Shown: in pieces, positions 1 through 55,580 of the stretch | Layout: the number at the start of each line of letters is the position of its first letter | Numbering within the stretch: position 1 is the first letter of the stretch | Source of the DNA: a virus | Strand: one strand, 5' to 3' | Virus record (IMG/VR): IMGVR_UViG_3300031578_000044 | Coordinates: 1-55,580 of that record | Length of the DNA: 55,580 nt | Position numbers and translations under genes: made by a program | Notes under the pieces: model-generated | What the model was told of the DNA's origin: nothing | Seen by the model: the letters and a program-made list of their open reading frames with translations, nothing else | The model's database searches: none

Positions 1-1014
1 CTGACGCAGACCACAAGCGGCATCGAGCCCGCTTACCTGGTGGTCTACAAGCGCCGCAAGAAGATTAACCCCAACGACGAAGACGTGTCCGTGGATTTCA
101 CGGATCTCATGGGGGACCGGTGGACGGAGTTCACCGTTCGGCATCACGGCTTTGCTCAGTGGCAGGCAGCCAACGGAAAAACGGACAAGGACCTCGAGGA
201 GAGCCCCTACTGGAAAGCCACGTCCAACGATGTGGACTGGGTTCAGAAGGTGAAGATGCAGGGAGCTGCGCAGAAGTGGATCTGCCATGCCATCTCAAAT
301 ACGACGAACCTGCCGGCCGACGTGGACATCGAGACCGTCAAGAGTGTCTACGAGGCAGGGTGGAAAGCTGGCTGCAAAGGGCTCACGGTTTACCGCGATG
401 GGTCGCGCTCAAACGTCCTCGGGGACAACCACCTGTTCGTGCAGCATGACGCACCAAAACGACCGGACCGTCTTCCATGTGAAGTTCAGCGCAGCAGCGT
501 CAAGGTGGGCCACGACGCCAAAGGGAACCCCATCATGGAGGACTGGCTGTTCTTCGTAGGGTTGTTTGAGGGCAAGCCTTTTGAGATTTTCGGTGGCACG
601 ACTGAGAACATCGAGCTCCCCAAGAAGGTCGAGAAGGGCGTCATCGTCAAGCGGACGTTCAAGAACGGCGGCAAGTACGACTTCTACTACGGTGAAGGCG
701 ACGATCCGACGAAGATCAAGAACATCGTGCGGCAGTTCGACAATCCCGACCAAGGGTGGGCGACGCGCATGATCTCACTGTCTCTGCGGCACGGTTCGCC
801 GATCCAGTACATCGTCGAACAGCTCGGACGAGACAAGGAGGCGGACATGTTCGCGTTCTCCAAGTGCATCGCTCGAGTGCTCAAGAAGTACATTCCCGAC
901 GGCACTCCTGCGACCGCCGAGAAAGTATGCCCCGGCTGTGGCGCTGAGGAGAGTTTCATCTACGAGGAAGGCTGCTCCAAGTGCCTCTCGTGTGGCGACA
1001 GCAAGTGCGGGTAG
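1..1014 (+). CDS. nrdJ: Class II (B12-dependent) ribonucleotide reductase, C-terminal part
   Basis: This reading frame is open from the first base and has no start in the window, so only the C-terminal part is present. It would reduce ribonucleotides to deoxyribonucleotides for phage DNA synthesis. The first residues carry the TSGIEP...YKRRKK segment typical of adenosylcobalamin-dependent reductases. Further on is the conserved block around AGWKAGCKGLTVYRDGSR, also characteristic of class II enzymes. The C-terminus has a cysteine cluster (CPGCG, then CSKCLSCGDSKCG). In this family such clusters bind zinc or act as the redox-active tail that re-reduces the active site. The family assignment is secure. 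Whether the upstream part is intact cannot be judged. Confidence 0.93.
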   Translation: MTQTTSGIEPAYLVVYKRRKKINPNDEDVSVDFTDLMGDRWTEFTVRHHGFAQWQAANGKTDKDLEESPYWKATSNDVDWVQKVKMQGAAQKWICHAISNTTNLPADVDIETVKSVYEAGWKAGCKGLTVYRDGSRSNVLGDNHLFVQHDAPKRPDRLPCEVQRSSVKVGHDAKGNPIMEDWLFFVGLFEGKPFEIFGGTTENIELPKKVEKGVIVKRTFKNGGKYDFYYGEGDDPTKIKNIVRQFDNPDQGWATRMISLSLRHGSPIQYIVEQLGRDKEADMFAFSKCIARVLKKYIPDGTPATAEKVCPGCGAEESFIYEEGCSKCLSCGDSKCG

Positions 1015-1020
1015 CGCCGA

Positions 1021-1194
1021 TCAGATGAAGAAGTCGATGACGGCGATCCCGCGCTCAGGGATCTCTTTCTCGGCTTCTTCATCTTCTCCATCCTCGGAAC
1101 GGTGACGACGCGGCAGATCGATCTCAAGCTCAAGGCGAGGTCGAGGTTGCGGGCGTTGGCGCTCGGGGAGGCGTCTGAGATGTCGGCGTTCCAT
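1021..1194 (-). CDS. Small hypothetical protein (57 aa), minus strand
   Basis: This short minus-strand frame starts at ATG (1194) and stops at 1021. It fills an interval of about 260 bases where the + strand has no gene. The product is arginine-rich in the first half and acidic in the middle (EDGEDEEAEKE), and it ends in a hydrophobic tail (RGIAVIDFFI). No Shine-Dalgarno sequence is visible upstream of its ATG. It is divergent from the gene at 1279, and the two share an 84-base intergenic region that contains a short palindrome. No function is assigned. It is called because it fills a real gap and has a plausible composition. Confidence 0.45.
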   Translation of the reverse strand: MERRHLRRLPERQRPQPRPRLELEIDLPRRHRSEDGEDEEAEKEIPERGIAVIDFFI

Positions 1195-1278
1195 GTTCAA
1201 TGAACGGGATCGAGTTAAGTCTTACACGGTTTGGGTCTCTTTTCACGTTTAGCAAGCCCCAGGTGGGTAAATTCCTTG
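1195..1278. promoter_or_regulatory. Divergent intergenic region with palindrome and TTTTC motif
   Basis: This is the only space between the minus-strand gene (start at 1194) and the + gene (start at 1279), so both promoters are probably here. Bases 1195-1205 form a palindrome, GTTCA-A-TGAAC, which could be a small operator. Bases 1240-1260 read TTTTCACGTTTAGCAAGCCCC and resemble the TTTTC-CTAT motif seen before several virion-block genes, about 40 bases before the + start. No other structure was seen. Confidence 0.35.
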
Positions 1279-1827
1279 ATGGCCGAGACATTCACAGGAC
1301 TCAAGGTGAAGGACTTCCTTGGGGTCTTCTACCGCGAAGATCGCCGCCTGATGCTCGCAGATGAGTTCGATGGCGTGCGGGACGTGGACGCTGAACTGGC
1401 CTCATACGAGGGTCAGGAGATCCGACTGCTGGCGCACCATCGCCCACTGGAGCCGGCAGACAACAACCGGTGGGGAGGTGGGTGCTGCATGTTGGAAAAC
1501 TCTGGGCACTGCCACTTCGGTCATCACGAAGATCCACGAAGAGCCTTCACGTTCAATTCCAAGGGCGTACTACGAAGGAGGGAAGACCGTTGGTATCTCG
1601 AACACGAAGAAGACGAAACCGAATGCTTGGTCGACTGCCTCGTCGGGCACCGCTCGCAGATCATCATCACGACGGTTCCCGATCTCGAGGGCCTCGAAGA
1701 GAAGGTGAAATCCTTCGACCCCTCCACAACACAACCCGAGACCCTCGACGAGATGGCTGAGCAGATCAAGAATTTGCGCGACACCCTCGCCGAAATTAAT
1801 CACCTGAAGAACGATATTGATGTCTGA
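1279..1827 (+). CDS. Hypothetical protein (182 aa) upstream of the RecD2-like helicase
   Basis: The function is not recognised. I start it at ATG 1279 because AGGTGG lies 12 bases upstream. An upstream in-frame TTG (1231) would add 16 residues but falls before the TTTTC motif. The product has a Cys/His-rich stretch in the middle (CCMLENSGHCHFGHH), which could bind a metal, and a heptad-like C-terminal helix (about residues 145-180). Its last 8 bases overlap the helicase start at 1820, so the two are probably translated together. Confidence 0.6.
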   Translation: MAETFTGLKVKDFLGVFYREDRRLMLADEFDGVRDVDAELASYEGQEIRLLAHHRPLEPADNNRWGGGCCMLENSGHCHFGHHEDPRRAFTFNSKGVLRRREDRWYLEHEEDETECLVDCLVGHRSQIIITTVPDLEGLEEKVKSFDPSTTQPETLDEMAEQIKNLRDTLAEINHLKNDIDV

Positions 1828-4189
1828 GTATCATGCAGGCCGAGTCAGGGCCGTCATTTTTGAGAACGCCGCGCAGTCGTTCTACATCATCGAGATGGTG
1901 CTCGATGGCCAAGCGACCGTAGATTCCACGGAGGCCAAAGGGACCACCGTGCGGGGCAGCGTTCCAGGCCTCGATGTGAAACCCGGATGTTGGTTTGGGT
2001 TTGAGGGGCACTGGGTCGATCACGACAAGTACGGGCGCCAACTCCTCATTGACCGCGCTCCTGTCATCGAGGGTTCGTGGGACTCCGAGAAGGCGCTCAA
2101 GATGTTGCAGAGCCACGGCGTCGGAGCGCGCACCTGCGACAGCTTGCACGAGCAGTTCGGCGACGACTTGCTCGACGCGCTTTCGGACGCCACGAAGCTC
2201 CAAACGGTGCCAGGGATCTCCGAGTTCTCCGCACAGCACATCGTCAGTCGATGGCGCGCTGTCCGGGCCATGTTTCAGAGTCTTGAGTTCCTCGGTGAAC
2301 TTGAACTCCCCAAGCAGCGCATCGAACAGATCTACGCGCACTTTGGAGACGAAGCCGAAGAGATGCTGTCCGAAAACCCTTGGGCTCTCGTTGAGATCGA
2401 CGGCATCAACTTCGACCAGGCCGATGAGGTTGCCCGTAAACTCAGTCTCGATCTCTCCAGCGAAAGCCGTATTCGAGGCGCCGCGCTCTACACCTGCAAA
2501 GCCAAGCGGGGCATGGGGCACCTCTACTTGAGCTCAGGCGAACTCGTGAAGGGCATCACCCACTACGCCCCTGAGATCGACAAGAGCAAGATCGCCCAAA
2601 CCCTCAAAGACCTCCACGACGAGAACCTTCTGCTCATCGACAACAAGACTCGTGAAGGGGTCACTGCGATTTACGAGCCATGGTTCTACCAGCTCGAGCT
2701 TGAGTCAGCCCGACTGTTGGCCGAACGAAAGGTGAGGGCCAGGATCACGGAAGAAGACCAAGCCGAGTACCTCGAACGCTTGGGGACTGTGGGACCCAAA
2801 AGCGAGAAGGCTGCCAAGCGCAAAGACGCCAAGATCAAAACGGTTGCGAAAGCTGCCATCAAAGAGTTCGCCGAAGGCGGCACTACCTCCCTGTCCGAGG
2901 CTCAGCTTGATGGTGCCGTCAACGCCATCACAGAGTCCCTGTCGGTTCTGACCGGGCTGCCCGGCACCGGCAAGACAACGACGCTCAGAGTCGTTGTGAA
3001 GGTGCTCCAAGACGCCGGTATCCCTTTCCTTTTGGCGGCTCCCACGGGCATTGCCGCCAAGCGCCTCACAGCCGTCACAGGGGCCGAGGCGTCCACCATC
3101 CACCGAGCCTTCGGAGCCAAGGGAAAAGACCGTGACGATGGTCGTGAGGCCACCTACGCGGGCATCGTGGGCTTCGGGGACCGGGAGGTGGATACCGACG
3201 GTTCACGGGAGTTCTGGGAGTTCTCCGCGCACCAACCGCACCCGGCCAAAGTCGCCATCATCGACGAGAGTTCGATGGTCGATCAGCACTTGCTGTTTCG
3301 AGTGCTGACCTGCACCGCGAAGGATTGTCGCATCGTGTTCGTGGGGGATGCCGCACAGCTCCCCTCAGTCGGTCCCGGCAATGTCCTGCGGGACCTGATC
3401 GACAGCGGCAAGATCCCCGTGACCGACCTACGGGAGATCTTCCGGCAGCACGAGGCCAGCGATATCGTCATCGCGGCCCATGCCATCAACCGTGGGGATG
3501 TGCCCGAGTTTGAGCACAAGAGTCGGGACTTTTCGGTGGTGGAAGTCCGTGACGAGAACAAGATCCTGGCGACGATCACGGCCACGGTCCAGAAGCTCTA
3601 CGACCTCAGGGTCAACTTCCAAGTACTCAGCCCGCGCCATGGGGGGACGCTCGGGGTCACGAGTCTCAATCTCCGCATCCGAGAGTTGCTCAATCCCAAG
3701 GCCCCCGGTCTCCGTGAAATGCGTCTCGGCTCCGAGATGATTCGCGAAGGGGATCGAGTCATGGTGGCGAAGAACAACTACCGGTTCGAGATTTTCAATG
3801 GTGATGTGGGGAAGGTCGTACGTCTGGACCCGAAGGCAAAGATCGTGGAAATCAAGATCCACGGACCGCCGGTGATGCACGTCCAGATGCCTTTCAAGGA
3901 GGCACCCTCACACCTGCGGATGGCGTACTGCACGACTGTCCATAAGAGTCAGGGGCAGGAGTACGACATGATCCTGATGCCCTGGACGAACTCGTTCCGG
4001 CATCAGTTACAGCGGAACTTGCTGTACACGGCCATCACCCGAGCCCGTAAAAAGGTCATTTTGGTAGGGCATCCCGAGGCGATGGCAAAGGCCATCGACA
4101 ACAACAAGGTCGATGCTCGCAACACGCTTTTTCCCGATCGGCTTCGGCATTTTATCGATCAGGGGTTGGTGCCCCGATCGAAGGGGTAA
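1820..4189 (+). CDS. recD2: RecD2-like superfamily 1 DNA helicase
   Basis: This is a 789-residue superfamily 1B helicase of the RecD2/TraA type, expected to unwind DNA 5' to 3' during phage replication or recombination. The N-terminal part has the helix-hairpin-helix-like region of RecD2 (around VPGISEFSAQHIVSRW), which separates RecD2 from the RecBCD subunit RecD. Walker A is GLPGTGKTT near residue 378 and Walker B is IIDESSMVD. The C-terminal motifs are TVHKSQGQEYD and YTAITRARKKVILVG. All expected motor motifs are present. I choose ATG 1820 over the TTG three bases earlier. It overlaps the preceding gene, and the next gene begins 17 bases downstream. Confidence 0.93.
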   Translation: MSEYHAGRVRAVIFENAAQSFYIIEMVLDGQATVDSTEAKGTTVRGSVPGLDVKPGCWFGFEGHWVDHDKYGRQLLIDRAPVIEGSWDSEKALKMLQSHGVGARTCDSLHEQFGDDLLDALSDATKLQTVPGISEFSAQHIVSRWRAVRAMFQSLEFLGELELPKQRIEQIYAHFGDEAEEMLSENPWALVEIDGINFDQADEVARKLSLDLSSESRIRGAALYTCKAKRGMGHLYLSSGELVKGITHYAPEIDKSKIAQTLKDLHDENLLLIDNKTREGVTAIYEPWFYQLELESARLLAERKVRARITEEDQAEYLERLGTVGPKSEKAAKRKDAKIKTVAKAAIKEFAEGGTTSLSEAQLDGAVNAITESLSVLTGLPGTGKTTTLRVVVKVLQDAGIPFLLAAPTGIAAKRLTAVTGAEASTIHRAFGAKGKDRDDGREATYAGIVGFGDREVDTDGSREFWEFSAHQPHPAKVAIIDESSMVDQHLLFRVLTCTAKDCRIVFVGDAAQLPSVGPGNVLRDLIDSGKIPVTDLREIFRQHEASDIVIAAHAINRGDVPEFEHKSRDFSVVEVRDENKILATITATVQKLYDLRVNFQVLSPRHGGTLGVTSLNLRIRELLNPKAPGLREMRLGSEMIREGDRVMVAKNNYRFEIFNGDVGKVVRLDPKAKIVEIKIHGPPVMHVQMPFKEAPSHLRMAYCTTVHKSQGQEYDMILMPWTNSFRHQLQRNLLYTAITRARKKVILVGHPEAMAKAIDNNKVDARNTLFPDRLRHFIDQGLVPRSKG

Positions 4190-4206
4190 ACCGAGGGAGG
4201 ACAGTC

Positions 4207-4644
4207 ATGGCCGAAGACGGACCGCAAGAGATAGACAAACGCCAGATCAAGGAGCGTCTTCGTCGCATCCGCGATGGGATTCGCATCACAAAGATCACCT
4301 GCAGCCGGGCAGTGAAAGGGCGCAATGGGGATTCGTTCGTAGCGTTCTCTGCGGCGTACCAGTCGGTGCAGGATGACAAGGGAGGGATGGGGGGAGACAC
4401 GCATGCCACCCCTGAGGAGGACGGGGCCTACGCGGCACAAGGCATCAAGATGAAGGACGCGAAACTCGCTCGGTACATGTTGTCGATGGAGTGCGACCTA
4501 GCGGCCCTTGAGTCGGCCGCAGCGAACGGCAGCATCAGTCCTCAGATGTTCCAAGACTCCGTCCGAGGGGTTCGAGAGACCTACAACCGACTCGTTCTGC
4601 GAGAGATGGGAGCGACCAATGGGAACGCCAGCGACCAAGCCTAA
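4207..4644 (+). CDS. Hypothetical protein (145 aa)
   Basis: This small protein, rich in charged residues, has no recognised domain. It starts at ATG 4207 after a strong ribosome-binding sequence (GAGGGAGGA), 17 bases after the helicase. The N-terminal half contains two basic helices (about residues 9-25), and the C-terminal part is predicted by eye to be helical (around LARYMLSMECDLAALESA). The end overlaps the next gene by 26 bases. Its position in the helicase/ssDNA-binding/RuvC/RecA run suggests a role in DNA metabolism, but that is context only. Confidence 0.7.
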   Translation: MAEDGPQEIDKRQIKERLRRIRDGIRITKITCSRAVKGRNGDSFVAFSAAYQSVQDDKGGMGGDTHATPEEDGAYAAQGIKMKDAKLARYMLSMECDLAALESAAANGSISPQMFQDSVRGVRETYNRLVLREMGATNGNASDQA

Positions 4645-5641
4645 GCCAGAGCCTCTCGCTATCCCCGTTGTGGATCTTGACCGTATCCGGGAGACCTACG
4701 CGGAACTCAAAGGGATGCAGGTCAAGCTTGACCCCAATCCCATTCTGTACGGGCCGAAACGGTTCAACAACCGAATCGCTTCCGTGCGGGCCATGCTCAA
4801 CCGGGTCGATCAGATCTTCCTCCAAGTCTCCGAGGACCTGCATCTCTTCAAGCGCATCATCAACGCCAAGCGCACACTCTACGATTTTGAGAAGCGCGAA
4901 CTCATGGTGAACGACACCCGGGTTCGGGTGGGTCGATCACAGGCCGAGCGCGAAGCCCTGGCCGATGTGCAGCTCAGAGACACCCTCGAGGACTTGGCCG
5001 AGCTCGAGCGGGCCGCTCACGACCTTGAGACCATGATGATCTCCATCAAGTCCAAGCGCACGGACCTCAAGGACGCGCAGGGACGGATGCGAGACCAGAT
5101 GAAGATGATTGAGCACGACCTCGGAATGGGGGCTCGATGGGGCTCCAACGCGGGGCCCTCTTTAGAGGCAGCGAGTGTCACTGACATCGACAGCATGCTC
5201 GCAGACGTGGATGCCAGCCTCGGTATTGTGGATGGCGACGACGAAGAAGAGGACGAAGAAGAGGACGAGGACGACGAAGAAGAGGAGAGCGAGGACGAAG
5301 AGGTCGTCGTGGACGATGCGGGCCAAGACCCCTCTCCTCATGCAGAGGAGCCCGTTCTGGTCTTCGGCGAAGAAGCCGAAGAGGACGAAGAAACCGAGAC
5401 CGAGGACGAAGAAGCCGAAGAGGACGAAGAAGCCGAAGAGGACGACATCGAAAAACTCTTGCCCGACGAAAAGGACGATGGGGATCTACCCGACGACGAC
5501 AACACGCCATCCGACGTGAGTTCGTTCCTCGATTCGATTGGCTCGAGTGACGAAGAAGATTCCGAAAGTGACGACGAAGACGACGCCGACGAGGTGATGG
5601 GCATTGAAAGCCTGATCGCTAGCCTCGCCGACGATGATTGA
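4619..5641 (+). CDS. Coiled-coil protein with long acidic C-terminal tail
   Basis: I start this 340-residue protein at ATG 4619, which has GGGAG just upstream. A longer in-frame start at 4508 lies deep inside the previous gene. Residues about 15-190 are helical and heptad-like, with many Leu/Glu/Arg repeats, which suggests a coiled coil. From about residue 200 (base 5218) to the end the protein is almost entirely Asp and Glu (runs such as EEDEEEDEDDEEEESEDEE). Acidic tails like this occur on DNA mimics, histone-chaperone-like proteins and partners of ssDNA-binding proteins. No family was recognised and the function is open. Confidence 0.7.
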   Translation: MGTPATKPKPEPLAIPVVDLDRIRETYAELKGMQVKLDPNPILYGPKRFNNRIASVRAMLNRVDQIFLQVSEDLHLFKRIINAKRTLYDFEKRELMVNDTRVRVGRSQAEREALADVQLRDTLEDLAELERAAHDLETMMISIKSKRTDLKDAQGRMRDQMKMIEHDLGMGARWGSNAGPSLEAASVTDIDSMLADVDASLGIVDGDDEEEDEEEDEDDEEEESEDEEVVVDDAGQDPSPHAEEPVLVFGEEAEEDEETETEDEEAEEDEEAEEDDIEKLLPDEKDDGDLPDDDNTPSDVSSFLDSIGSSDEEDSESDDEDDADEVMGIESLIASLADDD

Positions 5642-5660
5642 AAAGTTTCCGTCGTTTTTT
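5629..5660 (+). terminator. Weak candidate terminator after the acidic-tail gene
   Basis: CGACG (5629-5633) can pair with CGTCG (5650-5654), and six T residues follow (5655-5660). The stem is only 5 bp with a 16-base loop and begins inside the upstream stop region, so termination would be weak at best. Confidence 0.22.
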
Positions 5661-5729
5661 GCGCGTAGAAGAAATGAACAGGCAACGTCTAACCGACACT
5701 GCCCCTCACCAACGAAAGAGAACAAGACA

Positions 5730-6491
5730 ATGAGTGCATCAACTTTTGGATTCGGACAGAACGACGCCGGTATCGGCGGCAAAACCAAGAAGTTCAAGGC
5801 GGACGAGGGCAAGACCTACCGTCTCGGCTTCGTCTGGTGGCCCGGCATGGAAGAAGGCAAGAAGGTCACGACTGCGACCCTGACGCCTCCTGAGGGTGAG
5901 GACGATGAGAAGCTCACCCCCCACTTCATCGGAGCTCGCCAGTTCTACGTGGAGGGCGTCGGCTATGTCATCGACACCGGCCCTGAAATCGGACAGCTCT
6001 TGGGGCAGCAGTCCAAGCCCAAGATCGCCACCATCGTGGTCTCGTGGGCGCTTGGGAAGAAAGGACAGCCGACCAAGGAGTCGCTGTTCGAGGACCTTCC
6101 CGAGGTCATGCCGTGGATCTTCTCGGGCGACAAGTACGAGAAGCTCAAGAAGATGCACCTCTCGGGCTACCCCATGCACGAGTGGGATGTCCAAGCGGAC
6201 GTGGAGAAGGGCGGGGCTCAGTTCCAGAAGCTGACCTTCCTTCCTGCCAAGCAGTGCATCTTCAAGGAGATGCTCAAGAACGACAACGAGCGTGCGCAGG
6301 AGATCGCCAATCACATCATCGCGCAGGTCCGGGCTCTGGCCCCGAACCTCGAGGGTGAGATCGGTCGAAAGTACACGCTCGACCAGCTCAAGGAGAAGCT
6401 CGGTCACGAGGTCTCCTCACCGGTCGGCAATGCGGTGGCCGGCGGCGATGTCGAGGTGGACAACCTGCTCGGCTCGATGCTGGACGACTAG
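5730..6491 (+). CDS. Probable single-stranded DNA-binding protein
   Basis: This 253-residue protein probably coats single-stranded DNA during replication and recombination. It starts at ATG 5730 after GAAAGAG. An upstream in-frame ATG at 5634 would overlap the previous gene and looks less likely. The body is mixed, with many aromatic and basic residues (VWWPGMEEGKK, HEWDVQADVEKG, FQKLTFLPAKQ). It ends in a short acidic tail (VEVDNLLGSMLDD), a hallmark of phage and bacterial ssDNA-binding proteins that recruit partners. The layout recalls T4 gp32-like proteins in large phages. It sits just before RuvC-like and RecA genes. The call rests on tail, composition and context rather than a decisive motif. 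Confidence 0.5.
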   Translation: MSASTFGFGQNDAGIGGKTKKFKADEGKTYRLGFVWWPGMEEGKKVTTATLTPPEGEDDEKLTPHFIGARQFYVEGVGYVIDTGPEIGQLLGQQSKPKIATIVVSWALGKKGQPTKESLFEDLPEVMPWIFSGDKYEKLKKMHLSGYPMHEWDVQADVEKGGAQFQKLTFLPAKQCIFKEMLKNDNERAQEIANHIIAQVRALAPNLEGEIGRKYTLDQLKEKLGHEVSSPVGNAVAGGDVEVDNLLGSMLDD

Positions 6492-6509
6492 GTCTCGGTA
6501 GGGTTCCAG

Positions 6510-7154
6510 ATGCGGATTTTAGGTCTGGACCCGTCACTGAGGAACTACGGATGGGCACTCCATGACACGGAGGCAAGCGGCCCCGACCGATGTATCGATC
6601 GGGGCCGCTTTCAAACGGAGAAGAAACAGTTCTCAGACGAGATCGGTCGCTACATGCACCTGCGAGAGTGCCTCCGAGCGAAGATCCAAGAGCTTGAGCC
6701 CGACAACATGGGCCTCGAGCATCCCGTCATGAATGAGGACTACTCCGAGGGCATGTACGGACTGTTTTTGTTCACCATGGAAGCCATCAAAACCGAAGCC
6801 CAGAATCTGGTGCTTGTGGGACCCCCGCAGATCAAGAAGTGGGCGTTCGATTTCATGGACCGCCCCAAGGGTTGGAAGATGGGGAAAATGGACATGTGCA
6901 TGACCGCGTCCGAACACACGGGCGGCGGTAACTGGGACCACAACGAGGCCGATGCGTACATCGTCTCGATCTTCGCGGGTCGGTTCTGGAATTTCTACGT
7001 GGGCAATCTGAACGAAGACGAGCTCACACCGTACGAGTTGAAGACGTTCACCAGCATCAGGACCATCACGAAAGGCAAACGCGCCGGACAGCAAGAGGCC
7101 AAAGGTTTCTTGCACCGCGAGGGCGATCGCTTTTTCCTGTGGTCCGTGGAGTAG
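6510..7154 (+). CDS. RuvC-like Holliday-junction resolvase
   Basis: This 214-residue RNase H-fold nuclease probably cuts branched DNA made during recombination or before packaging. The first strand carries LGLDPSLRNYGWAL, with the family's first catalytic Asp at residue 7. A second acidic position follows in GLEHPVMNED (about residue 70). The C-terminal acidic motif is HNEADAYIVSIFAGRF (about residue 145), the usual Asp pair of RuvC-type enzymes. Its length fits a phage RuvC. It lies between the ssDNA-binding protein and recA, as expected for a recombination operon. Confidence 0.8.
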   Translation: MRILGLDPSLRNYGWALHDTEASGPDRCIDRGRFQTEKKQFSDEIGRYMHLRECLRAKIQELEPDNMGLEHPVMNEDYSEGMYGLFLFTMEAIKTEAQNLVLVGPPQIKKWAFDFMDRPKGWKMGKMDMCMTASEHTGGGNWDHNEADAYIVSIFAGRFWNFYVGNLNEDELTPYELKTFTSIRTITKGKRAGQQEAKGFLHREGDRFFLWSVE

Positions 7155-7164
7155 AAGGCTAGCC

Positions 7165-8514
7165 ATGGCGACAACAAAAAAGACCACGAAGAAGAAAGCA
7201 GCGACCAAGAAGAAGGCAGCCAAGAAAGCTCCTGCTCCCGCTGCTGCCCCCAAAAAGACGGCGAAGAAAACCACAGGGAAGACGAAGACCTCCGGGAAGG
7301 GAGGGAAAGCCTCGTCTCCCCTTCTCCAGGGCAAGGCGATGCTCAAGGACGCCCTCAAGTCGATGGACTGGAAAACAGACCTCGACCCGAAGCAGGCGAG
7401 AAAGTCCTTGCCGGTTCTCTCCACCGGTTCGACCGTCATCAACATCCTCATCAGCGGCAAGGCCAACGAGTACGGGGTGCTCCCCTGTCCGGGATTCCCC
7501 AAGGGCCGCATCGTGAACCTCTACGGCAAGGAGGGATCGGGCAAGACCACCATTGCACTCCAAACCGCGGTTCAGACGATCAAAGCCGGGGGCACCGTCT
7601 GCTACATCGACTGGGAGCACGAGATCGTGCCGGGCTATGCCATGGCCCTCGGGGTGCCCATCGGTGACGACTCCAAGTTCATGCTGTGTCAGCCCGACAC
7701 GCTCGATGAGGGTGTGGCGATCATCTGGACGATGGCATCCGCAGGCGTTGACCTGATCGTGCTCGACTCTGTGGGAGCCGGCGTTCCGAAAGCGTACTTC
7801 GAGAAGGCGATCAAGGAGACCGCCGAGCAAGGGCGTGTGGGGATGAACGCTGCGGTGTGGTCGGCCTTCTTGCCAAAGCTCAAGGGGCGCATCAGCAAGA
7901 CCAGCACGACCATCATCGGGATCTCGCAGATCCGCGACTCCATCAACACGATGGGCTACGGCGACAACTTCACAGTGCAGGGAGGCAAGGCATGGAAGTT
8001 CTACTCCGCGCTTCGCATTCGTCTCCAGCCGATGGGGGTTGAGAAGACCTCCGAGTACTCCTCCGTGGTCAACAAGACCGCCGATCAAGTCGTGGGGGTC
8101 AAGGTCAAGGTCAAGCTCGACAAGTGCAAGGTCTCTGCGCAGCAGAACAACGAGACCATGTTCTACATCCGCTACGGCGAGGGCATCGACGACCTTCGAT
8201 CCCTGATCGAAATCGGCATCGCCCACAAGGTCATCAAGAAGGCAGGGGCGTGGTTTGAGTGGCTTGACCCTGAGGGTGTCTCCTACAAATTTCAGGGTAT
8301 GGAGAACTTCCGCGGGGCGTTCGCCAAGGATGCAAGGCTCGCCAAGCTCCTTGAGAAACAGGTTCTTCCCTACCTCGGTTCCTCGAGCAGCAGTGTCGGG
8401 GAGGACGAGGAGGACGAGGAGGAGTTGTTCGGGAGCGATTCGTTCCAGAACGATGAGGAACTCAAGCAGATCCTGTCGTCCATCAGTTCCGAACCGGATG
8501 ACGAGCCCGCCTGA
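7165..8514 (+). CDS. recA: RecA-like recombinase with lysine-rich N-terminal tail
   Basis: This 449-residue RecA-type ATPase would form filaments on ssDNA and drive strand exchange. Walker A is YGKEGSGKTTIAL (about residues 122-134), followed by CYIDWEHEI and the Walker B-type strand LIVLDSVGAGVP. The later block GISQIRDSINTMGYGDNF corresponds to the RecA DNA-binding loop region. The first 52 residues are unusual: almost only Lys, Ala, Thr and Pro in KK-AA repeats, like the tails of histone H1 and HU-type proteins. The C-terminus is acidic (EDEEDEEELFG). The gene ends 1 base into the start of the next, so translation is coupled. Confidence 0.9.
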   Translation: MATTKKTTKKKAATKKKAAKKAPAPAAAPKKTAKKTTGKTKTSGKGGKASSPLLQGKAMLKDALKSMDWKTDLDPKQARKSLPVLSTGSTVINILISGKANEYGVLPCPGFPKGRIVNLYGKEGSGKTTIALQTAVQTIKAGGTVCYIDWEHEIVPGYAMALGVPIGDDSKFMLCQPDTLDEGVAIIWTMASAGVDLIVLDSVGAGVPKAYFEKAIKETAEQGRVGMNAAVWSAFLPKLKGRISKTSTTIIGISQIRDSINTMGYGDNFTVQGGKAWKFYSALRIRLQPMGVEKTSEYSSVVNKTADQVVGVKVKVKLDKCKVSAQQNNETMFYIRYGEGIDDLRSLIEIGIAHKVIKKAGAWFEWLDPEGVSYKFQGMENFRGAFAKDARLAKLLEKQVLPYLGSSSSSVGEDEEDEEELFGSDSFQNDEELKQILSSISSEPDDEPA

Positions 8515-9758
8515 TGCCTATCAAAGTTCGTGTCCGTGACTTCCAGTCCATCGAAGACGCCACCATCGTCATCGACGGCTTGACTGTGGTGACGGGCACG
8601 AACAATGCCGGCAAGTCTGCTTTCTTCCGTGCCCTTCGGGGAGCCCTGACGAACGCCAGGGGTTACGACTTCGTTCGCTACGGGGCCAAGTTCTGCACCG
8701 TCGATATCGAAGACGTTCCTACAGGGCGCACCCTCACCTGGCAGAAAGGGAAGGGCGTCAACACTTACATCATCGACGGTAAGGAACTCCCGAAGGTTGG
8801 GCATGGTGTCCCCCCCGAGGCGCAGATCTTCGGCGTCGAGTCCATCAAGGCCGGCAACTCGGAGCTGTGGCCTCAGATTGCCGCGCAGATTACGGGCGTC
8901 AGCTTCCTGCTCCACGAGTCGGGGTCCGTGGTGGCCGAAGCCGTGGCCGATGTTGACCGTGTGAACCAACTCAGCCGGGCACTCAAGGACTGTGAGTCCG
9001 ACAAACGCAGCACCCGAGCCAACCTCAAGGTGCGCCGCAAAGACTCCAAGACCCTGGCAGAGCGCATGGAAGGGTTTGCGGGTTTGGACGCCGCGGTGGA
9101 GGCTGTCGACGCGCTCGATACGCGCCACAAGAAGGCAGAGAAGATCGCCAAGGCCAACGCCAACCTCGTGCGTCTCGGGGACCGTGTGACTCGCGCACGT
9201 ACCGAGGTCCGGGCTCTTGATGGGCTTGAAGAGGCGGCCAAGCGAGTTCCTCCCTCTGAGCGCATCAGGGGGGTCCGAGAGACCGGCCGGGAGTGGGCTG
9301 CTGCGACACACCTCAGCACCCGCCTGGGCACCGCACGAAGCGACGTGCGCACGCTGGCGGGGCTTGAGGACGTGGAGGGCCTGCTGCCTTCCACAAAGCG
9401 TATGGGCTACGTTCAGCAGTTCAGGAAGGCCATCGGAGTGACCGTTGGGCTTGCCATGCGCTACGAGGAGGCCAAAACCGAATTGGCCCGTGCGGAGGCT
9501 GCGCAGAAAGCTCTGAAAGGCATCACCCTCGACGACAAGAAAGTCGTCCGCATCGGGAAGTTCAGGAAGGCCCTCGACAACGCGAAGCGGATGCGCAAGA
9601 GATACGTGGAGCATCGAGACTCCGTGACGACCCTGGATCACCAGATCAAGGTGATGGAGGCCGAACTCGCGAAGCTCACAGAACGCGCCGCAGAGGTACT
9701 TGGCACCTACCAGGAGTGCCCTACGTGTGGCGGCGGTCTCGACCACGTTCACCAGTAG
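8514..9758 (+). CDS. Rad50/SbcC N-terminal half: Walker A, coiled coil and terminal zinc hook
   Basis: This 414-residue protein is the N-terminal half of a Rad50/SbcC-type ATPase. Residues 1-45 have the family N-terminus (KVRVRDFQSIEDATI) and Walker A (VVTGTNNAGKSAFFRA). A long charged coiled coil follows (about residues 150-395). The protein then stops right after ECPTCGGG, a zinc hook of the CxxC type (Cys402 and Cys405). In ordinary Rad50 the chain turns at the hook and returns to a C-terminal half with Walker B. Here that half appears to be a separate gene at 16018. It would act with the SbcD-like nuclease at 12656 to process DNA ends. The stop is natural, not a frameshift: no matching C-terminal half follows in any frame. 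Confidence 0.82.
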   Translation: MPIKVRVRDFQSIEDATIVIDGLTVVTGTNNAGKSAFFRALRGALTNARGYDFVRYGAKFCTVDIEDVPTGRTLTWQKGKGVNTYIIDGKELPKVGHGVPPEAQIFGVESIKAGNSELWPQIAAQITGVSFLLHESGSVVAEAVADVDRVNQLSRALKDCESDKRSTRANLKVRRKDSKTLAERMEGFAGLDAAVEAVDALDTRHKKAEKIAKANANLVRLGDRVTRARTEVRALDGLEEAAKRVPPSERIRGVRETGREWAAATHLSTRLGTARSDVRTLAGLEDVEGLLPSTKRMGYVQQFRKAIGVTVGLAMRYEEAKTELARAEAAQKALKGITLDDKKVVRIGKFRKALDNAKRMRKRYVEHRDSVTTLDHQIKVMEAELAKLTERAAEVLGTYQECPTCGGGLDHVHQ

Positions 9759-9775
9759 GCGTAAAAGGGACGGCC

Positions 9776-9997
9776 ATGCCGTCGATCAACCTCAGGAAGT
9801 ACAACCGAGTCGCGCTCGAGGCAGAGCTCGCAGGGAAGTCCAACTACGAGGGGCCCCCTTGCAAGGCTTTTTCCAAGCATGTGGGCTCGGCTGGTACGAC
9901 GACACGCGACACTGTGCGCCGCACTTGCAACCTCTGTGAGAGGCAGAAAGTGAAGGCGTGGCAGGAAAGACAGACAGAACGATGCACTTCGACGTAG
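9776..9997 (+). CDS. Small basic protein with CxxC motif (73 aa)
   Basis: This short protein starts at ATG 9776 after AAAAGGGA. It is basic, with a single Cys (PPCKAF) near the middle and a CNLC pair close to the C-terminus (RRTCNLCERQKVKAWQ), so a small zinc-binding fold is possible. Its end overlaps the nucleotidyltransferase start by 16 bases. No function was recognised. Confidence 0.55.
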   Translation: MPSINLRKYNRVALEAELAGKSNYEGPPCKAFSKHVGSAGTTTRDTVRRTCNLCERQKVKAWQERQTERCTST

Positions 9998-11136
9998 ACA
10001 GTCACACCATCTTCCTCGCCGTCACGGGTTCCCATGCCTATGGGATGGCACGACCCACATCCGACGTGGACATTCGAGGCGCTGCCGTTGTGCCTCGTGA
10101 TGTGCGGGATAGCTTCTACTTGAATTTCGACCAGTTTACGGCCGCGACTCAGCAGGGGCCATGGGGGCCGAACTCAGAGTTCGCCCTCAAGCAGATGGAG
10201 CACCACGAGACTGCGGGCCCTTGCTACCGGGGCGAGACGGACCTGTGCGTCTACTCGCTGACGAAGATGATTGCGTTGGCGGCGAACAACAACCCCAACG
10301 TGCTTGAGCTACTGTTCATGGACAACCGGGACGTGTTGTTCGCCACCGGGAAGTGGGAAGAGATCCTCGAGGGACGCGATCTGTTCCTCTCCAAGAAGTG
10401 CCGCCACTCCTACACGGGGTATGCGATGTCGCAGCTAAAGCGCATCCAAGGGCACCGGGCTTGGCTACTCAACCCGCCTTCGGCACCCCCGACACGGGAA
10501 GAGTACGGACTGCCCAACGAGTCTGTACTCCCGGCCGACGTGCGCAATCAGATCGATGAAGCCGTCAAAAAGATCATTGCGCAGTGGCAGCTCACCGATG
10601 GATTTGAGGATTTGCTCGTGGGCGGTGCGCTCGACTCACTTGTGAATCGCATGAGGGATTTCCACTCGACGATGTTGCAGTGCGAAGACGGCATGCTCGA
10701 TGAGAAGGTGTACGAGCTCGCGGGGGCGAGCATCGGTTTGTCGAAGGACATGCTCTACGCCATCAAGCAGGAGCGGAAGTACCGGGCCGCGCTCAAGCAC
10801 TGGCAGCAGTTCAAGACGTGGAAAACGGAACGCAACGAGAAGCGAGCCGAACTCGAGGCCGAACATGGCTACGACACGAAGCATGCGTCGCATCTCATTC
10901 GCCTTCTGCGGACAGGGCTTGAGATTCTGACCGAGCACACGGTCAAGGTGCGTCGCCCCGATGCCGAGGAACTCATGGCGATCCGGGATGGGCGCTGGAG
11001 CTACGACGAGTTGATGGAACAGGCCGAGAATCTCCAAGCGGAGATCTCCGAAGCCTACAAGACGAGTACGTTGCGCAAAGCTCCCGAAGTGGCCAAGATT
11101 GACGAACTTCTTCTGTCGGTTCTGAGCGGGGTGTAG
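9982..11136 (+). CDS. Predicted nucleotidyltransferase (COG3541-like)
   Basis: This 384-residue protein has the nucleotidyltransferase signature near its N-terminus: [22 protein letters not shown], read here as GSHAYG followed by an S-D-V-D metal-binding pair at about residues 30-36. The rest is helical (for example [17 protein letters not shown] and [16 protein letters not shown]) and matches the layout of the COG3541-type family common in large phages. Substrate and role are not established for these proteins. I use ATG 9982. An in-frame GTG at 9958 would add 8 residues. The gene sits between the Rad50 half and thymidylate synthase. Confidence 0.8.
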
Positions 11137-11146
11137 AACCGATACG

Positions 11147-12100
11147 ATGGACAACTTCGCCGACGACCCTTACCTCGACATCCTCAAAGCTCTCCTGACG
11201 GAGGGCATCCGCAAGGGAGACCGCACCAAGACAGGGATGCGGGAGATCTTCGGTGCCCCGCAGATGGTGTTTGATCTCAACACAGGCAAGTTCCCGCTGT
11301 TGACGACCAAGAAGATGTTCACGAAGGGGATTTTGGTTGAGCTGCTTTGGTTCCTGCGTGGCGACACCAACATCAAGTTCCTGCACGACCACGATGTTCA
11401 CATCTGGGACGAATGGGCTGACGAGAATGGAGACCTCGGCCCGGTCTACGGTGCGCAGTGGAGGTCATGGTCGACAGCGCCAGATGACGGCAACAACAAC
11501 GACGTGCCACCGGTCATTGATCAGATCGCGGACCTCATTGAGGAGATCAAGACGAAGCCGGATTCGCGCCGCATGATGGTGACGGCTTGGAACCCCTCTG
11601 AGATCCCGAACATGCGTCTTCCTCCGTGCCACTGCATGTTCCAGACGAATTCGCAGCCCATGTCGCATGAGCGTCGGGCTCAGTGGGCCACTTCGCAGGG
11701 CTGGTACGACCCGTCGAGTCTCAACTCGGACACCTCCAAGGCGTCGTTGGACGCATGGGGAGCCCCCACACGCGAGCTGCACCTCAAGCTCTACCAGCGG
11801 AGTGCAGACTGGTTCCTCGGAGTGCCCTTCAACATGGCCAGCTACGCGATGCTGACCATGATGCTTGCCAAACTCTGCGGCATGGCCCCTGGCCGATTCA
11901 TCCACACATTCGGCTCAGCCCACCTGTACGAGAACCACCTCGAGCAGGCCAAGATGCAGCTTGAGCGCACTCCGTTCGCGGCTCCGACCATGAAGATCCT
12001 TCCCAATGAAGTGAGCAGCATCGACGGGTTCCGCCTTGAGGACTTCGCGCTCGAAGGCTACGAACATCACCCGGCGATCAAGGCTCCGATCGCCGTCTGA
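11147..12100 (+). CDS. thyA: Thymidylate synthase ThyA
   Basis: This enzyme converts dUMP to dTMP with methylene-tetrahydrofolate, supplying thymidine for phage DNA. It has the N-terminal [13 protein letters not shown] block, [14 protein letters not shown], the [10 protein letters not shown] motif and the active-site cysteine in LPPCHCMFQ. The C-terminal signature is [20 protein letters not shown], followed by [17 protein letters not shown]. At 317 residues it is about 50 longer than the E. coli enzyme. Most of the extra length lies between the active-site Cys segment and LYQRSAD (around bases 11640-11770). As far as I recall, some other phage enzymes carry a similar insertion. Confidence 0.96.
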
Positions 12101-12117
12101 GCAGGGTAAGATGGGGC

Positions 12118-12363
12118 ATGTCCTGTCACGACGACCGGGTCTCGGCGCATAAGGCCGTGGCCAAAGAGGTGTTCCCTCAACTAACCGAGGCACAGCTTGA
12201 GGGAGTCTGGGCTCTGTGGGCGTACCACAGTCCTAAGGCGTATCGACAGGACCACGACGATGCTTTGTGCGGCTACTTGACGACGGAGTGTGGAGTCCCA
12301 CACATCGAAGAAGCCCGGAAGCTCATTCGGGCTCTTCACAAATACGACCTGTGTTTGTTTTGA
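12118..12363 (+). CDS. Hypothetical protein (81 aa)
   Basis: This small protein starts 17 bases after thyA, and GGGTAAGATGGGGC precedes its ATG. It has Cys and His near both ends (MSCHDD, YDLCLF) and an Asp/Tyr-rich middle. No domain was recognised. Its last 41 bases overlap the tail of the convergent minus-strand gene at 12323-12586. Confidence 0.6.
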   Translation: MSCHDDRVSAHKAVAKEVFPQLTEAQLEGVWALWAYHSPKAYRQDHDDALCGYLTTECGVPHIEEARKLIRALHKYDLCLF

Positions 12364-12586
12364 GGCGCGGGGCGAGCTCGTCGTAGTTCGTCCACTTGAC
12401 GTAGGGGTGGCCGCATGGGCAATGCGCCCCTGAGTAAGTGGGAGGGAGCCTGCCGTCGGCACGCATCCGGGACCGTTCGGCCAAGTTCTCTCCCCATTTG
12501 CGGCCGCACCTAAGACACTCGTAGAGCGCGATCGGGTCCCCTTGGTCCTTCTTCCGACCGGGCTTTTTTCGTTTCCATCGAGCCAC
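12323..12586 (-). CDS. Small zinc-ribbon protein (87 aa), minus strand
   Basis: This minus-strand gene fills the interval between 12363 and 12656, where the + strand has no gene. The N-terminus is very basic (MARWKRKKPGRKK). Two metal-binding pairs follow, ECLRCGRKWG and CPCGHPYVKW, an arrangement typical of small zinc ribbons that bind DNA or proteins. The segment CPCGHPYVKWTNYDE resembles small zinc proteins I recall from other large phages. It is convergent with the 12118 gene and divergent from the SbcD-like gene. No function is assigned. Confidence 0.65.
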   Translation of the reverse strand: MARWKRKKPGRKKDQGDPIALYECLRCGRKWGENLAERSRMRADGRLPPTYSGAHCPCGHPYVKWTNYDELAPRLKTNTGRICEEPE

Positions 12587-12655
12587 GCCAAGGAACCTTA
12601 CCGAACACAGAAGGTAGTTTTACGAAGCCGGGGAACTCGTCGGGTAGAATCCCTG
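12587..12655. promoter_or_regulatory. Divergent promoter region with possible leaderless -10 box
   Basis: These 69 bases separate the minus-strand zinc-ribbon gene from the + SbcD-like gene, so both promoters are probably here. TAGAAT (12646-12651) fits a bacterial -10 box and ends only 4 bases before the + ATG at 12656. Transcription from it would give a leaderless or nearly leaderless message. No clear -35 box or Shine-Dalgarno sequence was seen. Confidence 0.35.
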
Positions 12656-13639
12656 ATGATTCGTCTCCTCTGGCGCACAGACGTGCACACCCGAGACTCG
12701 GGCCCTGAGTCTCGTACGGACGATTGGGCCGACACGGTGATGGGCAAGCTCACCGAAGTCGGGCAGATCGCGCGTAAGCACGAATGTCACGCCGTAATCG
12801 ATGGCGGCGACTTTTTCGATGACAAGACCCCCATCAGGACGACGCACCGTCTCGTGAGCCGCGTGGCCCGTGTTCACCAGGGCTACCCGTGTCCGGTGTT
12901 CGCCAACGTCGGAAACCATGACGTGCGCCTGGCACAGCTCGGCAACCTCCATGAGAACCCACTTGAGGTTCTGTACGCCACGGGAGTGTTCTACCGCCTG
13001 TACGACGAGCACGAGTGTGTGATCGACAAGGAGGGCGTGAAGGTCCGCGTGGTGGGCATCCCCTACCACGGCCCTCGCTACGACCTTGAGCGGTTCAAGG
13101 CCATCGAGCGCGGGGACGAGGACTATCTGATCTGCAACGCTCATGTCCTCGCGTCGCCTCAGGGTGGCGAGATGTTCAAGGGCGAGGACATTCTGCGCTA
13201 CTCCGATCTGCCGAGCCTCAACCCAAACGTGGATGTTTGGTGTTTTGGCCACTGGCATAAGAACCAAGGCATCACGCAGATCGCCGATGACAAGTGGGTG
13301 GTCAACACCGGGAGCCTCACTCGAGGAGCCCTGACCGAGGACAACGTGGAGCGCGAGCCCGGTGTCGTCGTCATGGGATTCTGGCCGAGGGATCGCAACA
13401 TGCCCCCCACCCTGGAGTTCGTGAAAATCGGGGTGAAGCCCGCGAAGGAGGTATTTGACATGGAAAAACGCGTCCGAGAAGAGGCCCGAGCCGTGACTGT
13501 CGATGCCTTCGTGGAGTCCGTGAAGAAGGAATTGCAGACCTCCTCCGACAAGCCCTTTCCCGAACTCATTCGCGAGCTCGACATGCCCTCCAAGGTCAAG
13601 GAACGAGCACTTGAGTACCTCGACAAGGCCCGTAGGTAG
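12656..13639 (+). CDS. sbcD: SbcD/Mre11-like metallophosphoesterase
   Basis: This 327-residue nuclease of the calcineurin-like phosphoesterase fold would be the Mre11/SbcD partner of the split Rad50 proteins encoded nearby. The metal-binding motifs appear in family order: TDVHTRD (residues 8-14), IDGGDFFD, VGNHDVRL, a His in CNAHVLAS, and FGHWHKNQ. The ATG at 12656 opens directly onto the first strand, MIRLLWRTDVH, which supports this start. It probably trims or opens DNA ends for recombination. It is followed at once by the Cas4/RecB-like nuclease. Confidence 0.85.
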   Translation: MIRLLWRTDVHTRDSGPESRTDDWADTVMGKLTEVGQIARKHECHAVIDGGDFFDDKTPIRTTHRLVSRVARVHQGYPCPVFANVGNHDVRLAQLGNLHENPLEVLYATGVFYRLYDEHECVIDKEGVKVRVVGIPYHGPRYDLERFKAIERGDEDYLICNAHVLASPQGGEMFKGEDILRYSDLPSLNPNVDVWCFGHWHKNQGITQIADDKWVVNTGSLTRGALTEDNVEREPGVVVMGFWPRDRNMPPTLEFVKIGVKPAKEVFDMEKRVREEARAVTVDAFVESVKKELQTSSDKPFPELIRELDMPSKVKERALEYLDKARR

Positions 13640-13648
13640 AGTGATTTC

Positions 13649-14575
13649 GTGACGGTGAAGCATCTCAGGACCCTGTACTGGTCGCATCTCCAGGCTTACG
13701 AGGAGTGCCCTCAGAAGTGCTTCTGGCAATACGGATGGGGCGACATCGATCAAGGACGAGGCCCCGGCAAGGGGCGTCCTAAGCCCGAGGACAAGTCCAT
13801 GCACCATGCGGTCATGGGCATCGTCATCCAGGCCGTCCTCGAGGATCTCTACAACAAGGAGATGTGGAAGCAGCCGCAGGAGCTCAAAAAGCGCCTGATC
13901 GAACTGACGAAGGAGAAGCTCACATCGTCGTTGCCACGTTTCTACATCGACTGGGACCAGACTTCGTTCTCCGAGATGGAGGAAGTCTGCATGGATGGCG
14001 TCTTGGGCTATCTCAAGACGATGAAGGCCCACAACCTGCTGGGGGTCTATGCGCGCAGTGAGGTCGAGCTCTACGGGTTTGCCGCCAACTGGCTCCCGCT
14101 CGGGGGCCGGGCTGACTTCGTGATTCGCCGGGATGACACGGGCATCACTTTGCTCGATGGCAAGAACAGCGGAACCAAGCTCAAGTACGTCGATCCCGAC
14201 CAGCTCCGGTGGTACGCCCTGTGCTTCTCACTGGCCTACAGGAAGCTTCCTGACCGTTTGGGGTTTGCGTGGTTCCGCTATCCGACGGACGCCGAGGCGG
14301 GGGAGCCGGGGATCGATTGGGTGGATTTCACGAAGCGGGATCTCGTCGCCCTGGTGGATCGGGCCAAGAAAGTACGCCGGGGTCAAGAGGCCGGGAAGTT
14401 CAAGGCAACGCCCTCCTACAAGGTCTGTCGCTTCTGTGACTACGAGTCTGTGTGCGAGGAGAGGCAACAGGCCAAAGCTGAGAACTCGGCCAAACGACAA
14501 CGTAAAGTTAAGAGCCTCCCAATTATTGACGAAGCTGAGGGCGGCGTCATCCAGTTCGGGTTCGGTAGCGAGTAG
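13649..14575 (+). CDS. Cas4/RecB-like PD-(D/E)XK exonuclease with Fe-S cysteines
   Basis: This 308-residue nuclease starts at GTG 13649. The N-terminal segment has a cysteine cluster (YEECPQKCFWQYGW). The catalytic core has GGRADFVIRRDD then LLDGKNSG, the PD-(D/E)XK metal and lysine positions. Near the end are CRFCDYESVCEERQ cysteines. The N- and C-terminal cysteines together are the usual signature of an iron-sulfur cluster in Cas4 and AddB-type nucleases. A role in DNA-end resection with the SbcCD-like proteins next to it is likely. It is not a CRISPR component: no cas genes or array are present. Confidence 0.82.
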   Translation: MTVKHLRTLYWSHLQAYEECPQKCFWQYGWGDIDQGRGPGKGRPKPEDKSMHHAVMGIVIQAVLEDLYNKEMWKQPQELKKRLIELTKEKLTSSLPRFYIDWDQTSFSEMEEVCMDGVLGYLKTMKAHNLLGVYARSEVELYGFAANWLPLGGRADFVIRRDDTGITLLDGKNSGTKLKYVDPDQLRWYALCFSLAYRKLPDRLGFAWFRYPTDAEAGEPGIDWVDFTKRDLVALVDRAKKVRRGQEAGKFKATPSYKVCRFCDYESVCEERQQAKAENSAKRQRKVKSLPIIDEAEGGVIQFGFGSE

Positions 14576-14586
14576 AAGGAGGGAGC

Positions 14587-14868
14587 ATGTCGGAGAACCT
14601 CGACCAAGAGCTCGACCAAGTTGTCGAGCGTCGCAAAAAGGTGGCCGAGGCCATCGAGCGACTCAAGGGCCGCAAAGAGCAGGCCGAAACCAATCTCGCA
14701 GCCGTCGAAGAGGAGTGCCGGGCGAAGAACATCGACCCGGACAAGATCGACGACATCATCGCCCAGCTCGACGGAAAGTACCGCGAGCAAATCGAAGAAC
14801 TGAAGAATGACACCGAAGAAGCAGAACGGGCTCTTGCGCCGTTCATCGGAGGAGAAGCAACCCCATGA
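14587..14868 (+). CDS. Small coiled-coil protein (93 aa)
   Basis: This small protein starts at ATG 14587 after a strong GAAGGAGGGAG. It is almost entirely a charged helix with heptad spacing, broken by KNIDPDKIDD in the middle, so two helices around a turn are likely. It overlaps the clamp start by 4 bases. It could be a free-standing coiled-coil element of the split SbcC system or an unrelated accessory protein. No family was recognised. Confidence 0.6.
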   Translation: MSENLDQELDQVVERRKKVAEAIERLKGRKEQAETNLAAVEEECRAKNIDPDKIDDIIAQLDGKYREQIEELKNDTEEAERALAPFIGGEATP

Positions 14869-16013
14869 AAATCGAAGTCGCGAAGCCTGATCTTGAGGCG
14901 GCCCTCCAAGTGGTGTCTATTGGCACCGCCTCGACGGGGTCGGACCTCACCACCCACTTTGTCTTCCGCCGTCGTGACGGCGTGGTCGAAGTGCTCTCCA
15001 ACAACAACCGCCTTGGGTGCTCGATGCCCATCGCCGGCTGCAACGTCGAAGAAGGCGGCGCCGATGCGTTCACAGTAGAGTCCTCTCGTCTCAACAAGTG
15101 GATCTCTGCCGTCGAAGACGCATCCCTCACCCTCGAACTCGAAGACGGCACCGTCAGGGCGACGAGCCCCAAAGGTTCGGTCAAGTTCCAATCCCTCGAC
15201 CCGGCGCAGTTCCCCTACTGGGACGAGACACTGGGGGACACTGCCGACGGCATCTCCCTCAACGCCAAGCGTCTTCAAAGTGCCCTGCGGCATGTCAAGC
15301 TCTTCATCTCCGACAAGGACACCACGACTCCTAAGCTCGCGGTGACGGAGATCTCCAACGGGTCCTTGCAAGCCACGGACAAGGGGGCTTTGGCGGTCGT
15401 CACCATCAAAGAACTCGCCAAGAGCAATCTCCGCATCCACGGCAAGGACCTTGCGCAAGTGCTGGCCTTCCTCGGCTCGTGCGGAGAGGATGCTGTTGAG
15501 ATCAAAGAGCACGAACGCTGCTTGTTCCTGGTGCGCCAGGACGGCGGTGTTTTGTCCGTGGGCCGTCCACACCACGCGTTCCCTGACATCCAGCTCGACA
15601 AGAAGCCAGGCGACCCGCATTGGTGGTCCCTCAAGGCCGATGACTTGCAGTCGGCCATCAACGCATTGTCGGCATCGGCATCAAAGGAAGACACGCGTCT
15701 CACCTTCAGTCTTGAAGGGGGCACCGTGGGGCTTTCCATGACGAGCGCCCCCGGAGACAAGGTCACTCTTCATCTCGAAGCCATCGAACACGGCGCCGCA
15801 GAGGACGCCAAGATCGACATGCCCGAGAAGGGCTTCGACATCGCGTATCCGTACTTGCTCAAGCTCCTCGGCCAGCATCGAGGAGAGACGATCAAGTTCG
15901 GGCTCAACCCGCAGCTCGACAAGAAGACAAAAAAGCCGGGCGGTGGTTGGGTGCGGTTCCGTGAGGACCGTGACGGCGACGATTACCTCACCCTCCTCGT
16001 CTGGCTCCTGTGA
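14865..16013 (+). CDS. dnaN: DNA polymerase sliding clamp (beta-type)
   Basis: This 382-residue protein has the size and sequence character of a bacterial-type beta sliding clamp, which encircles DNA and tethers the polymerase. Visible features are the N-terminal MKIEVAKPDLEAAL strand-helix, the repeated domain pattern (SSRLNKWISAV, NAKRLQSALRHV, KADDLQSAINAL) and a central DPAQFPYWDE segment of the kind found between clamp domains. The C-terminal end is DYLTLLVWLL, more hydrophobic than usual. The clamp-loader ATPase is at 19143, which supports the call. No polymerase gene lies in the window. Confidence 0.8.
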   Translation: MKIEVAKPDLEAALQVVSIGTASTGSDLTTHFVFRRRDGVVEVLSNNNRLGCSMPIAGCNVEEGGADAFTVESSRLNKWISAVEDASLTLELEDGTVRATSPKGSVKFQSLDPAQFPYWDETLGDTADGISLNAKRLQSALRHVKLFISDKDTTTPKLAVTEISNGSLQATDKGALAVVTIKELAKSNLRIHGKDLAQVLAFLGSCGEDAVEIKEHERCLFLVRQDGGVLSVGRPHHAFPDIQLDKKPGDPHWWSLKADDLQSAINALSASASKEDTRLTFSLEGGTVGLSMTSAPGDKVTLHLEAIEHGAAEDAKIDMPEKGFDIAYPYLLKLLGQHRGETIKFGLNPQLDKKTKKPGGGWVRFREDRDGDDYLTLLVWLL

Positions 16014-16017
16014 GGCG

Positions 16018-16689
16018 ATGTCGCTTCCTGAGCTTCCAGACTTGACTCGAGTGAGGGCCAAGGCCACCAAGGCTTTGGCTCTCCGCTCGGCGTTGGAGGC
16101 TCAGATTGCGGAGAACGACGCAGAGGTTAGCGACCTCGAGAACGAGGATGAACTGCTCGAACTCGTGGGCAGTCTGATCCGTCGGCTCATCGACGCAGAG
16201 GTGACCGATGGGGTCAAGGCTGTGGAGAAGCTCCAGACCGAAGGGTTGCAGGAGATTTTCCACGACCAAAACCTTTCGGTGCGTGCGGAGGTCGAGGAGT
16301 CTCGAGGAAAGGTGTCCGTTACCTTCTTCACTGCGCGCGAACGCAAGGATGGGTCTGTAGTGGAGGGGGTGGCCGACCAGTCCTTCGGGGGCTCCATCCT
16401 GACGATGCAGAGTGTCCTGATGCGTATCACCGTCATCTTCCGCCGGGGTATGCGCCCATTGCTCCTGCTGGACGAAACACTTGCGGCGGTGGCCAATCGC
16501 TATGTCGACAGGGCTGCAAAGTTCCTGTCCACGCTTTCCAAACGCCTGGATCTCGACATCTTGCTCATCTCGCACGATGAAGCCCTTGTGGGGGCTGCGA
16601 CCAACGCGTACTACGTCACCTATGTCAAAGACCGAGCCCGCTTCCGTAAGGTGACGGCTGAGGATCTGAAGAAAGATGGTGTGCGGTGA
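16018..16689 (+). CDS. Rad50/SbcC C-terminal half: signature motif and Walker B
   Basis: This 223-residue protein supplies the motifs missing from the N-terminal Rad50 half at 8514. A short coiled coil (about residues 10-65) is followed by ADQSFGGSILTMQSVLMRI, which fits the ABC-type signature region, and by Walker B in PLLLLDETLAAV. The D-loop and switch histidine region follow (ILLISHDEAL). There is no Walker A in it. ATG 16018 lies 4 bases after the clamp stop. The two halves would have to associate in trans to make one ATPase site. Confidence 0.82.
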   Translation: MSLPELPDLTRVRAKATKALALRSALEAQIAENDAEVSDLENEDELLELVGSLIRRLIDAEVTDGVKAVEKLQTEGLQEIFHDQNLSVRAEVEESRGKVSVTFFTARERKDGSVVEGVADQSFGGSILTMQSVLMRITVIFRRGMRPLLLLDETLAAVANRYVDRAAKFLSTLSKRLDLDILLISHDEALVGAATNAYYVTYVKDRARFRKVTAEDLKKDGVR

Positions 16690-17207
16690 AAAGCGAGGGT
16701 CAAGTCAAGCAGAAGCTCAAGCAGGTGATCTACCGTCACCGGAAGAGCCATGTCGAGCGAGGCATGACGCGCATCCCAGAGAACTGCACGCACAACAGGG
16801 CTGTGCGTCTGCCAGTGCATACAGGCAACCGTGCCGTCATCCATGTGTGCGCCTACTTGGTCTCTGAGACGGAGCCCAACGACGTGGTGTGCGATTCGAC
16901 GATGGCGGGGGAAGTGCAGGCTCGTGAGTGCCCGTATTTCGAGGGATGCCATTCGGCCGAGGATCTCAAGGACGAGTTCACCCGGAACCTTGGGCTTGAC
17001 GGGAGCCCCGTCAACATCGGGGTCATCGCCAAGGAATACCCGGACGTGGCCGCGCTCATGTGGGCACTCGGCCCGGATAAGAAGATGGACACGAAGGCCC
17101 CTGCGGAACCCGGCGACTCGGGCATCCTTGCGTTCTTCGGTGAATCACTCGAGGAACCTGACGTGGTTCCTGAACGCCCGCTCGTGGAGGATTCCGATGA
17201 CCGCTAG
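16686..17207 (+). CDS. Hypothetical Cys-containing protein (173 aa)
   Basis: This protein starts at GTG 16686, overlapping the stop of the Rad50 C-terminal half by 4 bases. It has a basic N-terminus (KQKLKQVIYRHRKSH) and cysteines at PENCTHN, HVCAYL, VVCDST and RECPYFEGC, which could form a metal site. The C-terminal third is acidic. It overlaps the next gene by 11 bases. No family was recognised. Confidence 0.65.
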   Translation: MKSEGQVKQKLKQVIYRHRKSHVERGMTRIPENCTHNRAVRLPVHTGNRAVIHVCAYLVSETEPNDVVCDSTMAGEVQARECPYFEGCHSAEDLKDEFTRNLGLDGSPVNIGVIAKEYPDVAALMWALGPDKKMDTKAPAEPGDSGILAFFGESLEEPDVVPERPLVEDSDDR

Positions 17208-17817
17208 CCTTCTTGAAATCGTCAATTTCGACAGCACGGTGAAGCAAACTCGCCGAGGAGCCGCAGCCCCTCTCATGATGGAGTTCCAAGTCAACGCCGA
17301 GCTCGCCCCGTTTTTGGTCTCGAGTACCAGGTCGGTCCAGTGGGTGAACAGCACGTCGGAGACGGGAACCATTCGAGCCGCCATACGCAAGCGACACGGC
17401 ATCGAGTCCGAAATCATCGCCGCCATTGTCGATGCCGGGCAGCAAGCCGGGTGGGGCAACGTCCACGATCTCACCTCCGAGGGTGTGCTCAAATGTCTTG
17501 AGCACGTCGCGTCCTACGAGCTGGCTCCTTTGGAGATTCTCGTGGCTGAGGATACGAACCTTGAGGGTGTCGAGATCCCCAAGGATGTCGGTGTTGTGAC
17601 GGCCTCGTGGATGCCTCAGAACGCTCTGGCCGTCGTCCCTGTAGACCGCGGCTTCGTGGGAACACTCGGAACCATCGGCAAACACAAAGCCGTCTGTGTC
17701 CTTCACAACCCAAGCCGCGGCATCGCAGTGGCTGCTCGTCTTGAGGAAACTTCGGTGACTTCCGCGGAGAAGCCGCCAGAGTCCGCAGGACATGAGACCG
17801 CGGAGGTCGAGGCATAG
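17197..17817 (+). CDS. Hypothetical protein (206 aa)
   Basis: I start this protein at ATG 17197 because TGGAGG lies just upstream. Longer in-frame starts fall inside the previous gene. The first two thirds look globular (EFQVNAELAPFLVSS, MPQNALAVVPVDRGFVG), and the last 25 residues are Glu/Pro-rich. Its stop shares a base with the primase start at 17817, so it is probably translationally coupled to primase. The function is unknown. Confidence 0.65.
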   Translation: MTASLLEIVNFDSTVKQTRRGAAAPLMMEFQVNAELAPFLVSSTRSVQWVNSTSETGTIRAAIRKRHGIESEIIAAIVDAGQQAGWGNVHDLTSEGVLKCLEHVASYELAPLEILVAEDTNLEGVEIPKDVGVVTASWMPQNALAVVPVDRGFVGTLGTIGKHKAVCVLHNPSRGIAVAARLEETSVTSAEKPPESAGHETAEVEA

Positions 17818-18512
17818 TGGCAGCAAGTGCCCTGTCCGCGTGGCTCGCTGCCGCGCTCCAGTTGTGCTCCCTCTCAGAGGACGCACGCGACTACCTGATG
17901 GGTCGCGGAGCTACCCCCGAGGTCATCGAGCAGTGGAAGCTCGTGACCTTTGAGGCGCCTCCTGAGCCCTGTCCTGACGAGCGCCTCCACAAGCATTACG
18001 GGACGAACTTCGACCGGTTCGAGGGCAAGGTCATCTACCCGCTCTACAGCCCCCGAGGACGACTCCTGGGTTTTGACAGCCGCACGCCCTACGCCAAGGA
18101 CGACGACCGTTACCTGCTGCCTGAGAGCCGCTGGAATCCCGTGTGGATCGGCATGCCGGCGGCGATGCCCGCCATCTGGAAAGGCGCCGACATCATCGTG
18201 GTCGAAGGACGGTTCGACGTGTGGGCGATGCTGCACGCCACCACCCGAGGCCAAGCGGTGCTTGGATCAGGGCCAGCTCACCTGTCCTACAAGCAGACTG
18301 AGTTTCTGCGGCGATGGGCTCAGAGCGATGTCTACATGGGATACGACAATGATGCCGCCGGCAAGAAGGGGATTGCCGACGCGCTCAAGCACCTGGAGAT
18401 GAAGCGGGTATCGTGCAATGAGCTTCGCTACGGGCGTACTGGAGACGACCCGGGAGCTATCTGGGATCGTGGCGGCGTTGAGGCTCTTCAGGAAGCATTC
18501 CCCCACCTGTAA
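17817..18512 (+). CDS. DnaG-type primase, Toprim catalytic part
   Basis: This 231-residue protein starts at GTG 17817. The N-terminal stretch LSEDARDYLMGRGATPEVIEQWKL matches the DnaG catalytic-core entry. IYPLYSPRGRLLGFDSR is the usual block that follows. The Toprim motifs are VVEGRFDVWAM (catalytic Glu, about residue 128) and MGYDNDAAGKKG (metal-binding Asp pair, about residue 178). The CHC2 zinc ribbon and C-terminal helicase-binding domain of DnaG are both missing. The protein is therefore a minimal primase core or one part of a split primase; no zinc-ribbon partner was recognised. Confidence 0.82.
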   Translation: MAASALSAWLAAALQLCSLSEDARDYLMGRGATPEVIEQWKLVTFEAPPEPCPDERLHKHYGTNFDRFEGKVIYPLYSPRGRLLGFDSRTPYAKDDDRYLLPESRWNPVWIGMPAAMPAIWKGADIIVVEGRFDVWAMLHATTRGQAVLGSGPAHLSYKQTEFLRRWAQSDVYMGYDNDAAGKKGIADALKHLEMKRVSCNELRYGRTGDDPGAIWDRGGVEALQEAFPHL

Positions 18513-18523
18513 AGGAAATCACC

Positions 18524-19090
18524 GTGGATTTTTGGAAAGCCGGCAAAGAAGTCATGAGCATCGTGCAGAAGCTCATCGCAGATCACCATCCCCATCTCGC
18601 GCTCATCGAGAAGGACATCACCGTCGTCTTCAAGGACAAGGCTACGGAGAAGTGCGGTCTGATCATCCCGGGCAACACGAAGAAGGCGCCTCCGCTGATG
18701 CGTGTGCTGACGGACAAGAAGTTCGACTACAAGTTCATCATCGAGCTTGGAGCAGATGCTTGGAACGAGCTCGACGACAAGCAACGTGTTGCGCTGCTCG
18801 ACCATCACATGTGCGCGATGAAGGTCGAAGAGGACGAGAAGGGCGGCGGCGTCAAGTGCTCGATCCGACCCCCGGACTTCGTCGGCTACAAGGAAGAGGT
18901 CGAGCGTCACGGCATGTGGCGCCCGATGGACGACGAGACCCTCTCCATCATCGAGGACATGTTCGGCAAGAAGGCCGACGAGCATTCAGCCGAAGTGCGC
19001 AAGCGAGTGGCAGATGAGGATGGCCTGAGCGGTGTCCTTGAGGCCCTCAACGATAACGAGGAGGGGGATGACGACGACGATGCCGCCTAG
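18524..19090 (+). CDS. Phage metallopeptidase-like protein with altered active site
   Basis: This 188-residue protein starts at GTG 18524 after AAAGGAAATC. It resembles the putative phage metallopeptidase family (as I recall it, PF18894), whose members have a conserved hydrophobic strand, then Trp, Gln-Arg and a HELCH-like zinc motif. Here the matching region reads YKFIIELGADAWNELDDKQ, then LLDHHMCAM. The HExxH glutamate is replaced by His (HHMCA), so catalysis as a normal zinc protease is doubtful. The end is acidic (EEGDDDDDAA). It lies between primase and the clamp loader. Confidence 0.55.
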   Translation: MDFWKAGKEVMSIVQKLIADHHPHLALIEKDITVVFKDKATEKCGLIIPGNTKKAPPLMRVLTDKKFDYKFIIELGADAWNELDDKQRVALLDHHMCAMKVEEDEKGGGVKCSIRPPDFVGYKEEVERHGMWRPMDDETLSIIEDMFGKKADEHSAEVRKRVADEDGLSGVLEALNDNEEGDDDDDAA

Positions 19091-19142
19091 CGCGCATCGT
19101 GAAACTCAGCGATCCCCCAGACTCGCGTAGAACAAGAGCCCC

Positions 19143-20645
19143 GTGAGTCTCGATACCAAGTACCGCCCTCTCCGCTACGCGGATGTCCTCGGCCAAGATG
19201 CGACCATCAAGGTCTGCAAGGAGTATGTGCGCAGTGGGCATGGCTTCCGGCAGTCCTACGTCTTCGCAGGCGCTCACGGTGGAGGCAAGACGACGTGCGG
19301 CCGCATCCTTGCGCGAGCTCTGTTGTGTGCGGACCCCAAAGAGGGGGAGCCGTGCGACGAGTGCCCGTCATGCTTGACGATGCTGGCCGACAAGTCCGAG
19401 AACTTCGTAGAGGTTGACGCCGCCACGAACTCAGGCAAGGACGATGTCCGTCGCATTACGGAGGAGGCCCAGTTCGGGAGCTTCTCAGGCAAGCGGAAGG
19501 TCTACCTGTTCGACGAGTGCCATGAGCTGTCGCGTCAAGCCATGGACGCGATGCTCAAGCCCCTCGAGGACAATCTCCGGGGTACGCAGGACAAGCAGCT
19601 CGTCTGCATCTTCTGTACGACGGAGCCTGAGAAGATGCGGAGCGCTATCCTGTCCAGGTGCGCGCCCTTGTTCCGTATTCGTCAGAACACCCCTGACGAG
19701 ATCGCCATCAGGCTCGCGTACATCTGCGAGCATGAGAAGATCGAGCACGACCCGGCAGTTCTCCCCCTCATCGCAGAAGTGGTGGAGTGCCATGTGCGCG
19801 ATGCCATCAAAGCGGTCGAGGGGGTGTCGATGCTCGGGCTCGTCAGCCGGGAGAACGTCACGACGTATCTCCACATGGATGCGAACGCGCTCTATCTCGA
19901 CGTGCTCGAAAAGATCGGGTTCGACCTGCCTGGCCTGATCCAGACGCTTGAGGAACTCGATCAGAAAGTTTCGCCAGCCACTTGTTACGAACGCATGGCC
20001 GACGTGTGCATGCTTGCGTATCGGCTTGCGAACTTCGGGGCTGCTGCGGTGCCGTCGTACTGGGAACGGGATCGACTCAAAGCGGCAGGAGATCTCCATC
20101 GGGAATTTCTGGTGACGTTTGCGAGGAGATTCGCGGAGCGCCCTGCGCACTCCTCCGCGGCCATGTTCGCCTGCGATGTTTCGACCCTTCACCAGGAGCG
20201 TGCGGGCATCGTTGTGGTCGCACAGCGCAGTGAGGTGGCCGTACCGACGGCCGTAGCCCCTCCAGCCGCGCCTGCGAGTCAGCCAGTCTCGGCTCCGGCA
20301 TCCGAAGTTTCACGAAGGGATCCTCCTCCCGCCGCGGAGCCGCCTTCCGCGCCTATCGAACCATCACCGAGCCCGACGCAAGAAAAGGCGTCGGTAGTTG
20401 AAATTCAAACGCCGAGTCCGGGTAGGGTGCATGCGGACCCGGTCGTGACCAAGATGGGAGTCCACATCAACCCGCTCGCGCAAAACACCCATCGAGGCCG
20501 TGAAGTTCGGCCGCAGATGGGAGAACTTCCTACTCTTGCGGTAGACGAGTTCGCCAGGATTCTACAGCGCCGGGTCATTGAGCTGACGGGAGAACAGTCA
20601 TCCAGTGGCAGACCGGCGAGACTCAACAACGTGGGTAGCTCTTGA
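19143..20645 (+). CDS. dnaX: DNA polymerase III gamma/tau-like clamp-loader ATPase
   Basis: This 500-residue AAA+ protein would open and load the sliding clamp encoded at 14865. It starts at GTG 19143 with the DnaX-type YRPLRYADVLGQD. Walker A is GAHGGGKTT, the zinc module contains CDECPSC, Walker B is VYLFDECHE, sensor 1 is IFCTTEPEKM, and AILSRCAPLFRI holds the SRC arginine finger. Residues after about 360 are Pro/Ala-rich and low in complexity, like the tau linker. The gene overlaps the NusG-like gene by 41 bases. No delta or delta-prime homolog was seen in the window. Confidence 0.92.
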   Translation: MSLDTKYRPLRYADVLGQDATIKVCKEYVRSGHGFRQSYVFAGAHGGGKTTCGRILARALLCADPKEGEPCDECPSCLTMLADKSENFVEVDAATNSGKDDVRRITEEAQFGSFSGKRKVYLFDECHELSRQAMDAMLKPLEDNLRGTQDKQLVCIFCTTEPEKMRSAILSRCAPLFRIRQNTPDEIAIRLAYICEHEKIEHDPAVLPLIAEVVECHVRDAIKAVEGVSMLGLVSRENVTTYLHMDANALYLDVLEKIGFDLPGLIQTLEELDQKVSPATCYERMADVCMLAYRLANFGAAAVPSYWERDRLKAAGDLHREFLVTFARRFAERPAHSSAAMFACDVSTLHQERAGIVVVAQRSEVAVPTAVAPPAAPASQPVSAPASEVSRRDPPPAAEPPSAPIEPSPSPTQEKASVVEIQTPSPGRVHADPVVTKMGVHINPLAQNTHRGREVRPQMGELPTLAVDEFARILQRRVIELTGEQSSSGRPARLNNVGSS

Positions 20646-21138
20646 GCTAACGCGAAATGGCGAGAAACTCGTCGAAGAAGGCACTCTCGCTCGAGACCTG
20701 CGAAGGGCTCTTGATGTCGAGGAGACGTGGCCCGTCTTCATCCCTGCGCGCATCTACGAGAAAAAGGGCCGCAGCGTCACCATCCATTTGATGGAGGGCT
20801 ACGCCTTCGTGGCCACCGGCCTCGATGAGGTGCGCTATTTCCGTCTCGAGTACTCGAAACTCGTGACTCAGGTGCTCTCTGAGAAGAAGGGGTCGCAGGC
20901 GATACGGGTGTTGTCCACCATCTCCGACGCCCGAATTACCGAACTTCGCCGCCAGCTCAACGAAGAGGTTGCCTCTGACATTGTGCCGGGCATGGAGGTT
21001 TTGGTAACTGACGGAATTTACAGTAAGCTCGAGGGCACTGTTCTCGACGTTGAGGGCGATTATGCGATCGTCCGCTTTGAGCTACGTTCCCTCAAGGTCC
21101 TGTCCAAGGTCCCTAAGGTCTTTTTGGACACCGTGTGA
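20605..21138 (+). CDS. NusG-like transcription factor with KOW domain
   Basis: This 177-residue protein starts at GTG 20605. It has two parts like NusG. The N-terminal half contains WPVFIPARIYEKKGRS and EGYAFVATGLDEVRYFRL, matching the NGN fold where NusG binds RNA polymerase. Residues about 128-165 are a KOW motif (GMEVLVTDGIYSKLEGTVLD). It probably acts as a processivity or antitermination factor for phage transcription. It is followed 6 bases later by the sigma-like protein, so the two may form a phage transcription-control pair. Confidence 0.75.
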   Translation: MADRRDSTTWVALELTRNGEKLVEEGTLARDLRRALDVEETWPVFIPARIYEKKGRSVTIHLMEGYAFVATGLDEVRYFRLEYSKLVTQVLSEKKGSQAIRVLSTISDARITELRRQLNEEVASDIVPGMEVLVTDGIYSKLEGTVLDVEGDYAIVRFELRSLKVLSKVPKVFLDTV

Positions 21139-21144
21139 GATTCA

Positions 21145-21756
21145 ATGTCAAGTGTATGGGCTGATTGCCGTTCTGTAGATCCCTCCGAACTCGAAAGCCG
21201 CGTAAGCGTGGCTGACAACATGGAGTTCCTTGGACAGATTCTGTCTGAGGAGCCCACCGAAGAATCCATTCGGAATTTGGAACGGGTTCGCGACATCATG
21301 TTGGAGCTGCCCCTTCGGGAAGCGGACTTCGTCGAACTCTACTTCTTCAACCACAAGACGCAGACCGACATCGCGGAGATCTTCCGAGTCAGCCAGCCGA
21401 CCGTTTGCTACCGGCTCCAGCGAGCTACGGCTCGCATCCGGTTTGTTCTCAGTTTGCCGGACATCTCCGAAGCTGAGATGGAGATCGCGCTCCGCGGCTT
21501 CTTGGGTGACGAGGAGGATGTGGAGATCATGATGCGGATGTACGAGACGACCTGTCAGAGTGCCGTCGCCAAGGCGATGGAGATCACTCAGGGCAAGGTG
21601 CGTCATCGGTTCATGCGGTCAACGAAGCGGATGCTCGAAAACCCGCAGATGCAGCAATATGCGAAGATTTTCCAAGCCATTGCGGAAAACTTGAACATCA
21701 TGCGGGAAGTGGATCGGCCGAAGTGGGACGAGAAGGTCCATTTCGTCGTGGACTGA
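21145..21756 (+). CDS. Sigma factor region 4-like DNA-binding protein
   Basis: This 203-residue protein contains a sigma-70 region 4-type helix-turn-helix at about residues 52-100. It reads LPLREADFVELYFFNHKTQ, then DIAEIFRVSQPTV. The remaining part is helical and does not match sigma regions 1 to 3. Such small region-4 proteins in phages can redirect host RNA polymerase to late promoters, as T4 gp55 does, although gp55 is a region 2-type protein. The gene immediately precedes the virion block and the first strong copy of the TTTTC-CTAT motif (21768), so late activation is a reasonable inference. No Shine-Dalgarno sequence is obvious before ATG 21145. Confidence 0.65.
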   Translation: MSSVWADCRSVDPSELESRVSVADNMEFLGQILSEEPTEESIRNLERVRDIMLELPLREADFVELYFFNHKTQTDIAEIFRVSQPTVCYRLQRATARIRFVLSLPDISEAEMEIALRGFLGDEEDVEIMMRMYETTCQSAVAKAMEITQGKVRHRFMRSTKRMLENPQMQQYAKIFQAIAENLNIMREVDRPKWDEKVHFVVD

Positions 21757-21767
21757 CGTTGGAGGCC

Positions 21768-21791
21768 GGTTTTCGTCCTATCTCAGCCCTT
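21768..21791 (+). promoter_or_regulatory. Putative late promoter motif, site B
   Basis: The sequence begins GGTTTTCGTCCTATC and ends GCCCTT, 44 bases before the lipoprotein start. It shares its layout with sites at 25626, 35217 and 46976. The space between the sigma-like gene and the lipoprotein gene holds nothing else apart from the ribosome-binding sequence GGTAGGAG. Confidence 0.45.
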
Positions 21792-21811
21792 GAGGTAGGA
21801 GCCATCCATCC

Positions 21812-22594
21812 ATGTCTCGTTTCGGAAAAATAGCAGCAAGCGCGCTTATCGTCCTTCCGATCGCCCTCGGCGGGTGCAGGCCCACAAAAGGCACCGCCAA
21901 TCCCGAGGACTACTTCCCCCTGATCCAGGTGGCCCTTGCCGGTGGCGAGACGGCCGCCATGATTGGCCGAAACGAGGCATTCAAGGCCAAGAACTTCGAG
22001 GGATGTGTGGCCGCCGAGTCCCTGGTCTCGGCGTTCGACAGTGCCAACCAAGTCTTGGCCGGCCGGCTTTCGGATCAGATTGTGATCCCCGCTGTTGAGA
22101 TTGACGTGTCGGATTGTCTCGCTCTTCGTGAGTCCTCCGATGTGGAGGAAGCGGCCAAGGTGACCACGTATTCCACGATGGTCGCGGGCTATGTTGCCCC
22201 GGTGAGCGACGCCAACCCCGAGGGTGCTGACCCGGCCCCGACGGAAGAGACCACGACCGAGGAAGCTCTGGCCGAAGAAGCGGCTCCCGTGGAGGAGGCT
22301 CCGGCCGAAGAAGCGGCTCCTGTGGAGGAAGCTCCGGCCGAGCCCGAAGCCCTCAAAGGGAACCCGGACGCCGCCATGCTCGTCGAAACCATCGGTGGCA
22401 TCACCATCATGGCTGTCCTGCATTACGCCACGAGGCTGCAGACCGCGAACTGTAAGAAGGGCACTGCTGCAATCGGTGCCATCAACTACGTCGGAGGAAT
22501 GATCAAGCCGATCGCCGATGAGATCGCCGATCCCGACGGAAAGGTGTCGGTCCCTGCCGTCGCCATCGACCTGAGTGAATGTCAGGGGGGCTAG
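21812..22594 (+). CDS. Phage-encoded lipoprotein
   Basis: This 260-residue protein has a classic lipoprotein signal: a basic start (MSRFGK), a hydrophobic stretch and the lipobox LGGC with Cys22 as the expected lipidated residue. It should be exported and anchored in the host membrane. The body has paired cysteines (EGCVAAE, SDCLAL, TANCKKG, LSECQGG). A central low-complexity repeat of APVEEAPAEEA type (about residues 145-180) resembles periplasm-spanning linkers. It opens the late block behind a putative late promoter. Phage lipoproteins are known from superinfection exclusion and lysis. Which role applies here is not known. Confidence 0.78.
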   Translation: MSRFGKIAASALIVLPIALGGCRPTKGTANPEDYFPLIQVALAGGETAAMIGRNEAFKAKNFEGCVAAESLVSAFDSANQVLAGRLSDQIVIPAVEIDVSDCLALRESSDVEEAAKVTTYSTMVAGYVAPVSDANPEGADPAPTEETTTEEALAEEAAPVEEAPAEEAAPVEEAPAEPEALKGNPDAAMLVETIGGITIMAVLHYATRLQTANCKKGTAAIGAINYVGGMIKPIADEIADPDGKVSVPAVAIDLSECQGG

Positions 22595-22623
22595 CCGACC
22601 AACCAACAGGCTACGGGAACACC

Positions 22624-22929
22624 ATGTCCGATAAACCATCAGCGCGCCGGGTCGTCATGACCAAGAAGGTGGCCCGGCAGTGGCTGCTTGCTCAGGCGAA
22701 GCCAGAGTACCGCTTTCGGGTGTTCAATCCGAACGCGAAGGATTATCCCTCGGTGCTCCGTTCTTTTCGTGACGGTAAGCTCAGACTTGCTTCCGTCGAA
22801 CCCCTTCCCGACCTCGGAGTCAGTGAAGACTTCGAGGGCTTTTACGTCTGGTCCTCCGATCGCGACTCCTTGAAGACCTTGGAGCGTTGGTTCGTGAGAC
22901 GCGGGCTGGAGACGAACTGGATTTGGTGA
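22624..22929 (+). CDS. Hypothetical small protein with RVA-type motif (101 aa)
   Basis: I start this protein at ATG 22624. An in-frame ATG at 22579 lies inside the lipoprotein gene. Residues about 14-20 read KKVARQWLLAQ, which fits the [RK]-[VI]-A-x-x-aromatic-aliphatic motif shared with several other virion-block proteins. The remaining sequence is basic and aromatic (YRFRVFNP, RWFVRRGLETNWIW) with no known domain. A virion component is likely from context. Confidence 0.6.
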   Translation: MSDKPSARRVVMTKKVARQWLLAQAKPEYRFRVFNPNAKDYPSVLRSFRDGKLRLASVEPLPDLGVSEDFEGFYVWSSDRDSLKTLERWFVRRGLETNWIW

Positions 22930-22930
22930 G

Positions 22931-23374
22931 ATGTCGGGTGTTCGAACGCGCATCAAGAGTTGCTTCACGTACATGGTGCGGATCAATGATCCGTGCAACC
23001 CGTCGTGGATGTTCACCATTGACGTCAACCAAGATGGCACTTGCGGCGTCAGCAGCATCAAGTCACCCAACGGCAGCATTTGCGATTCAAACACGCAAAT
23101 TCCCGGGTGCGTCCTCGACGAGATTAACGCCGCGAAGGCGGATGTGGAGAACATCTTGGCACAGTCGAGCGCAGTAAACGGAACCCTGACTTTCACTGAC
23201 GAGACGACGCAGTCGATCGTCTTTGCCACGCCGTTCGCCAACACGAACTATCGCGTGTACGTGACGCTCGAGGACTTCTTCGACTGGAGGATCGTCAACA
23301 AGACCACCGTCGGCTTCGACATCGAACTCAACATCACCTACACGGGAACGGTTCAGTACGACGTGTTCGTCTAG
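22931..23374 (+). CDS. Probable virion fibre or lectin-like protein (147 aa)
   Basis: This protein starts at ATG 22931, one base after the previous stop. The N-terminal half has several cysteines (SCFTYM, DPCNPS, GTCGVS, SICDSN, PGCVLD). The C-terminal half has a beta-rich pattern, TLTFTDETTQSIVF then FANTNYRVYVTLEDFFDW. It resembles the H-type lectin-like modules at fibre tips of phages. The same kind of ending is found in the next gene (NFVVKRDI). A role in host recognition or virion decoration is inferred. Confidence 0.5.
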   Translation: MSGVRTRIKSCFTYMVRINDPCNPSWMFTIDVNQDGTCGVSSIKSPNGSICDSNTQIPGCVLDEINAAKADVENILAQSSAVNGTLTFTDETTQSIVFATPFANTNYRVYVTLEDFFDWRIVNKTTVGFDIELNITYTGTVQYDVFV

Positions 23375-23383
23375 GAGCAAGCC

Positions 23384-24994
23384 ATGGCCGTCCAACCTCC
23401 ATTCAGAAGCGACGCGTTCCAAGTCGAGAACGCAGACGCCCCCGTCGGCCCCCGCCTGCTCGAGGCAGACCTCAGCGACGGTTCGTTGCGGTTCACAGAC
23501 CCGCGCATTCCGACCGGCATCAACCTCTCCGAGCTCGCAGGACTCCAGCAGCTCAACAGCACCATCGTCGTCTCCCAGACGGGCGTAGGCGCCTCAAAGG
23601 ACGCTAGCGGCGATCCCATCACCACCATCCAAGGTGGCCTGGATGCGGTGCCCGACAGCGCTGATGTTGACGATCCTTGGACCGTGTTCGTGGCCCCAGG
23701 CCTGTACGTCGAGGATGTGTATTTCCTCAAGGATGGCGTCACCCTACAAGGTCTCGGCACTGTTCGCCTGACCAACGCTTCGGGCGTTTCCACTCTCAGG
23801 ATGCGTGCGGGGGTTTCGACCGTTCCGCGGCGCGTCATGGTCCGCTCGATGCGGATTGAAAACACGACTGCGGCGCAGGCGTGCATCGACATTGGGAGTG
23901 CGACCTTCGCTTCGGGAACCATCACGATTGCGTCGGTCCCGACCATCGGGGACATCGCTGGGACGGGGGGCGTCAACCTTACGGCCGTGGCCAACGGCGC
24001 GGTCCCTGCTCCTGGTGAATTTGAGCTGGGCACCGACACGGCGACCACGGCGACGAACTTGGCTGCGGCCCTCAACGATCCGGTCAACGGCCTCACGGGC
24101 ATCGTGGTGGCTACCGTGGTGGGTTCTGTCGTCACCATTCGCGCACTCGCGGACGGTGTGGCAGGCAACGCCATCACGCTCTCGAGCACGGTGGCCCTGG
24201 TCATCGTGGTTTCGGGGCCGACTCTCACGGGTGGGGCTGCGAGCTCGGCAGGTTCGACTGTTGGCAACAATCTGATCCAGGTCATCGACTGCGATCTGGT
24301 GCCTACGGTGGGCGCGAGTTTCACATTGCGTGCTGCGGCCATCAACAATCTCTACGTCGAAGGTGGCAACTGGACTGAGGCTGCGACCGGTTCCGTGTTC
24401 AGCGTGACCGATTGCGCGGCCTGCAACTTGAACAACGTCGAGATCGAAGGAGCGGCTCTCAACTACGACAGCGCCAATCCTGATCTTCCTTTCCTCGGCA
24501 CGTCTGCCTACGAGATGAACGACGTGTCGATCGGCGGCACGGGACTCCTTGCGGGCTATTCGGGTGTTGGGAGTCTGACTTTGACGGAGTGTGACGTGGT
24601 CGGAGCCACGACATACAGTGGAGGCGCCCCGGCACAGAGTTTCACAGCTCGACGGTGCTCTTTCGGTGCGATGGTCGTTGGCGGGGTTGCCCCGGCAATG
24701 GTCCTCAGCAGTTGCACTCGAGGAACCCTTGCGGGAGGCGGCACCGGTACCCTGGCTGAAACGACGGTGTTCGGGTCGGCTGTTTTCGCTGCGGTTCCTG
24801 TGGTGACAGTGCCTTTTGCGGAGCCTCAGCCCGACCTTGCTTACACGGTGCTGTTGGAGCCTGAGGGGCCCCCCGCAGCCATCACGGATCTTGCTTTCGT
24901 GCCGAGCCCCGCGAAGACGGCCACAGGCTTTGACATTGCGTTCGGAGCCCCGCAGGCATTGACCATCAACTTCGTCGTCAAGCGCGACATCTAG
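23384..24994 (+). CDS. Tail spike or fibre-like structural protein (536 aa)
   Basis: This is a beta-rich structural protein. Residues about 75-165 look like a right-handed beta-helix start (TTIQGGLDAVPDSADVD, then VFVAPGLYVEDVYFL), as in pectin-lyase-fold tail spikes. An inserted module at about residues 180-290 has the pattern found in phage sheath and decoration proteins (ITIASVPTIGDI, then ATTATNLAAALNDP and GVAGNAITLSS). Beta-helix-like repeats then return, and the C-terminus resembles the lectin-like module of the neighbour. It probably attaches to host surfaces. No catalytic residues were recognised. Confidence 0.6.
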   Translation: MAVQPPFRSDAFQVENADAPVGPRLLEADLSDGSLRFTDPRIPTGINLSELAGLQQLNSTIVVSQTGVGASKDASGDPITTIQGGLDAVPDSADVDDPWTVFVAPGLYVEDVYFLKDGVTLQGLGTVRLTNASGVSTLRMRAGVSTVPRRVMVRSMRIENTTAAQACIDIGSATFASGTITIASVPTIGDIAGTGGVNLTAVANGAVPAPGEFELGTDTATTATNLAAALNDPVNGLTGIVVATVVGSVVTIRALADGVAGNAITLSSTVALVIVVSGPTLTGGAASSAGSTVGNNLIQVIDCDLVPTVGASFTLRAAAINNLYVEGGNWTEAATGSVFSVTDCAACNLNNVEIEGAALNYDSANPDLPFLGTSAYEMNDVSIGGTGLLAGYSGVGSLTLTECDVVGATTYSGGAPAQSFTARRCSFGAMVVGGVAPAMVLSSCTRGTLAGGGTGTLAETTVFGSAVFAAVPVVTVPFAEPQPDLAYTVLLEPEGPPAAITDLAFVPSPAKTATGFDIAFGAPQALTINFVVKRDI

Positions 24995-25005
24995 GAGAAG
25001 ACGCC

Positions 25006-25581
25006 ATGTCCCACGATGATGACTTTTGGACACAACTGACCCTCGGGCAGCAGAGCAACACCGCGTCTGCGCTCGATGACTACCTGTCGGGCCGTGAGGC
25101 CGACGCACAGAACGCGGGGCTCCGTGCCCTCACCGACAAGGGGCGAGCAGCAAACGCTCTCCTGTTGCCGGCAGAGGCTGGCACGAGGGTGTCGTTCGTG
25201 ACCAACATCGGCAGTGTCTTGTCGTATCCCGATCCTCCGGCCCCGGATGCCGAAGGCACCATCGTCATGGTCCGTACGGCGGAAGGAGACCAGACAAGTT
25301 TGGGGGGGATGGCTTTCGTGAAGTTTGACGAAGGCCAGTTCATGGTGATCCACCCGGAGCATCTGCGTCGAGCGGCTCCGAACACGAAGCGCGCCAACAG
25401 TTTTGCGAGGCGTGTGTCAAATCTGGGGGACCTGGGCGGGTTTTTGCGGTGGGGCACCGAGGACGACAACGAGCTCGTCCACAAGGCCACGAAGGACCTG
25501 TGGTCCTTTGAGAGCACCGATGGCGGGGACTTCGTGATCTCTCGTTTGTTTGACGATACGGGCTCCCCACTCAAGGTCTAA
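25006..25581 (+). CDS. Hypothetical virion-block protein (191 aa)
   Basis: This protein starts at ATG 25006 after CTAGGAGAAG. The middle has a beta-rich part (GTRVSFVTNIGSVLSYP, MAFVKFDEGQFMVIHPEHL). A helix follows (ANSFARRVSNLGDLGGFL), then VHKATKDLWSFE and a final RLFDDTGSPLKV. I recall a similar ending in proteins of other large phages, but no function is attached to it. Its position between spike and unknown virion genes suggests a structural role. Confidence 0.65.
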   Translation: MSHDDDFWTQLTLGQQSNTASALDDYLSGREADAQNAGLRALTDKGRAANALLLPAEAGTRVSFVTNIGSVLSYPDPPAPDAEGTIVMVRTAEGDQTSLGGMAFVKFDEGQFMVIHPEHLRRAAPNTKRANSFARRVSNLGDLGGFLRWGTEDDNELVHKATKDLWSFESTDGGDFVISRLFDDTGSPLKV

Positions 25582-25584
25582 CAG

Positions 25585-25624
25585 GGGCGCCACTTGCGCC
25601 CGCCTCCAATCGCCTCAACGGGCG
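25585..25624 (+). other. Pair of mutually exclusive hairpins between 25581 and 25666
   Basis: GGGCGC (25585-25590) pairs with GCGCCC (25596-25601) across a 5-base loop. CGCCCG (25597-25602) can instead pair with CGGGCG (25619-25624). The two stems share bases and cannot form together. No T-tract follows either one. The arrangement could end or attenuate the upstream message just before the site C motif. Confidence 0.3.
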
Positions 25625-25625
25625 T

Positions 25626-25650
25626 GGTTTTCGCCTTATAGGCATCCCTT
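25626..25650 (+). promoter_or_regulatory. Putative late promoter motif, site C
   Basis: The sequence begins GGTTTTCGCCTTATAGG and ends CCCTT, 40 bases before the GTG start at 25666. It matches site B over its first eight bases (GGTTTTCG) and the CCCTT end. Confidence 0.45.
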
Positions 25651-25665
25651 GACAGGAAGTTCGCT

Positions 25666-26460
25666 GTGCCCACACCCGACCCTAAACGCGTCGCCGCGAC
25701 GTATCTGGCCCATCAGCAAATCAAAACTGCTGGCGAGGTCATTTTCAAGAAGGACCGGAGTGGGGATGTTGATTCGTGGGCCTACACCGATGTCCCGCCT
25801 TCGATGCGGGAGATCCCTCGAGACTTCAACTACGCGCCCAAGCATCAGAAGCCGTTGGCTCAGGTCTTGAGGTCCACGCTGGCCGCGCTCGGCTACGTGC
25901 TGATGGCCTACAACCGGTTCGCCAAGCTCAAGTCTTCCCGTCTCAGCCCCGATGGAAACCTCGGAGGCCGTGGCTACATTCAGAAGATCCAAGACATGCG
26001 CAAGCAGTACATGAACTGTGTTGAGGCGCTGTCTGCTCTTTCCGACACGGTGCATGACGAGATCAACGCTCCGCACTGGGCCCTCATGTCGCGTCAAGAA
26101 GATGATGAGGGGAAGAACGAAGTGTCGCAGCTCATTGAGGAAGCACAGGTCATCCGCGAGGACCCCCAAGAATGGGCCGAGCAGGAGACCGGTGAGTCGG
26201 TCGCTGACGAAGAGAACAAAGACGACGAGGAAGAAGAAGTCGTCGTGGAGGAGGGATTCGGTGAGTCGATGGCCGGAGGTAAGGACGAGCGCACCAAGAA
26301 GAACGAGTCCAACCCCGCCGCGTGGATGAATCCTCCCGCACCCTCCGGGAACAAGATGGCTTCCCACAAATCGGCCCGAGACATTCGCCTCGCTCTCGCA
26401 GTGGGTCGCATTGCCCAAAAGTGGGCTACCAACCAAGAGATCGAGGGAGGGCAAAACTGA
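25666..26460 (+). CDS. Hypothetical virion protein with RVA-type motifs at both ends (264 aa)
   Basis: This protein starts at GTG 25666 with AGGA upstream. The N-terminus reads PDPKRVAATYLAHQQ and the C-terminus LAVGRIAQKWATNQ, both fitting the motif shared with the giant polyvalent protein. Between them is a helical region (about residues 60-150) and an acidic stretch (NKDDEEEEVVVEEG, about residues 185-200). It overlaps the next start by one base. The double motif suggests a processed or packaged virion protein. No fold was recognised. Confidence 0.62.
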   Translation: MPTPDPKRVAATYLAHQQIKTAGEVIFKKDRSGDVDSWAYTDVPPSMREIPRDFNYAPKHQKPLAQVLRSTLAALGYVLMAYNRFAKLKSSRLSPDGNLGGRGYIQKIQDMRKQYMNCVEALSALSDTVHDEINAPHWALMSRQEDDEGKNEVSQLIEEAQVIREDPQEWAEQETGESVADEENKDDEEEEVVVEEGFGESMAGGKDERTKKNESNPAAWMNPPAPSGNKMASHKSARDIRLALAVGRIAQKWATNQEIEGGQN

Positions 26461-28739
26461 TGTCCAAGAAGTCCGAATCCAAGCTCCCCGGCGAGCTCAA
26501 CGAAAACTGGGGCTCCAACTACATGATGGACGGCTTCTGGCACGACATGGAGTACGAGCATGGTCTCAAAGAGAACCCTGGCGCGAACCCTGTCCCGCAG
26601 CCCTCCACGTCTGGCATGAGCCATCTCCCCGACGGCATGATCATGGCTCTCCAAGCCGAACTCGAGATTGAGACTCAAGAAGAGGAAGGCGGTCTCGATC
26701 TTGAGGCGCTCGGCATTGTCGCCGCGATTTCTGGTGTTGACCCTGAGCAAGACTTCGACGTTGATCGTGCAGACGCGGGCATCGTGGACTATACGTGGCT
26801 CTCCGAGGCGTACCAGGACCCCACTCGCCTCCCCAACAAGCCCGTCGATAACGGCATCCCTGAACTGCAAGAGGCATGGGGCAACCGCACGGATGGCATT
26901 GCTCGCATCGACCTCACTGACCGTGACGCCGTGCGTTACCAGGATGCGTTTCAAGGCCAAGAGGACGACGACATACTGCATCCTGAGAAGCTCGCTTCTT
27001 TCGTGCAGTCGGCCATGCGTCGGTCTGCTGCGGGGGAGTCGATGGTTTCCATCAAGCGCCGTCTTGCATCGCATCTCAACCTCGCGTCGGCTCGGAAGAT
27101 TCTCAACCCCGTCAAAGCCATCGAGGCCGAGCACGGGCTCGTGGGCAACGTCTACGTCCGTGCCTCCGCGTACCCTGGTCTTGAGCAAGGCAAGTGGCGC
27201 AACGACTTGATCAAGGCAGCCAAGGGCGCCCGGTACCTGATCGCTCAGTGTGGTCAGGATTGTTCGGGATGCGCGTGTTCCCTCGGCCTCACGGTTGTCA
27301 ACCACCCTGATCAGATCGACTGGAACGACGCCTACGATCACTACTCGCCCAGGCTCGCGGCCACGGGTCGCCTCGACCGCATGGCTACGGTGATGGACAA
27401 GCGCTTGGCTCTCAAGCACGCGTTCGTCGCTGAGGAGAAGGCACCGAAGACTCACATCGAGAACTCCAGGGTGCGTCACACGACGCCATCTGATCGAGTG
27501 TCTCGTCACGAAGCCGTGCAGGCCATCACGTCGCACAAAGAGACGCGTGAGCGCCTGGACCTGTCGGGCAAGGAGTTGCAGATCCAGCGGACGCAGCTCG
27601 CCAAAAAGCTCGGCGCGATGGCCAAGGCCAATCTCATCAGCATGGAGGAAGCCAAGACGTTGATGGGTTCGGACCAGCCGATTCAGACGCGCATTCGCAT
27701 GGCCAACCTCTTGGCAGCTCGTACCAAGAAGGCCGAGTTCAGCGGTGCTCTGATCGGGGATGCTCGCGTCTCCATCACGGCTGAGGAGTTCGCAGCCGCA
27801 GGCGAGCGTGGGAAGGCTGCTCAGCACAACGCTCGGACGGCCTCCGCATCTGAGGATGCGGAGCGCAACCGTCTGCTCGAGGGATTCAATCGCCTCGAGG
27901 CTCGCTACCAGGCTGCGCGCGCGAAGGTCGGCAAGGTTCTTGAGGTCGTCGTCAACAAGAAGATGGCGGGCGCGAAACTCCGGGAGTGGGTTGACGGTCT
28001 GTTCGACGCCAACGAGCGTCAGATGGTCAAGGCAGCGCTCGACCCGGTGCTCGTCAATGGCGGGTACTACGAGGACGAGAATGCAGGCAAGCCCCGTGCG
28101 TACGAGGGCAACGCGATGCACGAAGCCGAGTACAAGCGCCCCGAGCACATCGTCTCTGCCGGTGAGATCGCCAAGACGGTTCGGTGGGCTCGACAGCAAA
28201 TGAGCGAAGGGTTCGCTTCTCGTGACCTCGACCAGCTCATCGACCATCGTGTCGAGGCTCGTGTGAAGAAGGCCGCATCCGAGCAGCTCGTTCAGATTCG
28301 CATGAAGCACGAGGGTCTGTCAGGCCACCTGTATGTGGATGCCGAAGCCTACGCCACTCCCAAGACGGCCAAGGGCTGTGAAGAGGGGGCACTCAAGCAT
28401 CGTACGAACGGCCTGCCTTACGTGCTCGCTATGAGCCAGTGCGGAAGCTGTGTCTTCAAGAACGCGGATGGTGTTTGCCAGAAGTACAACAAGACACTCG
28501 TGGATGAAGTGCCGACGGAGAACCTTGAAGAGTTCCGTCGTCAGGCACTCGCGTCTCACGACATGAGCGACGCCGAGGAGACGGCATCCATGTTCCATGG
28601 GAACGATCTCCGTATGGCCGACAACCCCAATATCGTGGACGAGTTCGGGCTCCACAACGCTACGCTCGATGACCTCGAAACAGAGGACACCACGATTGGA
28701 ACTCTCGACGGGATCTTCTTCGGAGGGTTTGAGCTGTGA
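26460..28739 (+). CDS. Large virion-block protein with a duplicated Cys domain (759 aa)
   Basis: The ATG at 26460 overlaps the previous stop, which decides the start. Two related segments are seen. The first, at about residues 227-290, runs from GLVGNVYVRASAYPG to a cysteine group CGQDCSGCAC. The second, at about residues 617-685, runs from GLSGHLYVDAEAYATP to CGSCVFKNADGVCQ. Each looks like a small metal-binding domain with a beta strand ahead of it. The region between them is long, helical and basic (for example QIQRTQLAKKLGAMAKANL). No enzyme signature was found. It is probably structural or packaged in the head. Confidence 0.6.
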   Translation: MSKKSESKLPGELNENWGSNYMMDGFWHDMEYEHGLKENPGANPVPQPSTSGMSHLPDGMIMALQAELEIETQEEEGGLDLEALGIVAAISGVDPEQDFDVDRADAGIVDYTWLSEAYQDPTRLPNKPVDNGIPELQEAWGNRTDGIARIDLTDRDAVRYQDAFQGQEDDDILHPEKLASFVQSAMRRSAAGESMVSIKRRLASHLNLASARKILNPVKAIEAEHGLVGNVYVRASAYPGLEQGKWRNDLIKAAKGARYLIAQCGQDCSGCACSLGLTVVNHPDQIDWNDAYDHYSPRLAATGRLDRMATVMDKRLALKHAFVAEEKAPKTHIENSRVRHTTPSDRVSRHEAVQAITSHKETRERLDLSGKELQIQRTQLAKKLGAMAKANLISMEEAKTLMGSDQPIQTRIRMANLLAARTKKAEFSGALIGDARVSITAEEFAAAGERGKAAQHNARTASASEDAERNRLLEGFNRLEARYQAARAKVGKVLEVVVNKKMAGAKLREWVDGLFDANERQMVKAALDPVLVNGGYYEDENAGKPRAYEGNAMHEAEYKRPEHIVSAGEIAKTVRWARQQMSEGFASRDLDQLIDHRVEARVKKAASEQLVQIRMKHEGLSGHLYVDAEAYATPKTAKGCEEGALKHRTNGLPYVLAMSQCGSCVFKNADGVCQKYNKTLVDEVPTENLEEFRRQALASHDMSDAEETASMFHGNDLRMADNPNIVDEFGLHNATLDDLETEDTTIGTLDGIFFGGFEL

Positions 28740-29203
28740 GCAAGACGGCAAATGGCAGGGCGACTGCGGTCGACCTGCTCCAGCACCTGCTGGGTCTCAT
28801 GCGGGCTCAGTATTGGAGCTACCAAGAAGCTCATTGGAAGGTGAAGGGCGCAAGCTTCTACGGCAACCATCTTCTGTTTCAACGTCTCTATGAGAGCCTC
28901 GTGGAGCAGGTGGACACGCTTGCTGAGAAAATGGTGGGCAAGTACGGCCCTGAGGCTGTGTGCAGTTCGGCCCTCGTTCCGCGATTCGAGAGTTTCCTTG
29001 GGCGCTGGCAGGTGGTGGGTTGTCTGCACAAGCGGGGTCTCTTGTCTGAGGCTGATTTTCATGCCGTGGTCCAAAAGGTCTACAACGAACTCAAAGCACT
29101 GGGTGAACTTAGCCTCGGGATGGACGACTTCCTGATGGCCATCGCAAGTGAGCACGAGACCAACCAGTACCTTCTTCGCCAGGTGCTTCGATCCAAGGGG
29201 TAG
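28736..29203 (+). CDS. Dps-like ferritin with intact ferroxidase motif
   Basis: This 155-residue protein starts at GTG 28736, overlapping the previous stop. It matches the Dps family: EAHWKVKGASFYGNH, then LYESLVEQVDTLAEKM. The ferroxidase ligands His33, His45, Asp60 and Glu64 keep the exact spacing of E. coli Dps (12, 15 and 4 residues), and the conserved Trp follows His33. Dps proteins oxidise and store iron and can coat DNA. It lies in the virion block, so it may protect or organise DNA inside the head or in the infected cell. Whether it forms 12-mers is unknown. Confidence 0.8.
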   Translation: MSKTANGRATAVDLLQHLLGLMRAQYWSYQEAHWKVKGASFYGNHLLFQRLYESLVEQVDTLAEKMVGKYGPEAVCSSALVPRFESFLGRWQVVGCLHKRGLLSEADFHAVVQKVYNELKALGELSLGMDDFLMAIASEHETNQYLLRQVLRSKG

Positions 29204-29206
29204 ACC

Positions 29207-29830
29207 ATGCCAACCGTCGCACAACCGCCATACCAACTGCTTGTCGCGAACTTCTCGCGCCCGACGCAGAGCTCCATTGAGGGTTCTGACACGTCTCACA
29301 TGGCACCGACGAAGACGCGCACGGGGTTCATTTTCCAGCACGTCCAGAACCTCGGGTTCGCTTCAGACCACGTCAGCGGCACGTCCTCTCCAGCGCGTTC
29401 GGTTGTCACGAACACGATCAACGCAACTTTCGATCCTTTCGGAGGAACTCCTCCTCCCACAGGGGATGTGGTTGTGGCCAGTGATGTGTTCGTGGGGCAG
29501 TCCGCAAGCCTATTCATTGGCCCCTACGAGCTCGTGTCCAACCGAGACTTCGTGACCGGAGGTGGCACCGCAGCCACGGCCACAGCCATTGCAACGGCTG
29601 TCAGTGCGTTGCCTGGCTACACCGGCACTCCAGCCGGGTCCACCGTGACCGTGGAGGGTCCTGACGGACAAAGCGGGCTTCGTTTCGATGCTGCCTATCG
29701 GGGCGGCGATCTGAACTTCACGTTCACCTACGTGGCTGAGGACGGCGTTTTGAGCCAGGGCATCGGTGGAGGCCCGATCGAGCCGCCGGACATTTTGCCC
29801 CCGGGTACGCCCAATGGTGTGGCGCCCTAG
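29207..29830 (+). CDS. Probable structural protein with sheath/decoration-type module (207 aa)
   Basis: This protein starts at ATG 29207. The central part (about residues 85-185) has the pattern ASLFIGPYELVSNRDF, then TAATATAIATAVSAL and GSTVTVEGPDG. It resembles the module inserted in the spike-like protein at 23384. Modules of this sort occur in phage sheath, tube and decoration proteins. The C-terminus is Pro/Gly-rich. A virion role is likely, but the exact one is not known. Confidence 0.5.
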   Translation: MPTVAQPPYQLLVANFSRPTQSSIEGSDTSHMAPTKTRTGFIFQHVQNLGFASDHVSGTSSPARSVVTNTINATFDPFGGTPPPTGDVVVASDVFVGQSASLFIGPYELVSNRDFVTGGGTAATATAIATAVSALPGYTGTPAGSTVTVEGPDGQSGLRFDAAYRGGDLNFTFTYVAEDGVLSQGIGGGPIEPPDILPPGTPNGVAP

Positions 29831-29848
29831 TAGCCGAATGTGAATTTT

Positions 29849-30541
29849 ATGAGTGCAGCAGAGCAGACACGAGATGAGTTAATCGCTTTGATTCCGACTG
29901 ACGCAAAGCGCGTCAAGGTCATCGACGAGAAAGGCCAGGAGCGTTGGCGCGATCTTGAGGCCGATGGGTTCGATGCCATTTTGGATTCGGACGAGATCGT
30001 CTTGGTGTCTGGACGTCCGCACATCATGACTGAGAAGCCCGGTCGTCGGAAGAAGGCGCCGGCGCCCAAGCCCCCTGCTCCGACGAGCCAAACGGTTGCG
30101 CAGCTCATGGCTGCGAAGGCGTATTTCTTCGACAACGACCCTCTCTTGCTTCAGCTCGAGCGCGGTCTCGATTCGGAAGATGTCCTGCACCTTGTGATGC
30201 AGGGGTTCGCTCAAGAAGCTGCCTCTCTCAACTTTGAGCGCGTCGAGGCGGAGCGAACTGGCAAGGAGACGAGCCAGCTTTCCATCCGTCGCATCAACGC
30301 CCTCAAGGCCCTTGGTGAAACGTGGATCAAGCGCAAGGAGCAACTTTCGGGTCGCATGATCGACCTCGAGAGCCCCGCGTTTCGCCAGCTCTTTGAGTTC
30401 ATGCTCGAGTGTTTCCGCGAGTCCATGCGCAATGGCGGGATCTCCCGAGACCAAGCCGAGACGGTCTTCGTCGCGCTCTCAGAGCGCATGACGGAGGAGA
30501 CGTGGGAGGAAGAAGCGCGCAAGAAGATGAGGGGAGCGTGA
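29849..30541 (+). CDS. Possible small terminase subunit (230 aa)
   Basis: I start this protein at ATG 29849. A GTG nine bases earlier is also possible. It ends 4 bases before the large terminase, the usual place for the small, DNA-recognising subunit. The N-terminal part looks like a small basic domain with a Pro/Lys linker (RRKKAPAPKPPAPTS). The C-terminal part is helical and charged (LSIRRINALKALGETWIKRK), suggesting oligomerisation. No clear helix-turn-helix was seen, so the assignment is mainly positional. Confidence 0.45.
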   Translation: MSAAEQTRDELIALIPTDAKRVKVIDEKGQERWRDLEADGFDAILDSDEIVLVSGRPHIMTEKPGRRKKAPAPKPPAPTSQTVAQLMAAKAYFFDNDPLLLQLERGLDSEDVLHLVMQGFAQEAASLNFERVEAERTGKETSQLSIRRINALKALGETWIKRKEQLSGRMIDLESPAFRQLFEFMLECFRESMRNGGISRDQAETVFVALSERMTEETWEEEARKKMRGA

Positions 30542-30545
30542 ACCC

Positions 30546-32450
30546 GTGGCAGGCAAAGCTTCCAGCAACCTCGCCCGGATCGCTCTCAACGCCGGGCGCC
30601 TCAAGATTGAGGGAGGCAGACGTGAAGTTGTTGACATCATCACCTTCATCGAAGCCGACTGGGGTCTGAAGTTCAAGCTCTGGCCCGTCCAGAGAGTCAT
30701 TCTCAAGGCGCACTACGGCATCGAGCTCGACGACAATCCTGCCAACAAGTTCAAGATCACGGACTGGAAGCGGGAGAACGAGCAGTGGTTCACTGAGGCG
30801 GAGTACCTGCGGTGGAAGCACGAACGCGGCGAGTGCAACATCGCTGAGGTCGTCCCGGGGCATGAGCGTCGCAACCTGATTCTGCCCATTGGGCGCCGGT
30901 CGGGTAAGACGACGATCTCTGCGTGCATCGCTGCCTACGAGACGTACAAGCTGATCAACAAGGGCAACCCGCAGAGCTATTACGGGCTCGCCCCTTCCAA
31001 CCCGATCCGTCTCATCTCAGTTGCGACTGGCAAGGACCAGGCCGGTCTCCTCTACGAAGAGGTCAGCCACCACTTCGCCAAGTGCAACTTCTTCAAGCGC
31101 TACACAGCGAACAACACGCTGTCCTACGCGCGTTTCCAGACTCCTCACGACATCGATGAGTTTGGCGCCTACTCGGAGAACCCCCGAGCTCGTGCAAGCG
31201 TCCGCGTCTCCTTCGCAGCTTGTAACGCCAAGAGCCTCCGCGGGTCTGGCAACGTCGTCATCATCCTCGATGAGGTTGCCCACTTCCTCGAGCAGGGCGG
31301 CAGCTCGGCCGAGGAGGTCTACACAGCGCTGTCTCCGTCAAACAAGGCGTTCACACCGAAGGATGAGTACGGAGAGAACATCTACGGAGAGGCCACTGAA
31401 TCTGAGGGTCGGATCATCATGATCTCGTCGCCCCTCGGCAGGCAGGGGCTGTTCTACGAGAAGTTCAAACAGGCGATGGGTGGCGGCGAGTCCACCACGA
31501 ACATGCTCGCTGTGCAGGCGCCTACGTGGGAGGTCAACCCGACCATGTCCGCGGCGGCGTTCAAAGAGGAGTACGCCTTCGACCCCCGTAAGTTCGCGGT
31601 CGAGTTCGGGGCGGAGTTTTCCGACCGGACCCTCGGTTGGCTTGAGGACGACCAAGACTTGTGGGCCTGCGTCGACAAGAGCCTACGAGCTCGTCATCGA
31701 GGACAACCTCGCTTGGCCTATTTCGTTGGATTCGACCTTGGTCTCGTCAACGATGCGTCTTCGATCGCCATCACGCACATCGATCCTGATGGCCGCATCA
31801 TCCTCGATTACATCGGCAAGATGCAGGCCGGGGAGGGCGAGTACGCCGACTACGACCGCCTTGAGTTCGAGGACGTGGCCAACTGGATTCACCTTCTCTC
31901 GCGTCGATTCCGTTTCTACAAGGGTCTGTTCGATCAATGGGGAGCGATCCCTCTTGAGCAGGCACTCGCCAAGAAGGGGCTCACGATGCTCGAGGGCAAG
32001 CTGTTCACGGCGCCCGAGAAGAGCCAGATCTGGCAGAACTTCAAGTCGATGATGTGGGACCGCATTGGCGGCAAGCCCCGCCTCGGGTTCTACGACATCA
32101 CGGACCGCGAGAAGCAGGAGTACATCCGGCGCGAAGAGAAGCCTCCTGAGCACCTTGAGTACCTTGAGGAGCTGCGGTCTCTCCAAGCCACCTTCAAGAG
32201 CAAGTACATCATCCACGTCGAAGCCCCGCAGTCGGATGGGAAACACGACGACATGGCAGACGCCTTGGCGCGTTCGATCTACTTGGCGAGTCAGCATCTC
32301 GGGAAGCTCAAGCACATCGCGGGTTCAAGGACGAACGCGGACCCCAATCAGCCACAAGTGTCTGCGAAGGTCCGTCGTTTGAACCATCGGAAACGTCTCG
32401 CCGGGGGCTCCGATCCAAAGCGGATGGTCCCCAGGAAGCGGAGGCGATAG
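30546..32450 (+). CDS. terL: Terminase large subunit
   Basis: This 634-residue motor-nuclease packages phage DNA into the prohead. It starts at GTG 30546. The ATPase has Walker A GRRSGKTT (about residue 116) and Walker B VVIILDEVAHF (about residue 239), followed by the coupling segment RIIMISSPLGRQGLF. The RNase H-like nuclease has the first acidic strand FVGFDLGLVNDASSIAI (about residue 393) and the last acidic motif KHDDMADALARS (about residue 566). Both halves are complete. The C-terminus is basic (PKRMVPRKRRR). Confidence 0.95.
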   Translation: MAGKASSNLARIALNAGRLKIEGGRREVVDIITFIEADWGLKFKLWPVQRVILKAHYGIELDDNPANKFKITDWKRENEQWFTEAEYLRWKHERGECNIAEVVPGHERRNLILPIGRRSGKTTISACIAAYETYKLINKGNPQSYYGLAPSNPIRLISVATGKDQAGLLYEEVSHHFAKCNFFKRYTANNTLSYARFQTPHDIDEFGAYSENPRARASVRVSFAACNAKSLRGSGNVVIILDEVAHFLEQGGSSAEEVYTALSPSNKAFTPKDEYGENIYGEATESEGRIIMISSPLGRQGLFYEKFKQAMGGGESTTNMLAVQAPTWEVNPTMSAAAFKEEYAFDPRKFAVEFGAEFSDRTLGWLEDDQDLWACVDKSLRARHRGQPRLAYFVGFDLGLVNDASSIAITHIDPDGRIILDYIGKMQAGEGEYADYDRLEFEDVANWIHLLSRRFRFYKGLFDQWGAIPLEQALAKKGLTMLEGKLFTAPEKSQIWQNFKSMMWDRIGGKPRLGFYDITDREKQEYIRREEKPPEHLEYLEELRSLQATFKSKYIIHVEAPQSDGKHDDMADALARSIYLASQHLGKLKHIAGSRTNADPNQPQVSAKVRRLNHRKRLAGGSDPKRMVPRKRRR

Positions 32451-32453
32451 CCG

Positions 32454-32714
32454 ATGTCCGACAAAGGGATCATGCCGGGCGATCCCAACCGGGCCGACCA
32501 CCGGTTCATCGCCTATTCGCTCGATAACTTCATGAAGCCGAAGTGCCTTCATTTTCCGAAGGAGTTCGACAGAGTGGCGAAGGTTTTCAAACGTGCGGGA
32601 GGTTCTTGGGAACGCATCTTCACGGGTTCTGCCCGGGATGTGGTGCTCCTGCGCCGTATTCTAAAGCTCGCAATCAAGAAGGGCTTCATCACCAAGGAGC
32701 CGACCTTTCGGTAG
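32454..32714 (+). CDS. Small basic hypothetical protein (86 aa)
   Basis: This protein starts at ATG 32454, 3 bases after the terminase stop. It is basic, with the segments AYSLDNFMKPKCLHFP and RDVVLLRRILKLAIKKGFI. No domain was recognised. Its position between terminase and portal suggests a packaging or head-assembly accessory role. Confidence 0.65.
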   Translation: MSDKGIMPGDPNRADHRFIAYSLDNFMKPKCLHFPKEFDRVAKVFKRAGGSWERIFTGSARDVVLLRRILKLAIKKGFITKEPTFR

Positions 32715-32723
32715 GGTGTCGAG

Positions 32724-33176
32724 ATGTCCGAGCACGAGGATAGCGAAGAGCAGGAAAGGTTCGTGCCGGCGGAACGGCAGACCATTCGGGACGCCATTCT
32801 TGCCCAGGCTGAGGAGCGCCGCCGTGAAGAAGCGGAGCGTGAGCATGCGGAGCGTCGACAGGCTCGGGAAGACCGTATCCAAAAACGACGCACCACGGAT
32901 CTCAAGAAGGCTCGAGACCGCAAAGCGAAGAATCTGAGGGCCGTCAACGAGTCAAATGCCCGGACGCGGGCGCACCTCTCGGACGCTGCTCGATCCCTCA
33001 AGGCTGCTCTCAAAGCCGCCACTGGGGTCAAACTGTCCCGGCACAGCGACGAGGGACGGCAACAACAGCGCGATGTTCGTTCGATCCAGGCCTCGATGGC
33101 CTCGCTTCGTGGCGTCGGCGCAGGCGATTTTGACGAAGCCAACTTCGAGGTCGATCTTGACTTGGACGTTGGATAA
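32724..33176 (+). CDS. Charged helical protein (150 aa)
   Basis: Residues about 15-110 form one long highly charged helix rich in Arg and Glu (for example AERRQAREDRIQKRRTTDLK), probably a coiled coil. The C-terminus is acidic (FEVDLDLDVG). It lies directly before the portal, where many phages encode small head or neck helpers. No family was recognised. The 53 bases after it are A/C-rich short repeats (CACCACCACAGAACTACAG) and hold only the portal ribosome-binding site. Confidence 0.6.
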   Translation: MSEHEDSEEQERFVPAERQTIRDAILAQAEERRREEAEREHAERRQAREDRIQKRRTTDLKKARDRKAKNLRAVNESNARTRAHLSDAARSLKAALKAATGVKLSRHSDEGRQQQRDVRSIQASMASLRGVGAGDFDEANFEVDLDLDVG

Positions 33177-33229
33177 CCACCACACCACCACAGAACTACA
33201 GAACACAGAACTACAGGAGATGAGCAGCC

Positions 33230-35215
33230 ATGCCAGCGGAAGGATCAGGTAAAGCAATCGCCGGACCAGCGTCAACGACGGTTCGGACAAACGAGGGCGC
33301 ACGCGTCGTGGCTGAGGTGCCGAACCATCGGACTCAGGTTCGCATTGGCAAGCCGTCCCGGGTGGTCGTTGGATCGATGCGCTCGCAAAACAAGTCGAGC
33401 TTCCGAGCAAGGGTGGCCGCTTCTTGCGGCCCCGGCAGCGGTGGCTTTGGCGGGACCGGTGGCGCATACGGCGGTGGCGGTGGCGGTGGTGGTGGCGGCG
33501 GGTTCGGAGGCAACGGGGGTGGTGGCGCAGTTGCCCAAGCATCCGCGGGCAACTTCTATTCGCCCGAGCTGTCGACGGACTTCCTTGAGCTTCCGCAGTC
33601 TCTCAACGAGCAGTGGAACTACTACCGATTCTTCTACAACAACGAGCCGTTCGTCGGGCAGGCCCTTGACCTGCACACTGAGCTGCCGTTGTCGAAGGTC
33701 CGCCTTGCTCGCCCCAAGGCCAAAAGCAAGGCGCTTGCAGACCGGGCACTCCGTTTCTGCGAGAAGTGGGTCGAGGGCATCGGACTGCTGCAACGGCTGC
33801 TGGAGATCGTCCACGACTACTTCCTCATCGGGGAGGTCTACATCTTCTGCGAGGATGCCAACCCCGACATGCCTCGGGAGGTTCGGCAGAAGGTCGTCCG
33901 TCGCGTGGAGCACGACGGCACTCTCACAGAGCAGTGGATCGACCGCGAAGAGGCCGATGACCTCGCTGTTGAATGGCTCAAGCAGAACTACAAGGGGCTC
34001 ACGAACGTCCGCATCCTACCTCCTGAGCAGGTGCACATCCAGACGTTCCCGTTCACGGATGAAGTGATCATCGAGCTTATCCCTGACTCCAAGACGAAGC
34101 ACGTCCTCGAGATGGCTGAGCAGGGGGACCGCAACGCACAACGCGTGGCAGATTCTATGGACCCTGTGGTCATCGAGGCTCTTCGTCGCGGTGACAACAT
34201 CCCGCTGTCCACGGACCCTGATGGGGGCTCGTTCGTCCACTACATGGCGAACAAGAAGTCGCAGTACGAGCCGCGCGGCCACAGCATCCTCCAGCGATGC
34301 CTCCGTACGCTCGTGTACTTCGACAAACTCCGTCAGGCGCAGACGAGTATCGCTTCGCGCCACATGACTCCTGTGCGTCTCGTCTACGCCGAGGACATGA
34401 GCGAGGCCGACACGGAGAACCTGCGCGACCAGATTGACCTCGCGCTCCAAGACCCCGACTACTCGATCGTCACGAACTTCCAGGTCACCTGGGAGGAGAT
34501 GAACTCAAACGGCCGTCTCCTTGAGCTCACGGGAGAGTACGACCTCATCAGCCGTCAGCTCTACGCGGGCCTTGGTGTGACTGAGACGTTGCTCAACGGT
34601 GAGTCGAGCTACTCGGGTGACCGCATCAACCTCGAGGTCATCAACACGCGCTACATGCTGCTTCGTGAAAACGTGCAGCGCCTCGTCGAGCAGTACTTCT
34701 TCAAGCCGATGTGTCGACGCATGGGCTTCGTGGAGGAGGACGAGGACGGCGAGATGGTGGTCATCTACCCGAAGCTGAGCTTCACCAGGCTCGCGCTCCG
34801 GGACAATCAGGACACCTTCGATGCCCTGTTCCAGCTCTACCAGAAGGGCAGCCTGGACATCGAGACGATCCTCGACCTGCTCAACATCGACCCGGTCATG
34901 GTCAAGGAGCGCCTCGAGCGAGACTTCGCCACGTTCAACGATGCGCAGTTCAACGAAGTCCTTCGTTCGGTCTACGGCCGGTCGGGCGACCAACTCGCCG
35001 AGAACTCCAACATCGTCAACAAGATCGCGGAACAGCTCGGGCTCGAGTACAGCAAGCCCGAAGAGCCTGGCATGGGCCGATTCGCGTCCCTCAAGACCGC
35101 ATCAGAGGGGGGTCTCCAAATTGGTGACGACATGGTTTCCAAGATCGCTGATGCAGTGGTCGAACGGCTCATGGGGACGCGGAAGGCGCCCGGAGAGCCC
35201 TCTGACGAGTCTTAG
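33230..35215 (+). CDS. Portal protein
   Basis: This 661-residue protein is the likely portal, the dodecameric channel through which DNA enters and leaves the head. It follows the terminase, has typical portal length, and contains portal-like blocks: QWNYYRFFYNNEPFVGQALD, VHDYFLIGEVYIFCED, ILPPEQVHIQTFPF and DLISRQLYAGLGVTETLL. The start is ATG 33230 behind CAGGAGATGAG. Residues about 60-105 are an unusual Gly-rich spacer with a run of around eleven glycines near residue 88, after RARVAASCG. The C-terminal 60 residues look disordered. Confidence 0.85.
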   Translation: MPAEGSGKAIAGPASTTVRTNEGARVVAEVPNHRTQVRIGKPSRVVVGSMRSQNKSSFRARVAASCGPGSGGFGGTGGAYGGGGGGGGGGGFGGNGGGGAVAQASAGNFYSPELSTDFLELPQSLNEQWNYYRFFYNNEPFVGQALDLHTELPLSKVRLARPKAKSKALADRALRFCEKWVEGIGLLQRLLEIVHDYFLIGEVYIFCEDANPDMPREVRQKVVRRVEHDGTLTEQWIDREEADDLAVEWLKQNYKGLTNVRILPPEQVHIQTFPFTDEVIIELIPDSKTKHVLEMAEQGDRNAQRVADSMDPVVIEALRRGDNIPLSTDPDGGSFVHYMANKKSQYEPRGHSILQRCLRTLVYFDKLRQAQTSIASRHMTPVRLVYAEDMSEADTENLRDQIDLALQDPDYSIVTNFQVTWEEMNSNGRLLELTGEYDLISRQLYAGLGVTETLLNGESSYSGDRINLEVINTRYMLLRENVQRLVEQYFFKPMCRRMGFVEEDEDGEMVVIYPKLSFTRLALRDNQDTFDALFQLYQKGSLDIETILDLLNIDPVMVKERLERDFATFNDAQFNEVLRSVYGRSGDQLAENSNIVNKIAEQLGLEYSKPEEPGMGRFASLKTASEGGLQIGDDMVSKIADAVVERLMGTRKAPGEPSDES

Positions 35216-35216
35216 C

Positions 35217-35240
35217 GGTTTTCGGTCTATCGCGGCCCTT
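35217..35240 (+). promoter_or_regulatory. Putative late promoter motif, site D
   Basis: The sequence begins GGTTTTCGGTCTATCGC and ends GGCCCTT, immediately after the portal stop and 40 bases before the GTG at 35257. It matches site B at 19 of 24 positions. Confidence 0.45.
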
Positions 35241-35256
35241 CTAGCGGAGGGTTCGC

Positions 35257-37380
35257 GTGCCCCAGCCTGCGCCACAGAACTTCACGAAAATCGCTAACCG
35301 CGTCGTCCAGAGATGGATGCGGCGAAGTGTGCGTGTGGCCAAAGCGACGGGGACCAAGACCGGCCAAGGCGAATCGGTCGGGCTGTTCATCCCGCTCCCG
35401 AAGGACCTGGCCAAGCAGTTCCCAGACTTGGGGAAGAACGACTCTTCCCCCTCTCATGTCACCTTCCTCTACATCGGGGATTTCAAGGACAAGGAGCAGC
35501 AAGAAAAACTCGTCGAGGTCCTCCGCGAGACGATGCGGAAGTGGTGGCCCGGAGCCAAGGCCACCCTCAATGGCCTTGAGTACTTCGACCACCACGACAA
35601 GGACCGTCGTGTCCCCCACGTCGCCGTCGATTTCGACAAGGACCTGAGCGGGTTCAAACACCGCGTCAAGCAGGAACTCAGCGACGAAGGCATCGAGGTC
35701 GGTGACAAGTTCCCTGAGTTCAAGCCTCACGTCACCCTCTCGTACATGCCCGGCATGGACTCGGAGTGGGAAGGGGAGGTGCCCGAAGGGTCCTGGAACT
35801 TCGATGAGATGGAGGTCTGGGGGCTCCCCGAGCTCCACACCATCAAACTCGGACCCTCGGAGAAGAAGGTCGCCGCATCCTGGCTCCGAGGCAAGGTGGC
35901 CGGCTGGTGGGCCATCTCCCCCGGCAACCCAGGGATCAACCCGCCTCCCGTGGACAAGGGCGGCCTACTGAATGCACTCCCTGGCACAGACCCCGATAGC
36001 GCCCGCTACAACGGAGACGGGCCGGCTGACATCATGGGCAATGCGCTCGCTGCCGTGAACCAGGAGTATATTGACGCGTGGAAGCGTCCTGCGACTCCCG
36101 AGGAGATGCAGGCAGTCTTCGACTTCGTCTACGGAGGATTCGAGCGAGCACCCGAGCACTACCTCCCCAAAGGCGATTCTGTCAGCCTCCGGGTAGCGGC
36201 TCGTTACATGCAGTCTTCCGTCCATCGCAAAAACATCTCCCTCATGAAGTGGCTCTCGCAACTGACCCGTCGATTGGGGGTTGGCCGGGACACGTACGTC
36301 GTGGGTGGTGCTGTGCGGAACTTTTTGATCGATCAGCCGATCAAGGACATCGACATTGTCATCGATACCACGAAGGCTGGCCGTGACTCTGACTGGCTCG
36401 CCAAGCAGATCGCTCGCAACATCCCAGCTCCCACGAACGTCACCACGAATCAATATGGCGTCGCCATCCTGACCGTGAAGGGGACGTGGATGATCGGAGG
36501 GGACGACCTCAACGGCGAAGTCCTTGAGATCGCCAACGCTCGCAAGGAAAGCTATGGGGGCCAGGGCGGCAAGGGCTACAAGCCTCACGCAGTCGCCCCT
36601 GCCACAATCGATGAGGACGTGCTTCGACGCGAGTTCACGTTCAACACGCTGCTATGGCGCATGATGGACTTGGCCCATGGTCCTGACAAAGCCGAGATCA
36701 TCGACCTCACTGGCTGCGGTCGTCGTGACCTCGATCAGCGTGTGGTTCGTTGTCCGCAAGACCCCGACAAGGTGTTTTCGGATGACCCGACTCGGATGCT
36801 CCGGGCCATCAAGTTCACCGGCAAGTACGGCTTCAAGATTCCTCCCGATGTGGTGCGCTCCATCAAGCGCAACGTCTCCAAGCTCAAGCGCATGCCGTGG
36901 GAGGCTGTGGCGTCGATTCTCGTGAACGACGTGATGAGTCAGCCGACTGCTCGCAAGTCTCTCAAGCAGATGAAGGACCTTGGGTTGCTCGACACTGTGT
37001 CGGAGATGATCCAGGAGCAGAAGCCGTTCGCCACGTACATGAGCAACCAGCTCCGTCGCAACCGCAAGGTCCAGTTCTTGCTCGACCTCCTCGAGCTGGG
37101 CGTCCCCGCATCGACGCCGATCTCGTTTCTCGACCGCGCAGGCCAGCAGCGGTTGCGAGACCTGACTGTTTCGATGCCTGAGAAGGAGGCCGTCGCCTTC
37201 GTCGAGAATCTCATCAAGCCTCCTGTGGACAACAAGCGCATCATCGACGTGCTCAAGTTGGAGGGCCCCGATCGCCGTCACATCACCCCGACTGCTCGGC
37301 ATCTGATCCTGCAAAATCCCGAGCTCGCGTCCAAGGGACAGCATCTCACTGACGCTGTCATCAAGGGATTGAGGAAGTGA
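35257..37380 (+). CDS. 2H phosphoesterase / CCA-type nucleotidyltransferase fusion
   Basis: This 707-residue multidomain protein starts at GTG 35257. Residues 1-25 carry an RVA-like motif (KIANRVVQRWMRR). Residues about 35-205 form a 2H phosphoesterase with HVTFLYIGD and HVTLSYMPG; such enzymes cut or ligate 2',5' or cyclic phosphodiesters. A linker domain follows (YNGDGPADIMGNAL), then another motif (LRVAARYMQS). Residues about 340-560 are a class II CCA-adding or poly(A) polymerase fold: YVVGGAVRNFLI, DIDIVID, LRREFTFNTLLW and DDPTRMLRAIKFTG. The fusion suggests RNA or tRNA repair, or removal of nucleotide signals. Its stop overlaps the giant protein's start. Confidence 0.82.
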   Translation: MPQPAPQNFTKIANRVVQRWMRRSVRVAKATGTKTGQGESVGLFIPLPKDLAKQFPDLGKNDSSPSHVTFLYIGDFKDKEQQEKLVEVLRETMRKWWPGAKATLNGLEYFDHHDKDRRVPHVAVDFDKDLSGFKHRVKQELSDEGIEVGDKFPEFKPHVTLSYMPGMDSEWEGEVPEGSWNFDEMEVWGLPELHTIKLGPSEKKVAASWLRGKVAGWWAISPGNPGINPPPVDKGGLLNALPGTDPDSARYNGDGPADIMGNALAAVNQEYIDAWKRPATPEEMQAVFDFVYGGFERAPEHYLPKGDSVSLRVAARYMQSSVHRKNISLMKWLSQLTRRLGVGRDTYVVGGAVRNFLIDQPIKDIDIVIDTTKAGRDSDWLAKQIARNIPAPTNVTTNQYGVAILTVKGTWMIGGDDLNGEVLEIANARKESYGGQGGKGYKPHAVAPATIDEDVLRREFTFNTLLWRMMDLAHGPDKAEIIDLTGCGRRDLDQRVVRCPQDPDKVFSDDPTRMLRAIKFTGKYGFKIPPDVVRSIKRNVSKLKRMPWEAVASILVNDVMSQPTARKSLKQMKDLGLLDTVSEMIQEQKPFATYMSNQLRRNRKVQFLLDLLELGVPASTPISFLDRAGQQRLRDLTVSMPEKEAVAFVENLIKPPVDNKRIIDVLKLEGPDRRHITPTARHLILQNPELASKGQHLTDAVIKGLRK

Positions 37381-40300
37381 ACGCTCTCGTCGCACGCGTG
37401 GCTGCACGCCACATGGCTGCTCAGGATGATTTCTCCGTGGGCGACGAGGTGCTGTTTGGCAAGTACAAGAACAAGCGCGGCAAGATCGTGCGTCTGTTTG
37501 AGGATGAACGCGGCATCCCATCCGTCGAGATTGAGCCCATCCCCAAGGGTCGCAAACAGAACCGTGTGATCGGCCTCTACAAGATCTGGAAGGGCGACCA
37601 TCGCAAGCAGGCCGCGTACTCCAAGGAGTTTTTGGAGTTCGTTCAGGGACGCCGTTTCCAAAACCCCGACACCGGCAACCAAGTCTTGTTCCAGAGCCTT
37701 GAGGTTCCTGAGCAGGTCAAGATTTACCAGCAGTGGGGTGCCGCACAGAACGCCCAAGAAGAGAAGCCTGAGGGCCGAGAGCGCCACGAGCCCGGAAGGC
37801 TCCCGCCTGCGTGGAACCGTGACTCGGACATGGCACGTAAGGTAGAGAAACTCGCGGAAGAGTACGCGACGGAGTACGAGGATTTCTTTGACGGAATGCG
37901 ACAAGTGTCCGTGGAGGACGAGCGCTATCGAGGGGCCGAATTCGCGGGCGAGGCGGTTATGCTCCGCGAGTGGGACCGTCACATCCCTGGGTACGTGCGG
38001 TTGCCCCCCTCTTCCACTTTGGAGGCTATGAGCGACGAAGATCGGCGCATCGCGCTGACTTCATGGGACGCCGGTGTCAAGTTCATGGACGAGGTGCTTG
38101 GGGATGGTGAACGTCTTTCCCTTTTAGAGACCATGAAGCCTTCGGGAGAAGGAGGGTCGCTGGGGTCCCCCGGAGAAGGCTGGATCGACTCGACCCACAG
38201 CCCTGGAGCCCAACGTCTGCAAGGAGCTCTCCGAGAGTTGGGTATCGAGACACACCTGCCGTCTCGAGGCATCGAAGACCATGCAAAATGGCGTGACGAA
38301 GGGGCATCGAACGACCTACTCAAGAGTGCGTTGACGAAGGCGATGGCATGGCAACGCGCCTACTTCGCTGCGATGGGTGTTGAGGATGTGATGCTTTTCC
38401 GGGGAGCCAGTCTCGGTGACGAGGTGGCACGTCAACAGGAGCCCCACCCAACCGACAAACAGCAGAAATATCTTCCTCAAGGGATTCCGGTCACGTTGCA
38501 GAGTCGCCAGGAACTCTCGAGTTTCACGATGGACCCTTACGTTGCCTACAACTTCACTCATCGAAATCGGAGTCCGGGAGAGAGTGACGAGAGCTACGAG
38601 AGTCGGGCGGGGAATTCCCTTCGCGGAGCAGTGGCGTACCGGGTTCCTGTTGACCGGATTGTTTTGTCCCCAGCCGCAATCCCACAGCTCGGGCCTGCAA
38701 CTCCGAAAATCAAGGAGGGCTACCGAGAGGTCGAGTTCATTGTGGGGGGCATTGGGGAACTTGAAGGGCGCACGCTGCCTTCACTGGATGCGGGATACGG
38801 AGCGGGCCGGTACGACCCCGAGAAGATGAAGCTCGCGACCAAGATCACCATCGAGATGTCCGACGAAGACGAGGATGCGTGGCATAAGAGCGTGCGACGC
38901 GAGAACAAGGGCGACCGCCGCAAACAGGCCGCGTACTCCAAGGAGTTTTTGGACTCTGTGCAGGGGCAGCGGTTCCGCAACCCCGACACAGGCAACAAGG
39001 TCGTTTTCAAGTCGCTCTCCGAAGCAGAGCAACGGAAGATCCACGAGCGATGGGAGGCCCGTCATCGTAGCCAAGACGCGTCGGGGCCCACGGTGACAGA
39101 GCGCGGCCGTACCTTCGAGACAGGCAAGCCCGTTGCGTTTGAGTTCCTCCGCAACACTGAGAAGGCTCCCAAGGCCCCTTCGGATTCGGACCCGTACCAG
39201 CAGAAGATCGAGCCCGCAGGGTTCTATGTGACCCACAAGGACACGGACGGGGACCCACTCCCGGGCTACGACACGGGCACCATCAGTTTTCAGAACCCGC
39301 TCGTGCTCGCGGTCAACACCAACCCTGATGGCCCGATCTACGACGAGAACTCTTGGAAGGCGCAACTCGAGCGTCAGTACGGCAAGCGTGGAAAGGCCCT
39401 CACCAAGGCCCTCCAAGCTGACGGATACGACGGCATCGTGACCGTCACCCAAGTTCGTGGAAAGCCCTACACGTCCGAGATTGTTGTGCTCGACTCCGAA
39501 AAGTCTGTGCAGAAGGGCGACGACCGTAAGCGCAGGGCACAAGAGATCGCGGGCATGGGGTACGAGGCGGCGGCGCAGCTCGACAACGATGAACTTGATA
39601 GTGTGGCGTTTGGCGTGAAGCAGGGGGTCCAAGACCTTCGCATCGACCAGCTCAAGGTCAAGTACGACGCGGATCTTGAGCAGGCTGAGCATGCGGTGTC
39701 TCGAGAGCCCGACCGCTGGAAGGAACACCTTGATGAGCCTATTGAGGTCCGTTTCAAGGATGGGGAGTTCCACATCGAGGACGGCCACCATCGGTACGTG
39801 ACGGCCCAGCGCATGGGCCGCGACAGCGTGAAGGTGGACCTGACTATCGATGACAACCCTGTGAAGAAGATCTTTGAAATGGCCGGCAAGAAAATGGCTT
39901 CCTTCCATCGTGAAGCGTGCATCATCGCCGGCCGTCGGTTCGGAGACAGTCTGTGTCTCATCAAGAACCGCGACCGTGCCTACGACGCAGAGCTCGAGAT
40001 CGTGCACCTGGAGAAGGACGGCACCGAGATGGCTGTCATCCTCGATACCGTGACCGGGTACATGGAGGGCGTCAACGAGCACGGGATCGCGGTCGTCAAC
40101 ACAACTCTGATGGTTGTGCGCGACGAAGCCGAGGGCAAGAAGAAGTCCCCCAACGGAGACAAGGGCAAGAAGCCCCTCACGTCCAAGGACGGCCCCAAGA
40201 TCTACCGCGCCCTGGCGTGTGACAACATTGAGGATGCCCTTGAGTCCTTGCGCACGGACGACAACGGTATTCGGGGCCATACCTTCGTGGCCGACGGCAA

Positions 40301-43300
40301 CAAGTTGTTCTCCATTGAGTGCAGCAAGACGCACCCAGCTCGCGTAACGGAACTCGACCCAGACCGCGTCAACACTCGAACGAACCACGGCGTCTCGTAC
40401 CCCGATGCCGGGTACACGCACGGCGAGGACTACGTTAGTTCCGTCGTGCGTCGGTGGGAGGCACAGAAACGTCTGCAGGACATCAAGCGTCCTGAGGCGG
40501 CAGCCGTGGCCCTCATTGAGGCGATCGATGAGGCTGACAGCCCGTTCAATCCGGTCCGCACCACGGACAAGATGCGAACGACGAGCCAGCTTACCATCGA
40601 CACGACCAACCCGAGGTTGCTGCTCTATCTGATCCCTGGCCACGCCAAGGTCGTCAAGCGTCGCAACACGCTGCCGGATGGGCGCAAGCCCAAGATCCCT
40701 GTCCGTGTCTTCAAATACCGCAACAAGATGGAAGACCGGAAGAAGCCGGTCAACAAAGACGCCGCCTTGATCGAACGCGTCGCAGCCCGATCATTGGACA
40801 AGCTCCCCGGTGGGTTGGCCGATGAGAAGAAGCCTGAGGATTTCGATCCCGAACAGATCGCCAAGGGCACTAAGGTCGAGCTTGAGCATACGGATGACCG
40901 TGCAGTGGCCCGTGAAGTGGCGATGGATCATCTCACTGAGGACCCGAAGTACTACGACAAGCTTGAGACCATCGAGAAGCACGGCGCCCGCTACAAGTCC
41001 AAGAAGAAGGTCAAGACCAAGGACGGCGACGAGATGACGGTCTACGAGTACAGCGACCGTCAAATCGCTGATCGGAACCGGGGCAAAGCAGAACGCATCG
41101 AGAAACTGCGCAAGCAGATGAAGAAGCTCCAGACCAAGGTCCGCAAGGACGTGAACTCCAAGGACGAGAAGACTCGTGACCTCGCGCTGGCAGTCGGCTT
41201 GATGGACGAGACCTTTGAGCGTGTTGGCAACGACGGGAGCGCCAAGGAAGGCCACTTCGGCGTCACCACCTGGCGGGTGAAGCACATGACCTTCGGTAAG
41301 GGCGGCGTCACGATCACGTACGTCGGCAAGTCGGGGGTTGACCAGAAGAAGAAGGTCACGAACCCGCGCATCGTTTCGGGTCTCAAGGACGCCTGCAAAG
41401 ACAAGGAGCCCAACGCTTGCGTCCTGAGCGTCACGGCTTCCGAAGTCAACGAATACCTCAAGCCGCTCGACATCACCGCCAAGGACATCCGAGGGTTCCA
41501 CGCGAACCAGAAGATGAAAGAGGAACTCCGAAAGGTCCGCAAGGGGAAGCTCCCCGAAGACCCCAAGGAGAAAGAGAAGAAGCTCAAGGACGAGTTCAAG
41601 AGTGCCCTCGAGGCCACTGCTGACGCGGTAGGCCACGAGGCATCAACCTTGCGCAGCCAATACCTCGTCCCAGGCCTGGAGGATGACTACATGAGAGACG
41701 GGACCGTCAATGAGAGTCACACCAAAAAGGGCTCTACCCTCCACACCGCGGCGTTGGACGGAACCCCAACAGAGCGCCACATCCTTGCCCATGCCCAACT
41801 CGCTCCGGTCCTGGTAACCGCCAACCGACGTTGGTGGATTCAAAAAGCTCCGAACCTGTACCGAATCGCGCGTGAAGACGAGAGGCCGCGCCCCCATATC
41901 GAGGGTGTTCGTTTCCCGCCAGAGGTCTTCACAGTGCTCTGGTACGAGGACGACGACGGCAATCGCTATGAGATGCCCGAGGATGGTCCCGAGCATCCCG
42001 AAGGCGCCAAGTACCAACTCAGCCAGTTCCCGAACTACCTGCACGACAGCATGTTGCAGCTCAACGAGGATGGCACCTCTACGGAGATCATGAGCGGTCA
42101 GCGAGGGTTCCCTGAGGACCTTGTGACCTCCATGGTGCGCAGCGGCGAGTGGGACGTGGGCGACGCCATCATGGTCGGCGGCACGAGCTGCGAGCGCTGC
42201 ATGAACGTCTTGTGCAATCGCTACTTGGGCCCGGAGGAAGGCTACCCCTACGACTCGGAAGAGTATTGGCAGTGCGGGACCCGATGCGCCATGTGTGGGC
42301 ACGTCGACAACACCAACGAGCGGGTGGTCCGACAGCCCCGCTATGCGTCTCCGAGCTACGACAGTTACGTCCAGCGCAAGCGCAGAGAAGGCGGCCCTGT
42401 GCTGTCCCGTGATGAATGGGAAGCCAAGGTCATGGGCGTCGAAGATGACGCTGACGAGACCCCTGAGGCTACCCGTGAAGACTGGGAGGCCCGTCGCAAT
42501 GCTCTCATGGAGGAGCACGGCCTCGACAAGTTCCATTCGTCGTACCGTCCTGACGAGAAGCACATGACGATTGACCTCATCTCCGTTCCCAAGGAGAACA
42601 AGGGTCAAGGCAGTGCTTCAAAGGCCATGAAAGAGACGCTGGCGTGGGCTGACTCCAACGGCGTCACGGTCACGTTGTCGCCAACTTCTGAGTTCGGTGC
42701 CTCCAAGAAGCGCCTTGAGAAGTGGTATCGCAGCATGGGCTTCGTGCCGAACAAGGGGCGCAACAAAGACTTCCGGTTCACAGACGCGATGCTCCGCGAG
42801 CCGCAGGCCAAAACGGCCACGAAATCCGATGCGGAGAACGAAGATGAGGCGGTGGCGAAGATGCTCCGCAAGGAGCCCAAACTCAAGCCTCCGCGCTACG
42901 ACCTTCGTGACAACCGTACTCTCGACGACGACGACCCTGAGGACGATCTTGGCGGTGGCGATGACGGCGACCGCGACATGTCCATGAAGTGGAACAAGGT
43001 GGCGAGCCGCGTGGCTTTCCGTTGGACAGCGATTGGGCCTCGAGTCCCACGACCTGAACGCGTTGCTCGACTGTTCTTGGCGGAGGCGCCCCCAAAGGAC
43101 AAAGCCCAGCCCAAGAGCGGTCCGAGCTTCGAGGAGTGGGTCAAGAACCAGAAATTCAAGCACCCTGAGACCAGCAACGATGTTGGGTTCTCATCGCTCC
43201 CCTCTGACGAGCAGGCCAAGATCCGCGAGAAGTGGAAGGGTCAGCAACAGCCTGAGGATGAGAGCGGCAAGGACAAGGGGAAGGGTGATGAGGATGCGAA

Positions 43301-46300
43301 GCGCACCAAAGAAGACGTGCAGGTCGACCTCAATAACGCGCGCGACGAGATGCGGGACCTAGAGTCCCAGATGGGCGACATCGAGAACGAGATCAAAGAC
43401 CTCGAGGCCAAACTTAAAGGGTTCAAGCAGTACGAAAATCTCTCAGGCGATGCCAAGAAGCAGATAGACGAGCATGTTCGGGACACCCAACGTGCCATTG
43501 GCCGCAAGAAGGATGAACTTGAGGACAAGAAGGAAGAGTTCGACGAAGCGAAGGAGAAGGTCAAAGAGCTCAGGGCTGAGCGAAAGGACCCCGGCTTCGC
43601 TCAAGCCAAGCGCAAGGAGCAGGCTCGCAAGCAGCGAGCCGAACGGGTGAGCCGTGCTGTCCTCAAGGCGCAAGGAGACATGCAGAAACTCCTCGGTAAC
43701 GAGGATACCCAGATCCCAGGGGTCCTTGCCAAGCAGATTGCCAAGGCACTCAACAACCTCGATGAGTCTGAGGTGGAGTCCTTTTCGATTGATTTTCAGG
43801 ACACGCTCCAAAAGTTGATGGGGATGGACTCGAGTTCGGATGAGGCACTTGAGTTGGCGTCTCAAGCCGCCAAGTTTGGTGACCTCCATGGCCTTACTGA
43901 TCCGGGGGAGTTGGCCGTGCGAATGGCTCAGCTCAGCTATGCGCAGAACGTCGTCGCCAATCCGATGAACATCGGGGGAAAGCCGGTCGGCGTCACGGAG
44001 ATGGACAGTGACAAGTACGCCGAACGTGCTCGCGCATCCTACGACCAGTTTCAGAACCTGCCGTCCTCTTTGCGTACGCAGGCTGCGAGGCAAGTGACGG
44101 AGGCGCTCGAGGGTCTGGACCCTGAGACGCACCGCTCACAGGAACTCAATGCCATTTTGACGGGCATGAACCTTGCTCAGGTGGCGGCGACGGGGGACTC
44201 CCTCCCAGGGCGCCCTCAACCGAGCAAAGGGATGGCGTCAGTCATCCAAGCGATGGCTGAAAAGGGCGATGTTGATGCCCTCTTCACTACTTCGGAGGAC
44301 TACTTTGCAGAGCAAGCTCGCGGGAAGATGGAGAAGAGTCTTGATGACATGACGCCACTTGAGGTGGCTCAGTTGGCCACACAAGGGGATTCCAATCACG
44401 GCTACGCGGGGATGGTCAAATTGATTGAGGAGGAGTCTACGCCTGATGTCATGAGAGCCATGATGAAAGACTATCTTATCCAAGACATCCTCAACGATCA
44501 GTGGGGCGACCGAGCCATCCGCGACACGATGCAGGCTGCGGGTCTTGTGGATGCTGATGACCCCGAGGTACGCGCAGGAGTGGTGGGTGAAGCTAACGAG
44601 CGCATGAAGCCTCGGATGGAGCAGATGCTTGAGGCGCGGGAGCGTATTGCTCAAGCCGAGAAAGAAGGCAAAAAACCGGATCCCGAAGACGAGGCCATTG
44701 TTGCAGGCGTCTTGGACAAGGAAAAGGGTACCGGTCTACGTGAGAAGGCGAAGGCTGTTCTCGATACGATCAAGGACAAGTTCAAGAAGGTCGTCATCTC
44801 CCCGGCGAGCGCGGTGCTCCAGCACTTCGTCAACACGGGTGACCGAAAAGTGCTCGAGCAAGAGACGCTGCCACATCCTGATGAGAAGGCCAAAGCACCT
44901 CGTCCCAAGGAAGAGCGTGATGAGGCTCGTGGAGGCGAGAGCACGGCACCGAAGTCGAAGCGCGAGCGCATGATCGAACGTGTGCGTCTCAAGGCTGAGA
45001 GGGTCAAGCTCAAGGCACAGCGCGACAAGGTGAAGGGCGACGAGAAGGGCAAGTACGACGAGAAGATCAAGGACCTCGATGGGAAGATCGAGGGCCTGTC
45101 GAAAGAGCCTGAGAGCGACGAGTCCGAGAGCGAGCAGCCCAAATCCCGCGAGGATTACCGAGCGAAGTTCGATGGCTCGACGTGGGGTGACGACGACGCG
45201 GGCACCGAGTACCACGTCGGGGATCTCATCCATAAGGCTGAGTCCAAGGAGGTCGAAGAGGTTCCGATCGCGGACATCGAGGAGAGCCTCAAGAATATCT
45301 CGGCAGACGAGCCGGTGGGTTCGCCCGAGTTCAAAGAGCGAGCTGACAAGGCCGACCTCAAGTATCCCGTCGTTCTCATGCGACAGGAAGACGGCTCCCT
45401 CGAGATCGTGGATGGCTCCCATCGAGCTTGGAAGGCACGCGAGACGAAGCAGCCGTTGAAGGCTCGGATTCTGGAGCCCGCCGATCTTGAAGATCTTGAG
45501 CAGGTCTCCGACGCTGATCGTGAAAAGTGGGACGAAAACGTCGAGTCTCAGGACGACGAGGAGCACGGCCCCGGCGACGTTTGGGAGACCGAGCAGGGCA
45601 ACTGGCGCGCCAAGAACCCGGACGGCGTCCCCAAATCATTCAAGGACAAGGACAAGGCTGAGATCTACGCCAAGGGCCCAGACGAGAAGGAGTCCGAGGG
45701 GAGCGCTGAGAAGCCCAAGGGAGCGCCCGACGAGGCTGAGGGGAAAGGCCAAGCCGAGAAGGACGAAACGGCTGAGGGAGCGTCTGAGGGAGCGTCTGAG
45801 GGCGCCTCTGAGAAGCCCAAACAGCAGCGCCGGGCCGTCAAGGACGAGCACTTCGACCGCACGCAGGATGCTGTGGACTCCGTAGGAGCACCCATCCAGG
45901 AGAGCTTTACGAAGCTGGCGGACGACCCTGCTTTCCTCAAGATGAGCCCGCAAGAGCGATACACGCGTCTCGGAGAGACGCTCAAGGAGGCCATTCCTGG
46001 TGCTCGAGCGATCCAAGTGCCTGGGGCCGGTTCTAACGCTCCCATCAGCATCACGGTGCCCGAGGAACACCGAGCTCCCGGCGTGACCTCCCGGCAGAAG
46101 ATTCGCTTGCAGCCCAACAGCACGGGTGGCGAGGCGTCGGGTAAGGGCGGCCATCTGGGGCTCGGTGTGAAGGACCTGCTTGAGGCCAAGACGCCCGAGG
46201 AGATCAAGAATGCGACTGCGCGGGTCATGGGCACGATGGTGCATGAGATGACCCACATTTACGGGCATCATGGGACCAACCCCGATGAGTTTGACGATGA

Positions 46301-46754
46301 GGACAAGAAGGTGCGCCACATCCGATACATCTCGGACCCGGGGGAGATGCGGGCCCACGCGAAGGAATTCGCGTGGCGTTACGCTCAGGACCACCCCGAT
46401 GAGGGGGAGGTCGACATCGACAAATTAGAAGAGGCTCACAAGGGAGTGGGTAAGGATTGGAAGATCCGGCAGTACTTCCAACAGCTCGGTGACAAGGAAG
46501 TCCAAGCCAAGTACGACCCTGAGGTCCAGAAGCTCATGCAGGACACGCATGAGGAGATGGGCGACTTGGTGCAGCACTACGTCGACGAGTACCGGAAGCG
46601 CAATGGCCAACAGCGCAAGATGGGGAGCCGCGTGGCCCAAGCGTGGCTCGAGAAGGAACGTCCCGTTCGCATGGCGAATGACTGGTTGGCACACGTCCGT
46701 TCGTTCCATCCAGACGACCCAAAACGTCCGATTGTCGTGCTCGACGCGGCTTGA
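37377..46754 (+). CDS. Giant polyvalent protein (3125 aa): ART, ParB-like, Ntn-hydrolase, TopoIB, GNAT, metalloprotease
   Basis: This very long protein starts at GTG 37377 and fits the 'polyvalent protein' concept: multidomain phage proteins delivered with DNA. In order I see: RVAARHM motif; small SH3-like domain (VGDEVLFGKYKNKRG); NPDTGN module 1; ADP-ribosyltransferase with Arg342, Ser381/382 and E451-x-E453; NPDTGN module 2; second ART-like module (about 575-710); ParB-like domain (DGHHRY, 802); C45-type Ntn-hydrolase with Cys848; RVAARS motif and DUF5661-like segment; topoisomerase IB (Arg1282, Lys1318, Arg1372, His1420, Tyr1429); Cys-rich segment; GNAT domain (about 1705-1815); motif pair near 1876-1900; module 3; coiled coil; helical region; second ParB-like domain (DGSHRAW, 2679); zinc metalloprotease (HEMTH, 2956-2960); final RVAQAWL. 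Probably packaged in the head. Confidence 0.85.
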   Translation: MNALVARVAARHMAAQDDFSVGDEVLFGKYKNKRGKIVRLFEDERGIPSVEIEPIPKGRKQNRVIGLYKIWKGDHRKQAAYSKEFLEFVQGRRFQNPDTGNQVLFQSLEVPEQVKIYQQWGAAQNAQEEKPEGRERHEPGRLPPAWNRDSDMARKVEKLAEEYATEYEDFFDGMRQVSVEDERYRGAEFAGEAVMLREWDRHIPGYVRLPPSSTLEAMSDEDRRIALTSWDAGVKFMDEVLGDGERLSLLETMKPSGEGGSLGSPGEGWIDSTHSPGAQRLQGALRELGIETHLPSRGIEDHAKWRDEGASNDLLKSALTKAMAWQRAYFAAMGVEDVMLFRGASLGDEVARQQEPHPTDKQQKYLPQGIPVTLQSRQELSSFTMDPYVAYNFTHRNRSPGESDESYESRAGNSLRGAVAYRVPVDRIVLSPAAIPQLGPATPKIKEGYREVEFIVGGIGELEGRTLPSLDAGYGAGRYDPEKMKLATKITIEMSDEDEDAWHKSVRRENKGDRRKQAAYSKEFLDSVQGQRFRNPDTGNKVVFKSLSEAEQRKIHERWEARHRSQDASGPTVTERGRTFETGKPVAFEFLRNTEKAPKAPSDSDPYQQKIEPAGFYVTHKDTDGDPLPGYDTGTISFQNPLVLAVNTNPDGPIYDENSWKAQLERQYGKRGKALTKALQADGYDGIVTVTQVRGKPYTSEIVVLDSEKSVQKGDDRKRRAQEIAGMGYEAAAQLDNDELDSVAFGVKQGVQDLRIDQLKVKYDADLEQAEHAVSREPDRWKEHLDEPIEVRFKDGEFHIEDGHHRYVTAQRMGRDSVKVDLTIDDNPVKKIFEMAGKKMASFHREACIIAGRRFGDSLCLIKNRDRAYDAELEIVHLEKDGTEMAVILDTVTGYMEGVNEHGIAVVNTTLMVVRDEAEGKKKSPNGDKGKKPLTSKDGPKIYRALACDNIEDALESLRTDDNGIRGHTFVADGNKLFSIECSKTHPARVTELDPDRVNTRTNHGVSYPDAGYTHGEDYVSSVVRRWEAQKRLQDIKRPEAAAVALIEAIDEADSPFNPVRTTDKMRTTSQLTIDTTNPRLLLYLIPGHAKVVKRRNTLPDGRKPKIPVRVFKYRNKMEDRKKPVNKDAALIERVAARSLDKLPGGLADEKKPEDFDPEQIAKGTKVELEHTDDRAVAREVAMDHLTEDPKYYDKLETIEKHGARYKSKKKVKTKDGDEMTVYEYSDRQIADRNRGKAERIEKLRKQMKKLQTKVRKDVNSKDEKTRDLALAVGLMDETFERVGNDGSAKEGHFGVTTWRVKHMTFGKGGVTITYVGKSGVDQKKKVTNPRIVSGLKDACKDKEPNACVLSVTASEVNEYLKPLDITAKDIRGFHANQKMKEELRKVRKGKLPEDPKEKEKKLKDEFKSALEATADAVGHEASTLRSQYLVPGLEDDYMRDGTVNESHTKKGSTLHTAALDGTPTERHILAHAQLAPVLVTANRRWWIQKAPNLYRIAREDERPRPHIEGVRFPPEVFTVLWYEDDDGNRYEMPEDGPEHPEGAKYQLSQFPNYLHDSMLQLNEDGTSTEIMSGQRGFPEDLVTSMVRSGEWDVGDAIMVGGTSCERCMNVLCNRYLGPEEGYPYDSEEYWQCGTRCAMCGHVDNTNERVVRQPRYASPSYDSYVQRKRREGGPVLSRDEWEAKVMGVEDDADETPEATREDWEARRNALMEEHGLDKFHSSYRPDEKHMTIDLISVPKENKGQGSASKAMKETLAWADSNGVTVTLSPTSEFGASKKRLEKWYRSMGFVPNKGRNKDFRFTDAMLREPQAKTATKSDAENEDEAVAKMLRKEPKLKPPRYDLRDNRTLDDDDPEDDLGGGDDGDRDMSMKWNKVASRVAFRWTAIGPRVPRPERVARLFLAEAPPKDKAQPKSGPSFEEWVKNQKFKHPETSNDVGFSSLPSDEQAKIREKWKGQQQPEDESGKDKGKGDEDAKRTKEDVQVDLNNARDEMRDLESQMGDIENEIKDLEAKLKGFKQYENLSGDAKKQIDEHVRDTQRAIGRKKDELEDKKEEFDEAKEKVKELRAERKDPGFAQAKRKEQARKQRAERVSRAVLKAQGDMQKLLGNEDTQIPGVLAKQIAKALNNLDESEVESFSIDFQDTLQKLMGMDSSSDEALELASQAAKFGDLHGLTDPGELAVRMAQLSYAQNVVANPMNIGGKPVGVTEMDSDKYAERARASYDQFQNLPSSLRTQAARQVTEALEGLDPETHRSQELNAILTGMNLAQVAATGDSLPGRPQPSKGMASVIQAMAEKGDVDALFTTSEDYFAEQARGKMEKSLDDMTPLEVAQLATQGDSNHGYAGMVKLIEEESTPDVMRAMMKDYLIQDILNDQWGDRAIRDTMQAAGLVDADDPEVRAGVVGEANERMKPRMEQMLEARERIAQAEKEGKKPDPEDEAIVAGVLDKEKGTGLREKAKAVLDTIKDKFKKVVISPASAVLQHFVNTGDRKVLEQETLPHPDEKAKAPRPKEERDEARGGESTAPKSKRERMIERVRLKAERVKLKAQRDKVKGDEKGKYDEKIKDLDGKIEGLSKEPESDESESEQPKSREDYRAKFDGSTWGDDDAGTEYHVGDLIHKAESKEVEEVPIADIEESLKNISADEPVGSPEFKERADKADLKYPVVLMRQEDGSLEIVDGSHRAWKARETKQPLKARILEPADLEDLEQVSDADREKWDENVESQDDEEHGPGDVWETEQGNWRAKNPDGVPKSFKDKDKAEIYAKGPDEKESEGSAEKPKGAPDEAEGKGQAEKDETAEGASEGASEGASEKPKQQRRAVKDEHFDRTQDAVDSVGAPIQESFTKLADDPAFLKMSPQERYTRLGETLKEAIPGARAIQVPGAGSNAPISITVPEEHRAPGVTSRQKIRLQPNSTGGEASGKGGHLGLGVKDLLEAKTPEEIKNATARVMGTMVHEMTHIYGHHGTNPDEFDDEDKKVRHIRYISDPGEMRAHAKEFAWRYAQDHPDEGEVDIDKLEEAHKGVGKDWKIRQYFQQLGDKEVQAKYDPEVQKLMQDTHEEMGDLVQHYVDEYRKRNGQQRKMGSRVAQAWLEKERPVRMANDWLAHVRSFHPDDPKRPIVVLDAA
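37597..37737 (+). repeat. NP(D/E)T(G/S)N module, copy 1 of 3
   Basis: This coding repeat inside the giant gene encodes AAYSKEFLEFVQGRRFQNPD and then TGNQVLFQSL...EQVKIYQQW. Copy 2 is at 38911-39054 and copy 3 at 43108-43236. Copies 1 and 2 also share most bases over the first 80 positions, so they arose by a fairly recent duplication. Confidence 0.85.
38911..39054 (+). repeat. NP(D/E)T(G/S)N module, copy 2 of 3
   Basis: It encodes AAYSKEFLDSVQGQRFRNPD and then TGNKVVFKSL...EQRKIHERW. It sits just after the first ADP-ribosyltransferase domain and before the second ART-like module, so it acts as a separator. Confidence 0.85.
43108..43236 (+). repeat. NP(D/E)T(G/S)N module, copy 3 of 3 (diverged)
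   Basis: It encodes SFEEWVKNQKFKHPETSNDV and then GFSSLPSDEQAKIREKW. It lies after the GNAT domain and the motif pair, and before the coiled-coil region. It is clearly related to copies 1 and 2 at protein level but not at base level. Confidence 0.75.
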
Positions 46755-46766
46755 AGGTCGAAAAAC

Positions 46767-46813
46767 CTTCCTTAGAAACCTCCTTTGGCCCTCGGTCAAG
46801 GTTTCTAAGGAAG
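46767..46813. repeat. 15-bp perfect inverted repeat
   Basis: CTTCCTTAGAAACCT (46767-46781) pairs perfectly with AGGTTTCTAAGGAAG (46799-46813) across a 17-base loop. No T-tract follows on the + strand. On the minus strand the stem is followed by five T residues (complement of 46761-46765). It could therefore stop antisense transcription, or act as an RNA processing or protein-binding site. Confidence 0.7.
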
Positions 46814-46975
46814 CAAACCATCCCTAGCAGGCCCTAAGTAGGTTTTCCGTCCTCAGAAGGTGCGGTTGAACTTCCTTGGAGGGGTCTAGGTGCTCAGACC
46901 TTCCCTGAGAACCTTGGTCGAGGTCTGACCGAGGGTGTCGGGGAAGGTTTGTGAACTGAAAAGTGCGGATTATTC

Positions 46976-47000
46976 CGTTTTTCACCTTATAGCGCGACCC
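46976..47000 (+). promoter_or_regulatory. Putative late promoter motif, site E
   Basis: The sequence begins CGTTTTTCACCTTATAGC and ends GCGACCC. It shares the TTTTC and TTATAG elements with site C. It lies 93 bases before the next start, further than the other sites, with a hairpin in between. Confidence 0.4.
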
Positions 47001-47068
47001 AAATAGACGAAGGGCTGCCCCTCCTCTCGGAGGGTCTCTGTGCGCCCATTTTCGCCAGGAGAAATTCA

Positions 47069-47578
47069 ATGCCGGATCAGCTCACGAAACAAGGCGCCTT
47101 GCAGGTCTCGAGCGACCTCGACCGCCTCGCCACCCTCTTCCAATCTGAAACCGACACTCTTGGGGTAACCGAGAAGATCGCCAAGGACTTCGCCCTTCGT
47201 TGCGACATCCTGGCCGATCATGTCGAGAAGAAGGCTGGAGTCGAGCGCGACGAGGACGGCACCATCAAGGACCCCGACCTCAACAAGTACGCCTCTGCAC
47301 TCTCCAAGCGGGCCCAGATGGACCCCACGAAGAACATCTCCATCGACCACGGCAGCGGTTTCAACCCCGCCGAGATCGGTGAGGAGCAGTCCAAGGCCCT
47401 TCTGCGCAATCAAGACGAGCCCTACATGGACGTCTTCAAGCAGGACGAGTTCGACCAGCTTCGTGAAGTTCAGCAGAACGGCATGTTCTCGAACGCGAAG
47501 TCGGCAGCCGCCGTCATCGCCAAAATGGCCAAGCTGCTCAGCGACAACAACATCAAGTTCCCTGTCGCCGTCGGCTAA
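47069..47578 (+). CDS. Hypothetical virion protein (169 aa)
   Basis: This protein starts at ATG 47069 after CAGGAGAAATTC. It is mostly helical and acidic, with a segment FNPAEIGEEQSKALLRNQDE then MDVFKQDEFDQLREVQQNG. I recall related proteins in other large phages, but without an assigned function. It opens the gene run leading to protease, scaffold and capsid, so a head-assembly role is likely. Confidence 0.65.
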   Translation: MPDQLTKQGALQVSSDLDRLATLFQSETDTLGVTEKIAKDFALRCDILADHVEKKAGVERDEDGTIKDPDLNKYASALSKRAQMDPTKNISIDHGSGFNPAEIGEEQSKALLRNQDEPYMDVFKQDEFDQLREVQQNGMFSNAKSAAAVIAKMAKLLSDNNIKFPVAVG

Positions 47579-47585
47579 CACCCCT

Positions 47586-47629
47586 GGCGGCTTTTCACGT
47601 TCCGGTTCTCGGAGCGTCGTCAAGCCGCC
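47586..47629 (+). other. Inverted repeat between two virion genes
   Basis: GGCGGCTT (47586-47593) pairs perfectly with AAGCCGCC (47622-47629) across a 28-base loop. The left arm runs into TTTTCACGTT, which resembles site A. The structure ends only a few bases before the next gene and lacks a T-tract, so it could be a leader structure or weak regulatory site rather than a terminator. Confidence 0.35.
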
Positions 47630-47644
47630 TTCATGGGACGCCTC

Positions 47645-48643
47645 ATGCCCAGTCTCTCCCTACAGCAGACCAGAACGTACATCGACAGGCTCGGTGATCT
47701 CGAAAACGAGCTCACCCGATCCTGTCGTGTCGCAGAGGTCATGTCCAAAGGCGCCGACAAAGATCAGGCGGCCGCGGGCGGTCGTCTGAAAGACGCCTGC
47801 GACTCGGCGCGGGAGCACCTCAAGTACGTCGCGGAGGCGAAGACACGCCTGCTCGAGTTCGATGGGTTCCTGCATGCGCAAAGCCAGACCATCCGTGAGT
47901 CGCTCGATCGACCACACATGGTCTCGTTCATGAACGAGGTGGGCTCCAAACTGGGGCGCTCCATGGAAAGTCACGTCGAAGCCATCGTCAGCGGTGCCAT
48001 CGACGCCCTTCGCAGAGTCGCCGGCTCCATCAAGGACATGCGCGATGCGAAGGCTGGTACCGAGGGCGACGCGTCCGCCAAGGGGAGTGCCAAAGCACTC
48101 GACAAGATCTGTGACGCTGCTGAGAAGGCCATTCGAGAAGGGGTCAAGGAGCGCAAAGCTGCTCCGGCACCTGCTCCTGAGGTCGAAGTTGAAGTCGAAG
48201 TCGAACTCGACGAGGAGACCGAAAAAATGGCAGCACATGGTTACAACCTGACAGCAGGCCTTCCTCCCGAGTTCTTGGAGAATATCCAGAAGAAAAAGGA
48301 TGAAGCCAAGGGCAAGAAGGACGACGACAAAGAGGACGAGAAAGACGCGGGCAAGAAAGCCTACGTCCAAGTCCAATACCTGACGGCGGGCCTTCCTCCT
48401 GAGTTCCTGGAGAACATCCAGAAGAAAAAGGACGAAGCCAAGGGCAAGAAGGACGACGACAAAGAGGACGAGAAAGACGCGGGCAAGAAAGCCCACGGCT
48501 ACACCCTCACCGCCGACTCCTTGACCCCCGGCAATGAATCCAAAGGCCCCAAGGACGAGGGCGAAGAAGACGAGGGTTGGGTTCCGGGTCATCGCACCGA
48601 TGGCAAGGACAAGAAGGCCCACGGCTACACGCTTACTGCGTAG
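47645..48643 (+). CDS. Repeat-containing virion protein, possible scaffold or core protein (332 aa)
   Basis: I start at ATG 47645, which has GGGA 7 bases upstream. ATG 47633 (4 residues longer) is also possible. The N-terminal 170 residues are helical. After a Pro/Val/Glu linker (APAPEVEVEVEVEL) come two nearly identical 38-residue repeats, each starting LTAGLPPEFLENIQKKK and followed by a Lys/Asp-rich stretch. The peptides AHGYNLTA, QYLTA, AHGYTLTA and a terminal AHGYTLTA recur around them. Charged repeats suit a scaffold or internal head protein. The recurring peptides might be protease cleavage sites. Confidence 0.6.
   Translation: MPSLSLQQTRTYIDRLGDLENELTRSCRVAEVMSKGADKDQAAAGGRLKDACDSAREHLKYVAEAKTRLLEFDGFLHAQSQTIRESLDRPHMVSFMNEVGSKLGRSMESHVEAIVSGAIDALRRVAGSIKDMRDAKAGTEGDASAKGSAKALDKICDAAEKAIREGVKERKAAPAPAPEVEVEVEVELDEETEKMAAHGYNLTAGLPPEFLENIQKKKDEAKGKKDDDKEDEKDAGKKAYVQVQYLTAGLPPEFLENIQKKKDEAKGKKDDDKEDEKDAGKKAHGYTLTADSLTPGNESKGPKDEGEEDEGWVPGHRTDGKDKKAHGYTLTA
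48248..48493 (+). repeat. Direct repeat of 114 bases, two copies
   Basis: Copy 1 is 48248-48361 and copy 2 is 48380-48493, offset by 132 bases and nearly identical, with only a few third-position changes. Both are in frame and encode the LTAGLPPEFL...GKKA unit. The high base identity points to recent duplication or ongoing copy-number change. Confidence 0.85.
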
Positions 48644-48653
48644 GAGGATCTTG

Positions 48654-49277
48654 ATGGAGCGACGAGCAGACGAAGGTAACTGGCAAGCCCGTGGACAAGA
48701 GTTCCGCGTGGGTCAGACCGTGCAGCTCGTCAACGGGGGCGAGACGGATGTGGGGCGCGTCGTTGCGGTCTGGCCGGGCATCGGCATGTGTGACGTGCAG
48801 TTCCCACACACGAGCTACCGCTTCCCCGTCGAAGACCTCCAGATCATCAATCAAGGGGACGACCCCTTCATCGCTCCCATGCACGAGGACGTTCCGGGTG
48901 GCCCCGGCTCCGAAGGCGACGTGTCCGAAGGCGCTCCTGCCACCAACGTCATCGAGGGCGAAGTGCCCCGCATCGAACTCGTCCACGAGGTCGGCAAGAC
49001 CGCCGAGGAAATGACGAGCCGCGTTGCTCAAGCTTTTGTGAAGAAGTCGCTCTACTGGCACGCCACCGATCGCAAATATCGGGTGAGCCGTGAAGAGCAC
49101 GCGAACGGTCACTACAAGTGCCCGGCCAAGTCCTGCACAGGCCACCTGCGTCGCGCGAACTACAAGATGGAGGACGGCCGCATGGTCAAACTCCACGCCT
49201 GCCCCGAGTGCCTGTTCATGATCCGAGCTTCGGACATCATGGACGACCATTGCGCTTCGTCGAAGGGAGCTGCCTGA
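48654..49277 (+). CDS. Virion protein with RVA motif and zinc ribbon (207 aa)
   Basis: The ATG at 48654 is set by AGGAGG 7 bases upstream. Residues 15-65 look like a small SH3/KOW-like barrel (EFRVGQTVQLVNGG, GRVVAVWPGIGMCDVQF). Residues about 120-130 read TSRVAQAFVKKS, the motif shared with the giant protein. The C-terminal part is a zinc ribbon with YKCPAKSCTG and HACPECLFMI. It sits directly before the capsid protease, so it is probably part of head assembly or an internal head protein. Confidence 0.62.
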   Translation: MERRADEGNWQARGQEFRVGQTVQLVNGGETDVGRVVAVWPGIGMCDVQFPHTSYRFPVEDLQIINQGDDPFIAPMHEDVPGGPGSEGDVSEGAPATNVIEGEVPRIELVHEVGKTAEEMTSRVAQAFVKKSLYWHATDRKYRVSREEHANGHYKCPAKSCTGHLRRANYKMEDGRMVKLHACPECLFMIRASDIMDDHCASSKGAA

Positions 49278-49278
49278 T

Positions 49279-50787
49279 ATGGCGTTCTCTAAGACCGCTC
49301 GAGCAGACGTGACGCAGCCTTCGTGGTCGATGGACCATTGGGGCAACTTCGTGCAGCAAGCGCGTGGGCGCGTTCGTACTGCTTCAGGTTCCCCGAACCT
49401 GGTGTCCCAGGCATCGGAGATCCTCCAAGAGAACTTCTCTCCCGAGAAGTACCTCCTGACGCACGCGACCATCGTGGCGTCGGTGGATACCGATGACGTG
49501 CAGAACGTCAAGCTCGGGAACATCAACGAGCTCGGTCGCAAGGTGAATCGCCGGTGGGCGAACTACCGCATCAAGCCGGGCTGCGACATCTACATCAACA
49601 ACAACCACGACGCGTGGGACCGACCGGTGCTCCTCAAGAGCTACCGAACCTTCGTCGGCGCCCACAACTTCGTGGAGCACGTTCAGATCGAGGACCAGTC
49701 GAAGGGCCGCATCATCGATGCTGCTGCCCGCGACATCGGCGACTCGGTCTACGTGGACATCCTCATCGCGACCAACCGCCGTCACTCGAGCCTGATTCGG
49801 GACATCGAAGCTGGCCGCATGAACACGATGAGCATGGGCTGCTCCGTCACGGAAACGATCTGCACGAAGTGCGGGAACGTGGCCGCCGACGAGACGGAGA
49901 TGTGCGAGCACGTCAAGTACGCCAAGGGGCAGTACGAGTACGACTCGTTGGGACGCAAGTACCGAGTGGCCGAACTCTGCGGCCATAGTGACATCGACCC
50001 CACAGGCGGCGTGACGTTCATCGAAGCGTCATGGGTCGCGGTCCCTGCTTTCCAGGGTGCCGTGATGCGCAACATCCTTGCGCCAGGCTCCATCAACTTG
50101 GATACGCGGAGTCAGATGCAGAAGGTGCTCTCAGAGCCCCCTTCGCAGTGGACTGCCGACGATGATCAAATGGCCAAGGCCGCTCGCACACTCGAAGTGA
50201 CGTTCGATGAGAACTCCCTCGATGCTGTGCAGCTCGCCGAGCGCCGTCGCCTCCAGCGTATTGCTGAGATGCCCGCCATGCCTGAGATGCCCCCAATGGG
50301 TGCTCCGGGCGAAGGTGGCGCACCAGGCGGTGAAGAAGCTGACCCGATGAAGGATCTCGAGGACGAGATCGAGAAGTACGTCCTCGACAAGATCAAGAAG
50401 AAGATTCGGGACAAGATGGTTTCGGAGGAGGACGAGGACCAGGTTTCCGAAGAGGAACTTGCCACGTCGTCCAACGAGAACATCAACCACCAAGCAGCCA
50501 AAGTCGCTGCACTGACGAACGGTACGAAGACCCTTCTTCGCATCGCTCGCTCTGACGTGGAGTTGCTCGACGGGATGGCCCGTCTCCAGCAAAGCCACGG
50601 CATCAAAGTTTCGAGAGAACTGTACAGGACCGCCCTCCGGGTCGGGTCTACCGACGGGCACCCCTCTCTCGAAAAGTACCTCGTGCAATGTGCCGAGGTG
50701 CTTGGTCACAACCCAAACACGGGAGAATCCAAGACCTTGGTGCGTCTTGGGCGAATCCTTTCAATGCGAAAGAAGACCCGGTTCTAG
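49279..50787 (+). CDS. Capsid maturation (prohead) protease
   Basis: This 502-residue protein looks like the phage head maturation protease. The N-terminal domain has a candidate catalytic His in NFVEHVQIEDQSKG (about residue 134) and a candidate Ser in MNTMSMGCSV (about residue 185), the His-Ser layout of prohead serine proteases. A Cys/His cluster follows (CTKCGN, MCEHVKY, LCGHSD), then FIEASWVAVPAFQGAVMRN. The second half is acidic and helical and may act as a scaffold domain. The gene lies two genes before a decoration candidate and the capsid gene, as expected. Exact catalytic residues are inferred, not proven. Confidence 0.72.
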   Translation: MAFSKTARADVTQPSWSMDHWGNFVQQARGRVRTASGSPNLVSQASEILQENFSPEKYLLTHATIVASVDTDDVQNVKLGNINELGRKVNRRWANYRIKPGCDIYINNNHDAWDRPVLLKSYRTFVGAHNFVEHVQIEDQSKGRIIDAAARDIGDSVYVDILIATNRRHSSLIRDIEAGRMNTMSMGCSVTETICTKCGNVAADETEMCEHVKYAKGQYEYDSLGRKYRVAELCGHSDIDPTGGVTFIEASWVAVPAFQGAVMRNILAPGSINLDTRSQMQKVLSEPPSQWTADDDQMAKAARTLEVTFDENSLDAVQLAERRRLQRIAEMPAMPEMPPMGAPGEGGAPGGEEADPMKDLEDEIEKYVLDKIKKKIRDKMVSEEDEDQVSEEELATSSNENINHQAAKVAALTNGTKTLLRIARSDVELLDGMARLQQSHGIKVSRELYRTALRVGSTDGHPSLEKYLVQCAEVLGHNPNTGESKTLVRLGRILSMRKKTRF

Positions 50788-50818
50788 CCAGAACACCAAG
50801 TCTCAGGAGAAAAAAATC

Positions 50819-52264
50819 ATGGCACGTCAACGACTCACCCGTAAGCTGGCCGAGCAAAGCAAAAAGGCCTCCCCTCCCCCACAGATCCCCGCGGTCGATC
50901 GCACTGAGGGCCCGAGCAATCCGGCCTACTACCCCGATCCCGACGCGGACAAGTATCAGAACGGCGACACCAGCTCGTGGGCAGAAGATCCCCACAAGCC
51001 GATGGAGCCCGAGAGCCCGCCCCCGGCCATGCCCGGTAACCTGACCACGGAGAAGCTGGATCACCCCGGCACCTCCGAGTTCAGCAAGAAGCCCGAAACC
51101 CCGGAGCAAGCTGCTGCCGAAGGTGGCGGCGGTGGCAAGTCGGCGTCCCTCAAGGAGCTCGCCGAGCAGCGCGCTACCCTGTGCGTCCGTCTCGCTTCTG
51201 CAATGCTGCCCAAGTCCTCGGCCCTCGAGATCGAGGAGCGCGCTGTCAGGCTCATGGACCTTGACGACGCAAAGCTCAAGGCCGCAATGGAGACCTTCAA
51301 CGTCCTCGCCGGCGAAGAGCCCGACGAGTTCGAAGAGGGCGAAGAGTCCGAAGGGACCAAGGAGTTCGACGAAGAGAAGGAAGGCGGCAAGAAGGCTGCT
51401 CACGAACTCACCGCGCACTCGGCACGCATCGCGAAGATTGAGGGTGCGCTTGGTCGCATCGTCAAGGCCATGGGCCACTTCTTCGGGATGGAAGAGGGCG
51501 ACGAGGGCATGAGCGACAAGGAGCTCATGGCCTACCTCATGGCCGAGGACATGGACGGCGACGGCGTCGACCAGAACGAGCCCGACTACGGCTACGGCGG
51601 TGGCGGCGAGAAGTCCTCCATGGAAGAGGAAGTGGAAGAGGAAGAGGCCATGCTTCGCGCCATGCTCGAGGAGATGGACGAGGAAATGGCTGTCATGGCT
51701 TCGGCCGCGACCGAGACCACCGAGCCTCTCGCCAAGGGTGCGGACATCCAATCGGGTGAGGGCGGCAACGTCAATCCCGATCCCGCTCCCCACACTCCCG
51801 TCGTCGCTCAGAGCGACGGTGCCGAGAAGAAGGCCAACGAGGACCCCACCGACAACGACATCGAGATCAGCGCCTCTGGTGCTGACCCGATGGGTCTGAT
51901 GGACCTCACCGCTTCGGCCGACGACGAGCTGCTTGCTCTCTACGCCGATCTCGACCTGCCCAAGACGGCCGGTGAGGAAATGGAAGAGGCCGAGGAAGCC
52001 CCGGTCGACGACGAAGCCGGAACCGATGAGAAGGCCGAAGAGGACGACATCGAGTTCGGTGCCGACGACGAGAAGAAGGGTGGCAAGAAGGCCGCACCCG
52101 TCAAGCAACGTCCGCAGCCCAAGGCGGCTTCGGCCGGCGCTCGCACGCTCGGCAATGTTGCCGGGATGCCCAAGGCTGCACACGACGAGATCGCCGAGCT
52201 CGGCAAGATCTGGGACACCGCTCCCGACGTTGCGTCTGTGTTCGGACTCCCCAGCGGAAGCTGA
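50819..52264 (+). CDS. Acidic protein, probable scaffolding or prohead core protein (481 aa)
   Basis: I start at ATG 50819, which is preceded by CAGGAGAAAAAA; in-frame sequence back to 50690 overlaps the protease gene. The protein is very acidic and Ala/Glu/Pro-rich, with helices (SLKELAEQRATLCVRLASAM, SKEL-type repeats) and long Glu/Asp stretches. The C-terminal 60 residues look ordered (GARTLGNVAGMPKAAHDEIA, then LGKIWDTAPDV). Such composition between protease and capsid genes is typical of scaffold proteins that are later degraded. No sequence family was recognised. Confidence 0.55.
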   Translation: MARQRLTRKLAEQSKKASPPPQIPAVDRTEGPSNPAYYPDPDADKYQNGDTSSWAEDPHKPMEPESPPPAMPGNLTTEKLDHPGTSEFSKKPETPEQAAAEGGGGGKSASLKELAEQRATLCVRLASAMLPKSSALEIEERAVRLMDLDDAKLKAAMETFNVLAGEEPDEFEEGEESEGTKEFDEEKEGGKKAAHELTAHSARIAKIEGALGRIVKAMGHFFGMEEGDEGMSDKELMAYLMAEDMDGDGVDQNEPDYGYGGGGEKSSMEEEVEEEEAMLRAMLEEMDEEMAVMASAATETTEPLAKGADIQSGEGGNVNPDPAPHTPVVAQSDGAEKKANEDPTDNDIEISASGADPMGLMDLTASADDELLALYADLDLPKTAGEEMEEAEEAPVDDEAGTDEKAEEDDIEFGADDEKKGGKKAAPVKQRPQPKAASAGARTLGNVAGMPKAAHDEIAELGKIWDTAPDVASVFGLPSGS

Positions 52265-52454
52265 TCAGAGAGTTCTCCAGGTCGAAGGGGCTTTTAGTTT
52301 CCCTATAAGCCCTTTCGACCTCGGTAAAGCCCCTATCTGGGGACCATATATGTGAATGACGAGGTTTCGGGTCGGTAGCGTGAATTGATCTTATTCCGAG
52401 ATCAGCCGACACGAACCCCATCACACTCAGCCAGTAAACAAGGAGCACAGCGAT
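52265..52454. other. Structured leader before the decoration and capsid genes
   Basis: There is no gene in these 190 bases. GGTCGAAGGGGCTT (52280-52293) pairs with AAGCCCTTTCGACC (52307-52320), with one G-T pair and a 13-base loop. CCCC/GGGG (52330-52333 and 52339-52342) forms a small hairpin. GTCGG (52371-52375) and TGATCT (52386-52391) pair with AGATCA (52399-52404) and CCGAC (52406-52410). The TTTTAG...CCCTATAAGCCCTTT stretch (52292-52315) resembles the putative late motif. AGGAGC precedes ATG 52455. Confidence 0.55.
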
Positions 52455-53114
52455 ATGCCAATGCTTGGACAGGCGAGTGGCGGGTTCACGGAGAGCTCTG
52501 CAGCCCTACGGCTTTTGCACGTAGGAATTAGGAACGCAACGGGCGTTCTGACCGCAGATGGCTTCACCCAGACCAACCCTCCCATCGTCACTACAGCGGG
52601 CACGATTTCCACTCAGACCAACACCGGCGTTGCCGGCGTCCTGAGCGGTTCCGTGGCCTTCACCCGACCCGATCAAGGGTCGAACTTCATCGGAGGTCCG
52701 GTTGAACCCGGCGCCCCCGACAACATTCTCATCCGCCCCCTCGGCGTGTTCGTGAACACGGCCGTCGGCAATGCGTTTGAGAACCAACCCGGACCTGCAT
52801 CCGGCAAGAACACCTACGTGTCTGCACAAGGAACCTACGGGAACCAACTGTTCGAGACGCAGGCCCTTGCCACGGTCGGTGCCGTCACCGTCGGTGACGA
52901 CCTGATCTACCAGGCCGGCCAAGAGCTCGTCGCTTCTCGCAACGGGTACCTCATGATGCGCGTCACCACGCAGACTGGTGCGGCGATTTCCCTGGACGTG
53001 GCTTCCACCACTTCCGAGGTCGCCAACGGCAATACTGCCTCAACCCTGCTGGGCGTCCTCAAGATGCCGCCCGACAGCGAGCAATTCGAGCTCGTCTACG
53101 ACCAGCGCGTCTAG
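52455..53114 (+). CDS. Putative head decoration protein (219 aa)
   Basis: This protein starts at ATG 52455 after AAGGAGC. It is beta-rich, low in charge and Gly/Thr/Val-rich (VTTAGTISTQTNTGVAGVLSG, for instance in pieces TTAGTIST and GVAGVLSG). It ends with a strand-rich region (NGYLMMRVTTQTGAAISLDV). It lies 15 bases before the capsid gene, behind a structured leader. Position and composition fit a decoration or capsid-stabilising protein. No catalytic motif was recognised. Confidence 0.5.
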   Translation: MPMLGQASGGFTESSAALRLLHVGIRNATGVLTADGFTQTNPPIVTTAGTISTQTNTGVAGVLSGSVAFTRPDQGSNFIGGPVEPGAPDNILIRPLGVFVNTAVGNAFENQPGPASGKNTYVSAQGTYGNQLFETQALATVGAVTVGDDLIYQAGQELVASRNGYLMMRVTTQTGAAISLDVASTTSEVANGNTASTLLGVLKMPPDSEQFELVYDQRV

Positions 53115-53129
53115 GAAAGGAGAGAGAAA

Positions 53130-54005
53130 ATGACCGGTGTATCCAACGCTGTGAAGCAAAAACTCATCTCCGAGTACATCAAGACCCCCGCGGGTCGTGC
53201 CAAGCTCGCTGCCTCTCTGACGCAGCCGCTCCGTACTCGGCGAGACTACACCTCGGTAGGCCGCAAGACCTTTTTGGTCGAGCAGCTCCCCGATGGTGCC
53301 CTGCCCATCTACGACAAAGACCCGGACGTGACAGCGTACGTGGTCGGCGAGGAAGGCGAGAACATCATCGCCGTCACCAAGCCACGTCGTGTGATTTTTC
53401 CGTTGTTCGAGATCGCCTCGAACCCGGAGATTCCACTCACCCAAATCAAGGAGCGTCGTTTCGATCTGATCGAGCGTGCTCAGGATCTTGCGCGTGCGCA
53501 GATCCAGGCTGCCGAAGACGAGCGCGTCTTCGCTGTCCTTGATGCCATCGCCACCAACGGGTTCGACTCGATCCCCGGTGGTACCAACCCCGACATTCCA
53601 GTGGTCGCTCCGATCTCTGGTGCGGTGCTGGCCGACGCCTTCGCTCTCATCGAGCGCCACGACCTCCGGGTCGCGCGCGTGTACATGAACGCGCGGGACT
53701 ACGCCGACATCAGGAAGTTTGGCCGCGATATTCTCGACATCGAGAGTCAGGCCACGCTGCTCAAGACCGGCCTCCAGGCTACCCTTTGGGGTGCCCAGGT
53801 CATCACGAGTCGCATCGTTCCTGCTGGCACCGTCTATGTATGTTGCGAACCTGAAATGTTCGGTAGGATTCCGGTCCGCACCGAGCTGACCGTCCTCTCT
53901 GCGGACGATCCCAAGGCTCGGACCATTGGCTTCAGTGTGTTCGAAAACTTGGGTATTGGTGCGTATAACCCGCGTGGGTTGACTCGCCTCACCGTGACCC
54001 GCTAG
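53130..54005 (+). CDS. Major capsid protein (HK97-fold type)
   Basis: This 291-residue protein is the likely major capsid protein. It has a strong ribosome-binding sequence (AGGAAAGGAGAGAG) before ATG 53130. The N-terminal arm is helical (AVKQKLISEYIKTPAGRAKL). The core has a long spine-helix candidate (FDLIERAQDLARAQIQAAED), a loop with GTNPDIPVV, and a beta-rich C-terminal part (LWGAQVITSRIVPAGTVYVC, GFSVFENLGIGAYNPRGLTR). Size and layout match HK97-fold capsid proteins of large myoviruses. It follows protease, scaffold and decoration genes and is followed by a strong terminator. Confidence 0.8.
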   Translation: MTGVSNAVKQKLISEYIKTPAGRAKLAASLTQPLRTRRDYTSVGRKTFLVEQLPDGALPIYDKDPDVTAYVVGEEGENIIAVTKPRRVIFPLFEIASNPEIPLTQIKERRFDLIERAQDLARAQIQAAEDERVFAVLDAIATNGFDSIPGGTNPDIPVVAPISGAVLADAFALIERHDLRVARVYMNARDYADIRKFGRDILDIESQATLLKTGLQATLWGAQVITSRIVPAGTVYVCCEPEMFGRIPVRTELTVLSADDPKARTIGFSVFENLGIGAYNPRGLTRLTVTR

Positions 54006-54031
54006 TAGCGGCAGAACGGCCAAACAAGGGA

Positions 54032-54065
54032 AGCCCTCACTCTTCGGAGTGGGGGCTTTTCCTTT
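54032..54065 (+). terminator. Strong Rho-independent terminator after the capsid gene
   Basis: AGCCCTCACTC (54032-54042) pairs with GAGTGGGGGCT (54047-54057) over 11 bp with one G-T pair, around a stable TTCG tetraloop (54043-54046). The stem is followed by TTTT and CCTTT. It ends the capsid transcript and separates the homing endonuclease from it. Confidence 0.9.
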
Positions 54066-54108
54066 GGTTGCGGAGCATACTGGAGCGTAGTAAAAGACCT
54101 TAGTACCT

Positions 54109-55083
54109 ATGCGTGCCATCCCGTGTCCCATCACCAAAGCCGAACTCGAGCAGCTCTATCTCGGCGAGAAACTCACCGACGACGAGGTCGCAGTCCGTAT
54201 CGGCAAGGAGGCGACAGCCAAGCGTGTGCGCTCATGGAGGAAGCGTCTGGGCATTCGCACGCTCCAGCGGTGGGAACGGTACGACGTGCCTCCGATCGAG
54301 GGGCGTCTCAAGTCGCTGCTCGTGGGATCGATGCTCGGTGACGGGAGGCTCGTCCACAGGACGCACGCGACCCACTACACGGAGAACCACGAGGACGACC
54401 AGAAACCCTATCTTGAGTGGAAAATGGCTCAGTGGGGCTCCTGGGTCCGCGTGGAGCCCAAGCACGTAGACAAGACGAAGGACGGCAAGACATACCGGTC
54501 TTGGCGGTTCCACACGGTCGCCCATGAGGCCCTGAACGACTGGCAAGCGTTGTTCTACGAGAACCGTGATCGAGGGTGGAAGATCCTTGTGCCCGAACTC
54601 GTGGATCACGTCGATGAATTCGCGCTCGCCATCTGGTACCTCGATGACGGCTACGCGGGGTGGTGGCCCGAGTACCTTTTCGGTTCGACAGCCGAGAGCC
54701 GCAAAGTGGCATGGGCGATCTTTGAGAAGTTCGGGCTCAAACCTCGGTGGCAATTCGTCAAAGAGATGGAGGGACGTGAAACTGGCAAGTTCCACATGGA
54801 GCGCGAGGACACAGCCGAGCGTTTTCTTGAGATCGTGCGCCCGCACGTCCCGGCCTGCATGGCCTACAAGGTCAAGAGCTTCGGTTACAACAGCGGGCGC
54901 AACAACATCATCAAGGGCAAGCTCGACCCCGAGGTCTTGCGCGAGCTGGCGGCCGAGGGGATTCCGATCCGACGCATGGCCAAGTTGTTCGGGGTCGGGG
55001 GCGCGACCATCGACCGACATCTCAAGAAGCATGGCATCGAGCACGCGAGAACCAAAGGGAACCCGCGCCACAGGACCCCATGA
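54109..55083 (+). CDS. LAGLIDADG homing endonuclease, free-standing
   Basis: This 324-residue protein has two LAGLIDADG helices: LLVGSMLGDGRL (about residues 65-80) and LAIWYLDDGYAG (about residues 172-183), each with its catalytic Asp. Residues 5-48 form a helix-turn-helix-like region (KLTDDEVAVRIGK), and the C-terminus has another (PIRRMAKLFGVGGATIDRHL) that may help bind DNA. It is not inside an intron or intein. It lies downstream of the capsid gene behind a terminator, a typical insertion site of mobile free-standing endonucleases. It is likely self-propagating rather than needed by the phage. Confidence 0.88.
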   Translation: MRAIPCPITKAELEQLYLGEKLTDDEVAVRIGKEATAKRVRSWRKRLGIRTLQRWERYDVPPIEGRLKSLLVGSMLGDGRLVHRTHATHYTENHEDDQKPYLEWKMAQWGSWVRVEPKHVDKTKDGKTYRSWRFHTVAHEALNDWQALFYENRDRGWKILVPELVDHVDEFALAIWYLDDGYAGWWPEYLFGSTAESRKVAWAIFEKFGLKPRWQFVKEMEGRETGKFHMEREDTAERFLEIVRPHVPACMAYKVKSFGYNSGRNNIIKGKLDPEVLRELAAEGIPIRRMAKLFGVGGATIDRHLKKHGIEHARTKGNPRHRTP

Positions 55084-55571
55084 GCAACAAAGACTTCCCA
55101 CTGTTTCCGGTCCCGGATGAGGGGCTGCCTTTGTTCGACGGGGTTGAGTACCGGCTGGATGGTCTGGAGCGGGAAGTTCGTGAAATTCTGTGGTCTCTTG
55201 CGGACCGTCTTGGTGAGTTGAAAGAGTGGGCCTGGCTGGTGGGCGGCACGCTGGAGAAGGGAGGTCTGCGAACGATTGTGCGGATGGCCGCTGTGGAGCT
55301 GAACCGTTGTGGGGTCCTTGCGGATGGGGTGTCCCCTGTAGACCTTCAAGAGGACATGGTGACGTGTTTCGTGCCGGAGGACTGCGCAGGGTTGTGGCGT
55401 AAGACGGTGGTGTGGCATGCCGTGGTGGTGGCGGTCACGACGTTGTCGGAGAAGGGGTCGAATCCAGTTTCCGATCGTCTTTGGTCACAGATTCGGCCTC
55501 GGCTGTTTGAAGCCTGGACCGAGCTTGCCGACAAGTTAGGCGTTGATGCGCCGGTTCTGGATGTGTGGTGA
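55080..55571 (+). CDS. Hypothetical protein (163 aa)
   Basis: This protein starts at ATG 55080, overlapping the homing endonuclease stop by 4 bases. It is mostly helical with many Trp and Leu residues (ILWSLADRLGELKEWAWLVG, RLWSQIRPRLFEAWTEL). It has two cysteines in the middle (NRCGVL, VTCFVPEDC). No domain was recognised. The four-base overlap suggests translational coupling to the endonuclease. Confidence 0.6.
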   Translation: MSNKDFPLFPVPDEGLPLFDGVEYRLDGLEREVREILWSLADRLGELKEWAWLVGGTLEKGGLRTIVRMAAVELNRCGVLADGVSPVDLQEDMVTCFVPEDCAGLWRKTVVWHAVVVAVTTLSEKGSNPVSDRLWSQIRPRLFEAWTELADKLGVDAPVLDVW

Positions 55572-55580
55572 GGGATCATC

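Follow-up and report, generated by a model that had tools for sequence, protein, structure and literature searches.

Polyvalent proteins are described in the main text of Iyer et al. 2017 (PMC5512222) as single chains with many effector domains, encoded beside virion genes and predicted to be packaged and injected; a topoisomerase appears in that text only in the title of a reference. The definition followed here is 2-15 functionally unrelated domains per chain. In phage T4, the prohead receives its internal proteins and the ADP-ribosyltransferase (ART) Alt by means of a capsid-targeting sequence (CTS), and both are delivered to the host along with the DNA (PMC7411985, PMC3012670). A near-portal position and effector fusions are features of the MuF/SPP1 gp7 minor head proteins as well. 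The encapsulation peptides of bacterial microcompartments, short amphipathic helices located N-terminally, C-terminally or between domains, load protein-shelled organelles; poxviruses package a type IB topoisomerase (TopoIB) in the virion. Here we compare these systems with a locus of an uncultivated giant phage that encodes a 3125-aa polyvalent protein (the giant).

Results

The window, i.e. the whole 55,580-nucleotide stretch analysed (IMG/VR record IMGVR_UViG_3300031578_000044), is the first half of a 102,757-base IMG/VR contig (100% identity, coordinates unchanged), and its features mapped below, those at 47633-48643 and 54109-55083 aside, are on the plus strand. The gene order is terminase large subunit (TerL; 30546-32450, PHROG terminase large subunit), portal (33230-35215, PHROG portal, 1e-30), a 707-aa protein (35257-37380), the giant (37377-46754), smaller head genes, head maturation protease (49279-50787, PHROG head maturation protease, 1e-11), an acidic scaffold-like protein and the major capsid protein (MCP; 53130-54005), the latter assigned by its position in the head cluster and by homologues of near-identical length in four other genomes. 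TerL, portal, protease and MCP confirm the virion-gene neighbourhood of the giant. The portal is distantly related to gp14 of Bacillus phage G (29%, tblastn to the phage G portal). As the initial annotation stated, the giant is a single uninterrupted frame; it begins with GTG, and this start shares 4 bases with the stop of the gene before it. The annotation also placed it beside the portal; it is near the portal, but does not adjoin it directly, since the 707-aa gene is situated between the two. The 707-aa protein combines a 2H (2'-5' RNA ligase-like) phosphodiesterase with a CCA/poly(A) nucleotidyltransferase (NCBIfam/PHROG) and bears two copies, SEKKVAASWLRGK and VSLRVAARYMQSS, of the short motif (tag) described below. 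Another tagged product of the head cluster (48534-49277) consists of a KOW-like part, the tag SRVAQAFVKK and a zinc-ribbon-like part; it has tagged orthologues in G003, G011 and G013, and in L073 its KOW-like part is, by sequence reading, fused to that record's own giant downstream of the portal. Two further features of the head region were recorded: a protein with repeats ending in KKAHGYTLTA, own C-terminus included (47633-48643), possibly another short head-associated signal, and a LAGLIDADG-like ORF directly after the capsid gene (54109-55083). In the post-capsid place of LR745208 (L003, 31488-35177), we read a 1230-aa protein that combines similar repeats with a methylase-like part and with zinc ribbons.

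From its N-terminus, the giant comprises a KOW-like module, a repeat, ART1, a repeat, the FETG/RNTE domain, a ParB-like domain, a C45 domain, DUF5661 and TopoIB, followed by a cysteine-cluster domain, GNAT, the KPPR element, a repeat, a coiled coil, a helical domain, a second ParB-like domain and a zincin. The repeated modules reported by the initial annotation are real and correspond to residues 77-128 (37605-37760), 516-567 (38922-39077) and 1916-1968 (43122-43280). The TopoIB assignment (41025-41732), judged by sequence, is certain (Pfam 3.9e-24; PDB profile matches). All five catalytic residues (R1282, K1318, R1372, H1420, and Y1429) are present and invariant across 27 slot homologues, which argues that the activity of the enzyme is being selected for. 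The poxvirus TopoIB is of this class and has these catalytic residues (the vaccinia topoisomerase was found by profile), while the copy in the giant is embedded in a multi-enzyme phage protein. The C45/AAT-type Ntn-hydrolase (39912-40742) is well supported by a Pfam AAT match of 6e-8, above the gathering score on the slice, although the NCBIfam C45 model gives 46 bits vs a cut-off of 85; the predicted nucleophile, Cys848, is kept in every homologue aligned. DUF5661 (40821-40982; Pfam 8.7e-10, above gathering) follows.

GNAT, the zincin and the first ART are likely. The GNAT acetyltransferase (42474-42866) has a KGQGSA loop and a PHROG match of 3e-22, but stays below the Pfam gathering threshold (Acetyltransf_CG, 19.4 bits vs 30). 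A homologue is found within a tagged protein of G015 (E 4e-24), and the region matches the DarB-like proteins of phages Skulduggery and Parlo (36-42%), the rest of which is unlike the giant; with the P1 DarB/DdrB-type proteins only the GNAT region is common. The metalloprotease initially recognised by HEMTH (45924-46556) possesses HEMTH (residues 2956-2960) and DPGE (residues 2987-2990), i.e. an HExxH motif with the downstream Glu, while Pfam remains sub-threshold; a similar stand-alone tagged protein is encoded in LR745208. ART1 (37788-38891) shows the proposed R-S-ExE signature (R342, S381, E451-x-E453), and two paralogues, which are located on the same contig beyond the window in two further giants (80946-86561 and 86561-90304), keep R, S-F and E-x-E at about 30% identity; ART1 itself has no Pfam HMM match and no PDB sequence match. 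These two further giants (1872 and 1248 aa; G001, L124) carry a second short repeated element of their own, VALSIFDAPDS, N-terminally and internally.

The FETG/RNTE domain (39087-39515), previously taken for a second ART, belongs to a real family (of 4). Alignment by hhalign to ART-PolyVal gave a probability of 3% (against a small, shallow profile) and the fold model is poor, hence an ART identity of this domain is unsupported. The two ParB-like domains are motif-level assignments: the first (39516-39911; DGHHRY) is recognised by DGHHR and is absent from the closest relative, L008, while the second (45174-45506; DGSHR) matches PHROG 17560 (4.7e-15), a family of unknown function. Two stretches were modelled with AlphaFold: the ART1-ART2-ParB1 stretch modelled poorly from 6 rows (pLDDT 57) and gave no match in the structure search, and the conserved all-helical domain (43791-44870) modelled fairly (AF2 pLDDT 76) and had no fold match in PDB; the ART and ParB assignments are without HMM or fold support. 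Two further modules are a KOW/SH3-like one (37425-37592; Pfam KOW 0.0045, below gathering), which is kept in slot proteins, and a possibly zinc-binding cysteine cluster (41817-42458; CERCMNVLC...CGTRCAMCG), which has no Pfam match and is kept in the closest relatives only. No MuF domain was found in Pfam, PHROG and NCBIfam scans, by which the giant differs from the MuF/SPP1 gp7 proteins. From the eight enzyme-like domains claimed originally, TopoIB and C45 are therefore firm, GNAT, zincin and ART1 likely, the two ParB-like domains motif-level, and the second ART is not retained. The reading as a polyvalent protein was borne out by the TopoIB, C45, DUF5661 and GNAT HMM matches together with the motif-level ART, zincin and ParB domains. 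The giant resembles the proteins of Iyer et al. in its ART, GNAT, zincin and ParB-like domains, in the 2H domain nearby and in its place beside virion genes; it differs from them in the recurrent TopoIB of its slot, the C45 and DUF5661 units, the single-copy KPPR element and a short tag common to modules and stand-alone proteins.

A portal profile retrieved 80 viral loci; the census covered those with 8 kb or more of sequence after the portal, 46 once redundancy was removed. Genes in unannotated genomes were called mechanically, and most records are fragments. The post-portal stretch is a variable effector slot with a recurrent TopoIB core. KPPR is present in 33 of the 46 loci and TopoIB in 19, followed by the helical domain (12 loci), 2H (10), CCA polymerase (9) and a HAD_SAK-like phosphatase (8); other slot giants include RNA ligase, inorganic pyrophosphatase, AstE/M99-type metallopeptidase, phosphoribosyltransferase and ART-PolyVal. 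Since it occupies 19/46 slots, TopoIB is a recurrent core and not a one-off. The initial annotation regarded the combination with TopoIB as new; this holds for the exact domain order, which was not found in other genomes, but not for TopoIB in the slot. The whole-protein scan of viral contigs matched the own contig only, near and distant DNA searches of phage records yielded no match, and the portal search in bacterial genome contigs found four MAG contigs, too few to name a host. The KPPR element of the giant (42876-43022; PKLKPPRYDLRDNR...DRDMSMKWNKVA) follows the consensus KPxxKPPRxDLRxxR...GDxDLSxNYKRVA and occurs in exactly one copy in 19 of 20 large (huge-phage) records. It is absent within about 12 kb in 13/46 loci, some relatives having no slot giant, and in G009 and G010 it is far from the portal. 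A conserved domain LLPIMNPLFNLREICKQ...CPDCIRKHFLTIEA lies directly before KPPR in 22/46 loci (L051, L067, L072, L073, and others). LAGLIDADG inteins are inserted in the CCA/poly(A) polymerase domains of slot proteins in L008 (11966-16339), L082 (11585-20008) and G013 (15402-20000); the 536-kb record G013 also contains a second, diverged terminase-/capsid-like gene set (312937-323631), possibly a satellite or a duplicated head module.

Compared to L008 and L193 (portal 91% identical), the window has ART1 with one repeat copy, ParB1 and DUF5661 as extra modules; compared to L010 (portal 89%), the FETG domain and GNAT are extra as well. In L008 and L010, DUF5661 is found instead at the C-terminal end of another gene's product, encoded upstream of the portal. 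ART1 is flanked by repeat copies 1 and 2, whose DNA is highly similar over about 100 bases. Judged from such comparisons of gene content, modules move between genes and phages.

The motif [SA]xRVASRYLxK (13 residues, amphipathic), referred to as RVASRYL, was first seen as a recurring RVAxRYL in linkers. An unbiased pattern count was at first dominated by portal homologues; redone with a multi-copy criterion, the count of gapped patterns recovered RVASRYL. A PSSM of 13 columns (consensus S-A-x-R-V-A-S-R-Y-L-x-K), learned from this clade, gave 309 matches in 3627 proteins vs about 30 in shuffled proteins; 58 were N-terminal, 62 C-terminal and 189 internal, i.e. 120 at protein ends vs 48 expected. 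PSSMs held out for six genomes matched 27, 19, 17, 9, 7 and 6 times, vs 1.0, 1.7, 0.7, 0.4, 0.6 and 0.6 in the respective shuffled sets, and column-permuted models obtained at most 2-6 matches; at 4092 protein ends, a held-out PSSM had 43 matches vs about 1. Enrichment is weakest in G011, where a simple regular expression is not enriched. In the giant, tags are found at the N-terminus (RVAARH, residues 7-12, 37395-37412; PSSM 22.9), directly before DUF5661 (RVAARS, residues 1134-1139, 40776-40793; 18.0), internally at 43008-43088 (RVAFRW and RVARLF; 14.8 and 13.4) and 41 residues from the C-terminal end (RVAQAWL, 46629-46649; 18.7). Among slot giants, 60 of 65 tags fall between the recognised domains or beyond them, these domains making up 34% of the residues, and several of the 5 in-domain tags appear to be false positives (QVANRH in TopoIB). 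A copy usually precedes the TopoIB domain within about 20 residues. The RVASRYL string has no occurrence in the open-access literature searched; most of the novelty lies in this address-like motif and in the single-copy KPPR element, both of which the initial annotation had overlooked.

The mobility of the modules, together with the flanking repeats being direct repeats at the DNA level, would suit a recombination scar or an inert linker that module shuffling has spread and that plays no part in targeting. We consider this very unlikely, as the motif is conserved at the peptide level with amphipathic periodicity (helical hydrophobic moment 0.49 vs 0.29 random and 0.36 shuffled) and is found at both ends of unrelated proteins, also outside giants. 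The location of tags between domains, a head maturation protease encoded nearby and the processing of internal proteins by phage prohead proteases (PMC7411985) are what would be expected if the motif were mainly a cleavage site of the head protease and the giant a polyprotein cut during head maturation. Many copies are, however, in the last few residues of proteins (IASRVASRYMK-stop, SARRVADRYLAR-stop), where a cut would be useless, the MCP has no copy, and the known sites of prohead proteases have a terminal glutamate (AXE in SPN3US, PMC7411985; S/A/G-X-E in phiKZ), which the motif lacks. Because copies often end proteins and the known sites end in glutamate, such a role is less likely, and as the main function of the motif we hold it to be unlikely.

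Related giant phages encode dozens of further, separate proteins that bear RVASRYL. The motif is between domains in the giants, and at the extreme N- or C-terminus of unrelated proteins that these phages encode separately: ART-PolyVal (two genomes), a HAD_SAK RNA-repair phosphatase, two C39 peptidases, GNATs (one of them homologous to that of the giant), DnaJ, SWIM zinc fingers, a ferritin-like protein, 2H (as a C-terminal tag), HExxH proteins and a UvrD helicase. In the stand-alone carriers with a Pfam match the tag is outside the matched domain. The tagged UvrD helicase contains an intein. No motif match at score 11 was obtained in orthologues of TerL, MCP, protease, DNA polymerase and recombination ATPase; in one portal the motif is matched once, weakly and internally (11.6). 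Strong matches are absent from seven stretches of comparator phages (about 53,000 aa), the stretches of phage G and Tunturi_5 that were read contain no tag scoring at least 13, and phage G has no KPPR element. A search for virion proteomes found none for this clade, and none in the open-access literature for phage G and Tunturi_5.

Independent evidence that one type of module, at the least, accompanies signals of this kind comes from DUF5661 in other phages. In Caulobacter phage Cr30 it starts behind a T4-CTS-like MKDFKSFL, in Flavobacterium phage immuto it is behind an N-terminal motif common to at least three proteins, and in Virus Rctr197k behind RAASRFL inside a 2039-aa protein. The unrelated gp080, gp094 and gp095 of immuto (L203) share an N-terminal MKKSQLRxIIKEEL-like sequence, possibly the loading signal of that phage.

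Tagged proteins might alternatively be made in the infected cell and dock by the motif to another hub (replication, RNA polymerase or an assembly factory), with nothing being packaged. Tagged genes are indeed scattered over the genome, and UvrD, DnaJ and the ferritin-like protein suit intracellular work; the UvrD with intein and the ferritin-like protein are tagged, yet are not classic injected effectors. Against such docking, the motif is absent from DNA polymerase and from the recombination ATPase, tags are densest in proteins of the head cluster and in classic polyvalent domains, and domain relatives bear T4-CTS-like signals in other phages, which makes it improbable in our judgement.

Discussion

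We propose that the giant is a polyvalent protein, loaded into the prohead under the direction of its tags and delivered with the DNA, and that its slot holds exchangeable modules around a core, a reading that we favour and find fairly probable. Packaging and entry with the DNA, as suggested by the initial annotation, are strengthened by the position among head genes, the motif shared with effector-like stand-alone proteins and the domains, largely of the Iyer type, and remain a prediction from sequence. Loading would proceed via the short amphipathic helix [SA]xRVASRYLxK, by analogy a virion-loading tag like the T4 CTS. Similar to the CTS of IPI-III and Alt, RVASRYL is a short sequence common to unrelated proteins including an ART; in contrast to the CTS, which is N-terminal only, it is N-terminal, C-terminal or between domains, has another sequence and no glutamate cleavage site, and its loading role is deduced. 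In placement and amphipathicity it is like the microcompartment encapsulation peptides, the likeness being one of description and not of sequence. The wider proposal, that RVASRYL is a general position-independent virion-loading peptide in a huge-phage clade that is widespread, that giants are fused tagged cargos in the portal slot and that the injected proteome of uncultivated huge phages can be read from sequence, appears to us as probable as its opposite.

The giant would then be a chain in which several tagged cargo units have been fused, and the slot core (TopoIB, the single-copy KPPR element and often the helical domain) would be surrounded by exchangeable effector modules. On entry, TopoIB may relax the incoming genome for early transcription, ART and GNAT may modify host proteins, and the neighbouring 2H and CCA-nucleotidyltransferase may repair tRNA cut by host defences. 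The nucleophile Cys of Ntn-hydrolases must become N-terminal to act. A cut of the chain at 847/848, exposing Cys848, is therefore probable; the cleavage and the targets of the giant are both predictions.

Injected proteins of huge phages are known only for a few cultured phages. If the proposal is true, RVASRYL could serve as a tag with which cargo proteins are loaded into very large phage heads, and a loading tag that is readable from sequence would provide a list of injected proteins for any metagenome-assembled relative. The tag would also explain the evolution of polyvalent giants by the fusion and swapping of tagged units. If delivered, a TopoIB accompanying a genome of several hundred kilobases would parallel the poxviruses, and tRNA-repair enzymes delivered together with it would suggest that a first obstacle met by these phages is anti-tRNA-cleavage defence.

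Follow-up and report, generated by a model that had tools for sequence, protein, structure and literature searches.

In a viral genome with closely spaced genes, a long non-coding gap between two groups of genes raises the question of what it does there. The gap considered here lies on the + strand between the stop codon of a giant gene and the ATG of the first gene of the head cluster (Table 1), and no clear gap of greater length occurs in the window, i.e. the whole stretch of 55,580 nucleotides that was analyzed. A preliminary description of this DNA had placed a gap of 314 bases after the giant gene, and this length is exact, since the gap runs from the end of the frame 37377-46754 to the ATG at 47069. 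Further gaps of about 180-220 nt are present, e.g. at 52265-52454. Whole-contig scans used the 102,757-bp viral contig IMGVR_UViG_3300031673_000006, of which bases 1-55580 are the window.

The gap is preceded by genes for a terminase (30546), a portal protein (33230), a nucleotidyltransferase-like protein (35257) and the giant protein (37377). It is followed by the gene for a 169-aa protein (47069), two unknown genes, the gene for a prohead protease-like protein, two further unknown genes, and the capsid gene. Within the giant protein, which is encoded between the portal and the head genes, the topoisomerase IB core is of the eukaryotic type and the AAT domain is acyl-transferase-like. In homologs of the protease-like gene (L006 4603-7647, L008, L009, L015, L029, L062 and L003), large insertions at about residue 108 or residues 193-219 interrupt the gene, which suggests inteins or introns. 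Directly 3' of the capsid gene lies a strong hairpin with a TTCG loop and a T-rich tail (54028-54061), which is likely an intrinsic terminator, and a homing-endonuclease-like gene with LAGLIDADG/HNH matches (54109-55083) adjoins this side as well.

Among the matches listed, the capsid protein is at least 90% identical to those of at least 80 contigs of up to 619 kb; its identity is 91% with the capsid protein of a 485-kb uncultured phage and 38% with that of Bacillus phage G. No relatives were found in bacterial genome contigs, and a nucleotide search against named phages gave no match. Within the window, an Rfam search returned no match to any curated model, riboswitch or other, and a search for tRNA and tmRNA returned nothing.

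Table 1. Positions of the features discussed, in the window unless a related contig is named
Feature	Position	Strand	Remarks
Sigma-70 region-4-like protein	21145-21756	+	Pfam PF04545, E 5e-10; PDB sequence matches SigF, FliA
Promoter-motif site	21766-21784	+	46 nt before gene 21812
Promoter-motif site	25624-25642	+	42 nt before gene 25666
Promoter-motif site	35215-35233	+	42 nt before gene 35257, which the giant gene directly follows
Giant gene	37377-46754	+	3125-aa polyvalent protein; topoisomerase IB core (aa 1232-1424), DUF5661, AAT domain
Hairpin H1	46767-46813	+	15-bp perfect stem and 5 inner pairs; no U-run behind
Hairpin H2	46890-46956	+	long imperfect stem; 46881-46960 folds at -42.3 kcal/mol; contains both overlapping stems
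Short inverted repeat GAAAA...TTTTC	46958-46983	+	around upstream half of the element; also in L006, L008, L009
Promoter-like element CCGTTTTTCACCTTATAG	46975-46992	+	18 bp; -10-like CTTATA at 46986-46991
Conserved leader	46993-47068	+	AAATAnnCGAAGGGCTGCC block; hairpin CCCTCC/GGAGGG at 47019-47034; Shine-Dalgarno AGGAG at 47057-47061
First head-cluster gene	47069-47578	+	169 aa; function unknown; conserved across the clade
Prohead protease-like protein	49279-50787	+	phrog_18299, E 1.2e-11
Variant promoter-like element TTTTAGTTTCCCTATAAG	52280-52320	+	inverted-repeat loop, upstream of 52455 and capsid gene
Major capsid protein	53130-54005	+	
Homologous gap, L006 (141-kb contig)	2115-2460		
Homologous gap, L008 (619-kb contig)	2140-2481		
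Homologous gap, L009 (73-kb contig)	1977-2291		

Hairpins downstream of the giant gene

The gap as a whole folds at -136.4 kcal/mol (z = -5.40), a value reached by none of 100 shuffles. This signal comes from two stretches, the first 80 nt of the gap (z -4.1) and positions 46875-46954 (z -6.0), and around 46881-46960 the second-strongest 80-nt fold of the window is found. In the first stretch, hairpin H1 contains the 15-bp perfect inverted repeat 46767-46781/46799-46813 that had been described before, and its length is exact: in 200 dinucleotide shuffles the best perfect repeat reached 10 bp and none reached 15 bp. The recurrence of the ACCTTCC element (46765 and 46898) and its complement (46942) was likewise seen again. 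H1 is likely an mRNA 3' end, either as a terminator or as a processing hairpin. It is not a standard intrinsic terminator, i.e. a G+C-rich hairpin followed by a U-run, because the sequence 3' of its stem, CAAACCATCC, holds no U-run on the + strand; terminator prediction on the + strand of the gap gave no call.

In the second stretch, H2 contains the stems 46894-46901/46921-46928 and 46898-46908/46938-46948. These have positions 46898-46901 in common and are formally exclusive, as claimed in the preliminary description, yet they are unbalanced. The second stem is contained in the free fold, whereas enforcing the first, short stem results in -21.1 kcal/mol. At 21 kcal/mol above the free fold, the short stem would therefore be a transient intermediate at most.

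Directly 3' of the stop codon of the giant gene, a hairpin is also present in L006 (z -3.1) and, with unrelated sequence, in L008 (z -4.0), but not in L009. L006 keeps the core stem of H1 with a double substitution from U-A to C-G and with one base pair deleted on both sides. The upstream hairpins are kept in position, not in sequence, in two of the three relatives. Over the two overlapping stems only L006 aligns, and its best fold differs; the H2 stretch has a z of +0.48 in L006, and L008 has a simple 16-bp hairpin there instead.

A recurrent promoter-like motif on the coding strand

The most conserved part of the gap is the element 46975-46992, which is absent from the preliminary description. 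It is 94, 78 and 78% identical to its counterparts in L006, L008 and L009, respectively, compared with 80, 68 and 51% for the adjacent coding DNA and 39-62% for the hairpin part of the gap. The alignment of the relatives shows the leader 3' of the element to be conserved, too. Standard sigma-70 promoters were not found between 37000 and 55580, where 2.8 are expected by chance.

The element is a member of a recurrent motif with the consensus CGGTTTTCGnCYTATAG. A position weight matrix (PWM), for which some sites were chosen by eye beforehand and whose scan was compared with mononucleotide shuffles, finds ten sites above 12 bits in the 102,757-bp contig (21766, 25624, 35215, 46975, 65871, 79363, 91587, 95203, 99269 and 100598). 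All are on the + strand, the best site on the minus strand reaching 10.4 bits. For eight of them, the start codon of an ORF of 90 aa or more follows 28-94 nt downstream. The regular expression KTTTTCNNYYTAT matches four times in the window, always on the coding strand and never in shuffles; four related contigs have six, five, nine and three matches, and the reversed control has none in those four. At 20 of 23 such sites an ORF starts at most 130 nt downstream, and most sites closely follow the stop codon of the preceding gene. Beyond the source contig, the motif recurs in the three related contigs of 141, 619 and 73 kb. The conserved positions are C-G-K-TTTTC and YY-TAT; further down come CCC and a stretch rich in purines, within which the ribosome-binding site lies.

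The first site, at 21766, comes after the replication genes, and none is found in the replication region (1-21 kb); many of the genes downstream of the sites have no known function. The motif shows what is looked for in phage late promoters, namely recurrence upstream of genes on the coding strand, and together with its absence from the replication region this suggests a late promoter. That it is a promoter, as well as its lateness and its start site, we infer from the sequence. A search of open-access papers found no description of the motif, which appears to be a previously undescribed phage promoter motif.

In more distant relatives the pattern is less clear. When the PWM was trained without the tested group, it picked the aligned site before the homolog of 47069 in all 17 relatives, with p <= 0.006 in 15 of them. 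This result is weaker than it looks because the sites had first been aligned by eye, mononucleotide shuffles were used, and several relatives have coding sequence at this position. In these coding cases, found in several distant relatives, the site falls either at the 3' end of the giant gene or within a fused frame, and protein constraint could mimic a promoter-like site there. Motif variants tuned to distant relatives recur weakly or not at all in their own genomes, with two further sites in one contig. A secure claim for the promoter motif is limited to the window's own subclade. In L014, L016, L017, L042, L044, L046, L063 and L144, the giant gene and the homolog of 47069 form one open frame, which contains the aligned promoter-like site and an internal ATG.

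In another gap, 52265-52454, a long inverted repeat carries the promoter-like sequence TTTAGTTTCCCTATA in its loop, and the same arrangement precedes the homolog of 52455 in L006, L007, L008, L009, L011 and L061. The stems of this repeat vary in sequence between relatives yet still pair. Just upstream of the ATG at 52455 and of its homologs in about 20 contigs, an element of the CCTGTAAACAGGGAG type is deeply conserved; it overlaps the ribosome-binding site of the gene preceding the capsid gene.

A candidate late transcription factor

The best candidate for a late transcription factor is the protein encoded at 21145-21756, whose assignment to sigma-70 family region 4 is borne out by its sequence matches and whose action at the motif is conjectural. 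A sigma-region-4-like protein is encoded in 13 of 15 related contigs, and a second conserved block in the alignment resembles another helix-turn-helix. The structure model is all-helical and of moderate confidence (mean pLDDT 78). Foldseek matches it to sigma region 4, though the E-values are poor (best 0.13). Sigma region 2 had no match in this protein or in its contig. In nine related contigs, a search limited to RNA polymerase of the multisubunit type found none. A sliding-clamp-like gene is present at 14865-16013.

The -10 box of T4-type late promoters is TATAAATA. The motif does not belong to this type, as it instead has CYTATAG and, immediately 5' of the -10-like core, an additional TTTTC block. 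The resemblance to T4 appears to be one of working, not of membership. T4 divides its late sigma factor between gp55 and gp33, a mimic of sigma-4, and these act with the sliding clamp gp45 at promoters without a -35 element (PMC2988020). As in T4, the putative promoters are compact, their recognition would be confined to the -10 side without evident -35 conservation, and they precede virion genes; host polymerase, a phage factor resembling a sigma domain, as proposed here, and a sliding-clamp-like gene would complete the likeness. Unlike in T4, the sigma-like protein is region-4-like with recognizable similarity to sigma sequences, and the contig yielded no region-2 partner for it. Late promoters of AR9, a phiKZ-type jumbo phage, have the consensus AACA-6N-TA/G (PMC5312081). 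In AR9-type large phages, too, a short recurrent motif defines late promoters, but the consensus is unrelated and this clade's contigs yielded no multisubunit phage RNA polymerase.

The gap as a probable boundary between transcripts

The gap is probably an operon boundary, at which H1 and H2 close the transcript of the giant gene and 46975-46992, as a late promoter, starts that of the head genes. Since motif sites precede both the operon of the giant gene (35215) and the head genes (46975), the hairpins would lie between two promoter-driven units. A transcript from 35215 would carry the nucleotidyltransferase-like and giant genes, and the hairpins beside the stop codon of the giant gene probably end or process this mRNA. 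From 46975-46992, a head-gene transcript with a conserved leader of roughly 70 nt would start. The motif would represent a promoter class of a subclade of huge phages. Host RNA polymerase would probably read it after reprogramming by a phage factor, the best candidate being the sigma-region-4-like protein. Against this reading stand the lack of a U-run behind H1, the lack of H1 in L009, and the lack of a detected region 2 in the sigma-like protein.

The same long stems without U-runs (about 20 bp in H1, two long perfect stems in L008) would also suit a junction at which giant and head genes share one transcript and host RNase III cuts the hairpins, or the hairpins protect 3' ends, with the conserved element acting in RNA, in the leader or in ribosome loading, and not as a promoter. 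The early mRNA of T7 has intercistronic hairpins processed by RNase III. These are similarly long and intergenic and have no U-run, but those of the gap are unrelated in sequence and lie just upstream of a conserved promoter-like element. The conservation of the leader fits such a junction as well, whereas the element is found again in front of many unrelated genes that have no such hairpins, only on the coding strand and with a -10-like core. RNA processing, already proposed in the preliminary description, is thus a live option for the hairpins, while as an account of the whole gap it is rather unlikely. Given its size, its inverted repeats and the compactness of the genome, the non-coding gap could also be a DNA-level site for packaging, origin function or recombination, with RNA folding as incidental. 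Nothing turned up in favor of the packaging site raised in the preliminary description. A fixed DNA site would be conserved, however, whereas the hairpin sequence differs between relatives and the conserved DNA consists only of the recurrent motif and the leader, which makes this reading very improbable.

Hardly any weight can be given to the attenuator or switch suggested in the preliminary description, in which alternation of the overlapping stems would control how much transcription of the giant gene reads on into the head genes. The two stems have bases in common, but the 21 kcal/mol between the folds, the failure of L006 and L008 to keep the arrangement, and the absence of a terminator U-run all argue against it. 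Moreover, a capsid mRNA started at the promoter-like element would not contain the stems, as these are located 5' of it. The associated proposal that the gap controls the ratio between giant protein and capsid finds no support as to the switch mechanism but is right in spirit, as the gap is structured and regulatory-looking and its likely role is to separate the expression of giant and head genes.

On a more speculative view, which we advance only tentatively, the whole clade would share a late system with a compact promoter class (CGTTT..C-C-n-ATA type), host polymerase and a duplicated sigma-region-4 protein without region 2; in some members the head promoter would lie inside the fused giant-plus-head frame, giving two products per locus.

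Almost all that is known of these phages comes from metagenomes. With a promoter consensus, their operons and the timing of their genes could be deduced from sequence, and the conserved candidate factor would provide a directly testable mechanism of late transcription.
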